Program-made: the position numbers and the translations under genes | Notes under the pieces: model-generated | Told to the model about the DNA's origin: nothing | The model's database searches: none | The model's input: only the letters and a program-made list of their open reading frames with translations | From: Theristus sp. LFF4_11 | Lineage: Eukaryota > Nematoda > Chromadorea > Monhysterida > Xyalidae | Assembly: GCA_030248135.1 (NCBI GenBank) | Contig: JASANC010004661.1 | Span: 1 to 64,000, forward strand | Reading direction: 5' to 3' | DNA length: 64,000 nt | Part shown: one piece after another, positions 1-64,000 of the stretch | Numbering within the stretch: position 1 is the first letter of the stretch | Layout of the letters: each line of letters starts with the position of its first letter

Positions 1-87
1 ATATCAGAATCAGTGACCAACACTGACATTTTTTTAGTTTTTCAATGTGCCGAATGGTATCGGGTTTGTCTGCAGTTTTGTGAATAC

Positions 88-651
88 TAGGGTTGCCGCG
101 AGACGTATCTCGTCTCGTCATTTGTCTCGTCTCGAGCGATTTTTGGCTGTCTCGTGTCTCGTCTTGTCTCGAGACCCCTCTGTCTCGTTGAACAGTCTCG
201 TTGGGAATTTTTTCTGGTCTCGTGCGAAATCAATCGTGCGTTTTTTATGAAACATGATGTTCATAAATTTCCAGCAGTCCAACAGTGACCAGCATCCAGC
301 ACACCCCAGCACTGAAACCGTTTTTTCGTGGTTTGTTTTGTTGAATAAGAAATAAATGCTTTTTGGCTTGTGCCCGGCCCCGGCGATTGGTGCTACTATT
401 GACTGTCTGATCTGATGGTTGGTGGATTGATCTGTCTTCTGTGGAAAAGGAAAAACGGAGAATTTTTTTGCATCATGCACTGCATCCTGCATTGCAAAAC
501 CTCCTGCACTGCATTCTGCACTGCACCGTTGAAAATGATTCTGAAACTGACGGTTTGTCTCGTTTCGTCTCGAGGATTTTGAAAAAAGGCTGTGACCCTC
601 TGTCTCGTGTCTCGTGTCGTCTCGCGGGTACCCTGTCTCGCGGCAACCCCA
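88..651. mobile_element. Non-autonomous hAT-type element (MITE)
   Basis: The ends are inverted repeats of about 17 bp built on GGGTTGCCGCGAGAC (left end 88-104, right end 635-651, one mismatch). The element is flanked by an exact 8-bp direct repeat GTGAATAC at 80-87 and 652-659. An 8-bp duplication fitting nTnnnnAn is the known signature of hAT insertion. The interior has no transposase; it is full of TCTCG repeats near both ends (about 105-210 and 558-640) and a TGCA-rich stretch near 475-530. Short open frames inside are repeat artefacts. Confidence 0.8.
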
Positions 652-675
652 GTGAATACATATCCTGGATGAATA

Positions 676-1401
676 CCGTAAAGTCTTGCATATGAGGTCT
701 CCTTATATAAACTTGAAAATCAAAAATTTCTGAAAAAAGTGGAATTTCGTGTGACAGCCTTATAAGAGGGAGGAGGTTTTATAAAGCGAACATTAGGAAA
801 ATCCGGGTCTTATAAACGGGGTAGGATTTCGACCATGTCAAAATTTTGAATTTTTTTGGTTTCCCCCGTGTGACACTCCGCCCACTTTTGGGTGTGGGTT
901 TTATAAGTGGGAGGAACCTACCGTATTACCCCCATTAAACCCCCCCCCCACCATTAATCCCCCCCCACCAATAAACCCCCACCCCCCCGACCAGTTTCCA
1001 AATAATCCCCCCCCCCACAAATAATCCCCCATGGGGGATTATTGGAGACCTGTTTGAAACACATACCCAGCGAATTTAGTGGCTGGTTGCAGTGAAAATG
1101 ATGAAATTGTGCTACCAAAGGCCCCAAATGGGTGAGTTAATAGTAATTTCATTACAAAAGGCTGTTATAAAAGGAAATTTCTATGTAGAGTAGAAGTTTC
1201 TGCGACTTTTTTGCCTGCCATGCAATGTATTTTTGCCATTTTTCAACAAACCCCCACCCCTAGAATTTTTTGTAAAATAAACCCCCCCCCACCAATAATC
1301 CCCCCCCCCACCAATAAACCCCCACCCCTAAAAGTCGCTGACGTATTAATCCCCCATGGGGGTTTATTGGGGGTAATACGGTAATATGCAAGACTTTACG
1401 G
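676..1401. mobile_element. TA-flanked MITE (family with CCGTAAAGTC ends), host of a nested element
   Basis: Perfect inverted ends CCGTAAAGTCTTGCATAT at 676-693 and 1384-1401, with TA on each side (674-675, 1402-1403), the target duplication expected of Tc1/mariner-type insertion. There is no coding content. A second element occupies 921-1381, so the original host was only about 265 bp. A related copy lies at 26299-26646. Confidence 0.75.
921..1381. mobile_element. G/C-run MITE nested in the 676-1401 element
   Basis: Inverted ends CCGTATTACCCCCA (921-934 and 1368-1381) flanked by TA (919-920, 1382-1383). The interior has long runs of C with the words ATTAATCCCCC and AATAAACCCCC. A sister copy of almost the same length sits inverted at 35935-36396. 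No coding capacity. Confidence 0.75.
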
Positions 1402-1406
1402 TATTC

Positions 1407-1934
1407 CGCAATCACCTTTCAATTTTTAATTCAATTCAAATTTTCAATTAAAAGTTTTAGTCCGTTTTCCGACAATTTTTGACGATTGAATGTTTGGACG
1501 CATGTTTGTTTTATATCGCAGCTCAGATCTTCAGCTGTTTCCACAGTAAAAAATGAAGCAAAAGAAATTGGACATAACAACATGATACAATGTGTGCAGG
1601 CTTTATAAACGGATTTTTTTTCTTTGACAATGTAAGAAAAACTTCCCACCCGTCAAAACTGCGCTAATTTTTTAAGAGATTTCAAAATCACTGTGTATTT
1701 TAAACCAAACAAAACAAAGCCAACAAATGAACAAAGTGGACAAACCGAAAACTGACAACCTTTTCCAACACCAATAGTATAACAGGAATGCCGGCAACAA
1801 GCAAAATTATGCGATTCAGAAACATTATCCGTTGCCATAAAAAACGGATTTCTTTATCAGTTTCATGCTCCAACCGCACAATTTTCGGCATTCGTTTCTC
1901 TCAAAAAAACAGTTAGCAACAGCTTGTCAACAAA
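1407..1934. other. Intergenic, no gene seen
   Basis: AT-rich sequence between two transposons. Small open frames here show no recognisable domain, and I see no splice-linked exon that would extend the kelch gene upstream. Confidence 0.5.
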
Positions 1935-2566
1935 CAGTGGCGGCCAAAAGTGTTGGAAAAGTGTTGGAAAAGTGTTGGAACGCTGCGCGCGTGTGTGCTG
2001 TGTACTGTGTATTGCGCGTGTGTTGCATCAGCCGTACAAACACTATAAAAGAATCCCATGCTATTTTTTGTTTTTTAGACCACTGAGTGTATTTAGTATA
2101 CTATTCGCAGGTTTTTTTCACTGAACCGTGCATTTATTTGACAGATACCGAACATTACAACACACCTCCATTGCATGTGACTGGCAGTAAAACTGATTCA
2201 AAATCATTAGCAAGAAAACTATTCTCGAAGTATTAGCGTTTCTTGTTGTTTGAATTATCTCACAGATGTGTATTGCGTTCATGTTTCGGGTTCCAGACGG
2301 GTTGTATTGTTCATTCCGCTATATTTTCTTGCCAAAAAAATTTGAAACAGTTTTACTGCCAAATGGAGGTGTGTTCGGTATTTATTAAATAAATGTATAC
2401 TTCAGCGAAAAAAATCCTTCGGATAGTGTATTAGATACACTCAGTAATCACAAAAACAAAAAATTAGCATGGGATTCTTATAATACCGTTTGTAAGGCTG
2501 ATGATACACACGCGCAACACACGCGCACACATGCGCGCAGCGTTCCAACACTTTTGGCCGCCACTG
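1935..2566. mobile_element. Palindromic Tc1/mariner-type element
   Basis: The two halves are imperfect reverse complements over nearly the whole length: ends CAGTGGCGGCCAAAAG (1935-1950; inverted at 2551-2566), matched arms around CTATAAAAGAATCCCATGC (2043-2061) against the 2470s, and a central pair near 2150 and 2370. TA follows the right end (2567-2568); the left flank is AA, so the duplication may have decayed. A short relative with the same ends lies at 61944-62173. No transposase frame. Confidence 0.7.
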
Positions 2567-2647
2567 TAGGTGTCGAGGTCGACAAAACCTCTGATTTCTG
2601 TTGCTTGCCCAGTTCACCCAAGTGCACCATTTGGCTGCTCACTGCAG

Positions 2648-5600
2648 GAATCCCTCAAGCCGTCGGTGCGGCAGCAGCCTTCTGCCGATGTGCCACGGGC
2701 GTGCCACCGGTGGTTTACGTCAGTGGCGGGCGGAGAGGCGGCAGTGCGGACACGGCGACCACGGAGATCCTTGCATACAATCTGCTGACGCAGCAGACAA
2801 CGGTGTTTGCTCACATGATGGTGGCCAGATCCGCCCACCGAATGACGTGCATTGGGCAGGATTTGTACATCTGCGGGGGTCGGGACAGCAATGATAATTT
2901 CCTGAGCAGCTGCGAAGTGTGCCACGTGCCGCTCGGCAACTGCTGGCAGATTGCGCCAGTGCCAGATGCTGGTATGTTTTTTGTTGTTGGAGTTTAATGG
3001 CAGCCACACGTTTGTGTGCAGTTGGACAAAGAGCATATAAACGAAGCGAAATTAAACAAGTGTTTATGTTTTAAGTGTTTGGCGATCACACGCTGTTTTT
3101 GTTCGATTACAAAGAATTGAAACAATTATACACGTCGTGGCATTTGCGGTTCCTATCCGAATCATATCATGGGGTAGACTGAGAACCACCGACACTTTTT
3201 CCAGATGTTCTCGAATCAAAGTTTTCACAGATGAAAAGAACACGCAAAACATTGTTTTTTTTCCAACCCTAATTTCATGCAAAAGAACGTTGTCTAAAAA
3301 CTCGTTGCATCATTTTTGAAAAAGGGTATTTTTCGGCCTCGCTCAAATTTGTTTGCAATAAGATCGCGCACCAGTCAGTCTCTGACAATGTACCGGAAAT
3401 GATATTCAATTTTTTACAGCGATAAGGCTTAATCATAACAACAATTTTAAATTTTGATTCTGTTTCCGCATCGTGGCTTTCTATAAAACCGGAATATGTA
3501 TGTACAATGTACTTGGACTGAATGTTACAAATTGTTTCTAAAAATGGTTGAAAAGCACTAAAGTCGGCTCTTTCAAACTCAAATCTGCGGACGTAACCAC
3601 GAATGCAATTCCACTGAAATTATGACTTACTTGACTTAGTTCATCGCTCCGCGTAGCGCGGCTCCCGTTGTTCGGGCTTCGACGCCGTTCACCACCGTTC
3701 CGGTTTTGTACGTGATCGCCTCGATGTTTGCCGACCATCGCTGCCTGTCGTTCGCGCTCGCCTGAATAGTGCGGTACCAACTGCTGTAGTCGCCTCGCTT
3801 CTCAGCTGTCTCCGAACGCGGATACAGAATGCGCCCTCTCGCGTTGGTGTAGAGCGGTTTTGTCTCAGTTTTTGTGATCTCTCGCCACGTCACCTTCGGT
3901 CGCCCTCGCGCCCGCCGCCAGTCACGCTCCGCGCACGCCATGATCGCCCGCGCGGGAATGCGGCTCGGACTCATGCGCGCCACATGCCCCAGCCACCGTA
4001 GACGTCGCAGCTGAATCAGCTGCGTGATGTCGCCCTGAGTGTTCGCCTTCGGCCCGAATGCGCGACGTTGCACGGTTTTATTTGTGACGCGATCAGACCA
4101 GTGAGTGCCGGTGATGGAACGGAGCCACTGATTGTCTTGCACTTTTATTTTATTTAATGTTGAATTGTTAAGCGACCACAATTCGCAGCCGTAGAGCAGC
4201 GACGAGCGGATGCACGCCGAGTACACCCGTGCCTTTGTGCGTATTGACACGTCGTGCGATCGCCACAGCCGCCGCAGGCTGTGGAACGCCAGGGCAGACA
4301 GCTTGATGCGCCGATGAACATCGTCTGAACAGTCATTGTTCGCGTTTATTACCGCCCCCAAGTAGACCGCCGAGTCGACTCTTGGCAGTTGCACGCCGTC
4401 GATCGTAACGTCTGCCGCGTCCCCGGCGGGCCAGTCTGCGGCGAGCAATTCGCATTTTGCCGGCGCAAAACGCAGACCGACCCGTCCAGCTGCATTTGTC
4501 AGAGCGTTTAGGCCTCGCTGCAGTGAGGGCGTGGTCTGCGCAAATATGACCACGTCATCCGCGAATTCCAGTGATCTGAAGGTCGTCAACTGTGGCCCCT
4601 CCGTGCCGCTGCAGCCCATGGTAATGCCGTAACAGTCCCCGCAGTCGGTCTGAGCCTGTCGGATTATCCTGTCCATCACAAATGTGAACAGGACAGGACT
4701 GAGGACTCCTCCCTGCCAGACGCCGGTTCTCGGTTCAAACGCTGTTGATAGGCCGCCGTATGCCCGGATTTTGGTACGCTGCTCGGTGTAGATTGCTTTT
4801 ATTAGAGATATTATTTTTGCCGGGAATCCGCCGGCGGCGAGAATATCAAACATTCTTTCTCTGTCGATAGAGTCAAAGGCACCTCGAATGTCAAGAAATG
4901 CCATCAGTGTTGTAGAGCGCAGTTTATTGTCTCGGATCGGAATATTGGATTCTGCTGTTTGCGTCGGCTCTTTCGACCGCAGGCCTCCACTGCAGCAGTC
5001 CACATGTCTTCACGAATTCTCACCCAGCTCAAATCATCATTGGTCGCAATCATGTCTAAACGGCTTTTGAATTTGTCTCTCACTGCATCATCGCCGAGTC
5101 GCTCGATGTCAATCAGCGGCGCGCCCGTCGCCCTTCTCTGGGTCCGCGGGAACTGGAGATGGCACTTGGCAACGACCAGCGCATGGTCCGAGTCCACGTG
5201 GGTGCGCCAGCAACTCCTGACGTCCGTGATGCACGCCCGCCATCGTCTTGCGATCAGCACATGGTCGATTTGCCGGAGTTGTCCGTTCGGTAGTCGATGC
5301 GTCGCCGTCTTACGCTTGCTGTGCTGAAATGTGGTGGACGACAGCACAAAGCCATTATTTTCCGCAAAAGTCACCAAACGCTGACCGTTATCGGTCCGTT
5401 TATCGGAACGGACACCGTGCTGCGCGCCGACGCTACGCTCGAGTGGTGACAGCGGCCCCACGGCTGCGTTCAGGTCACCCGCGATCAGCACCACGTCGCC
5501 CGATGACGTCAGCGTGACGGAATGCGCCAGCTCTCGATAGAACGTGTCCTTGACCTCGGCATCGTGCCCCTCATGCGGCGCGTACGCGACAACGATGAAC

Positions 5601-7759
5601 AAGCCTCGCCGTCTTCTGCTGCCGGACCGCACGCCCATGTACGTGCTGAAGCGAGCGCACGCCACCCTGTCGCTGACTGGAATGATGGCCGCCAGCGACC
5701 CCTCAGCGCGCTCGCTGATCAGGAAGTCAACGCCAGAGTGGTGATTTGTATTGTCATTGTTATTGAATGTTATCAATCTGTAGTTGCGTTCGCCTAGCAG
5801 GTCGGAAACCTGCTCGTATGTTGTTGGCAGCCGTGTTTCGCTGACGCACGCAATGTCTATTCGATGCTCAGTTGCGTCCTCCGCAAGGGACCTCTGCTGT
5901 ATGTCCGATGTGAGCGCACGGCAGTTGAACGCCGCAATTTTCAGGTGTTCGCGGGACAGGCAATGGACAGTTCCACCGCGGGGTGCTGTTCCCTGTGGGT
6001 AGCCCCCAAGGACGCCCACAGGAGGCTCTGAAGAGGGCCGTTGGGTTAGAGTAAGCCCCGTCGGCTTCCTCACTGTCCTGCCTTCCGTTGTTGTCGTCAT
6101 TTGGTGGTGAACGTTGCGCACTATGGTTCACGTGGCGTCGCGCACCGTCACGTGGAGGAACTTGGCTCGTGTGGTTAGACGGTTGTCGCCACACTTAACA
6201 GCCGCGCCGGACGTAGTCGCTGTTGTTGTTGCTGCGTACGTCGCTTGTGTGGGCGTTCCTCGGCGGCCATTACTGAAATTATGTTTTGCAATAAAAACGC
6301 ATGCTCAACAAAATTAGCATTTTCACGATTTTGTGGTACATTTTGTAATTTTGTGGCTAGGAAAAAGCGCACTGTGCGATTTTGTTGAACTTGTATGTAC
6401 AACTGGTACCCCAGCTCAACACATTTGTGAGTAACTTGTTGCGATCTCAGATTGTATGATTACTGTTGACATGAGAAATCCAAAGGTTTTTATTTCTGAG
6501 TTCGTCAAAGTTAACAAATGATTTTTTCTTAAAATTTTCTGAATTGTACAGTATGGCCGAATAAAGGAGGCAGTTCATCAAGGCGGGATCCGTCGCAGAC
6601 TAGGAGTTGTCTTTTTCAAAATGCAAACATAATTCCCAATCATGTGTGCAACGGGAAAAGAATGAACAGAAGAATAGCGCGGATGACCCGTTAGTTAAAA
6701 AAACGCGCAAACTTGGCACACAATTTGATTTCTGAGCGTCTTTTTTCTTACATTCAAAATTCGCGCGCTCCTTGAATCCTGAAAAAAGCTGCCATGTTTA
6801 ATCGGCCATACCGTAGGCAGTTGCATTTTGCAAAAATGAAAAAAACAAATTACATGCTTAAAAGTCTTTCATGCTTCATGTTCGTGCACAAAACCGTGAA
6901 CTTACGTGATTCACTTCACTTTTCAGAAGCAGAAAAAAGCTGCAGTGCAGAAGAAAAAATCCCTTCCCAGTACTGTAGTCTGGTGCTCAGAGACGCTCAG
7001 ATTTCAATGATACGCAGTTTGGTATCAATATTGATATCAATACCAATTTTAATATCAGGTTTTAATAAGTTTGACTTTTTTTAGGTTAAAAGACAGCCAC
7101 TCACCAATATTATTTCTCGTCCGTCTTGATTTAGACTCGATTGTGTAAAAAAATTAGCAGCTTAATAAACTCCTTAAACGTTTGAATATACGTTTGAACT
7201 ATCCTTGTGCATTGTGATAGCAAGTTTTTGGTGGCACACAAGCTCATAAACTCAATGTTCACTGTTGAATAATACCGATTAATTGCAAACTAATTTTATT
7301 TGCACAGCTGATGAGCCATTCATGGTCGAGATGGACGGCTTCGTGTACGTCGGTGCGGCGTATGACTGGCAAAAGTCGATGTTCGCGTACGATACGCGCA
7401 CCAACGAATGGAGCAAGAAGGCAGACATGGCCAATGGACACTTTTTGGGTGGAGTCGTCGCCATCAACGGCTACTTGCTCGTGTGTGGCGGCTTTGATGC
7501 TGGGTACACGCTGACGGCCGCCTGCGAGGTGTACTACCCGCGCGAGAACGCCTGGCGCACACAACATCCGATGCTCACTGCTCGTACCTGGCACTCGATG
7601 GTCGTCTATGACGGGCAAGTGTACGCGTTTGGTGGCGAAGGGCTCAAGTCAGTCGAGAAATACTGGCCGGCCGGAGATCAGTGGTCGCCAATGCCTGGCC
7701 TCATCGAAGATTACAGCAGCCGCATGGCAGTTGCTGTCGACACGGACTGCGCAAAGTGA
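2648..7759 (+). CDS. Kelch-repeat protein, 3' part (two exons; 5' end not found)
   Basis: Exons 2648-2971 and 7308-7759 (stop TGA at 7757). The phases agree: the first exon ends with one base of a codon and the second supplies two. The translation carries about five kelch repeats, seen as the double-Gly blades (VYVSGG, LYICGG, YLLVCGG, VYAFGG) each followed by a Tyr/Trp-type strand such as NEWSKKADM and NAWRTQHPM. Kelch repeats fold into a beta-propeller used for protein binding, often actin or ubiquitin-ligase substrates. No BTB or BACK domain is visible, and the exon before 2648 (expected to end in phase 1) was not identified; it may lie outside the window. The 4.3-kb intron contains an antisense LINE and a MITE. 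The first exon matches the first exon of the - strand kelch gene at 37732-39568 in start phase and sequence style. Confidence 0.8.
3636..5003 (-). pseudogene. Reverse transcriptase, 5'-deleted (RTE LINE)
   Basis: A 455-residue frame beginning only about 35 residues before motif A. It keeps the palm (FLDIRGAFDS, QGGVLSP, FADD with both Asp) and the thumb/C-terminal region, but lacks the fingers subdomain, so it cannot encode a working polymerase. The end of the frame shares its sequence with the fragment at 57193-57573. Confidence 0.85.
4904..6121 (-). pseudogene. APE-type endonuclease domain of the RTE LINE
   Basis: A 405-residue open frame. Endonuclease homology starts at about residue 60 (LKIAAFNCRAL) and ends with the catalytic SDHALVVAK stretch near residue 325. 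The N-terminal 60 residues look like typical RTE leader sequence rich in Pro/Arg/Thr. The frame runs out just past the domain because of the internal deletion that removed the start of the RT. Confidence 0.8.
6549..6813. mobile_element. TA-flanked MITE (CAGTATGGCCGAATAAA ends)
   Basis: Inverted ends CAGTATGGCCGAATAAA on the left and its near complement on the right, flanked by TA at 6547-6548 and 6814-6815. A second copy lies inverted at 19948-20210. No coding content. It sits inside the kelch intron. Confidence 0.75.
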
Positions 7760-8909
7760 ACGGAATGTGGCAGTGATGGTGCAGTCGTGTGAGTAGTGTT
7801 GCAAACTCACCAAGCGCATGGCGAAAACACACAGCGACAAACAGTGCCAATTTCTATTTGTGCCAGGTGCAGTGTGTGTGCTGGTGCGTTTGCAAAGTTC
7901 TTCATGCGCGTGTGCGCCAATCAGTAAAATGCAAATAAATTTGTTTTTTTGTTCCTCAGCTGACTAACATTGTGATCTTTGTTGGTGCCCGTTCCTAATT
8001 TCCTAACTCCTTTTTTGTAAACGGCCATCACTCACTTGTTCACCTGGTCAGCAGTAAAAAATGTGGGAAACAAGTTTTTTTTCACTGTTCTCCTCGCTTC
8101 GTTTTTTAACTAACCAAAGCACATGACAAAAAAGTGTCAAACGTGTGATGATTGGCAGATTTGTTTATTGGGCAAATTTTTTTCACTGCTTCTCGTTATT
8201 TCAAGGTTTGGTCAATTGTCAGCACTGTGTTTTTATGAAACGCTGTCACATTTTTTTTCAATTTTGTTCCTTTGGATAATCAACGGCAAAAAGCAGTTTT
8301 TTAATTGTTTTGACATGGTGGGATTTTCTTTGACGATGAGACGATGACGCCAATTGCAGGGAATGTTCAGAGTTTCGAGTGTCCGAAAAGCGGGGTGTTG
8401 TCTTGGTCGTCAAAGAAAGTCATCGTGCACTTAGAAAACAGTCATACCAAGAAGCTCACCAATAATCTCACCAAGATGGCAGGCTACCGACGGGACAGTC
8501 CAGCATCCAATCTTGGTTCAGCTTCTTTTGATGTGACTTTTTTCTCAGTGTGCGTTGAGAAATCTTGCTGTATCTGCATATGGTTCTTTGCTTTTGGTTC
8601 AGCACGAGGACAATACAATATTTTTTCGCAAATTATTGGTGGAACACAGAAAGAACAAAAAATGCACATGTGGATGGACATGACGGTGCACACTCATCCA
8701 TTCAGATGCGTACACTTGATTTTTGGTTAACAAAAAACGAATGGACCAAAATAGCAAATTGAGGTGCACCCCGTGCACCGACCGTTTCTTGGTTCTAAAA
8801 ACTGATGTGAATCTGAATCGATAAGTGATTGGGCTTGTGCATCTGCATAAATAAGTGAACGAACATGTGCATCTGCATGTGCATTTCTGCGTGCGCACGT
8901 TTATATGTA
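7760..8909. other. Region downstream of the kelch gene, no gene seen
   Basis: AT-rich. An AAATAAA at about 7933-7939 could serve as the kelch polyadenylation signal. 8820-8900 is rich in TGCATCTGCATG-like words. Open frames in 8340-8920 show no known domain. Confidence 0.4.
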
Positions 8910-10410
8910 AAATCGACAAATGTTGTGAAAAGCAGAGGGTTGATTCAGCTGTAACAAAGGGACCTCATGTTTTGTATTTTGTAAATTGAATTGAATTGAA
9001 TTTTGTATTGAATTGAATTGAAATGAAACATCGGGGTAAAATTGAATTTTGTACGAAATTGCCGAACCACTGTGGAAAAGTTATTCGCATGTTTCCACCA
9101 ATTGGCAGCCCAGACTCGCTGCTATGCCGTCCACTTAACCAAGATGGCAGCAAAGACTGAAAATGGAATTGCATCTTTCACTGCAGAAAACAACTAGTCT
9201 GCTATAATAACAACATCAGAGTGGCAAATTGTGTGAATTAAAAAAAGGAAAAAACAATTTGTCTCTGGAAAGAGAAATTCGCATCTGTTCTGAGCAGAAC
9301 CGCTCACGCACGCTCAGATTCGAAGTGAAACATCAGGGTAATCAAAGACTGTTCAAATGCAATTCTGCAGTCAGAATTTTCAAGCTACTGTATGTGCGTA
9401 TTGCTTTTTTTCATCCTTTTTTTGTGTTGTGAACACTCGGGTTGTCACCAACGTTCATCATTTGATTTTTGTTACAGCTAAATCAATATATGCGTCTCAC
9501 GCATTTTTAGATAATTCTAAAATGCTCTCACTTGCTTGTGCTAAGGTGTTGCGCGCTGAAAAATGGAACACTACTAGAAAATATTTGGAGGTTTTTCTGA
9601 CCAAATTTTTGTCACGGTATGTTGTCCTTGTCACTCACTACAGCAAAATATCTAGAAAATATGAAAAATCGACAAATGTGGCAAAAATGCAGAGGGTTGA
9701 TTTAGCTGTAACAAAAAGTCAAATGATGAACGTTGGTGACAACCCGAGTGTTCACAACACAAAAAAAGATGAAAAAAGCAATACGCACATACAGTAGCTT
9801 GCAAATTCCGACTGCCGAATTGCATTTGAACAATCTTTGATTACCCTGATGTTTCACTTCGAGTCTGAGCGTGCGTGAGCGGTTCTGCTCAGAACAGATG
9901 CGCATTTATCTTTCCAGGCAAGCAAATTGTTTTTTTCCTTTTTTTAATTCACAAAATTTGCCACTCTGATGTTGTTACCATATTGTTGTACCATAGCAGA
10001 CTAGTTGTTTTCTGCAGTGAAAGATGCAATTCCATTTTCAGTCTTTGCTGCCATCATGGTTAAGTGGACGGCATAGCAGCGAGTCTGGGCTGCCAATTGG
10101 TGGGAACATGCGAATAACTTTTCAACAGTGGTTCGGCAATTTCGTACAAAATTCAATTTGACCCCGCGTGACGATACATCAGTTCGGAAGTCCGTTTATG
10201 AGCAATGATAAATAGTGAGATGGATAAACATTGTTTTTCGTCAAAAATTGCTATTTTTTAAAAATTACACTGTAAAAACGTGTAAACAAAAAAATTTGAT
10301 CACAAAAAAATCCCAAAGTGTTTTAACACTGTTTTCCAAATGTTAAAACATGAGGTCCCTTTGTTACAGCTAAATCAACCCTCTGCTTTTCACAACATTT
10401 GTCGATTTTT
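8910..10410. repeat. Large imperfect palindrome built from a DUF4817-type transposon family
   Basis: Left arm 8910-9485 and right arm 9699-10410 are reverse complements at most positions, with about 210 bp between them. The arms contain the same sequence as the element at 50925-52547, including the region that there still reads as a helix-turn-helix fragment (KWTAEQ on the coding strand). The spacer contains the outer terminal region of the family (AAATGCTCTCACT near 9531) and a copy of the GCATTTTTAGATAATT end seen at 20451-20466. The right flank continues to a family terminus (GGCTCACTCTG ending 10585, followed by TA). It looks like two copies joined head to head. Confidence 0.65.
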
Positions 10411-10585
10411 CAGGTTTTCCAGATATTCTGCTGTAGTGACTGATAGGGGCAACATACAGTAACAAAAATTGGGTCAGAAAAACCTCCAAATGTTTTTTAA
10501 TAGTGTTTCAATTTTCAGCTTGAAACACTTCAGCACAAGCCAGTGAGAGCATTTTAGAATTGGAACCTTTTTTTGGCTCACTCTG

Positions 10586-12414
10586 TATATTTACTGGTGT
10601 GGGTTTTGTGAAACCCGTGAGATTTCGCTCGTTTAAAAACGCTCGCTCGTCAGAACAAGCGTGAACGCGTTTGCCATCACACGTAACGTTGGTTTCTTCC
10701 TTCATAAATGTGACTTTGGACGGGTGTGTGTGTGACGTGATATGTTCGTGTAAAACGGCGCACGGGCTCGGGTCCGGTAGCTTCATTGTGTCTAGATATG
10801 TACTTTCATTCAGTCTCCTCCGCTCGGTTACATTTCAGTGTTGGTATATTAAGGAACATTATGCAAGCGTGCGTGCACAAGCGCAGTGCTCGCACACAAA
10901 ACGGCAATCCAGCTCACGGCTAGTGGTATTGCTTAACCTGATGTTGATTTGGTTATTTGCAACGTACAACGTTATTTGCAGCATGCATCACGTGATCACC
11001 ACCTAGTTGATTGCCTATATTCTACCTTTTATATGCGCAGAGAGTGCATTTTTCGCTAATTTATTAAAGGTTGGTTTTTTTAACGATACAATCAATGAAC
11101 TACACCTGCAGCAATCTTTGAATGCATATAAACAAAGGTAAAAATGGATACTATAACGATAAGTGTGTATTTGATTTGGTATATCAGAAAACCGATCACT
11201 AAATTGATTTCTCAAAGAAATGCAAAGGTTGAAAGGCGCAGATCTGAATAAATCAGCTCAGGTCATGGCAGTAATATGTCGATATGCATCTACCTGACAA
11301 AACCGCAAACAGCGAACTTTCCGTGTCCATCAATCTCACGGCGATTTGTTACGAAGTATGTATTAAAAAGTCAGTTTTTCTCGAACATCTTCGCGAACAG
11401 TCAAAATGATGTGATTCCAAGATTGGAATCGATCTGATTACCAACTTTTCCACACTATCCCAAATGAAAACTTTTTTATCTTAGAAAAACTATAAAAGTC
11501 TTCAGTATTACTACGTTGTTGACCAACTGACAAGACAATTATTATTACAGCGTGTATGTAGTAGAACAAAAACTGTAATCATTGTACTTTGTAATAGGAG
11601 ATGTGCGGAAGTACTTAGAAATTGGTGTAATCATCCAGTAACAGTGGCTGGAGCAATATCAATCTGGTCACACAAAGACAAACAAAAAAATGTTCGTTAT
11701 TTAACACTTGACACCTTGTCACACCATATGGTGGCCTATTATTGAAAACCAAAAGTGTGACAAACTGTGCAGTTAGGTGATTGAAAACGGTGGCCGACTT
11801 TTTTTTAACAAACCGAACGGATACATTTGAAACTATTTTCTGTTTTTCACCACACGATGAATCCGTTTTGATAAATAGCACGTGTGTAACGTTCGAAACT
11901 AATTTCATATTCTACGCGGATCTCATTACGCCGTGAGGCACTATTGCATGATGCACCATTCTGCGCCTAATAATGCCTATTTATCGCAAGACAACACCCT
12001 GGAACGCGCATGCATAAAAACAACATAAAAGACGTAAAAAAAATTTGAAACGCCATCAAATGAGCAATACAAAACTTTTGGGTGATGATACGAAAATTTT
12101 CCAGAACAATAGGTGTCTTTTTGCAGTAGCATGTCTGTACGTTCAAAATAATTGCAGACAGGTGCATGCGAACAGACGGTGCTGGTTGTGTTGTGTTGAG
12201 TTTTATTGATCGGTGGAAACAAGTTGAATATGAGTGCCCAGAAAAAGATGAGCTGTTTTTGAATTTGAAGGGTAAACTCTTGAAAGATGTGGTGCGCTGC
12301 TGACCGTATGCATGTATCGCAAGCATTGGGCTAAAAATCAAAAAACCTGTAAAGTGTAAACCTATTTGTCTGTCGAAGAGCGGGTAGTCGGTTGAAAATA
12401 TTCATTCATAATTC
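10586..12414. other. Intergenic upstream of astacin gene 1
   Basis: No exon recognised. 10900-11030 has a decayed piece of the GATCACC/GATTGCCTAT MITE family whose complete copy is at 28779-28949. The rest is unique-looking AT-rich DNA that should hold the promoter of the gene starting at 12415; no clear TATA box can be assigned. Confidence 0.4.
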
Positions 12415-15400
12415 ATGGATAAGTTCATTCCCATCTTCGTGCTATCTGTTCATACCACCGCGACATTAGCGCAACCAAATTGGGACTGGCTGTATAAAAC
12501 AAATGCTATTGAAACCACGAGGTTTCCAACGACCACAATTTCACAAAAACAACGTCGATGCGTTGAATACATTCGTTGTTGTCAATATCATGGAGAAAAT
12601 TGGTGTCGGCGAAACTTCGTGAGGCCACGGCGATGTGCACATGTGGTACGTGACCACGTCCGTTGGTTTTGTTGACATCGTTTCTATTTTTGTTCGCTAT
12701 GTTCGTAACAAATGCAATTTTTGAAAAATTCGCTTTTGACTTTTTCAGACGCAGCTGAAAGATCAAGTACCAGCTGGTAAGTTTTATTTACTCCTTATCT
12801 TGTACTTCACAGCAGAATTTCTACATATCTGCTCATTATGCTCATCGATAAAACTTATTTTCAGAAGCGATAATTTTACCGCTCGATCTCAGTTTTACGT
12901 CACAACTGAAATCCATATACACTTTCAAAAACAACCGGAGAAGAAAGCATCGTTCAGAATCTAATAATGCATCGTCATCTTCTGAAGACACCGATGAAGA
13001 TAACGGGGGTCGTTGGTTTAATGGCATAATTCCGTACGAAATCGTGTTTGAGGTACCCGAGGAATTCGAACGAACAATCAGTTCACAAAACAAAGATCGA
13101 ATTCGCAACGATGTTCTCGAAGCGATTACTATTTTGGAGGATACAAGCTGCGTCCAATTTATTCCGGTTCTTTCGAAGCGTATGCCTTACGTGCGTATTG
13201 TTGTGACGGAAGATCAATACTCTTGTGAATCAGCCATTGGTCGATTGCCCAACCAGTTGGTTTTAAAATTTAATTAAATTATGCCCGTTTTCGGTGATTT
13301 ATTTACATTCGGCGCAAAAAAAATTAAGCACAGAATTTTTTTAGATATCAGCCGCAACAAATTACAATTGGGTACCATTGTCACGCAGAGGAATACGGTA
13401 CCTCCGTTGTGTGGAGAATAGTGCATCAGTTGATGCATACGCTTGGATTTATTCATGAACATCAACGCGCCGATCGTGATGACTTCCTCTGGTTTGACGA
13501 GAACAATCTTTATGTATGCAAGTTTTTATTTCTCTTGTTGCAATGATTTTTCTTTTCCTTAAAAATACTTTAAGCAAATAATCGGCAATTAGAAAAATCT
13601 CGTTAAAACTGAGGAGCAGCTTATGTGTTGTTGTACATGCGAACACTTATATTTTAAATATTTATGATGTGGTCCATGAACCTTATTGCTCACTTAATGC
13701 AGTTGACTATTATTACAAACCGAGAAAAATATGACGTTTTTAAATTCGTTTTATGCGATTTTCAGGATTCTGACAAATTTAATTACGAATTAGCAAAACC
13801 ACTGAACGTATCAACCACGTTTGATCTACCTTACGACTACGCATCACTGTTACACTACCCGACGAGATCCACGGCTACCAGATTTCCTCAGATGGACGTT
13901 ATTCGTCCAAGCCGGCATATCAACCCTGCCCGTTTGGGCCGTGAAGAAGGTTTGAGCAGATTGGATGCGGAGCGAATAAATCGACTGTACGGGTGTAATC
14001 CGCCCAAACCATCAAGGTATGCAAATTATTGTGCAGAGTTTTCTACTACCCCACATTAAAAATCCAAAACCCATGCCAAAATTTATTTTAAATTTTGTTC
14101 CATGTCAAAGTTTCTTCCACAATGTTAAAAACTGCAAGTAAGTGATAGCATGAAATTTTGGCACAGATTGAATTTTTAACACATTCAATTTTGGCTTGGA
14201 TTTTAATATGAATTTCGGCATTTTTAGCATGCCTGAACAGCTGATAATAGGTAACGATGTATTGTGTACGTCCACATCATTTAAAAACAATCGTTTTTAG
14301 AAGACATCGTTCATTCACCCAGACCATCAATCGTTTTTCGTTTCAGATTGTCGAGAAGAATTGAATCGTCTCAAAAGATACAATTTACTGAAGAGCCATT
14401 AACTGCTGCATCCCCTACTACAGAAAGTACACTTGCGGTGACAACGACACCGCCGTCAACAACAACCACGATAATTTTAAAAGAGCTAAAACCGGCAGCA
14501 GCAGCGAAACCACAAAGCGAAGACGTTTTGAGAAGGCAAAGTGGGCAAGATATGTTTAAAAACGCACGATGCGCGCACCGATGCACTACCAATATGTCTT
14601 CTTTGATTTGTCACGCCCACGCAGAACTACGCTGCCAACAATTTTGTCGATTTGTTCACAAGCTGTACGTTGGTTGCTGTGATATGGAACGAGAACGCTG
14701 CCTATGTGGCTTTGCTTGCACTCCACCAACGACCACGACAACGGCGGCCACCACAAAAACCTCTTCACTAACCACTCGACGACCCTTAACCATATTTATG
14801 CACTTCAATAAGTGTAACGCGAATGAATTTGATTCTTGTCTTCTTTCTCATAATGAGGAATACTGCGACTGGGCGTTTGATCAGGAATGCAAAGAAGGCA
14901 ATCATCGAGAGCCCGAAACGGAGTTCGATGTGCCAATCGAGCGAACACAAACAAAGCGTGCTCTGCAATGGTTCGAAGCTGTGGTAAATTGGCATTTTTC
15001 AGAGTGTGTAGTTTGAGTCAGTCGAAACTTACTCAGAATCAGAGGAAAGTCTCACCATTGCCTAGATGCATTATTTGTAATCTTTCAGACTACGGTGGCG
15101 CCTGCCCCTCCTATTACCACACCACGAAACATCTTATTCAAGAAGTGTACTGCTTCTGAGTGGTACAACTGTGTTGATAAAATGCCAGACGATCGATGCG
15201 ACAGCGCTTGGCGCCGCATCTGTGACCCACCAGAAGAAGTAACTGAAGCGACAAGTCCGACAACAACTCTATCTGTAAGGAAAAACATATCTCTTAACGT
15301 CACCACTTCCTTTGTGATGAAAATTGCTGAATTTCAGACCACTACTGCAAATACCAAGCAGCGAACAAAACGACGGCGACGCATCAACGACCATCACCTT

Positions 15401-16652
15401 TTGCGCAATCGTCGCAGACTGACTCTGCGTCGAAGAACAGCGGTCAGTACTCCGCCATCACAACTGGTCCGCACCTCCCGGACACCAACCGTTGATTTCA
15501 ACGGCGTAACAACAAGAATAATTCTTGTTGAAAAGATTCGCACCAGACCGGCAAGAACAACAGCGACACCTACTTCGGCGGCAGCAACTTCAGCAACTTC
15601 TGCTGCCAGTTCATCTTCAACAACTTCCCATTTTATTTCAACCTTAACTTCAACGACGTCGCCTGAAACTTTAAGTTCTGCAACATCTCCAACTACGACA
15701 TCTTCAACGCCTTCCTCTATTATGACAACGTCAACATTTTCTTCAACCATTCCAGTTTCAAGTACGTCTTCAGCTTCAACTATAACCAATGTTCCTGTGG
15801 CGACATTTTCCGCAACCGCCAATGGAAACAGAATTACAGCGAGTCCAATACTAACAACACTACTTCAAAAACAGTCTACGAAGGGTCCATCGAAAAACAC
15901 AACTAATCAGCAACACATTTCTAGTGTTGTTTCTTTAACAACTACTAGGAGGGTTTTCCCAACAACGCCACTTTTTAACGGGTTACTGTCGTCTACAACG
16001 AAACGAGCTCGCAACGAGTCACAATCAATCAACCCGCGATGTCACCTGTTAGGGCGTCCACCAGTGTCTCAAGACAACAACAGATTTTGTGATGGTGTTA
16101 GTAGAACGCTTTCAAAAGATCAGCGATTATGGTATTATGATCATCAGAAACGTCGCTGTCTACCATTCAAAATATGTCCAGACGAAGCTGAGAATTTTGA
16201 TTTGACAATGTACATAAATCACTATCAGATATGGACGGACTGCTTCATTGAATGCGGTTAGTTTTCCAGAAAGCAATGTTCCTTTAGCCACTTATGTCGG
16301 CACATGTTATTTTATGACACTTCTTTTTTGCACATGTGGTCACATAAAATCGTTCTGATACAAAATTTTTTATGTTATACAAGTTCATTGACCACAGGTT
16401 TTTGATTATAAATTATCGGCATTTCGTTGGTGTTTCTTTGCAGGGGTGCCCAATTTGTCTACCATCGTTCATTCAATATGTGCTGATGCGGTCATTGAGG
16501 GGGATGGAACTTTCCCTGCGACTACCACAAAGTCGTTCAAGAGTTGTGTCCGCGAGCGCATGAACATGTTGCTAAGAGCGTTGATCATCGGTAAATGGAG
16601 GAGAAGAATAAAAGAAACAATGGAGCGGATCAATATTGAATTTACCGAATAA
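12415..16652 (+). CDS. Astacin-like protein 1 (predicted catalytically dead), multidomain, secreted
   Basis: Nine exons join in one frame (1006 aa): 12415-12645, 12749-12776, 12865-13255, 13345-13513, 13766-14016, 14347-14983, 15089-15274, 15338-16256, 16444-16652. Residues 1-20 are a signal peptide. A four-Cys module follows (C49-C74), then the 28-nt microexon, a short basic/acidic propeptide (RRRK at 111-114), and an astacin domain from about residue 135 (RWFNGIIPYEI). The zinc site is H244, H248, H254, but residue 245 is Gln where active enzymes have the catalytic Glu, and the Met-turn is SLLHY (Leu302). Ser/Thr-rich linkers separate a Cys-rich domain of defensin-like spacing (14570-14724), two more four-Cys modules (KCNANEF..., KCTASEW...), a very long Ser/Thr mucin-like stretch, and a divergent Kunitz-like domain (16039-16256). 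The last exon has no lustrin-type Cys pattern, unlike genes 2 and 3. Likely a secreted pseudoprotease that still binds zinc or substrate. Confidence 0.8.
14570..14724 (+). other. Cys-rich domain with defensin-like (CS-alpha-beta) spacing, gene 1
   Basis: Within exon 6. The core spacing is C-x7-C-x3-C-x9-CC-x6-C-x-C, preceded by a CxxxC pair and followed by one more Cys. The C-x3-C plus C-x-C pattern with G-C before the last group is that of the CS-alpha-beta fold, but homology was not tested. The gene 2 copy has identical spacing; gene 3 has a longer loop. Confidence 0.5.
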
Positions 16653-17541
16653 TGGTTTCTTCTATTATTTTCTGGTAGTCGAGGAAATGTTTTGATTTGG
16701 TAAAAAGTAATGGCCACGAGCCACGACTTTGAAGTGCTGTAGCGCGCAAACCGTTCCCACAAATTGCATTGAAATTTTAACCAGGTACTAACAAAAGTTG
16801 AGCTTAGATTTCTGCTAATTTTCGTGCAGAAACATGTAACATGCGAACGGTGCCTTTATAATTAAAGCCTAAAACACGAAAGCCTAAAACACATTTTCAT
16901 CCTTTTCCAATATTTGCTCTGCAACCGTTGCTCTTTTTCACTAAAGCAGAGAAACCCAGCTTAAATTTTTTTTTCACATTGGATTATTACATGAGTATAC
17001 AAGTTTTGTTGAAACTGACAACTTTGGAATTTGAAACATTTTTCAGATTTTTTCCAATCCAAAACAGTAATTTGAGTTTGTAGCGTTTGTTTCTCTTTTT
17101 AGGAAGAAGGCGTATTTTTTAGTAAGTCAAGTTTGTGAAAACATAAATTTTATTTTGTTGTAAAATCTGCCTTCAAACGCAATTATATAAAAAACGTGGC
17201 TGAAATTTGTGAAACACGCAGCAAAAAAATTCAGAATGCAAAAATCATCTTTTTTAATTGGGCATTTATGGGCTTTCATTCCGTTTTACTTAAAAAACTA
17301 CAGGATTTGTAAGCTGCCTGCTTCCGGTTGTAATTTCAGTTAAAATGGTTGAACGGTTGGCGCGCTATGGCGCTTCAATTCATGGGCACTACTTTTGCGC
17401 CACCCTGTAGAATAAAATGTATCAGCTGTGTGTCACGTGAAAAATGTTAGCAGATTGTTTAGTTTTCTGCATTTAACTTGCATGCATACTGTAAACAGTT
17501 AACAGCGAATGAAGCAAGTCTGCGATTTTTGGTGCAATGTA
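16653..17541. other. Intergenic, no gene seen
   Basis: AT-rich spacer after astacin gene 1. No domain-bearing open frame, no clear inverted-repeat element. Confidence 0.4.
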
Positions 17542-18266
17542 CAGGGTGGGCTAGAAAAACTACCGGATTTCAAACACCGGATCTCGCGTCTAGTTTAAGG
17601 TATAAGGCTGAAATTTGGAAACGTAGACCTGAGGTTCGCATGTTTATTGGAATCAACGATGTTAGTTTGCAACTGATTTGGTTCAGCTTCTCAATATGAG
17701 TCAAGTGTCTGAGTCATTTTTGCGTTCACCATCTTTCATTTTTCCCTTGAGAACTTCAATATCGGTTTGTTTGTTTGCAGTGCGTCCCAGTCGTTTCAAA
17801 TGTATTCAACATCAAATGGCAGTCACCTTGTGTTGCACTTTTTACACAGCGTCCTTTCAGTCAAAAAATTCAAATTTTCACTTTATTCAAAAAAAATATT
17901 GTTAAAAAACGCATAAACAGAAAAAAAATTATAAAAATTTAAAAAAATGCGAACCAAAATTTTTAAAATTCAGACCCACATACATCATGTATCATCTACT
18001 ATTTTTGTATCGAGACTCAATGCGCGCATAAATAGGTCAGCAGTTGCATGCACGACGCGGGAATTCAAAAATGGAAAATTGACTCGAGTCCGCTAAATAT
18101 GGCCGGGTCACTTAGGCTGCTGTGAACTGCCACATCAGGATTAAAACTCGTTTTACTTTTTGCGTCTGCAAACGCATTCAGTCGCTGAACCCAAGCAAAT
18201 TATGATACCTCCAACCAGATGCAAGATAGAGCAATTCGAAATCCGGTAATTTTTTGGCCCACCCTG
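17542..18266. mobile_element. TA-flanked element with CAGGGTGGGC ends
   Basis: Ends CAGGGTGGGCTAG... and its complement ...GGCCCACCCTG, with subterminal CCGGATTT/AAATCCGG, flanked by TA at 17540-17541 and 18267-18268. Ends of this kind belong to Tc1/mariner-type elements. No transposase frame. Partial relatives start near 31022 and in the 36410-36600 and 39060-39240 regions. Confidence 0.7.
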
Positions 18267-18690
18267 TACATATAATTAAACAAAATTCTAACCACAGCCA
18301 CTCTGTGTTCTTTCTTACCAACCACACTTTAGTTGGTAAACCGTGTTTGTTATTTTGTTCATAAAACGTTAACAACACTTTCTGCAACTATCGCATAACC
18401 TTGTTCTTCTGCAGTATCATGCGGATGCGCGAGCGAGCGCCAGCGAGCGGAGAGCGCATCACGCATAATATGAGCCGTTATCCCCTCGCGCGCTTTTTTC
18501 AAATTTGCTCGCTGCGTCCTGCGAGCATAGTATAAGCCACAAACTTGGTTCCGTGCACACGAAACGAACACCCAAAGTTGTGCTTGGAGCCGCGAAAAAA
18601 TTTTTATCCGACTACTTTTCATACGCTGTAGACACGAAAAACCTATTCTGAAAACAGTGTTACTTCTTTCCCTTTGTCCTTTTTTTTCAG

Positions 18691-19350
18691 GTATTGACGA
18701 TTTCGGGCGAATCGGCCGTCGAAATTGGCGAAATCGGTCCAGAAACGAAAAACAAGAAAAGGGTGTTTTCCAGGGTAATTCAATGCGCTGATTACGGATT
18801 TTGGGTTAGTTTTCTTACGTGAGCAACTCTAGATACTGAATCGTGACGATTTCGGGCGAATCGGCCGTGGAAATTGGCGAAATCGGTCCAGAAACGAAAA
18901 ATAAGAAAACGATGTTTTCCAGGGTAATTCAATGCGCTGATCACGGATTTTGTGTTAGTTTTTTTATCTGAGCAACTCTAGATACTGAATCGTGACGATT
19001 TCGGGCGAATCGGCCGTGGAAATTGGCGAAATTGGTCCAGAAATGAAAAACAAAAAAAAAACGGTGTTTTCCATGGTAATTAAATACACTGATCACGGAT
19101 TTTGTGATAGTTTTTTCATGTGAGCAACTCTAGATACCGAATCGTGACGATTTCGGGCGAATCGGCCGTGGAATTTAGTGAAACCGGTCCAGAAATGAAA
19201 AACAAGAAGTCGGTGTTTTCTATGGTAATTCATTGCGCCGATCACGGCTTTTGGGTCAGTTTTCTTATGTGAGCAATTTCTAGGTACTGAATCGTGACGA
19301 TTTTGGGCGAATCGGCCGTAGAAATAGCATAGACGAAATTGGCCTAAAAA
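18691..19350. repeat. Satellite array, ~150-bp unit, about 4.5 copies
   Basis: The word GACGATTTCGGGCGAATCGG recurs with spacing 149, 149, 152 and 150 (from 18696, 18845, 18994, 19146, 19296). Each unit also has CGGTCCAGAAA and AGCAACTCTAGATACTGA. Units drift toward the right end. The same satellite reappears at 63682-64000 and runs off the window. Confidence 0.9.
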
Positions 19351-19431
19351 CGAAAAATGAAAAACCTGAGTTGTGTGCCCAACGTATTGTGATTTTGGTC
19401 CGACCTTCGGGGCTTATGTAAAAGTCAGAAT

Positions 19432-20465
19432 ATTATCTAAAAATGCGGGAGACGCATATAAAAGGAGGAATATGGCCTTGTGTAAGCAGTGAAAGACTTG
19501 GCTCGACAACCTTTTCAAGTCTCTGATGTGGTACACACGGATACAAGTACATAAGAGTCATATTTTTGCGCCGTTTATTTTTTATTTAGGTTGCAAGTGG
19601 CAACCCTCGTACATTGTAGACAAATGAAACTTTCACATTTGCCTTTTTCTAGCATTTAGCGACCTCTAAAACCACTAAAATAACGATCAGACTTTAGATC
19701 GCTGACACTGGTTTGCACAAAGTGTATCGCAGAGGCATTGGGAACGCAAGGTCTCCTTCTGTGGCAATGACTCACCGGTTTATCCTGGCACAAGAGTTTG
19801 GTAAAAAGGGTGAAAATCAACGGAAGACAACACTTTTTGCACTGGTGCTGCTGTATGCACAGCGGTGCGTACGTTAGCAACAACGATAAAGCTACATGCA
19901 GCAATGTTTTGCAATCTCTGATGTTTCTGTTTTTTGCACAGAATTTACAGTATAGCCGATTAAACATGGCAGCTTTTTTCAGGGTGCAAGGAGCGCGCGA
20001 ATTTTGAATAAAAGAAAAAGAAGTTCAGAAACCAAATTGTATGCCAAATTTGACGCGTTTTTTAAGCTAATGGATTATCCGTATTATTCTGTTCATTCTT
20101 TCTCCCTTGCACACATGATTGGAAATTATGTTGGCATTTTTGAAAAAGACAACTCCTAGTCAACGACTAATCCCGCCTTGACGGACTGCCTCATTTATTC
20201 GGCCATGCTGTTCAGAATTTCGCACATGATGTGATTTTAGACTAAACTGAAGAGGACAATTGAAAAATATCTAGATAACTTCAAAATTTTTACGCTTTTC
20301 AACAAGCTTGTAAACAACAAACGCGGCGCAAAAATATGACTCTTATGTACTTGTATCCGTGTGTACCACATCAGAGACTTGAAAAGGTTGTCGAGCCAAG
20401 TCTTTCACTGCTTACACAAGGCCATATTCCTCCTTTTATATGCGTCTCCCGCATTTTTAGATAAT
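19432..20465. mobile_element. Element with ~141-bp terminal inverted repeats
   Basis: Arms 19432-19572 and 20325-20465 are almost exact reverse complements (ends ATTATCTAAAAATGCGGGAG). The interior has no transposase and hosts the MITE at 19948-20210. A piece of the same terminus is found inside the palindrome spacer near 9495-9521. Confidence 0.7.
19948..20210. mobile_element. MITE copy, same family as 6549-6813
   Basis: Starts CAGTATAGCCGATTAAA after a TA (19946-19947) and ends in the complement of CAGCATGGCCGAATAAA. Internal sequence aligns to the 6549-6813 copy in inverse orientation. The right TA has decayed to TT. Confidence 0.65.
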
Positions 20466-21034
20466 TGTGAATAAGCCTCCGATTTAAAGTTGAAAACTGA
20501 ATGTGCATTTTGCTAAATTACATTGACCGAAATAAACACGCAGTGATGTGCAGCAGATATTTGAGCGCAGTATTGATCGAGCTTTAGAGAAATCGAATGC
20601 TGATATCGACTTTATTCAACAGGAGGTTTGTTGAAATAAAACAGCTAAAGCACACAAACACGTTTTCATCTCAACTACGGAAGCTTTCGATGACTAACAA
20701 ATTTTTAGGTACTTTTCAATTATTTTATGTGACACTGAAAAAAATGTTCTAATTGTTTCGATTTCGAACACGTTGTTTTTAAGAAACAATTTTTTCTTAA
20801 ACAACAATTCAAAACATAAACAATGAATGGGCATGGTCATAAGATTTTTGCAAACGTTTAGAAACTCCGTAAATCGCTTGTCATTTTTTTGTTTCAAAAA
20901 AATTCTTCAATTTATGAGGGCCAAAAAAAAGCTTCATGAAAATTGTTCCTGAAAAAATGGCGACCGAAATCGATAAAAAAATCAGTTCGTGTTTCGAGAT
21001 CGAGCCTCTGTTCTTTATGCTTTCAGGTGCTGCA
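20466..21034. other. Upstream region of astacin gene 2
   Basis: AT-rich, no separate gene. The open frame of exon 1 extends back to an in-frame ATG at 20936, but the signal peptide fits the ATG at 21035 better, so this stretch is treated as 5' flank or UTR. Confidence 0.4.
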
Positions 21035-24000
21035 ATGAATATGATGAGTGAAATTGCTGCAATTTTAATCAGCCTTACTGTTTTGGTGTCTGTCACATTC
21101 GGGCAGTTCACAAACAGGAACTGCAACGAATACATCAGATGTAGTCAACATTATGGTGAACATCATTGCCGTGGCAAGTGGATGCAAGTGACACCAGATT
21201 GCCTGGTATGTTTATCGCCGTTTTCTATTAGCTCGTGGTTAGCAGCCGCAATAGCACAAGTTGTTTTTCAGATCCTTATGAAAGATAGAGTTCCAACGGG
21301 TAAGTACAGGGTACAGTGGGCAAAACAGCTAGTTCTCGAGTCCGCTTCAGTATTTTGGACTCAAATTTAAAACGCTAATTGAGAAATTTATTGCCATTAA
21401 TAGCGTTTAAAAAATCTCATCTGAAAATTCTAATCACCTGAAGCGCAGCGACGTTTTGAACGTCAAAATTCAAAATCGTCGGTTTCGAACGCATCTGTAG
21501 ACGTTCATTGTCGATTTACGAGTTTTACAGTTTTGTTTACCTTTTTCGATTTGATAGAAACGGCACAGCTTTAGCTGATCTTTATTTGGTTTAGTTTTTT
21601 AGCTGAACTACATTTCTCAAAGAAAAGTCACCGGTTATGTAGGCAGGACTACAACATTGAAACGCACTGAAGTTGTCTTTTTCCCATTTTTATTTATTTG
21701 TCACTTATCATTCACATTTTGCAGAAGCAATTGTTATGCCAACTGACACTCCTCTGTCAACGCAACTGCTGAAAATTTTTTCGCCTGATTTTCTAGTTAA
21801 CACTAATTTAAGAAGTTCTGTGCATCATCGAACTTTTTTAAATCATAACCGAACTTCTGGTCGTGTTTCTCGCGATAGTGCTGCACTTTGGCGGAACGCT
21901 ATCGTTCCGTATGAAATTCGGTTTGAAAACATTGCAAACGAGGAGCTACAGCGGATTCACCAGCAAATCCATGGTGCAATCAAAATTTTGGAGTCTGCAA
22001 GCTGTGTACGATTTTTCTCAACGAGCACTCAGCCGGGGCAATTTGGAGTGCTAATCATCGCCACCGAACAACAAGTGGCGTGCGAGTCGCCCGTTGGTAG
22101 ACTGCCAATCAGGTATATTTCCTGTAAAAATCGAGAAACTTGCGGTGCAAATTACTGATGTTTGCACAACTACGGGTGAACATTTTTGTTGAGTTCGCTT
22201 AGAAATCAACCGCAACGAGTCACTCTTGGGCATCACTGCCACGGCCGCGAGTACGGACGGGCGGCCGTGTGGCGCACCGTGCACGAGCTGCTGCACACGC
22301 TCGGCCTCATGCACGAGCACCAGCGAGCCGACCGCGACGCATTTGTTGCGGTCTACTTTGCAAATCTTTATGTGCGTGTTTTGTGCCCAGACTAATATGT
22401 CATGCAAGTGTATGTGCGCGGGACCAGAGACAGCTTTGAAAGCAATGACTTTGCGGGGCTAGCGACAGTATTGAAAGCAATGAGTTTTCCACAATAATAT
22501 TTTGAAACTGTCGAAGCATGCAAGCAAGCATTCTTTCCAGGAGTCTGACAAGTCAAACTACCGGATCGAGGATGGTCGCGCTGTGAGCACTCTTGGTTTG
22601 CCGTACGACTACGATTCCTTAATGCACTATCCCGAGCAATTACCGGCTACCAAAAATCCGCAACATGGAGTGTTACGAGCGCTGAAACGTTTGAACGGTG
22701 TCCGGCTCGGTCACAACGATCACCTCAGTGAAATGGACAAGCTGCGGCTGAATCGACTGTATCGCTGTGCAGCTTCGACTGCGGCCACAAGGTAAGAGGT
22801 GACGTTTTGGCATTTTGGTGACTTTTCCAATGATCCTTTATTGTTTTCCAAATAACAGAAGAACAAAAATCAAAAGCAAAAAGCCAAAAGCTACACAAAA
22901 ACACCTAAAACCATGTGTGAAATCAAGTGCACAAGCTACAGACTTGTGAACTTAACTGTGGACTTCAAGTAAAAATGCTTCCATCGCGAGTGAGTCAAGC
23001 AAGACTCTTCGCTGACCATTGATCGACGAGCCACACTGACTTTTGAAGATCCACGTTGCACCATACTCAACCACAAGAGAGCGCCCATCAATGGACCGAA
23101 ACGACGACCCTGGCGATCACAACAAAACCAGCGGAACCACTGAGCAGACGCGATCGAGAATGCGGTCAACGTTGCGGACACATGCCGGTGAGCCGCTGCG
23201 AACAGCTAGCGAACCGTATGTGCGAGCACTGGTGCCAAAAGCGCACTACTCTGAACGGCGGCTGTTGTGACATGGCTGCGAAACGGTGCGTCTGTGGATC
23301 GTCCGCGTGCGCACAGCGGTCGGGCACGATGGGCACTGATCCGCTGTCGAATACGCCGCCAACAGCGACGACGGTGGGATAGTTTTCGAGTTGCATTAAC
23401 GTCAGTCGGTGTCTCTGCTTTTTCAATGCAATCTAGCTACAACGACAACAGCGCAAGTCAATTCCACTTTCACTGACATTAAGTCTTCTCCCTGGTTCAG
23501 TTTTCAGTTTTCCACCAGGCAACAACAAACACGCCCGTCAGAACAACTCGAACATCACCGACCACAGTTCATCGCGTCACCGCCGATCTGCGTGGCATTT
23601 GTGAAAGCATGCGCAGCTGCACGCAGCAGGGGCTGGCGGAGTGTCAGCGCAAATGGACAGAGCTGAACTGTGCTGTATGTGGTTTGAGGTTTAGTGTTGT
23701 TCTCAGTGGCTGAAAACCATGCCGAACAGTGAAAAAGCAGCGCTACCAAAAGTGTGACAACAAATTGGACTGGACACCCCATCCTCACCGAAAACCGTAC
23801 CGTTAGAGAAACCGTACCGAAGCCGAAACCGAAACCATGACCATTTGCAAAACCATGGAAACCGCTCCATACTATAAAGTTATTAGCGCAAACTAAAAAT
23901 GGGTAGTATAATTTATCAGTTCGTTTTTTTTTTTGGTTTTCGCTGAATCGCGAGCTTTGTGGCTGCGTTTTTTAAATGTCACTGCTTCAGTGGCTGGCTC

Positions 24001-26173
24001 GGCCAACACCAGTGCCAGACACCACTGTTGTCACGGGACAGCCGAGTGTCTGTGATCGTCGCGGTTTCCATGCGTGTGTCACTGAGCGAGGTTACGCATC
24101 ATGCGAACGGCAGTGGCACCAGCAGTGCGTTGAACGTGGCACCACAACAACCGTGGTACGTTGTTATTGGAATGGTTCACTGAAAGCTTGGTGTTGAGAA
24201 TGGTACAGGTTTGTGAATGCAATCTGTGAAGTGAGGATTGCAGTCGCTCGCATCTGTGCGTTACATGAATGAAGCATTGTTTATCATTGGCTTTCCATGC
24301 TGACATTGAGTCCCGAAAACTGCATTGATACTTTTACGCTTCTTTCTGAGCAGTCGTGTATAAACCGGCGAATTTTGTGCATTTAGTCAGGACCACTACT
24401 GGCCGTCGCCAGGGGCGCCGCAGTACGTTTTGTGCACTGTACACCCACTGAATGGGCGGAGTGCACGCAGCAGTCGCATGGCCACCAAACAGAATGCGCG
24501 CACATTTGGCACATGGATTGTGATCACAAACAAGCGGTCTAAATCATTTTGTTAATTTATGGAATACTGGCTTCAAAATCTTATCTTCCTTTCTGTCTTG
24601 CAGACTGCGACAACATCAACCTCTGAAAGTGTTGTCACAGAAATCGAACTCAAAACCAGTCGTACTTCTGTGGACATTCGTCGACGGATACTGCCTGTGC
24701 AACCGCAGGTTACAGGCGTGACGAAGGCAGCGATCGAGACGACAACGACGGCAATGTCGACGAACACTCCACCGAGTGAATCCAACCGAGAAGCAGTCAC
24801 CACCACCAGCGCTGTTGTTGATCACTCCTCGGGGATCACCACTGAAACTGTTCGATCAACGATCAACGAGCGGTGGTCAATGGTGACATCCGACACAGCA
24901 CAGCGACCGCCCACTGAAACCGGCAGTGCACTGCGTGATCAGGCTTGTCATTCGTCCGGCAAACCGCCACTGGCAGCACGGCAATGCAAAACAGCCAGGC
25001 GTCACTGGTATTATGAACACAGATATAAGCTGTGCCTTGCGTTCATGTTGTGCGTTGACAGGGAAGGCCGCACCGGCAACGCATCGCAGCGCTCGAATCG
25101 GTATGAAACGTGGACGAGTTGCCATTTCAGTTGCGGTGCGTTTTCTTCGTTGTTCACTTCTACACTTCCAATGAACAGTTTTTTTACACCACACTCATTT
25201 GTCACAGGCAAAAACGATGAAGAACCGTGTCACGGCGGTTTTCAGCCAGCGATCGACGCTAACAATCACGTGATCTATTGTGCGTCTACGGTTCAAGCAA
25301 AACAGACGACCAACTGCCCAGCGGGATACGAGTGCACATCAATGCAACGTCATTCCGTCTGTTGTAATGAGACCGTGCAGAGTAGGTGGAACTATTATTT
25401 TTTTCACCAATTGCTTTAAAATGTCATCAGCCATGTCATTCATTCTGCGTGCCAACAAATTATAAGTGGTTGAAAATAGTCAAGCAGTACACCAGGCAAA
25501 CCTGAGAAGCTCTTGGATGCTTTTTCTGAGCCACACAGCAGCATCGCCGCCGTGTGCACTGCCAATATAGCGCAGACTCCACGTGCATCCGTTGTCGGTC
25601 CCAGCACTAGCAAGTGATTGTACCGTACAATTTGTACGTCCACCGCTCAGCGCTAACAAACATAAGATCAAAAAAGCCCCGAAAATGTCCACAAGAAAAG
25701 CCGACAGAAGTCATTTTTTGCCATGAAGAATGGTATGGCACGGATATTGTTATGGTATTAACTATGGCCCTCAGAAAGGCGTGGGCAATGCATTTTTAAG
25801 AGTTATGTGATTCTAAAAGAGGCTAATGCATCGAATTTGAAAAACACATCTGCATGACGGTTTTTTAGCAAGTTTTCCTCATCACTAGCTATCATCATTA
25901 TCACTAATTTCAACTGGGTCGTGATGTTGCGCAGGACTTTATGCTGAGAGCTACCGACCGAGCTGTCCAAACGCTAACCATCAAGTTGTGATGCACGAAA
26001 CGTCGGGTGTCCATCAAACTTTGCTCGGCTCCTCATGTGATTTGATCAACTTTTGTCCATCTCCTTCCGAATGTATACCACCCAATCCTGACAAACTTTT
26101 TGCACATTGCTGCGCCCCTAGCGACGACTCCGGTATTACGTTCCACGGTAACAATGATCTTGTAAATAAGTGA
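21035..26173 (+). CDS. Astacin metalloprotease 2 (predicted active), multidomain, secreted
   Basis: Twelve exons join in one frame (915 aa): 21035-21205, 21272-21299, 21725-22112, 22203-22371, 22541-22791, 23049-23373, 23519-23674, 23991-24155, 24387-24536, 24604-25135, 25208-25381, 25935-26173. Signal peptide (1-24), four-Cys module (C30-C56), 28-nt microexon, short propeptide, then an astacin domain starting near LWRNAIVPYEI. The zinc motif HELLHTLGLMHEHQRADRD keeps catalytic Glu224, and the Met-turn SLMHY keeps Met280, so this copy should be an active zinc endopeptidase. C-terminal to it are a defensin-spaced Cys domain (23161-23307), three more four-Cys modules, a Thr/Ser linker, a six-Cys Kunitz-like domain with the WYYE signature, and two lustrin-type Cys domains (CPAGYECTS...CC). 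Exon 4 and exon 5 lengths (169, 251) equal those of gene 1. The acceptor at 23048 and the donor after 24536 are weak, so the 23.0-24.6 kb exons are the least certain. Confidence 0.8.
23161..23307 (+). other. Cys-rich domain with defensin-like spacing, gene 2
   Basis: Spacing C-x7-C-x3-C-x9-CC-x6-C-x-C, with GG before the Cys pair (a gamma-core-like G-x-C arrangement) and a CVC end. Identical spacing to the gene 1 copy. Whether it folds as a defensin is untested. Confidence 0.5.
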
Positions 26174-26298
26174 TAGAAAAACATAGTTCAGTGCGAAAAT
26201 TTTGTTTTTTTTTCTGTCCAGTTTATGGAGTAACTCAGCGACTTGCATGCTGTATAAAACTGTGCATTAGTTCTTATAAAAAATCAGTTGTGTGCTTA

Positions 26299-26646
26299 CC
26301 GTAAAGTCGTGCATATAAGGGGCTCGTATAAAAATTTGAAATCAAAAAAAATTTTGAATGTCAATCCACCGTCAAATTTCCACTGCCCCCTTCCTCCCCC
26401 GCTTCCCCCGTTTAATTTTGAAGACGACGTCGTCGTCATTGTCACCATCGTCGTTGTGTTTCTGTTTTTTAGTGCTCATAAGTTGTGATTTGCTGTTCAA
26501 ATAATTGTCCTTCGTATAAATAAAGCAAAACAAAAAAGACATGATAAAAAAGACCTTGGGATGTGTGGGATTTTGACAAAATCAAACACTTGAGTGGGCA
26601 AAAGTCTCTTGTAAATGGGGGACATCTTATATGCAAGACTTTGTGG
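26299..26646. mobile_element. MITE copy, family of 676-1401
   Basis: Ends CCGTAAAGTCGTGCATATAAG and the near complement of CCACAAAGTCTTGCATATAAG, flanked by TA at 26297-26298 and 26647-26648. About 348 bp, no coding content; lacks the nested G/C-run element found in the other copy. Confidence 0.75.
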
Positions 26647-27360
26647 TATTGCTTTGCAGAGCTATTACCTTTTTTTAGATTTTGCTTCAATATTGCTTCA
26701 TTCTGGTTAATTTTGGGTACTGTATTTTTTCGTTACTTCAGTGGCAGCGCTGTTCGTTTTATTTGACGTCCACACGTGTGTGTGCACTTGAATTGTTAGT
26801 ATCATCACATGATTAATGATTACACTAAATAACCGGTTGCCCAGTCGGTTAAGATCGGTTGATTTGTTGCTGCATACGTGTAATTTACAATATTCATAAT
26901 TCGTCCGCTATTGCAACTGAAAATTCCTTTTTTTAAAAAAAGCGAGAAAAACTTTTTGCTCAAAACTATACACAGGACAATAATCCTAAAATCTGTGATA
27001 AGATAATACAACATAAAGTAGCAAACAAGCATACTTTTTGGCTTTAAAAAAAGGCACGTGTAATATTTGTAACAAACGCTGAAAAAAATCAAACGTGTTT
27101 TTGAACGCGGAAAAGCGCACGAAGTATTTTCATTGATGGAGGAAGAAAATTTCCGGTAAATTCTGATAACAGATAAACTTTATCAAAACTTCGGTTTGAG
27201 TTGTCTTGGAATCGGTTTGAACAATCCGGTCAGTTTGATTCGTAGAGTAACCGAGCGAGCACCAATCTGAATAAAAAATAGAATCAAGTTGCAGGAAGAC
27301 GTATTACCCCTCGGAAAAATGACAGGTTTATTTGGATATGCTGTACGTGCTGCTAAAAGG
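26647..27360. other. Spacer between astacin genes 2 and 3
   Basis: AT-rich, no recognised gene. An in-frame upstream ATG for gene 3 lies at 27319, giving a 14-residue longer N-terminus. Confidence 0.4.
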
Positions 27361-30300
27361 ATGGCGTTGATGTTCGTAATTGTGTTCACTGTGATCCGAT
27401 CGGCAACAGCAAACGTTGATGACAGTTGTACAACGTTCATTACATGCGCCAGACGGGCAGCACAGAGCGTCTGCCGCAATTCAATGCCGCTGCCCGCTTC
27501 GCAAGCAGGCCACTGCCCACTCGTGCGTTGAGCTCTTGTTTTTTATGGTGTATGCTGCGTAAAACTACTTGGTATTATCTTTTGTTTTGGTTCTGCGCGC
27601 ATGGAAATGTGAACAGTTGTTCCATGCGTAACGCGGCAATTCAAAATTGGCGAAGTGACCCGTGCGTGTCCTTAAGATACGATCGAGTCACTAGGCCTTT
27701 TTTGAATAATATTCGCACCAAGCACAAAACTGATTTCCTTTAGACCGGCAAACGCTTTGAGCCGCAGAACTAAAAGAAAAAACAATGCCTGCATTCATGA
27801 CATGCACGTGAAAATCGTGGCATTTTGCATCGGTGTTTGAAAACGTTAGCTGGCGTTAACAAAACAACCACACCGTTTTACAGATTGAACGACTAGAAGG
27901 CAAGGTGCCCGTTGGTAAGTTGAAAAAAGTTTTCTGATGATTTTAATTGAAATTTTTTGTTTGTGTTTCCAACTGTGATGTTCGCATTATTTTTCAGAAT
28001 CGATTCAAATGAACAATCAAACAAACACTGCTCACGTTGGAAAGGAACCTGAGCTTTGGCCGAATGGTGAAGTGCCGTACCAAATCAACATCACTGGTTT
28101 TATGTCGAATTTAACCGAACCACCTCGCATAGTGCACGAAGCGATTCATATTTTGGGCAACGCAAGCTGCGTCCGCTTTCGACCGACCGAAAAGAACGAT
28201 CGATACAAAGTGATCATTGACATCAATGAGTACCAGTTTGCGTGCGAGTCTGCCATTGGACGCTTGCCGTTGTAGTAAGCAGAATAACCGTACTTATCGA
28301 AGCACAGTAATTGTTTGTTGTTATGGTTTAAACCTGTCATTTTTTCCGTAGAATACAGGCTCGAGAAAAAACGAACGGTATCAGAATTGCAGGAAGACAC
28401 CAATTTAGCCACAAATTGGGGTGTTTGATTTCAATCAAGTCCGATATACATTTGTTGTTTTTTTCTTACTGGCTGTTAGTGCATGCTGTGTACTTTCCGA
28501 AAAAACGACAGGTTTATCCACGGTGCTGTGCTTACTGTTTTGTTCATTTTGCATGCTTTTGTGTTTGCAGTGAACAAGCGCAGCGTGTCATACTCGGCCG
28601 TCACTGTTACGACCACAAGACCGAGCGAACAGTCGTTGTGCATCGTGTGGTGCACCAACTGATGCACACACTCGGCTTCTGGCACGAACATCAACGTCCC
28701 GATCGTGACGAACACATTCAAGTGTACTCGGACAGGCTTTACGTGAGTCCAGCAAATCACAACAAAACCATATATGTACAGTCGAACTCCAGATTACAGG
28801 CAATCAACACCTGATTGGTTGGCGATCACACGTGAGGGATGCTTCCTGTGCAGGCACTGTTGTGGGGGCGGAGTCTGTCCTGCACAAAAAGTATGCATCA
28901 TGTGATCACCAACCAGTCAGCGGATTGCCTATAATTTACAGTTCGACTGTACGTGGAGAAAGGTAATTTTGCAAAATTGAACACCACATTGACTGCTGTG
29001 CTCATTCTCTGCCCGCAGCTGTCCGACCTTGTCAACTATAACGTTGTAAGCAACATGGATACGCTCGGGCTTGCCTACGACTACGACTCACTGTTGCACT
29101 ATCCAACACACGGTCTCACGCGAAACGAAACCCGCGATTTCGTCATTCGACCGTTAGACCCAAGCAATATTGGCGTTATCGGTCAAGAAAATCATCTGAG
29201 TGGACTGGATAAGCAACGTCTGAATAGACTGTACCGCTGTGATGGCACTGCGTTGCAACCGAGTCAACTGCGCAACCATGCTCGTGTAACATCAACAAGG
29301 CAGATCAACATCAACACCACTGAGACGAGCGCGATCACCACAACACCGACGACCGCAACGACATCCACATCCTCATTCAACTCAACCCCAAAGGACACCA
29401 CCACGCAAGGAGAGACGCGAGACCTTCGTTGTCATGGTGACGGGCGACCGGGCGGCGCCGAATGGGCCTGCGACACCGGGCGACTTTTCTGGTACTACGA
29501 CCAAAATCTACGCGAGTGTTTGGCGTTCAAGTATTGCGCAGCGGCAGCCGGCGACAAGGCGAAGCAGCGTCTGAATCGCTACGAAACCTGGACCGATTGC
29601 TACCATCAGTGTGCAGCAGGTGACCTGCAGACCGGTGTACACTGTGGTTGATGTCACAAACAAAACGCGCACTCACATTTGTGTGTTTGTTTGTGATTGC
29701 TGCATGTTACACAAATGATAATGCACTGCTTTCGTGACTAGAACTGTAGTCGCATTTCGATATCGAGGCAATTTGATGATTGGTTTCGTGATCATGTCCA
29801 GTGCAGGAAAGATTCCATCTGCACTGCAATGCCTGCACAGAAAGCATGCATCACGTGATCACCAACCAATCAGCTATTTGGATATGACATAAACTGTATT
29901 GACTTGTTTTTAATGCCCATAGTACAGTGACGTTCAGAGCAGAAGAACCAACAAATTTTCTGCAGATGACTTCCAGCCATGTTACGGCAACGAACGACCA
30001 CTAGCCAACGGTCATTCAGTGCAATACTGCGCGTATTGGCCGAAACGTGCGGGCAACGTTGCACAGCAGTGTCCGCCCGAGTACGAATGCACGTCACAGC
30101 AGCGACACTCGCTCTGCTGCAATGCGACGGTGCAAAGTCGGTTTTGCACTTGCTCGCGATTGCGTCAAAAAAGTTCTTTTTATAAACAAATCCTTGCCCA
30201 CATTTTTACGAACAATTGAGTTTGCGATTGGACGTGGAACTTGTTTCGACATTACCCGACGTTAACTACTGCTCACTTAACACAACACTTGCCATTGCTG

Positions 30301-30769
30301 TTCAGAACTGTACCGCGACAGCTACCAGCCGCAGTGCGCCGGCGCGAACGAGGCGGTCGTGATGCACAGCGTTGCCGGCATCGACATGGCGCTCTTTGGC
30401 CGCTCGTGCCAGCCGAGTTTCTGTCCGAGTGACACGAACGAAGCGGTCACCTGCGTTCCGGCCACTGCGACCAAGCTGTTTGCGCACTGCTGTGTGCGCT
30501 TCTCGAACGAACTTGTGCGTTCCCCGATGCTGATGCGCTCGCCGGGCGTACCACCACGCTGTCGCCACTGCTCGCTGCCACTGGCTGGTCGACCGATTGC
30601 AAACTGTCGAGTTCGAGCGAATCACTTCTGCGATCAGTGGTGCGCCGTCAACCGCCGCAGCAAAGTGGCGTCGAGGCGCACAAGGCTGAACCGGCGGCCG
30701 AAGAGCGGCTGTTGCTTGCAGCGAGAGCGGCGATGCAGCTGCCGCGGAATTCGGGCGGCATGCATGTGA
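27361..30769 (+). CDS. Astacin-like protein 3 (predicted catalytically dead), multidomain, secreted
   Basis: Seven exons join in one frame (625 aa): 27361-27522, 27884-27914, 27998-28274, 28571-28742, 29019-29619, 29966-30136, 30306-30769. The ATG at 27361 gives a compact signal peptide. Four-Cys module C23-C52, then the microexon, here 31 nt (one extra codon). Astacin domain from LWPNGEVPYQI. Zinc ligands are kept but the catalytic Glu is Gln186 (HQLMHTLGFWHEHQRPDRD), and the Met-turn is SLLHY (Leu240). The intron that splits exons 5 and 6 in genes 1 and 2 is absent. A Thr linker leads to a six-Cys Kunitz-like domain (FWYYD signature), two lustrin-type Cys domains, and the defensin-spaced domain placed last (30560-30766) rather than before the Kunitz. 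Intron 4 holds a MITE (28779-28949). The 31-nt microexon restores the phase needed by exon 3, which supports the model. Confidence 0.8.
28779..28949. mobile_element. 171-bp TA-flanked MITE in intron 4 of astacin gene 3
   Basis: Ends CAGTCGAACTCCAGATTA and the near complement ending GTTCGACTG, flanked by TA (28777-28778, 28950-28951). Inner arms carry GATTGGTTGGCGATCAC and its complement. Related pieces occur at about 10900-11030, 29800-29900 and 56485-56646. Confidence 0.75.
30560..30766 (+). other. Cys-rich domain with defensin-like spacing at the C-terminus of gene 3
   Basis: C-x7-C-x3-C, then a basic loop of 22 residues, then CC-x6-C-x-C. The same cysteine frame as genes 1 and 2 but with a longer, Arg/Lys-rich loop, and moved to the very end of the protein. 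Confidence 0.45.
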
Positions 30770-31985
30770 ACGCGCCGGCAGACGACGTGATGCGCTGCTC
30801 CGGGTGAAGAAAACTGATTTTCCAGGGTTCATGATCATTTTTGTTTCCAGCGGATTTTTCTGTAGTATGTTTTTTTCATCATCATAATTCAGCTTGCAAA
30901 TCACAATGTGATTAAAATTCAATATGCGGTGAGACTTTTGAAATGATTTTTTAACAAAAAACACAGAAAAGTTAGTGTGCGCCGAAGCAGTAGCAAACAA
31001 CTTTTCGAATTTGTGGCCAAGTACAGATAGGCTAACTGCCGGATTTCAAGGTGCATCATCTGCGTCTGGTTTCAGGTTTTGGAGCTGAAAATTGGAGGTT
31101 TTGATGAATTGGAAAAAAGTTCGAGGTATCGAACTCAAGATGATGACTCCGCAGCTGCACAAACCACCGAGTGATGGACTTCAGTAATCAACAACACCCA
31201 CATTCAGGAAGATAAATGATGAAAACAAGAACATTTGCAAAAACAGAACAAAATGCTTTGCGGAAAATTGTTTTTAGGTGCAAAACTTAAAGGGGTTAAA
31301 AGACACTAAAGGCCTGTTCGTACGACGTATGCGGACGTACATCTCCATGAGCGATTCAATGACACGCGACCTAACGTGACGTGGCGTGCCGTACATGCAT
31401 GCGTCTGTATCCTTAACCTGGTTCAACAATGTCGTACAGTTCTCAAATGCGGAAACGTACCGCAATTGCGTGCAGAGTGTTTGAGTTTTACCCACCTTTA
31501 CCCACTTTTAATTAAATAAGGTAAATATTGCACGACGCTGTTTCAATCAGGTTGTTGTCAATTGTGCCTCTTTTTTTCAGCCAACTTTCACCCCAAAAAG
31601 TTTTTTGCTAGTCCAGTCGAAATGTTGTGTTCTTTGTTTTATCCCTGATTTTGCACTTTTTTCACGTGCATGCAGTTTTTAAGAAACTGTATAGGCTTGG
31701 CCCGTGTTCTGATGTCTCCATTACAAAAAAATCAGTTTTCAAATTATATTTACGCTGACCAAAGTAAAATACATACGGTGCACAAAAAAAACAAAAAACT
31801 TGTTTCTTAAAGTCGCTGAGTTTGCGTTTTTTATTCACCGTTGGCTCTCTGCTGCAAGAAAGTATGTCAAACAAATGGCGAAAATTTTCATGATACGTTT
31901 ATTAAAAGTTGTTGCAAAAATTTAATCTACGTAAATCTGAAGTGTAAATTTCTGTATTTTTGGTCATGTAAAAAATAACTGAGCA
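30770..31985. other. Spacer between astacin 3 and the SRCR gene
   Basis: A fragment resembling the left end of the 17542-18266 element begins near 31022 (CTGCCGGATTTC). No gene recognised; a long antisense frame at 30302-31000 is the shadow of the last exon of gene 3. Confidence 0.4.
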
Positions 31986-34900
31986 ATGTCTGCGAATGCA
32001 TTTGAAAGCATTCTTCTGATGGTCATGATGGCATACGTGACCGTAACCGAGTGTTCGACAGTTTCATGCCAGGATTACGCAGACTGTATCGAGCGCAGTG
32101 GTGAGAGGCAATGCGAGTCGGCATTCAGCTCGCTGTTGTGCACTCCAACGGTAGTGTCGAAACTTTTTTTCGTAGAATTTTGTAATCTACACAATCCTGA
32201 TTGTTGTTCCAATTTTGCCGTATGTAATTGCAGGAAGAAATCGCCACGACGCCGTCGAACGGTAAGCAGCGTAAAACAGTTTCGCGCTTTTGAAAATTTG
32301 TTTCTCCAGAACTGAAAGCACAGATTGATGGATTAAACATGGATTAAAAAAACTTGAATTTGATTCGAAGTAGTCGAACGCACAAAAAAGTGTCTTCCAA
32401 ACTTTGGAAAAAGCAAACGATATCAATGCAGTTTCATTCGAGACCGTTGCAGGCTGTGCCGACACGAATTCAATGTTCAACTGCGGAAATGGACAATGCG
32501 AAAGCAATCGAAAACTGTGTGACGGCGAAACTGGCTGCGCAAATGGTGCTGACGAAGATGAGCAGTTGTGCAAGGGTGAGTGATGAGATGCGAGCTTCAT
32601 CAAAGTTGAACGTCGGGCGCTTTGTTTTTGGCAAACTGTGTAAATTTGGTGAAACATGGGTGCAACAGTTTTTGAAAAAAACTTCAGTCGAACTGCAAAG
32701 CACTCAGCTGCTCCGGAGCTCAACGCACAGCTCACCTGGGCTGGGCTCACTGATTGATTCAGTGAACTCGAGATACCGCCAATCAGCATACCAGATTCAA
32801 ATTCCAGAACAATGCGCATATACAGACTGCACATTGGCTGGCATTCGGTATGACTGTTCAATTTTTAGAGCCAATGAAAGTGCGTTTGGTGAACGGTAGT
32901 AACAAGCGCAGTGGTCGGCTAGAGGTGTTCTACTACGGCCAGTGGGGCACCGTGTGCGGCGACCGATTCAACAGCAAAGCCGCGCGTGTTGTTTGTCGCA
33001 TGATTGGAATTCCGTTGGTTTCATGGCGGAGTCAGGAATTACGTATTAGACGATTTACTCAACAAATTACCAAACAAACTCGTCGAGCTACCATATCATT
33101 TTTCTTACTGAACGTGTCGTAATATGCAATTTCACGCACAGATGGGAAACATATCACGGCTGCGCGGCAATTTGTTGTGCTTCATTGGGACACTTGGTCG
33201 AGTTCGTTTATAAAACGGAGCGGGGATTCATCTTCCCTCATTTTATGAACACCCGATCAATCCGCCGATATTGGCGAACGCTTTTCCAGAAACGCAGTGG
33301 TCGAACTACACAAGACGGTCGTCTTTGGAGCAGGCACGGGACCGATCTGGCTAGATGGTGTCAATTGTGTCACTGGAAATGAAAGCTCACTTGCCGAGTG
33401 CACGTTTCGCGATGGACATGTGGGCGCACACGAGTGTGAGCACGCAAACGACGTCGGAATCACGTGTCATGGTTTGATTGTTTCGTAATGGCTTACAAAA
33501 TTGACAAACAGAAAAGTAATGACAAAGAAGAGAATTCCAGCGGACGTGTTCTGCTTTTGTTCAGTTTTCCTTGTTTCGCGCAGTACCAATACGCGTAGTG
33601 AACGGAGTGAACAAAGCCTCCGGCCGACTCGAGGTGTACCACGCGGGCAGGTGGGGCACCGTGTGCGACGATCAATTTGACGACAACGACGCGCGAGTGG
33701 CGTGTCGCATGCTCGGCATTCCGTGTGTTTGAGAGCAGAACTTTTTTGATAGTCTCACCACGCACAGTTTAACCAATAGCTTTTTTTCAACAATTTCTGC
33801 AGAATTGTTTTGTCGTTACGTAACAAGCAACAAAGTTTGGAAACGAAGTACGAAATAGGAAGAAACAGTCCCACACCACCCGTTCTCATCTCAGAATTCA
33901 CATGGTTTCCATCCGCAGTTGACTGATCTTACTTGGATTCACGCAGCAATTCTGAAAACGCGACTGTGCAAAAGTACACTGGTGGCAGCGGACCCATCTG
34001 GATGGACGAAGTTAGCTGCGCCGGTGACGAGATATCGCTGTTCCATTGCAACGTCAGTCGTGCACGCCTCGGCGCTAATGACTGCAACCACAGCGAAGAC
34101 GTTGGCGTACAGTGTGCAGGTCGGGATTCGCAATTATACAGTATATGTGGCATGTGCCAATATTAGTGCCATTAAACTGGTAATTCCATTCGATTATTAG
34201 TTCCATTTTTGAAACCATTTTTAGTGAAGTTTCTGGCTGAGACACGTCCATATTGAGATACACTACTTCAGCAAAGTGGTGAAACGTGTTGACGCTTTTG
34301 TTGAACTATTTTTCCCATATGCATTACTATGTTTTTCTGTGTCACACAGACGCGCAACTTTTGCTCTGCAGTGCAGGCTCTCTGCCGGTTCGTCTAGTAA
34401 ACAACAAGAGCTCTGTATCCGGTCGAGTTGAAGTGTTCAATGAGGGAGTCTGGGGCACCGTATGCTCGGATGGATTCGACGCCAATGACGCACTGGTCGT
34501 GTGTCGCATGCTTGGATTCCCGTTTAGTTTTTATTATTGACGTTATTTTGCTATTTTTGATGCTTATGTAAAAGTCAAGTGCAATCCAAACGAGACAACG
34601 CGCGCAAATTATTGCATATATTGCGGGTCGATTGCGCTTTGTGTCAGGAATGAGACATTCCACAATATGGACGTTCTTGTTCCGGTGCACTGCTTCCTGC
34701 ATTATTCGTGGATTTACGGTAATTTACGGTAGCAGGAATTGTTTTTCCAACGTTTTCCATTGTTTTAGGATGGGTCACGTGCGGCCGTTGGTGCACAGCA
34801 GCGCTCAGTTCGGCCAAGGTCACGGGCCGATCTGGTTGGATGACGTACAGTGCAACGGCAACGAGACGAGCTTGTACGAGTGCAACTACAACAGCAATCA

Positions 34901-36784
34901 CATCGGCGCTCACAACTGCACACACATGCACGATGTCGGGGTCACCTGTCTCGGTAAACAGTTTCCAATTTTATGATTTTCAGACGGAATTTTTAATAAA
35001 AATTTCGAACTTCTGACCGAAAACACGTGGTCGACGCCAAAATGGATAGCCCGATGTCCGAATCCAACAGATACTCTAAAAATGATCGTGGCAAAAAACT
35101 ATTCGAGTGGTGTACCACGCTTTCCACTAATGAATGCTAAAAAGCTGGTTCACCGCTCTGCTCGCTTTTCACACTTATTGATTTCCTCTGCTTCGGACAT
35201 CTGTTCGGGCGCCACACCAGTTCGGAGTGTTTCTTCAGAGAGCAAGACCGATTTCCACTACACTGCTGGGCGAATGTTTTTTTTTCAGAAACGTTGCGCG
35301 TACGACTGGTGGACAGCGGCAACGATCCGCTGGCCGGACGCCTGGAGGTTTATCTCAACGGCACCTGGGGCAGCGTGTGCGACGACAACTTTGATGAGAA
35401 GGACGCGCGCGTCGTCTGCCGCATGCTCGCATTCCCGTGCGCGCCTTTCACTTGCGCAATGAATTTGGCTGCCACAACACTGAAAAAAACAGGCCAACAA
35501 CACTAAAACCGGCCGCTAAAACCGTATAATAAAAAACATACAATCGTATAGCCGTTTTATGGCAGTTGTTGTGGTTAGTAGTGCTGTTTTTAGTTGCCCT
35601 TTTAGTTGCCCGCTTTTCTCTCCGTGTAAAACGTAAAAACGCAAAAATTCCAACGGCTTTCAGCGACAGCGTTGCCTCGGTGCTGCACAACGCGTACCCA
35701 TTGGGCAGTGGACCCATCTGGCTGGACAACGTCGATTGCAACGGCGAAGAGAGCTCGCTGCTTGAATGTGGACGCTTTCAGGATTACATTGACTCAGGTT
35801 GAGGTTTCTGCCACTGAAAACATAACTGTATAGTTCCAACCAATGGCAACCGTGCGGTCAATTCAATACAATTTCAATATGTTTCAATATTATTAAGCAT
35901 GCGCGGTTTTTTATTCGTTCAAGGTAACGTAATACCGAATTACCCCCAATAAACCCCCATGGGGGATTAATACGTCAGCGACTTTTAGGGGTGGGGTTTA
36001 TTGGTGGGGGGGGGGATTATTGGTGGGGGAGGGTTTATTTACAAAAAAAATCTAGGGGTGGGGGTTTGTTGAAAAATGGCAAAAATACCTTGCATGGCAG
36101 GCAAGAAAGTCGCAGAAACTTCTACTCTACATAGAAATTTCCTTTTATAACAGCCTTTTGTAATGAAATTACTATAAACTCACCCATTTGGGGCCTTTGG
36201 TAGCACAATTTCATCATTTTCACTGCAACCAGCCACTGAATTCGCTGGGTATGTGTTTCAAACAGGTCTCCAATAATCCCCCATGGGGGATTATTTGTGG
36301 GGAGGGGGATTATTTGGAAACTGGTCGGGGGGGGGGTGGGGGTTTATTGGTGGGGGGGATTAATGGTGGGGGGGGGGTTTAATGGGGGTAATACGGTATC
36401 ATTTTTTAAGTTCTGCGACTGAGTGCGTGTGCAGACGCGAAAAAAAACTAGTTTCAATCTTTATGTGGCAATTCATAGTCGCCCATTTACCTCTGTTCTT
36501 TTTTAGGGGACTCAGATCACTTTACCAATTTTGAATTCCCGCGTCCTGCTGGTCCTGCATGCAACTGTTTACCCACCTATGCGCGCATTGAGTTGCGGTA
36601 CCAAAATAAAAGATCATACATCAATCAATACAAATGCATTAGCAATTTTGTTTTAGGGAAATGTCATCACTTCGAAGATGTCGGAATGACCTGCAAGCCA
36701 AGCTCGGGAAAGTCTGGCAGTGAAGCGGCTCATTCCTTGTTAGTTTTTGCTCATTTGATGTTGTTCTTGATCGTGAATCAGTGA
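31986..36784 (+). CDS. SRCR-domain protein: four-Cys module, LDLa, four SRCR domains, GPI-type tail
   Basis: Twelve exons join in one frame (564 aa): 31986-32150, 32234-32261, 32453-32575, 32869-33013, 33290-33471, 33584-33722, 33947-34119, 34377-34521, 34769-34953, 35289-35436, 35664-35797, 36657-36784. Signal peptide, four-Cys module (C28, C34, C43, C52), a 28-nt microexon, one LDL-receptor class A domain (FNCGNGQC ... CDG ... DEDEQLC), then four group-type SRCR domains, each split over two exons with phases 1-2-1 and recognisable by GRLEV, WGTVC, VCRM and GPIWLD. The last exon completes SRCR4 ([10 protein letters not shown]) and ends in small residues plus a hydrophobic C-terminus with no basic tail, which fits GPI anchoring. 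SRCR domains bind ligands such as microbial surfaces or matrix proteins. The first two exons match those of the three astacin genes. Intron 11 contains a MITE. The acceptor before 32453 is the least certain. Confidence 0.8.
35935..36396. mobile_element. G/C-run MITE in intron 11 of the SRCR gene
   Basis: Ends CCGAATTACCCCCA and complement of CCGTATTACCCCCA, flanked by TA (35933-35934, 36397-36398). It is the inverted sister of 921-1381 and splits SRCR4 coding exons 35664-35797 and 36657-36784 further apart. Confidence 0.75.
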
Positions 36785-36849
36785 TGTTACAGTGATTTTA
36801 TTTCTGGTTCAACAATATCCTGTGTAAATAACCCTGGTGTGCTACTGTA

Positions 36850-37083
36850 TGACCTATTTTTATAAACGTGTCCCACTGAAATGACACCATGATTCGTCAA
36901 ACATGGGCTTGCCGTTCACTGCAAACCAGATTTTCCGTTTAGCCGATTTCTTCCCGTAAAAAATGGTGAATGTCGAATCGGTCACACCAAACTGACATTT
37001 TAGTGCCTGTACTTTGACAAACGGGCGTTTTTAAAGCAAATGACGTCATTTTAGTCCGGACACGTTTGAATAAATCCACAATA
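36850..37083. mobile_element. MITE-like repeat, copy 1
   Basis: Shares sequence in inverse orientation with 54765-55008: ends with ACGTGTCC words (AAACGTGTCCCACTGAAATG on the left, GGACACGTTTGAATAAATCC on the right) and a common interior including AAATGACGTCATTTTAG. No coding content. Confidence 0.6.
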
Positions 37084-37731
37084 CATATGTTATGAAGTGA
37101 TGAAGTGCATTTGTACAAGCACTTAATCAACAAAAAGTCAACACTTCTGTTGAGCTACATACAGCGTGGCACCGAAAGCTCAACAAAATGCTTCGCTTCG
37201 TCACACGTTCACTTGAGTCCATGAACGTCACTAAAACGTCACGTCAAAAAACAACATACAACCTGACTACGTAGGTATCTTGACACGAATAGCACCACAT
37301 ATTGAAATACTTTTCGACGTCTGGAAATTATTTAATTGTAAATTTTAAATTCAAGACGAAATTCTGTTGTGTTGTTGTGCGGGTGTCACAAAAATAAAAC
37401 AGATCTTTTTGCCACAATGCACTGCAGAATAAAACTGACTGACTGACTGACTGATGTACAAGTAAAATCAACAAGGCACCCAATAGAGTTTTACTTTTAT
37501 TAAAAAATACTTTTTTCTTCTCGTGTTGTTGTTGTTGATGTTCACAGCGCATGCTCGCTCATGCAACTTTGCAGAAAGACAAACGCTGAAAATAAACTCA
37601 GTTGGTGCAAATATGTACATGTGGACAATGAATCTCGAATGTTAGTACAAGTTTTACAGTCTTACTTAGTTTTACAGCGCAAAAATCAGCTGGCGTCAGC
37701 TTTTTGCATTCACAAGAGCTCATGCATGTAC
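37084..37731. other. Region at the 3' side of the - strand kelch gene
   Basis: The terminal exon of the kelch gene should lie here or further left, since exon 37732-37882 ends in a donor with phase 1, but I could not pick it out. A (TGAC/ACTG) tetranucleotide run lies near 37432-37454. Confidence 0.35.
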
Positions 37732-39568
37732 CTGTGTGTCCGTATTCAGTGCCAGCTGCCAGTTGTTGACCGAGAAACTTCCAACCGGATTCGGACGTGT
37801 TCGTAAGTTCGACCAGTTTCGTTTGCTTCGGTTGCGGTCCACCCCAGTTACCGGCCACAGCCCACACTAAACCATCCATCATCTGAAATGGTTTTACCCT
37901 GCCCTGCCAGTGCGTGGCTTCAGTGGCAGTCAAATATACAAGAATGCAACCGATGTATAAAAACCGGTTCATGGAGGTTGAAGCGCGCGCGTCGCTTTAC
38001 GCGGCGTCACTTTGCCACGCATTCATGGAGCAAAAACATTGCAGCTGCGCGTGCTAAAGTGACGCTTCAGCGCGCGCCAGTGCATGAATGGGCGGTCAGT
38101 GCAGGCAGGCCATGCAGCGCAGTAAGTGGGCATTGCCAAATTTTTAAATGAATTCATCGAAAAAGTCACTAGAGGCACATTTTTAAAAACTTCTGATTTT
38201 AAAATCAGCGGCTCAGAAGAGTATATACAGAAAAAGCGACGTCATAGGTTGAACCGTGAAAACACAGTGAAAAAGCGGCAGCGCGGCACGAATTGTGAAA
38301 CTCATTTCGATGCTGTAGTCTAATTTTAGTTTCCAACCAAAAGCATGCCATTTTTTGCCAAAAAACCAGTGACCCGGTGTGTGTGTGTGCGTGTGGAACT
38401 AACGAGCATTGAGAACGACTCTCTGATGTGACTCATCGGCGGAGCGTCCGTCCATTGGTTCGCGTTGATGTCGTAGTATTGGCAGAACGGAGTGTCAAAG
38501 TCTTGCGCGGCGCCGCCGCATAGCAGCAACGTTGGTGGGCTCTGTTTCGCGAGCACCAATCCGGGATACTTGTGCGCGTACACCTTGAACGGCGCCAATT
38601 GCGACCAGCTGTTCTGCGCGATGTTGTACGCGAACGAGAATTGTGCGCCCCACAGGCTGTAGAACCCGAAGACGTACCTGAAATATTAGTGTCCTCGGTT
38701 TTTGGATTGTGTTCTTGTTCTGCAACTTTGATCTTTATTTCGTTTATGTTGTGAAAATTAAAAAAAATAACAAAAGAAACTGTCATATGTTTCGAAAACA
38801 TGAACTAACAAACGTCCATTGGCGATGATCATTGTGCCAGTGCTTTCCATTGTGCTGGCCAGGTCGGTCAAATGACTGCACTGGCCGGTCGTGACGTCAC
38901 ACCGCTCGCAGCTGTTGTCCATCAGGCCACCGCACACGTAGCTGACAACAATAACGCTCTCCGTTTGCAGATTTTTTCACGATTTACCATGTACGATTTA
39001 CAGATTTACGATTCGACTACTGTTTATCATTTTAGTTTGGTTCCGAGACCGAGACGAGAATTCGCGCATTGATAAAGTGATCGCGCATTCAAAATTGGTA
39101 AAGTGATCCGAGTCCTCTAAATAGGGCTGGATCACTTAGACTATTTTAAAGTGCCACATAAAGATTGAAACTAGTTTCATTTTTGAGGTCTGCAAACGCA
39201 TTGAGTCACAGAACCCAAAAAAATTATAATACCTTTTCAAATCCACAACACACACACACACACACACTCTATAAAAGTAGAACTTGTTGCTAAGTGGTGA
39301 CAAACTATGTATGGTCCGCAGTATCGAAAATGTTGTTGTCCAGAATCATCAGCGCACAAATTGGTGCGTTATGCTCACAGATAGTTGCCTTGACAGGCGG
39401 ACATGTGCGAATTGCGTGGCTTTGTCAAACGGCCGATCAAACGCGTCTGCCCAGAGGCCAGGTCGTGCTCCGTGACTTCGTCGATGCCGAGACGTCGTTG
39501 GCCGCCGCTCATGTAGACCTTGCACGCGCACGACGTCACGGACGGCCAGAAAACGGACTTGTCGAAGC
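37732..39568 (-). CDS. Kelch-repeat protein, internal part (four exons)
   Basis: Exons on the - strand in order: 39568-39379, 38941-38810, 38677-38404, 37882-37732; frames join without a stop. Blades are seen at VYMSGG, LYVCGG, LYVFGF, LLLCGG and the final WAVAGNWGG, with partner strands such as NSWSQLAPF and NQWTDAPPM. The start exon matches that of the + strand kelch gene (same acceptor phase, GFDKS... against GIPQA...), so the two are relatives. No BTB domain is visible. The 5' exons and the last exon are not identified. A frame starting at 37972 looks like a signal peptide but is intronic: the TTTCAG acceptor at 37883-37888 defines the exon. Confidence 0.75.
39247..39268. repeat. (CA)n microsatellite
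   Basis: Eleven or so CA units inside the first intron of the - strand kelch gene. Confidence 0.85.
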
Positions 39569-39997
39569 CTGTGTGCCGTGCGGAACATTAGCTGTTTCGA
39601 TCGGCACCATAGCCGCGCGACGGTGTGTGGTACACCAATGTGCGCTGCACTCAAAACCGGTGTGCAGATCGCAAGAAGTTTTTGCGGTGGCGTTTTGGCG
39701 ACACCGGTTTAAGGGCTGTGCGCACCACTTTGAGGGCTGTGCACCACTTTGAGGGCGGTGTGCATAAATTTTTAGCTGTGCACATTTGCAAGGTAGCCGG
39801 TGGAATGAAGCAAAGTTCTCAAAGTTAATTGTTCTTACGTGCTGCACACCGGTTTGATCTGAAATAATATTTGTCCTTTTTATGCCCATCGGGCATTTTC
39901 CGAATTTGTCAATAAAGTAACGCTAAAAACCGTATTTTTAAAGAACCGAGAAAAAATACAGTGGCGTATAAAAGTAATTCGTCAAGTAACATTTCTC
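39569..39997. other. Upstream of the - strand kelch exons
   Basis: Contains a short tandem GAGGGCTGTGC / CACCACTTT pattern near 39713-39770. An upstream exon ending in phase 1 is expected but not recognised. Confidence 0.35.
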
Positions 39998-40678
39998 ACA
40001 CGCTAAAAAAAATTATGCGTTGACCGGTAAAAACAGTGAAAACATCGATGAAGAACTGGTCTGTGGAGCGGACGGTGAGTTGACTGGTGAGTTGACCGGT
40101 TAAAAAACAAAGCAACAGTAATTAAGACTTGTCGGGTTCCGAAAAAAACTGATTTTGGCGATGAAGAAGATGTTTCAGCACAATTCACAATTCACAATGC
40201 GACACAACCGTAAAACTACAAAGCTAAACCGGAGCTGGAGCTGATCCCTGATCCCAATGTTTCACCCCTTCAACAAAGCTGTCAATCAAGGCACTTTCAC
40301 TTTGTTAAAAAGGCTTCACTTAGGATTAGGATTAGGTTTAGGATTAGGAACCTACAACGACTTCATTAGGATCAGGATTGGGCTTAGGATTAGGAACCTA
40401 CAACGACTTCATTGAAACCGAACTGAACAACAAAACAGACTGTAAACTTGGCTTTGGTTTAGTAATGTAGGCAAAGCCGACACAACACAAGTCCGCCACC
40501 TGTGTTGAAACATCTACTTTATCGCCAAAATCAATTTTTATTGGAACCCGACAAGTCTTAATAACTTTTGCCTTGTTTTCTCACCGGCCAACTCACCATC
40601 CGCTTCACCGACGACAGCACTGCTTAGTTTACGTCATCGTCCTCTTCACCAGTCGATCCACCGAATTTTTTTAGCGTG
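39998..40678. mobile_element. Fold-back element with CACGCTAAAAAAA ends
   Basis: Left end CACGCTAAAAAAAATT (near 39999), right end its complement (40664-40678). Matched internal arms near 40126-40190 and 40500-40565 share GACTTGTCGGGTTCC. The centre holds a telomere-like tract (40321-40411). Confidence 0.6.
40321..40411. repeat. Interstitial telomere-like TTAGGA/TTAGGT/TTAGGC tract
   Basis: Degenerate TTAGGN hexamers, with the unit TTAGGATTAGGAACCTACAA plus GACTTCATT present twice. A second, complementary CCTAA-rich patch occurs at about 41736-41795. Variant hexamers and the position inside a fold-back element argue against a real telomere. Confidence 0.6.
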
Positions 40679-42760
40679 CAGTGTTATGTACCAAAGTTAT
40701 CGTTTTTAATGCTTCCACCATTTGTCGGGGAATACATTTGTCCGTCTTTATTGTTGATGCCAACAATTGCGATTTGATCCTCGGCTGCAGTCATCAGCAG
40801 CATCACTGCAGAAAGCACCACCGACACCGACAACATTCTCGTTTTCTGTTCGTTACGGTAGTGTCAACTTTGCCACTGGAAAGATGCGGTTTCTAACTTT
40901 GATTGACTCTGAAACCTGCACCGAACGCTGATTAGTCAGATGTTTTCCTCACAATCGGCGTACTTCAACATGAAACAAAAATAGTATCAACAACAAAATG
41001 TTTCTACTTTATGTGAAAGTCAAAGTCAGGTGTTTTTATTATCAGCAATTGGGGATGGTGGGTGACATCACAACTCAACGATAAAAATATTTTTTTGCAA
41101 TGGACAAAGTTTTTCTCTGATCAGAGAATCTGCTTATTTTCACACCCTGATTAAGCTTGATTGAGCAACTGGGCCTAAGTCTTTTATGAATTGTTATCAC
41201 ACTTATAAAACCACTCAGACAGAGCAGAACTGACAAAAACAGCTAAAGTCATTTTCAAATTGGATTGCCTAAGTCGATTTTGCCTGGTTTGACCCAATGA
41301 AACCCCATTTAAAAGTTTATTTTGTTTGAAACACCATTTGAAAACGCCTTCTCAACAAGCTTTGCAACAAAATTACATTTTTTTGTAGCATTTTCATGAT
41401 TTTATTTTGCATGCAGCATGATGATTGGCGTGTTAGTGCGACATGTTTTGTAGCTTGAGGATGCTCTGACCAAGATATGGACGGTGTCACAAACTGCTTA
41501 GCACGGGGAGTTGTGGTCGTCGTGAGATAACTGAGAGGGTGTATAATTTTACAATCTTTAGCTGTGCTAAAAAATCCCGATTTTTTTAATTTTTTTTAAA
41601 TTGATTAAAAAATTCAAAATGTCGGAGGAAAACGGTGGGCACGTTTTATGATATCTTAGATATTACGCTCCAGTTAACACACGCTCCAAAACTAGATGTT
41701 CTCGGACATTGCTAAAACGGACCTACACCTAAAAATCAAACCTATGCCTAATCTTAAGCCAAACCTGTTCCTAACCTAATCCTAACCTAAGCCAAGCCTT
41801 TTTAAAAAAACAGAAATGAAAATGACTTCGTTTTGAACGAGTTTCTGTTGAGGGTGGAGCGTGTGCACGCGCGCTAGTGGATCATGAGCAATGATTTTGG
41901 TCATCAAGATTGTGCTTTTGATATTTGATCTGAAAATGCGTTTACTGTTTCTGCAATTTGCAGAAATCTGGTAGAAAATTCTGCAAACGGTCCAAAATTT
42001 CTGCACAAAACCGACGTTTTTCTGTAAAAAACCAGCCCCCAACCCCAGCTCTGGAACACCTATGCGTGCAAGGGTAACTACCCGTGTACCCCCTCCCCCC
42101 TTTACCTCGACACGGGTATAAGACACCCCCACCCCCTCAGTGCCAAAACACAGGATCACACGCACACCCCCTCCCCTCACGGTCGGTGTGGCGGTCAATT
42201 TTTTCAAAATTCTCAATCGTTCCTAGAACGAACATAGGGTCAGCAAAGCAAGGGTCAAGGGATACTGTAATTATTGCATTTTTGTTCATGTTGGTGTCTG
42301 TCTCTGTCTGGACACCTTTTACTTGTCTCACTGTACTTGTCAGTTCCAGCAAAAAATAACTACTACCCGTGCGATCCGGTGCACTGCCCCCTCACGAAAT
42401 TTTTGTGCCCGTGCACCCCCTCACAAAATTTTTCTGCCCGTGCACCCCCCTCACATGGAAGGTACCTGACACCTGGTTGGCACAGAAAAAACGGTTTCTT
42501 TTTCTTTTTGAAACCTTTTTTCCAGTTTTTTTTTGAAAAAATAAAAAAAACCCGGTTTTTTACTTAAATTTTTTTGTTTGATTGATAAAATGTACCATTA
42601 TATTTTTGAAAAAAGGTGCAGCGAATTGTGTCGAACTGAACTGGTGAAGCATCATTTTGCAGAAGCTTTTGTGTCAAGAGTCAAGTGAAATACGATGAAG
42701 ACAAGAAGGTGACTGCTAAACTAAGTGCAGATGCAAAATGACTGACGACGTTATCGATTT
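40679..42760. other. Intergenic, no gene seen
   Basis: AT-rich, with CCTAA-type repeats near 41736-41795 and C-run-rich simple sequence at 42080-42450. No recognisable protein domain in any frame. Confidence 0.4.
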
Positions 42761-44690
42761 CAGTACCGTGGGCGGGGGGGTGGGGGGGGGGGTGCACCCC
42801 CCAGAGCCCCAGAGACCGGCGGGTTGGGGGGGTTGGTGGGGGGCACCGTGTGTGTCACCCCCCTAAAACCGGGCACCCCCCCCCATCGGAACCCCCTCGA
42901 AAATTTGGCCGACACGCCCCTCCCCCACCCTCCCCCATGAAATTTTGTCTGGCGAACACCCCCCCCCCCAAATTTTCTGCACACCCTAAATTTTTTTTCG
43001 AAAATCATGATTTTTTTGTTTATAAAGTCTATAATATAAGCTGAATATATGATAACTTGACCATCTTCATTGTAATTTCAAAGATTTTGCAGCAAAATTT
43101 AGCGTTTTTCCTTCAAAATTTAAGCGAAAAAATATCATGGGGGGTGGGGGGGCACGGAGCACCCCCCCCTACAGAAAATTTTGAAAAAATGGGGGGTCCC
43201 ACGTTACCATAGTGTGGACATAGTTGTTCTAGGGGGGGGCCTGGGGGGGGGCCGGCCCCCCCCCCCACAAAATTTCGAATCTATCGCGATCCGACAGGTT
43301 TTTTCGGCTCAGCTATTATCTATCTAAAAAAAATTCTCAGCCAGCTATCTATCTGAAAATTTTTGTCTTCGAAGACATAAAATGAGTCAATTTTTGACCA
43401 AAATTGACCATTTTTGCTCGTAATTCTTGAAAATTTTGCTAATTTTAGGTAAAATACGCGTTTATACTTGATTTTTAGTGTATTTTTAGCATTATTTTGC
43501 TGCTTTTATAGCTTTTTAGCGTTTTAGCTATCTATCTATCAAATTTCAAAATTTTGACCGGCCCCCCCCAAAGTCACATGGCCCCCCCCCGCGGCCCCCC
43601 CCCAAAATTTTCCAGCTATCTATCTATCTAGAAAATTTGCTCCAGCTATCTATATCGGCCCCCCCCCCCCCCAACCCCTCGGCTCTGAAACAACTAAGAG
43701 TGTGGACCCCCTCACTTTTTGGTCGGCACCCCCCCCCCCCACGGTACCATCCCCCCTTCGAAAATTTTTTGGGCCCACGGTACTGCCCCTACGGTCAGTA
43801 CCGTGGGCCAAAAAAATTTTTCGAAAGGGGGGTATGGTGCCGTAGAGGTTTGAAATTTGCTGCAAAATCTTTGAAATTACAATGAAGATGGTCAAGTTAT
43901 CATATATTCAGCTCATATTATGGACTTTATAGACAAAAAATCATGATTTTCGAAAAAAGTTTTAGGGTGTGCAGAAAATTTTGGGGGGGGGGTCTCCGCC
44001 AGACAAAATTTCATGGGGGTGTGGGGGGTGGATAGTTGTTCTAGGGGGGGCTATCTAAAAATTTTGTTTTCGAAGACATAAAATGAATCAATTTTTGACC
44101 CAAATTGACTATTTTTGCTCGTAATTCTTGAAAATTTCGCTAATTTTTTGTAAAATATGCGTTTATACTCGATTTTTAGTGTATTCTTAGCATTATTTTG
44201 CTGTTTTTAGAGCTTTTTAGCGTTTTAGCTATCTATCTATCTATCAAATTTCAAAATTTTGACCGCCCCCCCCCAAAGTCACATGCCCCCCCCCGCGCCC
44301 CCTCCCCAAAATTTTCCAGCTTCTATCCCATGGGGGGGGTGCATTTTTTCAAAATTTTCTGTGGGGGGGTCCACCCCCCCACCCCCCATGATATTTTTTC
44401 GCTTAAATTTTGAAGGAAAAACGCTAAATTTTGCTGCAAAATCTTTGAAATTACAATGAAGATGGTCAAGTTATCATATATTCAGCTTATATTATAGACT
44501 TTATAGACAAAAAATCATGATTTTCGAAAAAAAATTTAGGGTGCGCAGAAAATTTTTGGGGGTCTCCGCCAGACAAAATTTCATGGGGGTGTGGGGGGGG
44601 GTGTCGGCCAAATTTTCGAGGGGGGTCCGATGGGGGGGGGGGGTGCCCGGTTTTAGGGGGGGGGGGTGGGTCGGTCTCAAATTGGCCAGA
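42761..44690. mobile_element. Cluster of G/C-run hAT-like elements, nested and rearranged
   Basis: At least two copies of the element family defined cleanly at 49779-50350: one begins CAGTACCGTGGGC at 42761 and a matching end ...CCACGGTACTG closes at 43785; another begins CAGTACCGTGGGC at 43796. Parts of the CTATC-repeat element seen complete at 48837-49315 are embedded (43220-43670 and 44040-44330). Runs of 8-13 G or C are frequent. Open frames here (PPPP/GGGG-rich) are artefacts of the runs. Confidence 0.6.
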
Positions 44691-44692
44691 CT

Positions 44693-44850
44693 CAATCTGG
44701 CTCCGGTCTCAATCAGGCCAGTTTCAATCGGGCTCGGCTCAATCTGGCTCGGCTCAATCTGGCTCGGTTCAATCTGGCTCGGCTCAATCTGGCTCGGCTC
44801 AATCGGGCTCGGCTTAATCTGGCTTGTTTCAATCGGGCCAGACAGAATTT
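44693..44850. repeat. 15-bp minisatellite (GGCTCGGCTCAATCT)n
   Basis: About nine units with small changes, at the 5' edge of the LINE. In one frame it reads as repeated LGSIW, extending the RT open frame artificially. Confidence 0.8.
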
Positions 44851-46628
44851 TGGCCAGCCAGACAAACCGTAAAAAATTTTGGTCCGCTGTCAACAGGAGA
44901 ATCAAAAAAAGCAGATCTTTACCAGTACTAGAAAGCGTAGATGGAGAGCCACTGGTGTCTGACATTGATAAAGCTGTCGCTTTCAATGATTTCTTTGCGA
45001 AAAGTTTCAAGCAAAAAGATCACACAGTAAAAATACAAGTTGAAAACGAACCTTCCTCGCTAGTAAAACAAATAACACCAGAAGTGGTGTTCTCTTACCT
45101 ACAAAAACTAAATAAGAAATCAGTTTGTGGTCCTGACGGCGTTCCTCAAATTTTCTTGAAAAAACTGTCTGCTAGTTTAGCCGAACCCCTCTCTATGATC
45201 ATGGATGCATCCTTGCATAGAAGCGAGGTTCCCGATTTTTGGAGGCAAGCTGTCGTTCAACCTATCCCGAAAAAAGTTAGCAGCCCTTATTTGCATAATT
45301 ACCGACCGATATCTCTAACTTCAAATGTATGCAAAGTTTTAGAAAAAATTATAAGGGATGAATTGATTAGTTTTTGCTTACAAGAGAACATCTTTTCCCC
45401 CTACCAGTTTGGTTTCATTCCTGGACGCAGTGTGGAGACTCAACTCTTACTATATCTAAATGACTGGACAAAATCCCTTGATGATGGTTTTGGAACTGAC
45501 GTTGTCTATTTGGATATCTCGAAAGCTTTCGATACGGTTTCACACTGCATTATTCTTCAAAAACTATGGGATCTTGGAATTAAACATTATTTGTTGAACT
45601 GGATTAAAGCCTACCTTCAAAATCGATCCCAGTGGGTTCGTATCAACACTGCTAAATCAAAACCTGTTGAGGTTACCTCCGGAGTGCCCCAAGGTAGCGT
45701 ACTGGGACCAGTTCTTTTTGCGCTGTTCATTAATGACCTCCCTCAAGTGATATCGCACTCTAAATGTGTTTTGTATGCTGATGACGTTAAAATTTACAGA
45801 GAAGTGTATCACTGGAAGGACAGAGCTGCAATCCAAAGCGATCTTGATGCTTTAAACAACTGGATGAAGCTTAACTCCCTCGATTTATCTGTCTCAAAAA
45901 CAAGGATTCTCCACGTGGGACCCAAGAAAAATCCTCATTTCCAATATACAATAGACAATAAAACTATTGAATCAACACCAGCAATTAGAGATCTAGGTGT
46001 ACTTGTTGATGAATCCTTGAGTTTCAATGACCATATTCGGACCGTTGTCAAAAAAGCAAATAGCATAGTTGGCACCATCAAGCACTGCTTCCGCATTAGA
46101 ACAAAAAGTTTCAGGCTGCGTCTGTTCAAAACACTCGCCCTGCCCCACCTAAATTTTTGCCCAACTGTTTGGTCTTCATCTCTAATAGGTCTAAATAAGC
46201 TTGTTGAATCTCCACAAAGATCTTTTACAAAATATTTACTCGGCTATGAAATGAACACATCATACCAGGACAGGCTTCACCAAACTGGCTTACTCCCTAT
46301 TATAATTCAAAGACACATTTCAGACCTTACCATGGTTTACAAATTTATCCATTCTGTTACTTTCGTTCCCTTTCTGAACGATTTCTTTATTTTTCAACAA
46401 ACCGGAACAGGTACTCGAGGTCATTCACTCAAACTCGCAGTTCCCAGAAACAAGACCACTATCAGGAAAAATTTTTGGTGCGTTAGGACCATACATCTCT
46501 GGAATCTTTTGTCTGATGAAACTGTCACCTCACCAACTACAGCCAGTTTTCGGAGGCGTCTCAAAACACAGGAATATAAAAAAATTCATTCATTTGTCTT
46601 TGGTAAATTTTCTGCTGCATTGGAATAG
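44851..46628 (+). CDS. Reverse transcriptase of the CR1/Jockey-type LINE
   Basis: Ends with TAG at 46626-46628. The frame is open further left to 44517, but that part is translation of G-runs and the minisatellite and should not be counted. All three catalytic Asp residues (one in motif A, two in YADD) are present. About 590 residues; full-length relatives have an N-terminal endonuclease that is lost here. Confidence 0.8.
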
Positions 46629-47470
46629 ACAGGAGAGTCCGCCCAGCCGCCAGCACTCTTTGTTTTGTTTTGTTTTGTTTTGTTTTGAAACATGTTCAAC
46701 TGAATGTGATTGCGTTTTTGTTTTGAATCACATGTGCTCTTTTGTGCGACGTTTCGTGTTGTTTTCTTTTTTGTTGTATCTGGTGCAAGTGTGTGTCCAT
46801 GTCACAGCTCTTTTTATCTCGCGTTTTTTCTGTGTGCTCCTGTGGCTTTTGTGTTCAGGGCATTCTTTTTGTTAACTAGCACTGTTAATTGCTTGCTGTT
46901 GCTCATCACTTGCTGTTAGCTGTATTTGGGATGGCACAGGAAAAATAAGAGCCCATGAACAAAAAATAACAAAAAAACAAAAAAAAGAAAAAAAAGAAAA
47001 AAAGAAAAAAAAACAAGAGAGAAAAACTGCGATGAAGAAAAGAAAAGCAACTGTGCCGTGTTTATTTTGCTTTCTCTTGCTTAATTTAATCGTGCCTGAA
47101 TGTGCGCTGTCTGATGTTGTCGGTTCGTGATGTTGTCGGTTCGTGATCGCGCTATTTTATTTATTTCTTCTCTCAAGCTTCAATTGTGTTTGCGCGTTTT
47201 TTTTAACATTCATTGTTTCTGACTGTCGACGGTTGGTTTTATTTTGTGGATTTTGTTTCTTTGTGTGAATACCCGGGCAGTCATCTGCCCATTCGTTTGC
47301 ATCGACTTTTTGCTTGCTTTCATTTATGCATTCACCAAGTTCATCAATAATCTTGTGTTTCTTTAGGTTTTTTTGTGACATCAATTGTGTTTGTTTTGCA
47401 TAATGGAAGTTTTGTGAATGTGTTGATGTGAACTGGCCGTGAGGCATACAAATAAAATTGATTGATTGAT
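44851..47470 (+). mobile_element. CR1/Jockey-type LINE, 5'-truncated, long open RT frame
   Basis: An uninterrupted frame to 46628 encodes a full reverse transcriptase: fingers (NYRPISLTSN, QFGFIPGRS), motif A (VVYLDISKAFD), motif B (SGVPQGSVLGP), motif C (LYADD), then the thumb and a C-terminal region. The endonuclease is missing; upstream is minisatellite and hAT-like sequence. The 3' UTR runs to a (TTGA)n tail at about 47457-47470 and contains a (TTTTG)n run at 46660-46686 and A-rich tracts. The open RT suggests recent activity. Confidence 0.85.
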
Positions 47471-48647
47471 TATTATTAATTTTTTTTTAATATTTGAAGC
47501 ACGCCCCCCACCGATTCCGGAAACCCGAAGGTACCAAACTCCGGTGGGATTGGGGAACGGACGGCTCACCATCCCGTGGACCCAATACCCTCGCCACGTG
47601 AGGGGGACAGCCTCTAAGCCCCGCTCTGTCCTGGGGGTAGGGTTAGGGAAAAAAAATCCGGATTTTTTTTTTAAATTAAAAAAATTAAAAAAAAAAATTT
47701 TTTTTTACAAGTTAGGTTTGTTCGAAGCGTCTCGTCGAGCTGAGTTCATCTAGACTATTTTCAGAACGATCCGGAAAACTATAAGAGCGAAAATCGTGTT
47801 TTATTGAAATTATGTCCATTTCATAGAGGGAAAGTTGCATTTTCAACAGTAAAACAGGACAATTTTCGACGTGTACTTGAATATTGAACCGTTCTTAGTT
47901 GTTCCTCTTTAGAAAATTACCAAAATTTGACTGTGTTCAAAAATTCCTGTTTGCTGTAGCTAAGTCGGCAACCCCTGTCGACCCGGTCGCCCCCCCCCAA
48001 GACACTTACTTTCAGGTTCAACCAGCTATGCTATCTGCCACATGGCGAGAGCCCACTCTTCAAATCATCGTATCGAAAACACGTACCATGATTTCGCGAT
48101 CACGTTGCGGGCAACTGACAGACGCAAGTTTAACACGTTAGTTTAGCTCAGCACGCAAGTTTTAACATGTGGCCATGTTATCGGGTATCTGAAAAACGGT
48201 CGTGTGATGTGGTATTAACCAACATCCCCGCTCCAATTGTTTAACAATATATCGCACAACTCCATTGTAGACCTATAACGTACGCCAATCAACAAGATAT
48301 CATGTTCATCTCATGGCCTACCGACTGAAAAAACATGTTCTAAGTTGCAAGAAAACGATTTCTGAAACGATATTTCAAGTCAGTTAAGTCATTTCAACGC
48401 TAAAAATTGACTCTAGAAGTCATCCAAATCGAAAAACATGGAGTACGTCGGTCAAAATGACCAAATAATGACATGTACCTAAGCACACAAAGAAGTTGGG
48501 AAGAAAATTTGGTTTGAACTTTCAAAAAATTATGCCATAAATCGAATTTTCAAAGCAAAGTAGAAGAAAAATTTTTCAAATTTTTTTTAAGTTTGAAAAA
48601 AAAATCCAAATTTAAAAAAAAACGAAAAAAAAAAAATTTTTTTTTCA
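47471..48647. other. Repeat debris, no cellular gene
   Basis: 47500-47650 is a retroelement 3' end (GGGGGTAGGGTTAGGG followed by A-run) that resembles the 3' end of the SINE at 48648-49369. TTCCGGAAAC...AAGGTACCAAACT at 47513-47541 recurs at 55146-55173. The rest is AT-rich. Confidence 0.45.
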
Positions 48648-49369
48648 AAGCCCCTAACCCTACCTGGGGGCACCAGTGATCTTAGCCCGATTTCGGTTTC
48701 GGTGGCCTGCGGTCGCTATATCCCCGCAGGGCAGCGAATCCGAAAGCTTTTTAGTTGAAAACCAGTGTAGTTATTAGAGTTGAGAGCTACACTGGCGGCA
48801 GTTTGTCATCCTCCGTGGGGGATCGAACCCGTCACCCATAGTTGTTCCAGAGCCGGGGGGTTGGGGGGGGCCGATATAGATAGCTGGAGCAAATTTTCTA
48901 GATAGATAGATAGCTGGAAAATTTTGGGGGGGGGGGCCGCGGGGGGGGCCATGTGACTTTGGGGGGGGGCGGTCAAAATTTTGAAATCAGATAGATAGAT
49001 AGCTAAAACGCTAAAAAGCTATAAAAACGGCTAAATAATGCTTAAAACATGCTGAAAATCAAGTATAAACGCATATTTTAACCAAATTAGCGAAATTTTC
49101 AAGAATTTCAAGCAAAAATGGTCAATTTTGGTTAAAAATTGACTCATTTTATCTCTTCGAAGACAAAAATTTTCAGACAGATAGCTGGCTGAGAAATTTT
49201 TTTAGATAGATAATAGCTGAGCCGAAAAAACTTTTCTGATAGAGATAGATTCGAAAATTTTTTGGGGGGGGGGCGGCCGGCCCCCCCCAGGCCCCCCCCC
49301 CCTAGAACAACTATGCCGTCACCTTCTGAGTTGAAGGCGAACGTGCTAACCACCGAGCCACGGAGGCGA
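48648..49369 (-). mobile_element. tRNA-derived SINE, interrupted
   Basis: On the - strand the head reads as a tRNA-like sequence: A box TGGCTCGGTGGTTAGCACG (49362-49340 region) and B box GGTTCGATCCC (about 48830-48820), with acceptor-stem halves GCCTCCG and CGGAGG. The body ends in GGTAGGGTTAGGGGC followed by an A-rich tail on the left. A 479-bp element (48837-49315) is inserted within the tRNA-like head, so the SINE proper is only about 235 bp. Confidence 0.75.
48837..49315. mobile_element. G/C-run, CTATC-repeat element inserted in the SINE
   Basis: Ends CATAGTTGTTC(C)AG and CTAGAACAACTATG, flanked by an exact 8-bp repeat CCGTCACC (48829-48836 and 49316-49323). The 8-bp duplication points to a hAT-like element. 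The interior has GATA/CTATC repeats and runs of 8-11 G or C. Confidence 0.8.
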
Positions 49370-49778
49370 CATTGATTGATTGATCGAATTTCAAGCCGGT
49401 ATGTGTATTTTCACTTGGGCTGGGGACAATTAGTGACGTTTTGGAAGTCAAAACACAAGAAGAGGTATGGTAACGGTTTGGAAAAGGGGTAAATGAGGTC
49501 ACCAAAACAAAATCTGCAAAGTTCCGCCATACGGGAGTCGTCATTCGGGAGGCGCTTGCAGATCATATGTGGTTCTTCGGACTCCCTGATTGATTTAGCA
49601 CAACTTTGATTTTTGAATTTTTTTTTAATTTAAAAAAACAAAAAACAAAAATGACAATTTTTGTTTTTTTTAACAACCCTACTGACGACACGAGTCGATC
49701 ATGTCTCACCAAGGCTCAAAAAAAAGTCGATAAATCGATCCAGAATACCACCTGCAAAGTTGAAGACTATGTCACAAA
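49370..49778. repeat. Dispersed repeat (GACGTTTTG / GTTCCGCCATACGGGAG family), copy 1
   Basis: Shares long stretches with 52985-53120 and 53505-53680 (ATCGAATTTCAAGCCGGTAT, ATTAGTGACGTTTTG, GTTCCGCCATACGGGAGTC). Non-coding; nature unknown. Confidence 0.55.
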
Positions 49779-50350
49779 CAGTACCGTGGGCGGGGGGGGG
49801 GGGGGGGGGAGGTACACCCCCCCCAGAGCACCCGAGACCGTCGGGTGGGGGGGGGGGGGGGCACCGTGCCACCCCCCCCTAAAACCGGGCACCCCCCCCC
49901 CCATCGTACCCCCCCCCCCTCGAAAATTTGGCCGACACCCCCCCACACCACCCATGAAATTTTGTCTGGCGGACACCCCCCCCCCAAAATTTCACCCCAA
50001 AATTCTGCACACCCTAAAATTTTTTTCGAAAATCATGATTTTTTGTCTATAAAGTCCATAATATAAGCTGAATATATGATAACTTGACCATCTTCATTGT
50101 AATTTCAACGATTTTGCAGCAAAATTTAGCGTTTTTCCTTCAAAATTTAAGCGAAAAATTATCATGGGGGGTGGGGGGGGGTGGACCCCCCCCCACAGAA
50201 AATTTTGAAAAAATGCACCCCCCCATGGGACCCCCCTGGGGGGGGTCCCACGTTACCATAGGTTGGACCCCCCCTCACTATTTGGTCGGCACCCCCCCCA
50301 CGGTACCATACCCCTCCCCCCTCGAAATTTTTTTTGGGCCCACGGTACTG
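49779..50350. mobile_element. G/C-run hAT-like MITE, complete copy
   Basis: Inverted ends CAGTACCGTGGGC and GCCCACGGTACTG, flanked by the exact 8-bp duplication GTCACAAA (49771-49778 and 50351-50358), which fits the hAT pattern nTnnnnAn. The interior is dominated by runs of 7-13 C or G around words such as AAATTTGGCCGACACCCC. No coding capacity. Confidence 0.8.
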
Positions 50351-50924
50351 GTCACAAAGTAAAGTCGAAGAAAATTTTTGTTGAACTTTCAAAAAATTAT
50401 GCCAAAAACGGGCATCTACACAGCATTGTGCTTAATTTAATTAAAAAAGCTCGTTTTTTTACTTAAAAAAATAATAAATTTTTTTTGAAGCTTACATCTC
50501 TAGGTGTGGCACGGTGGGGTGTCGCTACTCGGTCTCGTTGCTGTTTCGCGTCGTGCCGTCGTCAATTGATCGAATTTCAAGTCGGTGATTTTCTTTCACT
50601 TGAGCAGGGGATAACTAACAGCTTTTTTTCGTTAAATTTTTTTTGCGTCAATTGACGCAAACAGTCAAAAAATTTTGCGTCAGCGCAAATTTTTTTTGCG
50701 TCAATGTGATACTAATCTAAATCGAACGAATAACAATAACGAAGCAATAATTTGGCGTTATTCGTCACTAAAAGTAGCGTTTTTGACGCCTGCAGTGGTC
50801 AATAACTGACAGTACTTTTATGAAGAAAGTCTGTGGTTTGCTCGGAAGCTTACTTGACCCTCGGTTCAATAAAATTATAGAAAATTGTGAAATCTTCGCG
50901 CAGTGAAGAAAAATTTTAAAAGTA
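50351..50924. other. Repeat debris with GCGTCAATTGACGC palindromes
   Basis: Contains a piece of the ATCGAATTTCAAGTCGG repeat and several GCGTCA/TGACGC words (50640-50710); similar words flank the other side of the large element at 52920-52975. Confidence 0.4.
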
Positions 50925-51315
50925 CAGAGTGAGCCAAAAAAAAGTTCCAATTCTAAAATGCTCTCACTGGTTTGTGCTAAAGTGTTTCGAGCTGAAAATT
51001 GGAACACTATTAGAAAACAGTTGGAGGTTTTTCTGACCAAATTTTTGTTATGGCATGTTGCCCCTATCACTCACTACAGAAGAATATCTGGAAAACATGA
51101 AAAATCAACAAATGTTGTGAAATGCAGAGGGTTGATTCAGCTGTAACAAAGGGACCTCGTGTTTTAAAATTTGGAACACACTTGTTAGAACACTTTGGGA
51201 GTTTTTGTGATCAAATTTTTTTTGGCTTGCACGTAAGTTCATTTTTACAGTGTAATTTTCAAAAAAATAGCAAGTTTTGACAAAAAACGCTGTTCATCCA
51301 TAATCTCACTGTTTA

Positions 51316-51470
51316 TCATTGCTCATAAACGATCTTCCGAACTGATGTATCGTCACGCGGTGTCAAATTGAATCTTTTACGAAATTGCCGAACCACTGTG
51401 GAAAAGTTATTCGCATGTTCCCACCAATTGGCAGACCAGACTCGCTGCTCTGCCGTCCACTTAACCATGA
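51316..51470 (-). pseudogene. Transposase N-terminal HTH remnant
   Basis: About 50 residues from MVKWTAEQ to VRKIVYEQ, then a stop. It matches the helix-turn-helix start of DUF4817-type transposases by pattern. The same segment is present in decayed form in both arms of the palindrome at 8910-10410. Confidence 0.6.
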
Positions 51471-51894
51471 TGCAGCAAAGACTGAAAATGGAAGTGCATC
51501 TCTCACTGCAGAAAAACCACCAGTCTGCTATGGTAAAAATATCAGAGTGGCAAATTTTGTGTATTAAAAAAGGAAAAAAAAACAATTTGGATTTGAAAAG
51601 ATAAATTCGCATCTGTTCTAAGCAGAACCGCTTACGCACACTCAGACTTGAAGTGAAACATTGGAGTGGTCAAAAACTGTTCAAATGCAACTCAGCATTC
51701 GGCATTTCTAAGCTGCTTTAAACTCATATTGCTTTTTTCATCTTTTTTTTGTGTTGTGAACATTCGGGCTGTCACCAACGTTCATTCTTTTGATCTTTGT
51801 TACAGTCAAATCAACCCTCTGCATTTTACAACATTTGTCGATTTTTCATGTTTTCCAGATATTCTTCTGTAGTGAGTGATAGGGGCAACATACT

Positions 51895-52413
51895 GTGCTG
51901 AACCCCACATACTTTGCACGTGCATTTGGCGTGCCGTGGCACGCGTGTTACATTTTATGTGTTACGTGTTACATTTATGTTGCTAGTTGCGTGATGTGAT
52001 GCTATGTTGTGTCTTCGGCAACATCGTTGCTCATGCTTTTGCCTGTGCTCTTGTCTGTTCTTTTCAGTGTGAGTGTGTATGTGTCCGTGTCTCAAGTTGT
52101 AGTGGCAAGTAAAACGTTAAACCGTTGAAAAAAAATTTTTTTTAAACCGTTGAAAAAAAAAATTTAAAAAATTTTTTTTTCAACGGTTTAACGTTTTACT
52201 TGCCACTACAACTTGAGACACGGACACATACACACTCACACTGAAAAGAACAGACAAGAGCACAGGCAAAAGCATGAGCAACGATGTTGCCGAAGACACA
52301 ACATAGCATCACATCACGCAACTAGCAACATAAATGTAACACGTAACACATAAAATGTAACACGCGTGCCACGGCACGCCAAATGCACGTGCAAAGTATG
52401 TGGGGTTCAGCAC
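51895..52413. mobile_element. Perfect fold-back (hairpin) element
   Basis: Arms 51895-52127 and 52181-52413 read as exact reverse complements over 233 bp, with an A/T-only spacer carrying one extra AAACCGTTG. The site is flanked by ACATAC on both sides (51888-51893 and 52413-52419 region), consistent with a target duplication. It disrupts the DUF4817-type element. Confidence 0.75.
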
Positions 52414-52547
52414 ACATACCATGACAAAAATTTGGTCAGAAAAACCTCCAAATTTTTTCTAATAGTGTTCCAATTTTTAGCTCGAAACAACTCAGCACAA
52501 GCCAGTGAGAGCATTTTAGAATTGGAACCTTTTTTTGGCTCACCCTG

Positions 52548-54764
52548 TAGTTCTAAGAACGCATTTTACCTTCACGATTTTTAGATCTATAGAAAGTTTT
52601 TAGGCGTCTATAACGACACATGTTCAGACTTGTTCAGATTAGAAACACTTAGTTCACTTAGTATAGGAGCTTGGTGAAACCTAGTCATGGTCAAAACAAC
52701 AAAATACGGTATTGTTACATTGAACCGTCAACAAAACACTGAACAACAATCTTGAAAACGAACGATGAAACAGCTGACCATGCCATCCGTATTACATTTG
52801 GATGATTGGCATTGTCAAACAAAATTATGAGAAGTCCGAGGCGCGGAAAATTTTTAAACCAGTGCATAAATAACCCAAAATTAGGCTTATGACGTTCTCG
52901 AAATTTGCGCAAACGACCGATTTTTTTGCGTCAGCCCAAATTATTTTTCGTCATTGACGCACGATTTTGCGTCAAAAAAACCCTGATAATTAGTGACGTT
53001 TTGAGGATCAAAAGACAAGAAGATGCATGGTGACGGTTTGGAAAAGGGAAAATGAAGTCACAAAAACAAAATCTGGAAAGTTCCGCCATACGGGAGTCAT
53101 TCGGGAGGCGCTTGCATAGGGTTGTTAAACAAAAATCAATGTTTTTTAAAAAGTAAATAAAAAAAACAAAAATGCCGTTTAAAAAAATTCGAAATTTTTT
53201 TGTAATATGTTCTGAAAACTTCAATTTTGGCACAATTTGTCGAAAGTTCAACAAAAATTTTCTTTGATATTACCTCGTAAAACCTTTAGCAGTCGATTTT
53301 GGATCGTTTTATCGACTGATTTCAGGCTTCAACAACATCTGCGATGAAGTTTTTAACGTCCCAAAGGTTGGCTTACCATTTCCGATGCAGATAAGGTGAC
53401 GATTCGTCTCGCAATCTAAATTTGAGCGTCCGAGCTGCTCCGTTTGCAAGCGTTACGTTGTCTGCTTGCTGTTTCGTGTCCTGCCGTCGCGACACATCAT
53501 CAGATTTGATCGAATTTCAAGCCGGTATTTTAACAACCCTTTCCTACGCTTGCACGTCAAATGTGGTTTTTCGGATTTCCTGATTGATTTGGCACAACTT
53601 TTAATTCCCTGATTGGTTTTCAAATTTTTTTATTTAAAAAAACAAAAATGACGATTTTTTTGTCAACTCTACCCTACCCCCTCCTTTTAAAGCAGCTATG
53701 ATCTTGCTCCTTTATCTTGCAAAAAGAAACAACCGAAAATATTGATTTGCTTTGTTTTCAAACTTGATTATCCCATTTACGCAAGTCCCAATACTCCCAA
53801 ATAGTGAGGGAACAATTAATGTTTTTAAATAAAAGCAGTTTTTATTCTTGGTTATGGTTTTAAAACCGGAAACCCCCGTTTTTACCAAAAAAACGGTCTC
53901 ATTTCGATGCCATCCGTAGAGCATGTGCGTTGCCGTTGACAATCATTTTTGCTTTTTTGCTTTCAGGTTCTAAACTTTGATTTCGCATGGCCGAATAGAA
54001 CGCTGGCTGGTGGCTGCAGCTGGCTGACGCTTTTCGCTGATCAGGATTTCGATTTCCATCTTCTTTTTGGTTAGTAAAGTTTTTTTCGTTTCAAGTTGCC
54101 GAAACGGTGCCTTCGGAACAGTTTTTGGAAGACAAGTTGAATTATGGGCAATTTTTGTTGGTTGTCAAAAGTTTTGTGGGCCGTCATTCAAAAAAGTCCT
54201 CTGTCGTCGCTGTTGTGTTCGGTATATGTTCAGGACACACAACAGGTTCCATAAAATTTTGATTTTGATTTCGCCATCATGGGTTTGCCACAGTTAAAAA
54301 ATATGCAAACAAAAGTGCCCTTTGAAAATTTGTGTTCCAAATTTCAGCGAAGCTAATTAACCAGTAGTGTGGAATTGAGCTGCAAAACCATTTTTGAATT
54401 TCACCAGATCGGTTGTATTTTGTATTGCGTGCCTGTACAGCCTGTGAAATGTCATAACTTGCGAAATATTTGCTGGCGCACTTTAGACAAAAAGTCACAT
54501 TCCACAATCTGATTTGGTGTGCTTGCTGTGAGTTTAAAGTAACGCGCACGCAAGTTTCTTGCGAATGAGATATTGTTTTTTTCAGAAGCGCAGATTTCTG
54601 AGAATGCACAATCTCCCTTGCATGTAGCTAATTTTTTACGTGCGTGCAATCGTTCCCGGACATTCGCGGTCTGGCCCACGAATATCATGCGTTGTCGTCA
54701 CCTCTGCAGATCAGATTTGTTGCTGTTAATTGTTGTTTGATCGATGGTTTCTGCTGAGGTATTA
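52548..54764. other. Dispersed repeats, no cellular gene
   Basis: 52985-53120 and 53505-53680 are copies of the GACGTTTTG repeat family. A 78-residue - strand frame at 54688-54452 starts IFVGQTANVRERLHARK, which faintly recalls a GIY-YIG nuclease motif; too short and unsupported to call. Confidence 0.4.
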
Positions 54765-55008
54765 TGGATTTATTCAAACGTGTCCGGGCTAAAATGACGT
54801 CATTTGCTTTAAAAACGCCCGTTTGTCAAAGTACAGGGCACAGGCACTAAAATGTCAGTTTGGTGTAACTGATTCGACATTCACCATTTGTTTACGGGAA
54901 GAAATCGGCTAAACGGAATGTCTGGTATTCTGTGAACGACAAGCGCATGTTTGGCGGCACATGACGTAATTTCAGTGGGACACGTTTGAAAAAATAGGTC
55001 ATACCTAC
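54765..55008. mobile_element. MITE-like repeat, copy 2
   Basis: Inverse copy of 36850-37083, with ATTCAAACGTGTCC at the left and GGACACGTTTGAAAAAATAGG-like right end. Central palindrome AAATGACGTCATTT. Confidence 0.6.
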
Positions 55009-55384
55009 ACAAATTTTCCACTCGTTTTTTGTTCAATGTTTGTCGTGGTCGGCTACAAAACACGCACTTTTTTGAACTGCATTTGAAGAAAAGGTTTGGC
55101 TTTAAAGTGAAATTTTTTGTTTTATTTTATTTGTTCGCGTGCCGGTTCCGGAAACCATAAGGTACCAAACTTCGGCGGAAACGGGCAGTGAAATAAACTT
55201 GGGCCAAAATAATGCTAACTTTTTTAGTTGGCTGATCTTTTGCTCGTTGCAAATCAAAGCTAAACCTAATGCAGTCATGATTAAATTAAAAAGCGTTGGT
55301 AAGTTTGCTGGTCACAAAATGTTTGCTGGTTGGGACGTTGTTGTTGTGCAGTTATTTCCGTAGTTGTAGTTGCGTCCCGTTATT

Positions 55385-55550
55385 TCCAGCCCACACATTA
55401 CCGGTCCAACATTTCCGACCCACTTATTTCCGGTCCACGCATTTCCGGCCCACTTATTTCCGGCCCACTCATTTCCGGCCCACCCATCACCGGCCCCGTT
55501 CATCTGCGTCCCACCCACCCGTTTCCGGCCCACTCATTTCCGGCCCAGCC
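55385..55550. repeat. Minisatellite, ~16-bp unit ATTTCCGGCCCACTC
   Basis: Ten or so imperfect tandem units with TTTCCGGCCCAC core. Open frames rich in Pro/His/Phe across it are artefacts. Confidence 0.8.
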
Positions 55551-57192
55551 CAATAATAATAATAATTCCAATAATTCATTTCCAGTGTCACGTCATAACT
55601 TGCTGACGTGACCTCGCATATTCTTATGTGTCCGTGTGCCCATGTACAGGATATTTCCTTGTTTGACGATAAATTGCGGAGCAACGGTGACAAAAATCCA
55701 AGAGCATGTTTTAGAGCAACTTTTTGCGCTGAATCCTAAAAAGTGGTACTGTTCGAAATTTTGCTACAGTTACCCAATATTCACGATTTTTGGCTTTTTG
55801 GTCTTTTTTTGGGTTGTTTTGGTCCGTGTGGTGTTATATATACTTATGTGCAAGGCGTTTTAAGTTAGTTTAGTTGACGCCAAAATGGTCATCTGCTGTG
55901 CATGTTGTTCAATATGGAACAGGTGTACAATTAGTGATTAGTCTGTCCGTTCCATGAGTAACATTTTTTGTTTTGTTGTTTTGCAGGTGGACGTCAACAA
56001 ATCTAAATCCAACTTCACCAGGTTGTTTTTTGCGCGTTTCAGTTTTTTTGAATGGCAAAAATATAGCTTAACGTCTTAAGTATTCAGCGCGTCGGTAGCA
56101 GAAATAACGTCGTCACCGCTTCTATGCCAGTTGTCAGTTTTGTTCTATATAAACTAAAACGTTTTTTTACAAAACTTTTTACAAAAGAAAAAAGGATAAA
56201 CATTGAAAAGTCATTTTCTCAAGTATTTTCAATTAGGAAAAGGCAAAAATATTGTTTGCGGAATTAAGAATCAGCAGAAAAATACAAAACATGATAACGC
56301 TTTGATACTTTTTGTGTTTTTAGTTTTCTTTTCGGTTCGATTGAGAACTGTGTTTTTTTGACTGCGACATGATTCTGTCGTGTTTTTTGTTCTACTGCTG
56401 CAGAAAGGCGGCATTTTCAACAGAAAACCATTTCTATTATTGGCGAAAATAATTTGCTTTAGTTCTAACACATAGAAAACATCGAACTCTAAATTATAGG
56501 GAATCAGCTGATTGGTTGGTTGTCCCGTGACGCATACTTTCTGTGTGGGCATTGCTGTAGGGAAACAGAGTTTTGTTTGCACAGAATGCATAGATCATGA
56601 TCACCAACCAATCAGCTGATTTCCTATATTTTAGAGTTCGACTGTAATTCAAGTCAAAGTATCAAAAGAAAAACGGTGACGGCGACGGTCGGTACGGAGT
56701 TGGCCTGTTTGATGATGTTCAAGCAAAACAGCCAAATAAAGAGCATAACTATAAACAAACTGATTGTTTTCTGCTCTGGCAAATAGTTTCCGATAGTTGA
56801 AATGAAAATTTAACAGAAACGAATGATATAAAACTGTTGTTCGTCCCACCGTTTATAGTTGTCTTTTTTGCTTATGATCTGTCAAAAGTCGATTTTCTGA
56901 ACTTTTTGGGGTTCGCTACGCGAACCGTGTATCTCTTTCTGGATTGCAATGAAATTTATAGCACACATCTAAATTATTTTTTTGGGAACCAAATTTTGTC
57001 AAAAGGCCTGTTGATTATGAGGTATCAAAGGTGAGCCAATACTGCGAAACCATTCTGTAGTACCTGTAAAAGACAAAAACCAGTGAATCAAATAGTAGTT
57101 CTAGAAATGCAGATATGATAAAAAATTGGCGTAAAATCTATCCAAGGTAGAGCACGAAAAAACCCGCGCAAAAGCGACTTCACAAACGTAAA
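55551..57192. other. Intergenic with one MITE fragment
   Basis: 56485-56646 is a relative of the 171-bp MITE (GATTGGTTGG...CAACCAATCAGC arms, ending GTTCGACTG then TA). No gene recognised. Confidence 0.4.
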
Positions 57193-57573
57193 ACTTGACT
57201 TGACTTGACTTAGTTCGTCGATCCGCGTAGCGCGGCCTCCCGCTGTTTGGGCCTCGACGCCGTTCACCACCGTTCCGGTTCTGTACGTGATCGCCTCAAT
57301 GTTTGCCGACCATCGTTGTCTGTCATCCGCACTCGCCTTAATAATGCGGTACTCGCATAATACTCGCTTCTCAGCCGCCTCCGAACGCGGAAACAAAATG
57401 CGCCCTCTTGCGTTGGTGTAGAGCGGTTTTATCTCAGTTTTTGTGATCTCTCGCAACGTCACCTTCGGTCGCCCTCGTGCCCGCCGCCAGTCACGCTCCG
57501 CGCACGTCATTTGCCCGCGCGGGAATGCGGCTCGGGCTCATGCGCGCCACATGCCCCAGCCGCCGCAGACGTC
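57193..57573 (-). mobile_element. 5'-truncated RTE LINE fragment
   Basis: Matches the 3' part of the LINE at 3620-6200 closely (GRPKVT, KPLYTNARGRIL, SANIEAIT, VVNGVEA). Has a small deletion/frameshift near 57510 and a repeated CAAGT/AAGTC tail at about 57193-57215. Non-functional. Confidence 0.85.
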
Positions 57574-60500
57574 GTAAATGTAAAACGTAAAAACGTAAAA
57601 CACTTACCGTTATCAGAGGTTAGGGTTTTTGTTGGTGTAAAGTTGGCCGAAAAATGCAAAATTTGGTAACACTTTTCTTACCATTAACAATGTTTTTTTA
57701 ATTTATCGATGCTGGTTCAAGTGGAATTTATTTTCGCGCCAGTCTGAACCAGAGCACTGAATTCACATGGTGCTAGATGCTTTTCGGAGTGGTCTGCTGA
57801 ATGGAACCACTACTGATTTTTAAAACCTCATAGAAGCACCATTCAAGAACGCATTCCTTAGACCACTAAACCGCTCAAGCACCAACACGAATCCAGGAAT
57901 CTGGTGACCGTTAATAAAATGAAGTGACGGCTGCATCCAGTTTTTTTTAATTTGCAGCGGAATTCGGATTTTGAACTTAGAAATCCTGTTTCAAAATGTT
58001 TTATTTCTGACTGTGGAATGCCAACAATGGAATACTTGCACCGTGAAGTTGGTAAGTTAAAAGCGTTTTTAGGTCTAGCCACTGTTTCGTTCTGGAAGGT
58101 GTTGAATTGTCAATAAACGACAGAAGCCCAGCTGTAAATCTGTAAAAAACAAAATTTAAAAACTAATTGAAAAAAAGGTTAGATAGGGAAAGGTGCACAC
58201 AACTACCAAACTAATGTTAGTAAAAACCATGAAAATGAGCAAGATCAGTCAACAAAACTAAAAATCAAATGTAGGAAAAGTTAAAAAAACTGAAATGCAA
58301 CATTATTCAGCGCGATAACTTTTTAAGTGATGATAACTTGTGATTTACACAAGGTCGAATACTCTTATGAGTTACTTGCTAACCAAACTTTTGTGAGAAA
58401 AATTATTATGAAAGTTGACAAACATCTGAAACATCCAAAATTGTGTTCATCGACGAAGAATAATATAAATGAACGTGTGGAAGTGACAACATATATTGAA
58501 GTTGTTGTTGACAGCAAGTTGAAAAGAGTACATGCAGAAAATCAAAAAAGTCAACTGTTCCGATCAAAAATTGAGTCTCAACAATTACTCCGGAATTTGT
58601 ACATACACAAAAAGTTTGTAATTTCACAGTTTTAATTTCAACAACATCAGCAGCTGAGTTGTAATTATATGCATAGTAAGTACCTAAAAGGAAATTTTTA
58701 GCGTTCTCCGGTGGTCAACAACACAAGATTTAAATAAAGCAGGAACCTTGAGCGTTTATTTCATTTTATATGGCAAATTGTGTAGAACGTTGTGACAGAG
58801 TATGGGGAACTGATGAAAAACACCCAGGACATACCTAGCTTATGCGGAAGCGTCGACTAAAAACGTCGCACGGCGAGACCGGACCAAACAACAGCGAAAC
58901 TATATACTCCAGCCAGCGCCCACATCTACACAGCTGCCATATACGTACAAAAGCTGTGCGTGTGTGTGTTTGTGTGTGCATGGCATTGAACTAAACATCC
59001 ATACACTGCTTGTAGCCACGACTATATAGCACACACACAGCTATAGCAACGGGACATTCAGAAAATGCCATACAACGATGCATATGTTAGTTCCAGCCAC
59101 ATGCACGCACATGCTGCTGCTTCCATGTGTTAGCAAGAGCTTCCTATAGCAACACAACTCTGACACTAGGCTTGTGCAGCCATGGCTTGCTGCACAACAC
59201 TATGCTTTATAAGCAATAGACTGGCGGACACACACACTGTCATTGTAGATGTACCCCATATACGCTTATGCACATGCATGTACATACACATGCTAATGCA
59301 CATATTGGTGCACTATGGCTGTGTGCTTTCCTTCATACTGACCCTGAACCACGAGAACGTGAACTACAACGACATGCGGAGCCTACATGTGGTTATATTA
59401 TAACTGGAATTCATAATTTCACATCCAGAGATGGCATATTTTCAGACATGGCCTTTGGATCGAAAATATGACACGTTTCAGAACCAAAGGATGTATCCGT
59501 GCCGAATTTTTGCCATGGATGGCCAATTAGCGTGCACATATAGCAACCGTTTTGTCGAACAGGATGGTACAGCAGCACATAACACATACGTATTTATGTA
59601 ATACTGGTTAAACAGGCAAACCCTGAACTATGAAAAAATACATACAGCAGAGCTTCGGTGCAAAATCGATTTATCTGACAACGCATATAAGTGCAAGGAT
59701 TCTTTTCCAACAACTGGTTAGAACGAGACGCCATATTACATGCGGACATAGAGACCGACATACTACTCCCATGACAGTGCAGATACACACAGTTGGTGCA
59801 AAAACATGGCTGCAGTTATAGCTGGAGCCGATAGCATGTTAGCCGTAGACATGGCTGTTGGAAAGCGAGAAAGATGGCACCGCGTGTATGATGCTTGGGC
59901 AAAGCATGCATGTGGGCTAGCTACTGAATATTGCATTGTGCTCCGAACACATTCGGGATTCTATGTACTTACATGTTTACGTACAGTCTATATTGTGCTC
60001 AAAATGTCGCATGCGATGAATTTTCACAACTGGTTGGCTTTGTGGGCGCCACAGACTGGTATACGTATGGTTTATATTCAATAGTAGAGAGACTATGCGG
60101 TGCGACATGCCATGTCGGAACTAGCCAGCTGTCAACACTTTCAGTGGCTTTGTGTGTACTCATATGCCCGTAGATGATATGACTCCAGGTCTACGCACTC
60201 TAGTTTGACAATAGGTACGCACATGCATGCATGTGCATTATAGTATAAAACGAAAGAGAGAATAGACTGGGCTGGCGTATGTAATTTCATGATGCACCCT
60301 CGTGCATGACTGAACTGACGTATGGCCTCTACAGACAGGCGACAGATGATTCTAATTGTATGAATGTGTCTGTTGACAGTGCTACAATTTGCTTTGTAGC
60401 CAAGTGAACGTATTGATTGATTGAACATGTGGATATATGCCGCATGGAGTGTGCATATGTTAGAAGGTTGCGATTGTATGCGCGGTACAATTGTACCTGG

Positions 60501-61943
60501 GCCAAGTCAAAGCAAACTAATTTGACAAAAGCAATTAGCACTGTAATATATGCAACACACATGTGGAAAGCTGAAAATAATCTAGGTGTCAGTGTAACTG
60601 TGCTAAAGTCGTTGTTCAAAATTTTATGGTGTCATGAATAATTATAGTTTCTACTACCTTGCATTGTGCATGAACTCGCATGTACCAATGCTTGCGCTTA
60701 ATTCTATGTATGGGTCAAGGTTTGCAAGCTATATTTGGGTTATAGGATCAACGAGCTTACACCCGATATTTTATTGTGCTAAGCAACAACACCGCAGCGA
60801 CATGTGCATTTATTCAAACTGTAATTTTCATTACATGTATGTGCGATTCACTAGTATACAACACACATACTATAAAAATAGTACATTCGGTTTATGGTTT
60901 AGTGGATGTTTCGCTTTATATTTGAGAGCAATAAAAACAGCTATTATTCTGACTATGCTGTGCACTTCGTGGTGACCAATGCATGCATTTATTAATTTTT
61001 TAGCTGCACGAAGAACCACGATGTGCTTCAGTGTTGTTGCGTCAGGTCAACTACGCATGAAACAAAACCAAATAACAGCAACAGCCGATGATTATTTTAA
61101 AACGTTCATATAGTGTGGAATTGAAGACAAAGTAAGTACGCAGTTATGATATCCTCCACAGGTATTTCAGTAATATCTGATAATAATTATTTTTACATAT
61201 GTGCCAAATGGTGACTGCAAGTGCAAGAGGCTTTTAAACCTAAACGATTTTGCACATTAATTTACATTAATTTGCGCCATTAGTTTTTGTCATTGTCCAG
61301 GCGCTGGTATTAAATACTTCCGTTTCCACCCATTTTTTGTCCCCACAATTTTTATAAATCCATTATCTTAGAAAACCTTGTGTTGACCTTTTCTATCTGT
61401 CACAAATAATAATGAAATAATATTTGGCAAGGGGCACTTTTCCGAACTTGTCTTTTTTCTATAGTCGCCCTGGATATTTTGTAGCATTAGCTGATTGGTT
61501 GCCTGAACATCAGGTTCAAAAAAGAAATTGGAATGGGCATTTTCTTTTTTCTAGCTTTGTGATTTCTATGTGTTTGTTTTGTGTGGGTAGACAAGCAAAA
61601 ATTTTTTTGATGGAAAAAATTTTGTTTGTGAGCTATGAGATAAACACATCAAAAGCAACGGTTTTCATGGCAAAAAACTTTATTTTGTTTCAAAAAAGAA
61701 CGACGGCGGCGACGACAATAGGAAACCTGAATTCGCTGTCAAATATTAGCTGCTTTAATGTTTTGATTAGGAAAAACGCTTTGGAGGATTTGTGTGACGT
61801 ACATTTTGTAAAAAGCAGACGTGTTTTGCTGTGACTTCTCTCAATACAAATCAGCAAGGAAGAGCTTAGTTATATGTATCTAGATAATTAGAGGGTCAAG
61901 AATTATATGGAAAGTAAAAAAACAGAAGCATTAGGAGTATGTA
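57574..61943. other. Long gene-poor stretch
   Basis: No exon or domain recognised. 58900-60500 differs from its surroundings: rich in CACATG/GCATGT words and alternating purine-pyrimidine, with fewer A/T homopolymers. Open frames up to about 136 residues (61424-61834) look random. Confidence 0.4.
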
Positions 61944-62173
61944 CAGTGGCGGCCAAAAGTTTGGAAACCCCCATGCGCGCGTGTGTGTGCGGTGGTATAT
62001 GCGTACTTTCATTATGCGTCTCTCCACAACACATGCTACAGTAGCTTTGTTTTTACGAACGCAACAATTGCTTGTTCCAAAAATCAAAAATATTTGCTTA
62101 TGTGCATAGTAATAACGCAAAAATGAGCGATATGCAGCGCACGCAGGGGTTTCCAAACTTTTGGCCGCCACTG
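61944..62173. mobile_element. Short Tc1/mariner-type MITE
   Basis: Ends CAGTGGCGGCCAAAAGTTTGG and its complement, flanked by TA (61942-61943, 62174-62175). Shares its terminal 16 bp with the palindromic element at 1935-2566. No coding content. Confidence 0.8.
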
Positions 62174-63681
62174 TATGTTACGTGCATCACCGTATAGTAT
62201 TGATGTATTTCATAGATTTATTCACTCGTGTGTACTTTATGATAGATGGAGCAAGTCGTGGGATATTGGACTCATAATTTTGTTAATAAACCACATATCT
62301 GCAAAATTATAAAAAAACAGATGCATTGTCATTCAAGTGGAATGAAACCGACTGTTGCTCTCAGTGCGCAATGGATCGTACGCCGGTTGGTCCGTCAACA
62401 ATTGGCACTACCAAAATAGAAAACCTTGAACAAACAACAAGCGGACCACAATAAAGTCGACCCATTCATTCGTTGCACTCACAAACGTACATCTGTCTAT
62501 TGTGGTGATGACAGCTGGTCGCATAGTAACCGGATGCATATGCACGTTTCGTAGTGTCCGCGCACTATGTAAAAAGGTGTTTGCAACAATCAACTCAATA
62601 ACGCGCAAAAGGTAACTCCACGGTCGCGCAGTACAGTGTACCTTTGTCTTGCAGCGCTTATTGGTGGGTAGCATAAGAACAGAAATATTTTTACTGGAAT
62701 GAAATGACACATACAAATGACTTCATGGTAATTAACAAGGTGTTAGACGCGTCCATTGAGTCCACGGATTTCACTAGTGGCGGTTGGCTGTTTCTGGTTA
62801 TGTGTAAATAAGACTTACACATAGACGTTACACGCACAGCGCAGCCAAAGAAATGGAAAAAATAGAAACCTGCAATGAATAATTATGTATTTGTAAAACG
62901 TAAAAATTCACGCGTTTATAAAAAAATTGCAGAGCAAAGGAAAGTTGGTAAAATATTTCTACATTCGACATTCTAATTGTCTGGGTTACGCGAATCATTC
63001 GTGTGCAATGTACTTTATGTATTGTACATGCTATAAACCCGTGATATCCAGTTTACACAAAACACAATGGCTTGGTCAGAATCATGCCCATTCGCGAGCG
63101 AAGCGGAGCGGAGCGGACAGCGGATGCAGGCATAATATGGCCCATCTATCGTTCGCGCTAAAATTCCAAACTTACTGTGCGTCGCATTGTGAACATAAAA
63201 GGAGCTGAGATTTTTTTCTCCTGCACACAGGTAGATGATCCACAGGTAAGCTCTGTGCACGAGAAATTTTATCGTGGTGATCTTCTACACACGCTGTGTG
63301 CGCAAAACATGGATTCTGAACAGGCTGTTACTTATTCTTCTCCCCCCCTTTTTTTCGGCCATGTCATAAAATGTGTACGCAGTTTCAGCGATATAAAGAA
63401 AATTCTGACTGCTATGATAAAAACATTTCCTGGGGTAAAAATCTTTGGGATTTTCAAATTTCGCATTCATTTTTTTCTGTGATGCTTCCCAAGGCTCAAA
63501 ATTTAGCTTGTTTGTACAAAATTACGAAAAAGGCTTGTTTTGAAGTGTATTTGTGATTTCTGCGCGTGAAACAACCCATTATTTGACAAATAAAAAAGTT
63601 TCCGGGGGTAATCAACAACGGAGAGTTTGAATTTGACCTGTATTTTTTAGAAAAATTAAAGGAATGGAAGTTACATAACTA
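62174..63681. other. Intergenic, no gene seen
   Basis: AT-rich sequence leading to the satellite array. A GAGCGAAGCGGAGCGG patch near 63099 resembles 18420-18460. Nothing codes convincingly. Confidence 0.35.
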
Positions 63682-64000
63682 AAATCGTGACGATTTAGGG
63701 CGAATCGGCCGTGCAAAAATGGCGAAATCGGTCCAAAAACGAAAAACAAGAAAAGGGTGTTTTCCAGGGTAATTCAATGCGCTGATCACGGATTTTGGGT
63801 TAGTTTTCTTACGTGAGCAACTCTAGATGCTGAATCGTGACGATTTCGGGCGAATCGGCCGTGGAAATTGGCGAAATCGGTCCAAAAACGAAAAACAAGA
63901 TAAGGGTGTTTTCCAGGGTAATTCAATGCGCTGATCACGGATTTGGGGTTAGTTTTCTTACGTGAGCAACTCTAGATGCTGAATCGTGACGATTTCGGGC
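63682..64000. repeat. Satellite array, ~150-bp unit, continues beyond the window
   Basis: GACGATTT(C/A)GGGCGAATCGG at 63689, 63839 and 63988. Same satellite as 18691-19350, here with more uniform units. Confidence 0.9.

Follow-up and report, generated by a model that had tools for sequence, protein, structure and literature searches.

Four genes on one strand of the window analysed here (64,000 nt, positions 1 to 64,000 of contig JASANC010004661.1 from the nematode Theristus sp. LFF4_11) appear to begin with the same kind of 5' end. Three encode astacins (A1, A2, and A3) and one encodes SRCR domains (S), which raises the question of how a single type of front end came to head two unrelated families. 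The reading preferred here, from sequence comparisons, is that exon 1 and the microexon behind it (together, the cassette) would be the old 5' end of an astacin subfamily, and that S is, fairly probably, a chimera of that front end and an LDLa-SRCR body. If so, it is a small but concrete case of the construction of a new extracellular receptor gene, in which one genome preserves the front end and its joint together with the donor lineages and what appears to be an intermediate (on contig C3495).

Front exons and microexons in the window

In the initial annotation, each of the four genes was described as opening with an exon for a signal peptide and a four-Cys module, ending in phase 0 and followed by a microexon. 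Both exons are present in all four, with the coordinates and phases given there (Table 1), and every microexon is bordered by AG and GTAAG and takes the reading frame from phase 0 to phase 1. The Cys spacing needs a correction: C-x5-C and x8 hold, but x7 does not, the sequences giving C-x5-C-x8-C-x9/10/13/8-C; the x7 arose because A1 has one additional Cys. A shared promoter had also been thought likely, but blastn among the four 5' regions gave no match longer than 13 nt. There is no need to suppose that a single cassette is spliced onto several bodies, because exon 1 and the microexon are present, in diverged form, in each of the four genes. The window has no Rfam match. Eight matches to PF01060, a family characteristic of nematodes, would fit the nematode origin of the DNA.

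Table 1. Positions of cassette exons and gene bodies in A1–A3 and S, numbered from the first letter of the window.
Gene	Feature	Position	Strand	Remarks
A1	Exon 1, signal peptide and 4-Cys module	12415–12645	+	ends in phase 0
A1	Microexon, 28 nt, TQLKDQVPA	12749–12776	+	phase 0 to 1
A1	Propeptide and start of astacin domain	12865–13255	+	
A1	Astacin exons 4–5	13345–13513, 13766–14016	+	HQLMH at 13424 (E to Q), Met-turn SLLHY at 13832
A1	Internal 4-Cys modules	14813–14890, 15146–15223	+	C-x7-C-x8-C-x7-C
A2	Exon 1, signal peptide and 4-Cys module	21035–21205	+	ends in phase 0
A2	Microexon, 28 nt, ILMKDRVPT	21272–21299	+	phase 0 to 1
A2	Propeptide and astacin exons	21725–22112, 22203–22371, 22541–22791	+	canonical HELLH, SLMHY
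A3	Exon 1, signal peptide and 4-Cys module	27361–27522	+	ends in phase 0
A3	Microexon, 31 nt, IERLEGKVPV	27884–27914	+	phase 0 to 1
A3	Propeptide and astacin exons	27998–28274, 28571–28742, 29019–29619	+	HQLMH at 28653, SLLHY at 29076
S	Exon 1, signal peptide and 4-Cys module	31986–32150	+	phase-0 donor 9 nt past last Cys
S	Competing donor GTGAGA within module	32101–32106	+	phase 1
S	Second competing donor GTAATC behind exon 1	32182–32187	+	phase 1, frame open
S	Microexon, 28 nt, EEIATTPSN	32234–32261	+	phase 0 to 1
S	LDLa exon	32453–32575	+	phase 1-1, under Pfam cut-off
S	SRCR exons, 4 SRCR domains	32869–35797	+	phase-2 intron inside each, phase-1 borders
S	Last exon, end of SRCR4 and C-terminal hydrophobic, GPI-like tail	36657–36785	+	GPI presumed

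Distribution of the cassette among astacin genes

An exon 1 of this kind (signal peptide and C-x5-C-x8-C...C) was found 5' of 15 further astacin copies, in 14 of 20 fetched stretches, with L042 containing two genes, L040 and L041 near-identical, and L043 overlapping L042. It was not found in the fetched stretches L030, L035, L037, L044, and L048; L037 and L044 end at contig ends. The homology search proposed in the initial annotation, with a single exon 1 as query, led to seven places in the genome. Five are at astacin genes (contigs C2792, C3519, C468, C1667, and C2748), one is a deleted copy (C3495), and in the last (C635) the contig ends 275 nt past the match.

Among 17 genes scanned for the microexon, nine have one of 28 nt (A1, A2, L029, L031, L032, L036, L039, L045, and L046), and it is 31 nt long in A3 and 40 nt in L033. 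None of the family type (28–40 nt) was found in six (L034, L038, L040, L042a, L042b, and L047), candidates of 22–25 nt in L042a, L042b, and L047 being doubtful. The selection of microexons in L032, L036, and L045 required a terminal x-P-x, so their agreement in the comparison of microexon peptides is partly circular; the unfiltered scan also gave unrelated candidates of 22–43 nt in L033, L034, L036, L038, L039, L042, and L047. Past the fourth Cys, the donor with the highest score is in phase 0 in all astacin first exons except that of L042b (16 of 17); its distance is +3 to +9 nt in 12 of the 17, seven of which have it at exactly +9. With the front end on 15 further copies and the 28-nt microexon in nine of 17 genes, the cassette has probably long belonged to one astacin subfamily and is not local to the cluster. 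This old 5' end would consist of the signal peptide, a four-Cys module of about 30 residues, and a link of 9–10 residues to the propeptide. These genes would make up a subfamily of astacins with a four-Cys module at the N-terminus; a Pfam scan gave no match for this module.

On C3495, the deleted copy is 97–99% identical to a cassette-astacin gene. It lacks the 2.74 kb in which the propeptide and protease are encoded, and retains exon 1, the microexon, and the TSP1 and LDLa exons (Pfam recognises two TSP1 and one LDLa). In alignment with L039, identity is 98.985% in the 1970 columns that end at L039:5210, and 97–98% beyond L039:7948; the 2738 bp between are absent, with no N. There are no nucleotide differences in exon 1, and the 28-nt microexon and its splice sites are identical. 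The arrangement could be a misassembly. Taken as it stands, it supports a mechanism of loss behind the cassette, and would indicate what such a loss looks like.

Origin of the 5' end of the SRCR gene

On a profile of 17 astacin exon 1 modules (S excluded), exon 1 of S scores 17.1 bits, a moderate value that lies inside the leave-one-out range of the astacins (14.8–48.1). Of 5000 shuffles that kept Cys fixed, 4964 were scored and 4 reached this value. Searched as a whole frame among 2145 ORFs of the window, S has an E value of 0.81 on this profile (best domain 0.0077) and is outranked by a chance minus-strand ORF (E 0.054). Ten other ORF peptides with the pattern C-x5-C-x7/8-C-x6-13-C were found, the best of the nine that were scored reaching 5.4. 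A single-sequence search with S exon 1 gave nothing significant (best E 0.77), and a protein database search with S residues 1–104 gave no match at E up to 10 among 100 candidates. There is one match among solved structures (E 0.77). The AlphaFold model of exon 1 (4 rows), with two helices and a mean pLDDT of 66.7, is given no weight here.

Sharing of the exon by S and the astacins would be uninformative if it were a common lineage-specific secretion module, present on many secreted genes. This seems unlikely. Four-Cys modules do occur inside A1 and A2 as well, but the five of this kind reach no more than 5.5 bits with the exon 1 profile, against 17.1 for S; the single-query search above led, the deleted copy and the contig-end match apart, to astacin genes; and S differs from other SRCR genes in its astacin-type exon 1, none being found in the stretches fetched upstream of four other SRCR loci, stretches that take in neither the start of the C2175/C1530 gene nor the 5' ends of C2914 and C1036. 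The internal modules are also disfavoured by their profile scores as a source of S exon 1, though the one at 15146 in A1 has a pairwise z to it of 3.8, the same as A2.

It is less likely still that S begins with an unrelated small Cys-rich exon and that its microexon is not real. The phase-0 donor of exon 1 (acg/GTAGTG) is poor, its score of 4.0 tied with that of the in-frame phase-1 GT at 32182, and the phase-1 donor inside the module at 32101 (gtg/GTGAGA) scores 8.0; from either of these, exon 1 could be spliced directly to the LDLa exon, bypassing the microexon. The S microexon peptide has no resemblance to those of the astacins (score −4.4, equalled by 37% of shuffles), with Pro at position 7 rather than 8, and the whole-frame E value is modest. 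Against coincidence stand the rarity of shuffles matching the S score, the phase-0 donor at the astacin-family position (+9 nt), and the predicted microexon itself, which has the family form (28 nt, phase 0 to 1, GTRAG donor): no 28-nt candidate with GTAAGY occurs in 2187 non-exonic 302-nt windows, which hold 10 candidates of 28/31 nt with GTRAG, 61 of 22–43 nt, and 175 of 10–70 nt.

The SRCR domains of S are above the cut-off in four stretches (350.3 bits, E 1e-106). Its LDLa is below that of Pfam PF00057 (24.1), with 18.9 bits in the whole protein and 21.5 in the N-terminal part, and owes its name to this sub-threshold match and to similarity to the LDLa of C2175. The best match to both the LDLa (55–59%) and an SRCR half-domain (61–69%) is the mosaic gene C2175/C1530, in which, as in S, LDLa is followed by SRCR, with phase-1 borders at identical places. 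Least probable is one ancestral mosaic gene of cassette, astacin, LDLa, and SRCR, from which S and the astacins descend by opposite losses: the protease of a cassette astacin on C2792 is indeed followed by LDLa and TSP1 modules, and on C3356, C3519, C246, and C2188 there are weak LDLa matches (E 0.008–0.47) directly behind astacin exons, but of the eight SRCR contigs none apart from the window is among the astacin matches listed, and the S LDLa is closer to that of C2175 than to the astacin-gene LDLa listed.

In the preferred reading, S as a chimera, its LDLa-SRCR body would be akin to this separate mosaic gene, and the joint with the astacin front end would lie in the phase-1 intron that follows the microexon. 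The microexon would convert the phase-0 end of exon 1 to phase 1, which is the starting phase of every LDLa, SRCR, TSP1, and propeptide-astacin block examined, so that any of them could follow in frame. In exon shuffling, symmetrical phase 1-1 extracellular modules are joined at phase-1 introns. S appears to join such modules likewise, with the difference that the 5' unit here would be a signal-peptide exon and a frame-changing microexon, kept as a block while what lies behind is lost or swapped. Exon shuffling in SRCR genes is covered in part of an earlier paper (PMC10855680); a literature search found no apparent description of this cassette arrangement.

Transfer from astacin to SRCR gene is likelier than the reverse, because the cassette is spread over the astacin subfamily and the stretches fetched upstream of the four other SRCR loci yielded none. 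The earlier proposal that S acquired its front end from a neighbouring astacin gene holds as to the type of front end, by the profile score, but not as to a neighbour as donor: pairwise z against S exon 1 is 5.7 for the C3519 gene, 3.8 for A2, 2.7 for A1, and 0.6 for A3. Between the 5' region of S and astacin loci, the only match is a dispersed repeat at 31354–31410. The likely route would start with a duplicated astacin gene of the cluster, whose propeptide-protease block was then lost or replaced; a search for astacin remnants in the S introns found none (best E 0.066, within exon 1), so that the replacement step stays conjectural. S would encode a protein with LDLa, four SRCR domains, and an astacin-type N-terminus, either secreted or anchored by GPI.

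A broader suggestion is offered tentatively: the signal-peptide/four-Cys exon and microexon may be a reusable 5' launch unit, with bodies repeatedly deleted or swapped behind the phase-1 joint to give cassette-protease, cassette-pseudoprotease, cassette-TSP1/LDLa (C3495), and cassette-LDLa/SRCR (S) products, the expression and secretion route possibly being kept along with the unit.

Features of the astacin subfamily

A1, A2, and A3 resemble the astacins (M12A), including nematode astacins (NAS), in having a hydrophobic leader, propeptide, and catalytic domain (114, 120.5, and 122.9 bits for PF01400; curated cut-off 22.5), and differ in the additional four-Cys module between signal peptide and propeptide. 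In part of an astacin review (PMC9848320), added domains are placed downstream of the catalytic domain. A further difference is that the catalytic HExxHxxGxxH is intact only in A2; with Q for the catalytic E (HQLMH), A1 and A3 are astacin-like by sequence but therefore probably catalytically inactive. This replacement is found in four cassette astacins. The aspartate-switch propeptide motif [FYM]xGD is absent from exon 3 of A1–A3 and from the matched pieces of L033, L034, L035, L038, L044, L045, L047, and L048, in a scan without positive control, the motif being absent also from both non-subfamily pieces seen (L004 and L005). A protein database search with A2 returned three distant astacins. 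Behind its astacin exons, A3 has a Kunitz-like stretch that scores under its Pfam cut-off.

The SRCR gene and its front end

Positions and phases assigned by the initial annotation to one microexon and one exon-1 coding stretch in each of four genes, three astacin genes (A1, A2 and A3) and the SRCR gene (S), were all found again. Joined in silico, the A1–A3 exons encode Pfam astacin domains, and the S exons (12, at 31986-36785) give an open frame of 573 residues that runs from a leader through a four-Cys module, the microexon, an LDLa and four SRCR domains to a hydrophobic stretch at the C-terminus. SRCR is well over the Pfam cut-off; LDLa is recognisable yet under it. The leader as putative signal peptide and the tail as candidate GPI signal are each predicted solely from a hydrophobic stretch.

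Most likely S is a chimeric receptor gene built by exon shuffling, its front end being that of an astacin subfamily of which three members stand in tandem with it. On a profile of 17 astacin exon 1s, with S left out of training, S exon 1 scores 17.1 bits, reached by 4 of 4964 scored Cys-fixed shuffles; none of the five internal four-Cys modules in A1 and A2 scores above 5.5. The leave-one-out range of the 17 astacin modules is 14.8–48.1 bits, so that S lies at the low end yet inside. Its donor, in phase 0, is 9 nt from the last Cys, as in 7/17 astacin exon 1s (+3 to +9 in 12/17). No 28-nt GTAAGY microexon candidate occurred by chance in 2187 background windows, and any 22–43-nt GTRAG candidate in 61.

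On the other side, the whole S frame reaches only E 0.81 on this profile among 2145 window ORFs (best domain 0.0077), outranked by a chance minus-strand ORF (E 0.054). The S microexon peptide has no similarity to the astacin ones, the exon-1 donor is weak, and two rival phase-1 donors (32101 and 32182) could be joined directly to the LDLa exon. From 32101 onward the residues GE-x2-C match the family pattern, which suggests that the full module is coding.

The S body appears to derive from elsewhere than its astacin front end. The closest match of its LDLa and SRCR half-domains is a long mosaic gene on contigs C2175 and C1530 (copies 95.9% identical), with phase-1 borders, read by eye, at matching places. 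SRCR matches occur on eight contigs besides the window; the four-Cys exon was not found in stretches read on four of these, C61, C3533, C2009 and C2386, a scope that excludes the 5' ends of C2914, C1036 and the C2175/C1530 gene. As immediate donor of S exon 1, pairwise scores over 34 residues weakly favour a gene on C3519 over the neighbours. Apparently nothing in the literature searched describes such a chimera; passages of a review (PMC9848320) place the additional domains of astacins behind the catalytic one.

The cassette in the astacin subfamily

Astacin matches in the 159 Mb genome number at least 155 (150 of 367 candidates scored). With A2 as query, a group of matches was obtained whose exons are cut at the same places. 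Twenty stretches were fetched around these matches (L043 overlaps L042). In 14 of them, one holding two genes, the astacin exons are preceded by an exon with a hydrophobic leader and the four-Cys module; such an exon was not found in L030, L035, L037, L044 or L048, two of which end at contig ends. The module is roughly C-x2-[FYW]-x2-C-x4-GE-x2-C...C, GE being missing in some members. A 28-nt microexon, phase 0 to 1, is present in 9/17 genes scanned: A1 (TQLKDQVPA), A2 (ILMKDRVPT), L029 (GPLKGKVPG), L031 (LQLKSETPT), L032 (KALASKTPV), L036 (EQLEERIPT), L039 (DELTGRVPQ), L045 (AVLDKKIPA) and L046 (NGMNAHLPT). These peptides are mutually alike beyond shuffling, those of L032, L036 and L045 having been picked by a filter for Pro there. 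The microexon is 31 nt in A3 and 40 nt in L033; L042a, L042b and L047 have only doubtful 22–25-nt candidates, and scans of L034, L038 and L040 found none. Given these exons and microexons, the cassette looks like an old trait of one astacin subfamily.

Several members look, from their active-site residues, like pseudo-astacins. The catalytic Glu is replaced in A1 (13424), A3 (28653) and L029 (HQLMH) and in L045 (HQLLH); the remaining cassette astacins have HE. L026 (C3460), whose available sequence does not extend upstream, has HHLMH. A Met-turn Leu is common in the subfamily; the other astacin loci L001–L008 have HE in 8/8, and Met in the Met-turns found (six loci).

Possible exchange of bodies behind the cassette

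Exon 1 ends in phase 0 and the microexon would shift the frame to phase 1, so that a phase-1 block could follow. Phase 1 is the starting phase of the propeptide-astacin, LDLa and SRCR blocks, and also of TSP1 (acceptors picked by eye); bodies are therefore exchangeable in frame.

A near-identical copy of the C2792 gene (L039/L063), on C3495 (L051/L062), is without the entire propeptide-astacin block and has a dispersed repeat at the junction. The 2738 bp absent take in the propeptide and astacin exons together with the first LDLa, and the site holds 90 bp of the repeat. Exon 1 has no nucleotide difference, the 28-nt microexon and its splice sites are identical, and the TSP1-TSP1-LDLa exons are retained. 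The copy, which shows an in-frame change of body behind the cassette, may be allelic or paralogous, or a product of misassembly.

Other features of the window

The inverted-end element near A2 looks like a young non-autonomous transposon.

Further features by position
Feature	Position	Strand	Description
Kelch-repeat exon	7283-7759	+	
Retrotransposon-like	3636-6127	-	endonuclease-family and reverse-transcriptase ORFs
Retrotransposon-like	44460-46628	+	separate reverse-transcriptase ORF
Further four-Cys modules, C-terminal parts of A1 and A2	14813-14890, 15146-15223, 23600-23680, 24051-24128, 24438-24521		C-x5/7-C-x7-10-C-x7/8-C
Tandem array	18695-19325		149-nt unit, 4.2 copies
Inverted-end element	19432-20465		ends are perfect 142-nt inverted copies separated by 750 nt; ~0.6 kb 5' of A2 exon 1
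Long G-rich and C-rich runs	42740-44660	both orientations	repeated several times; read by eye
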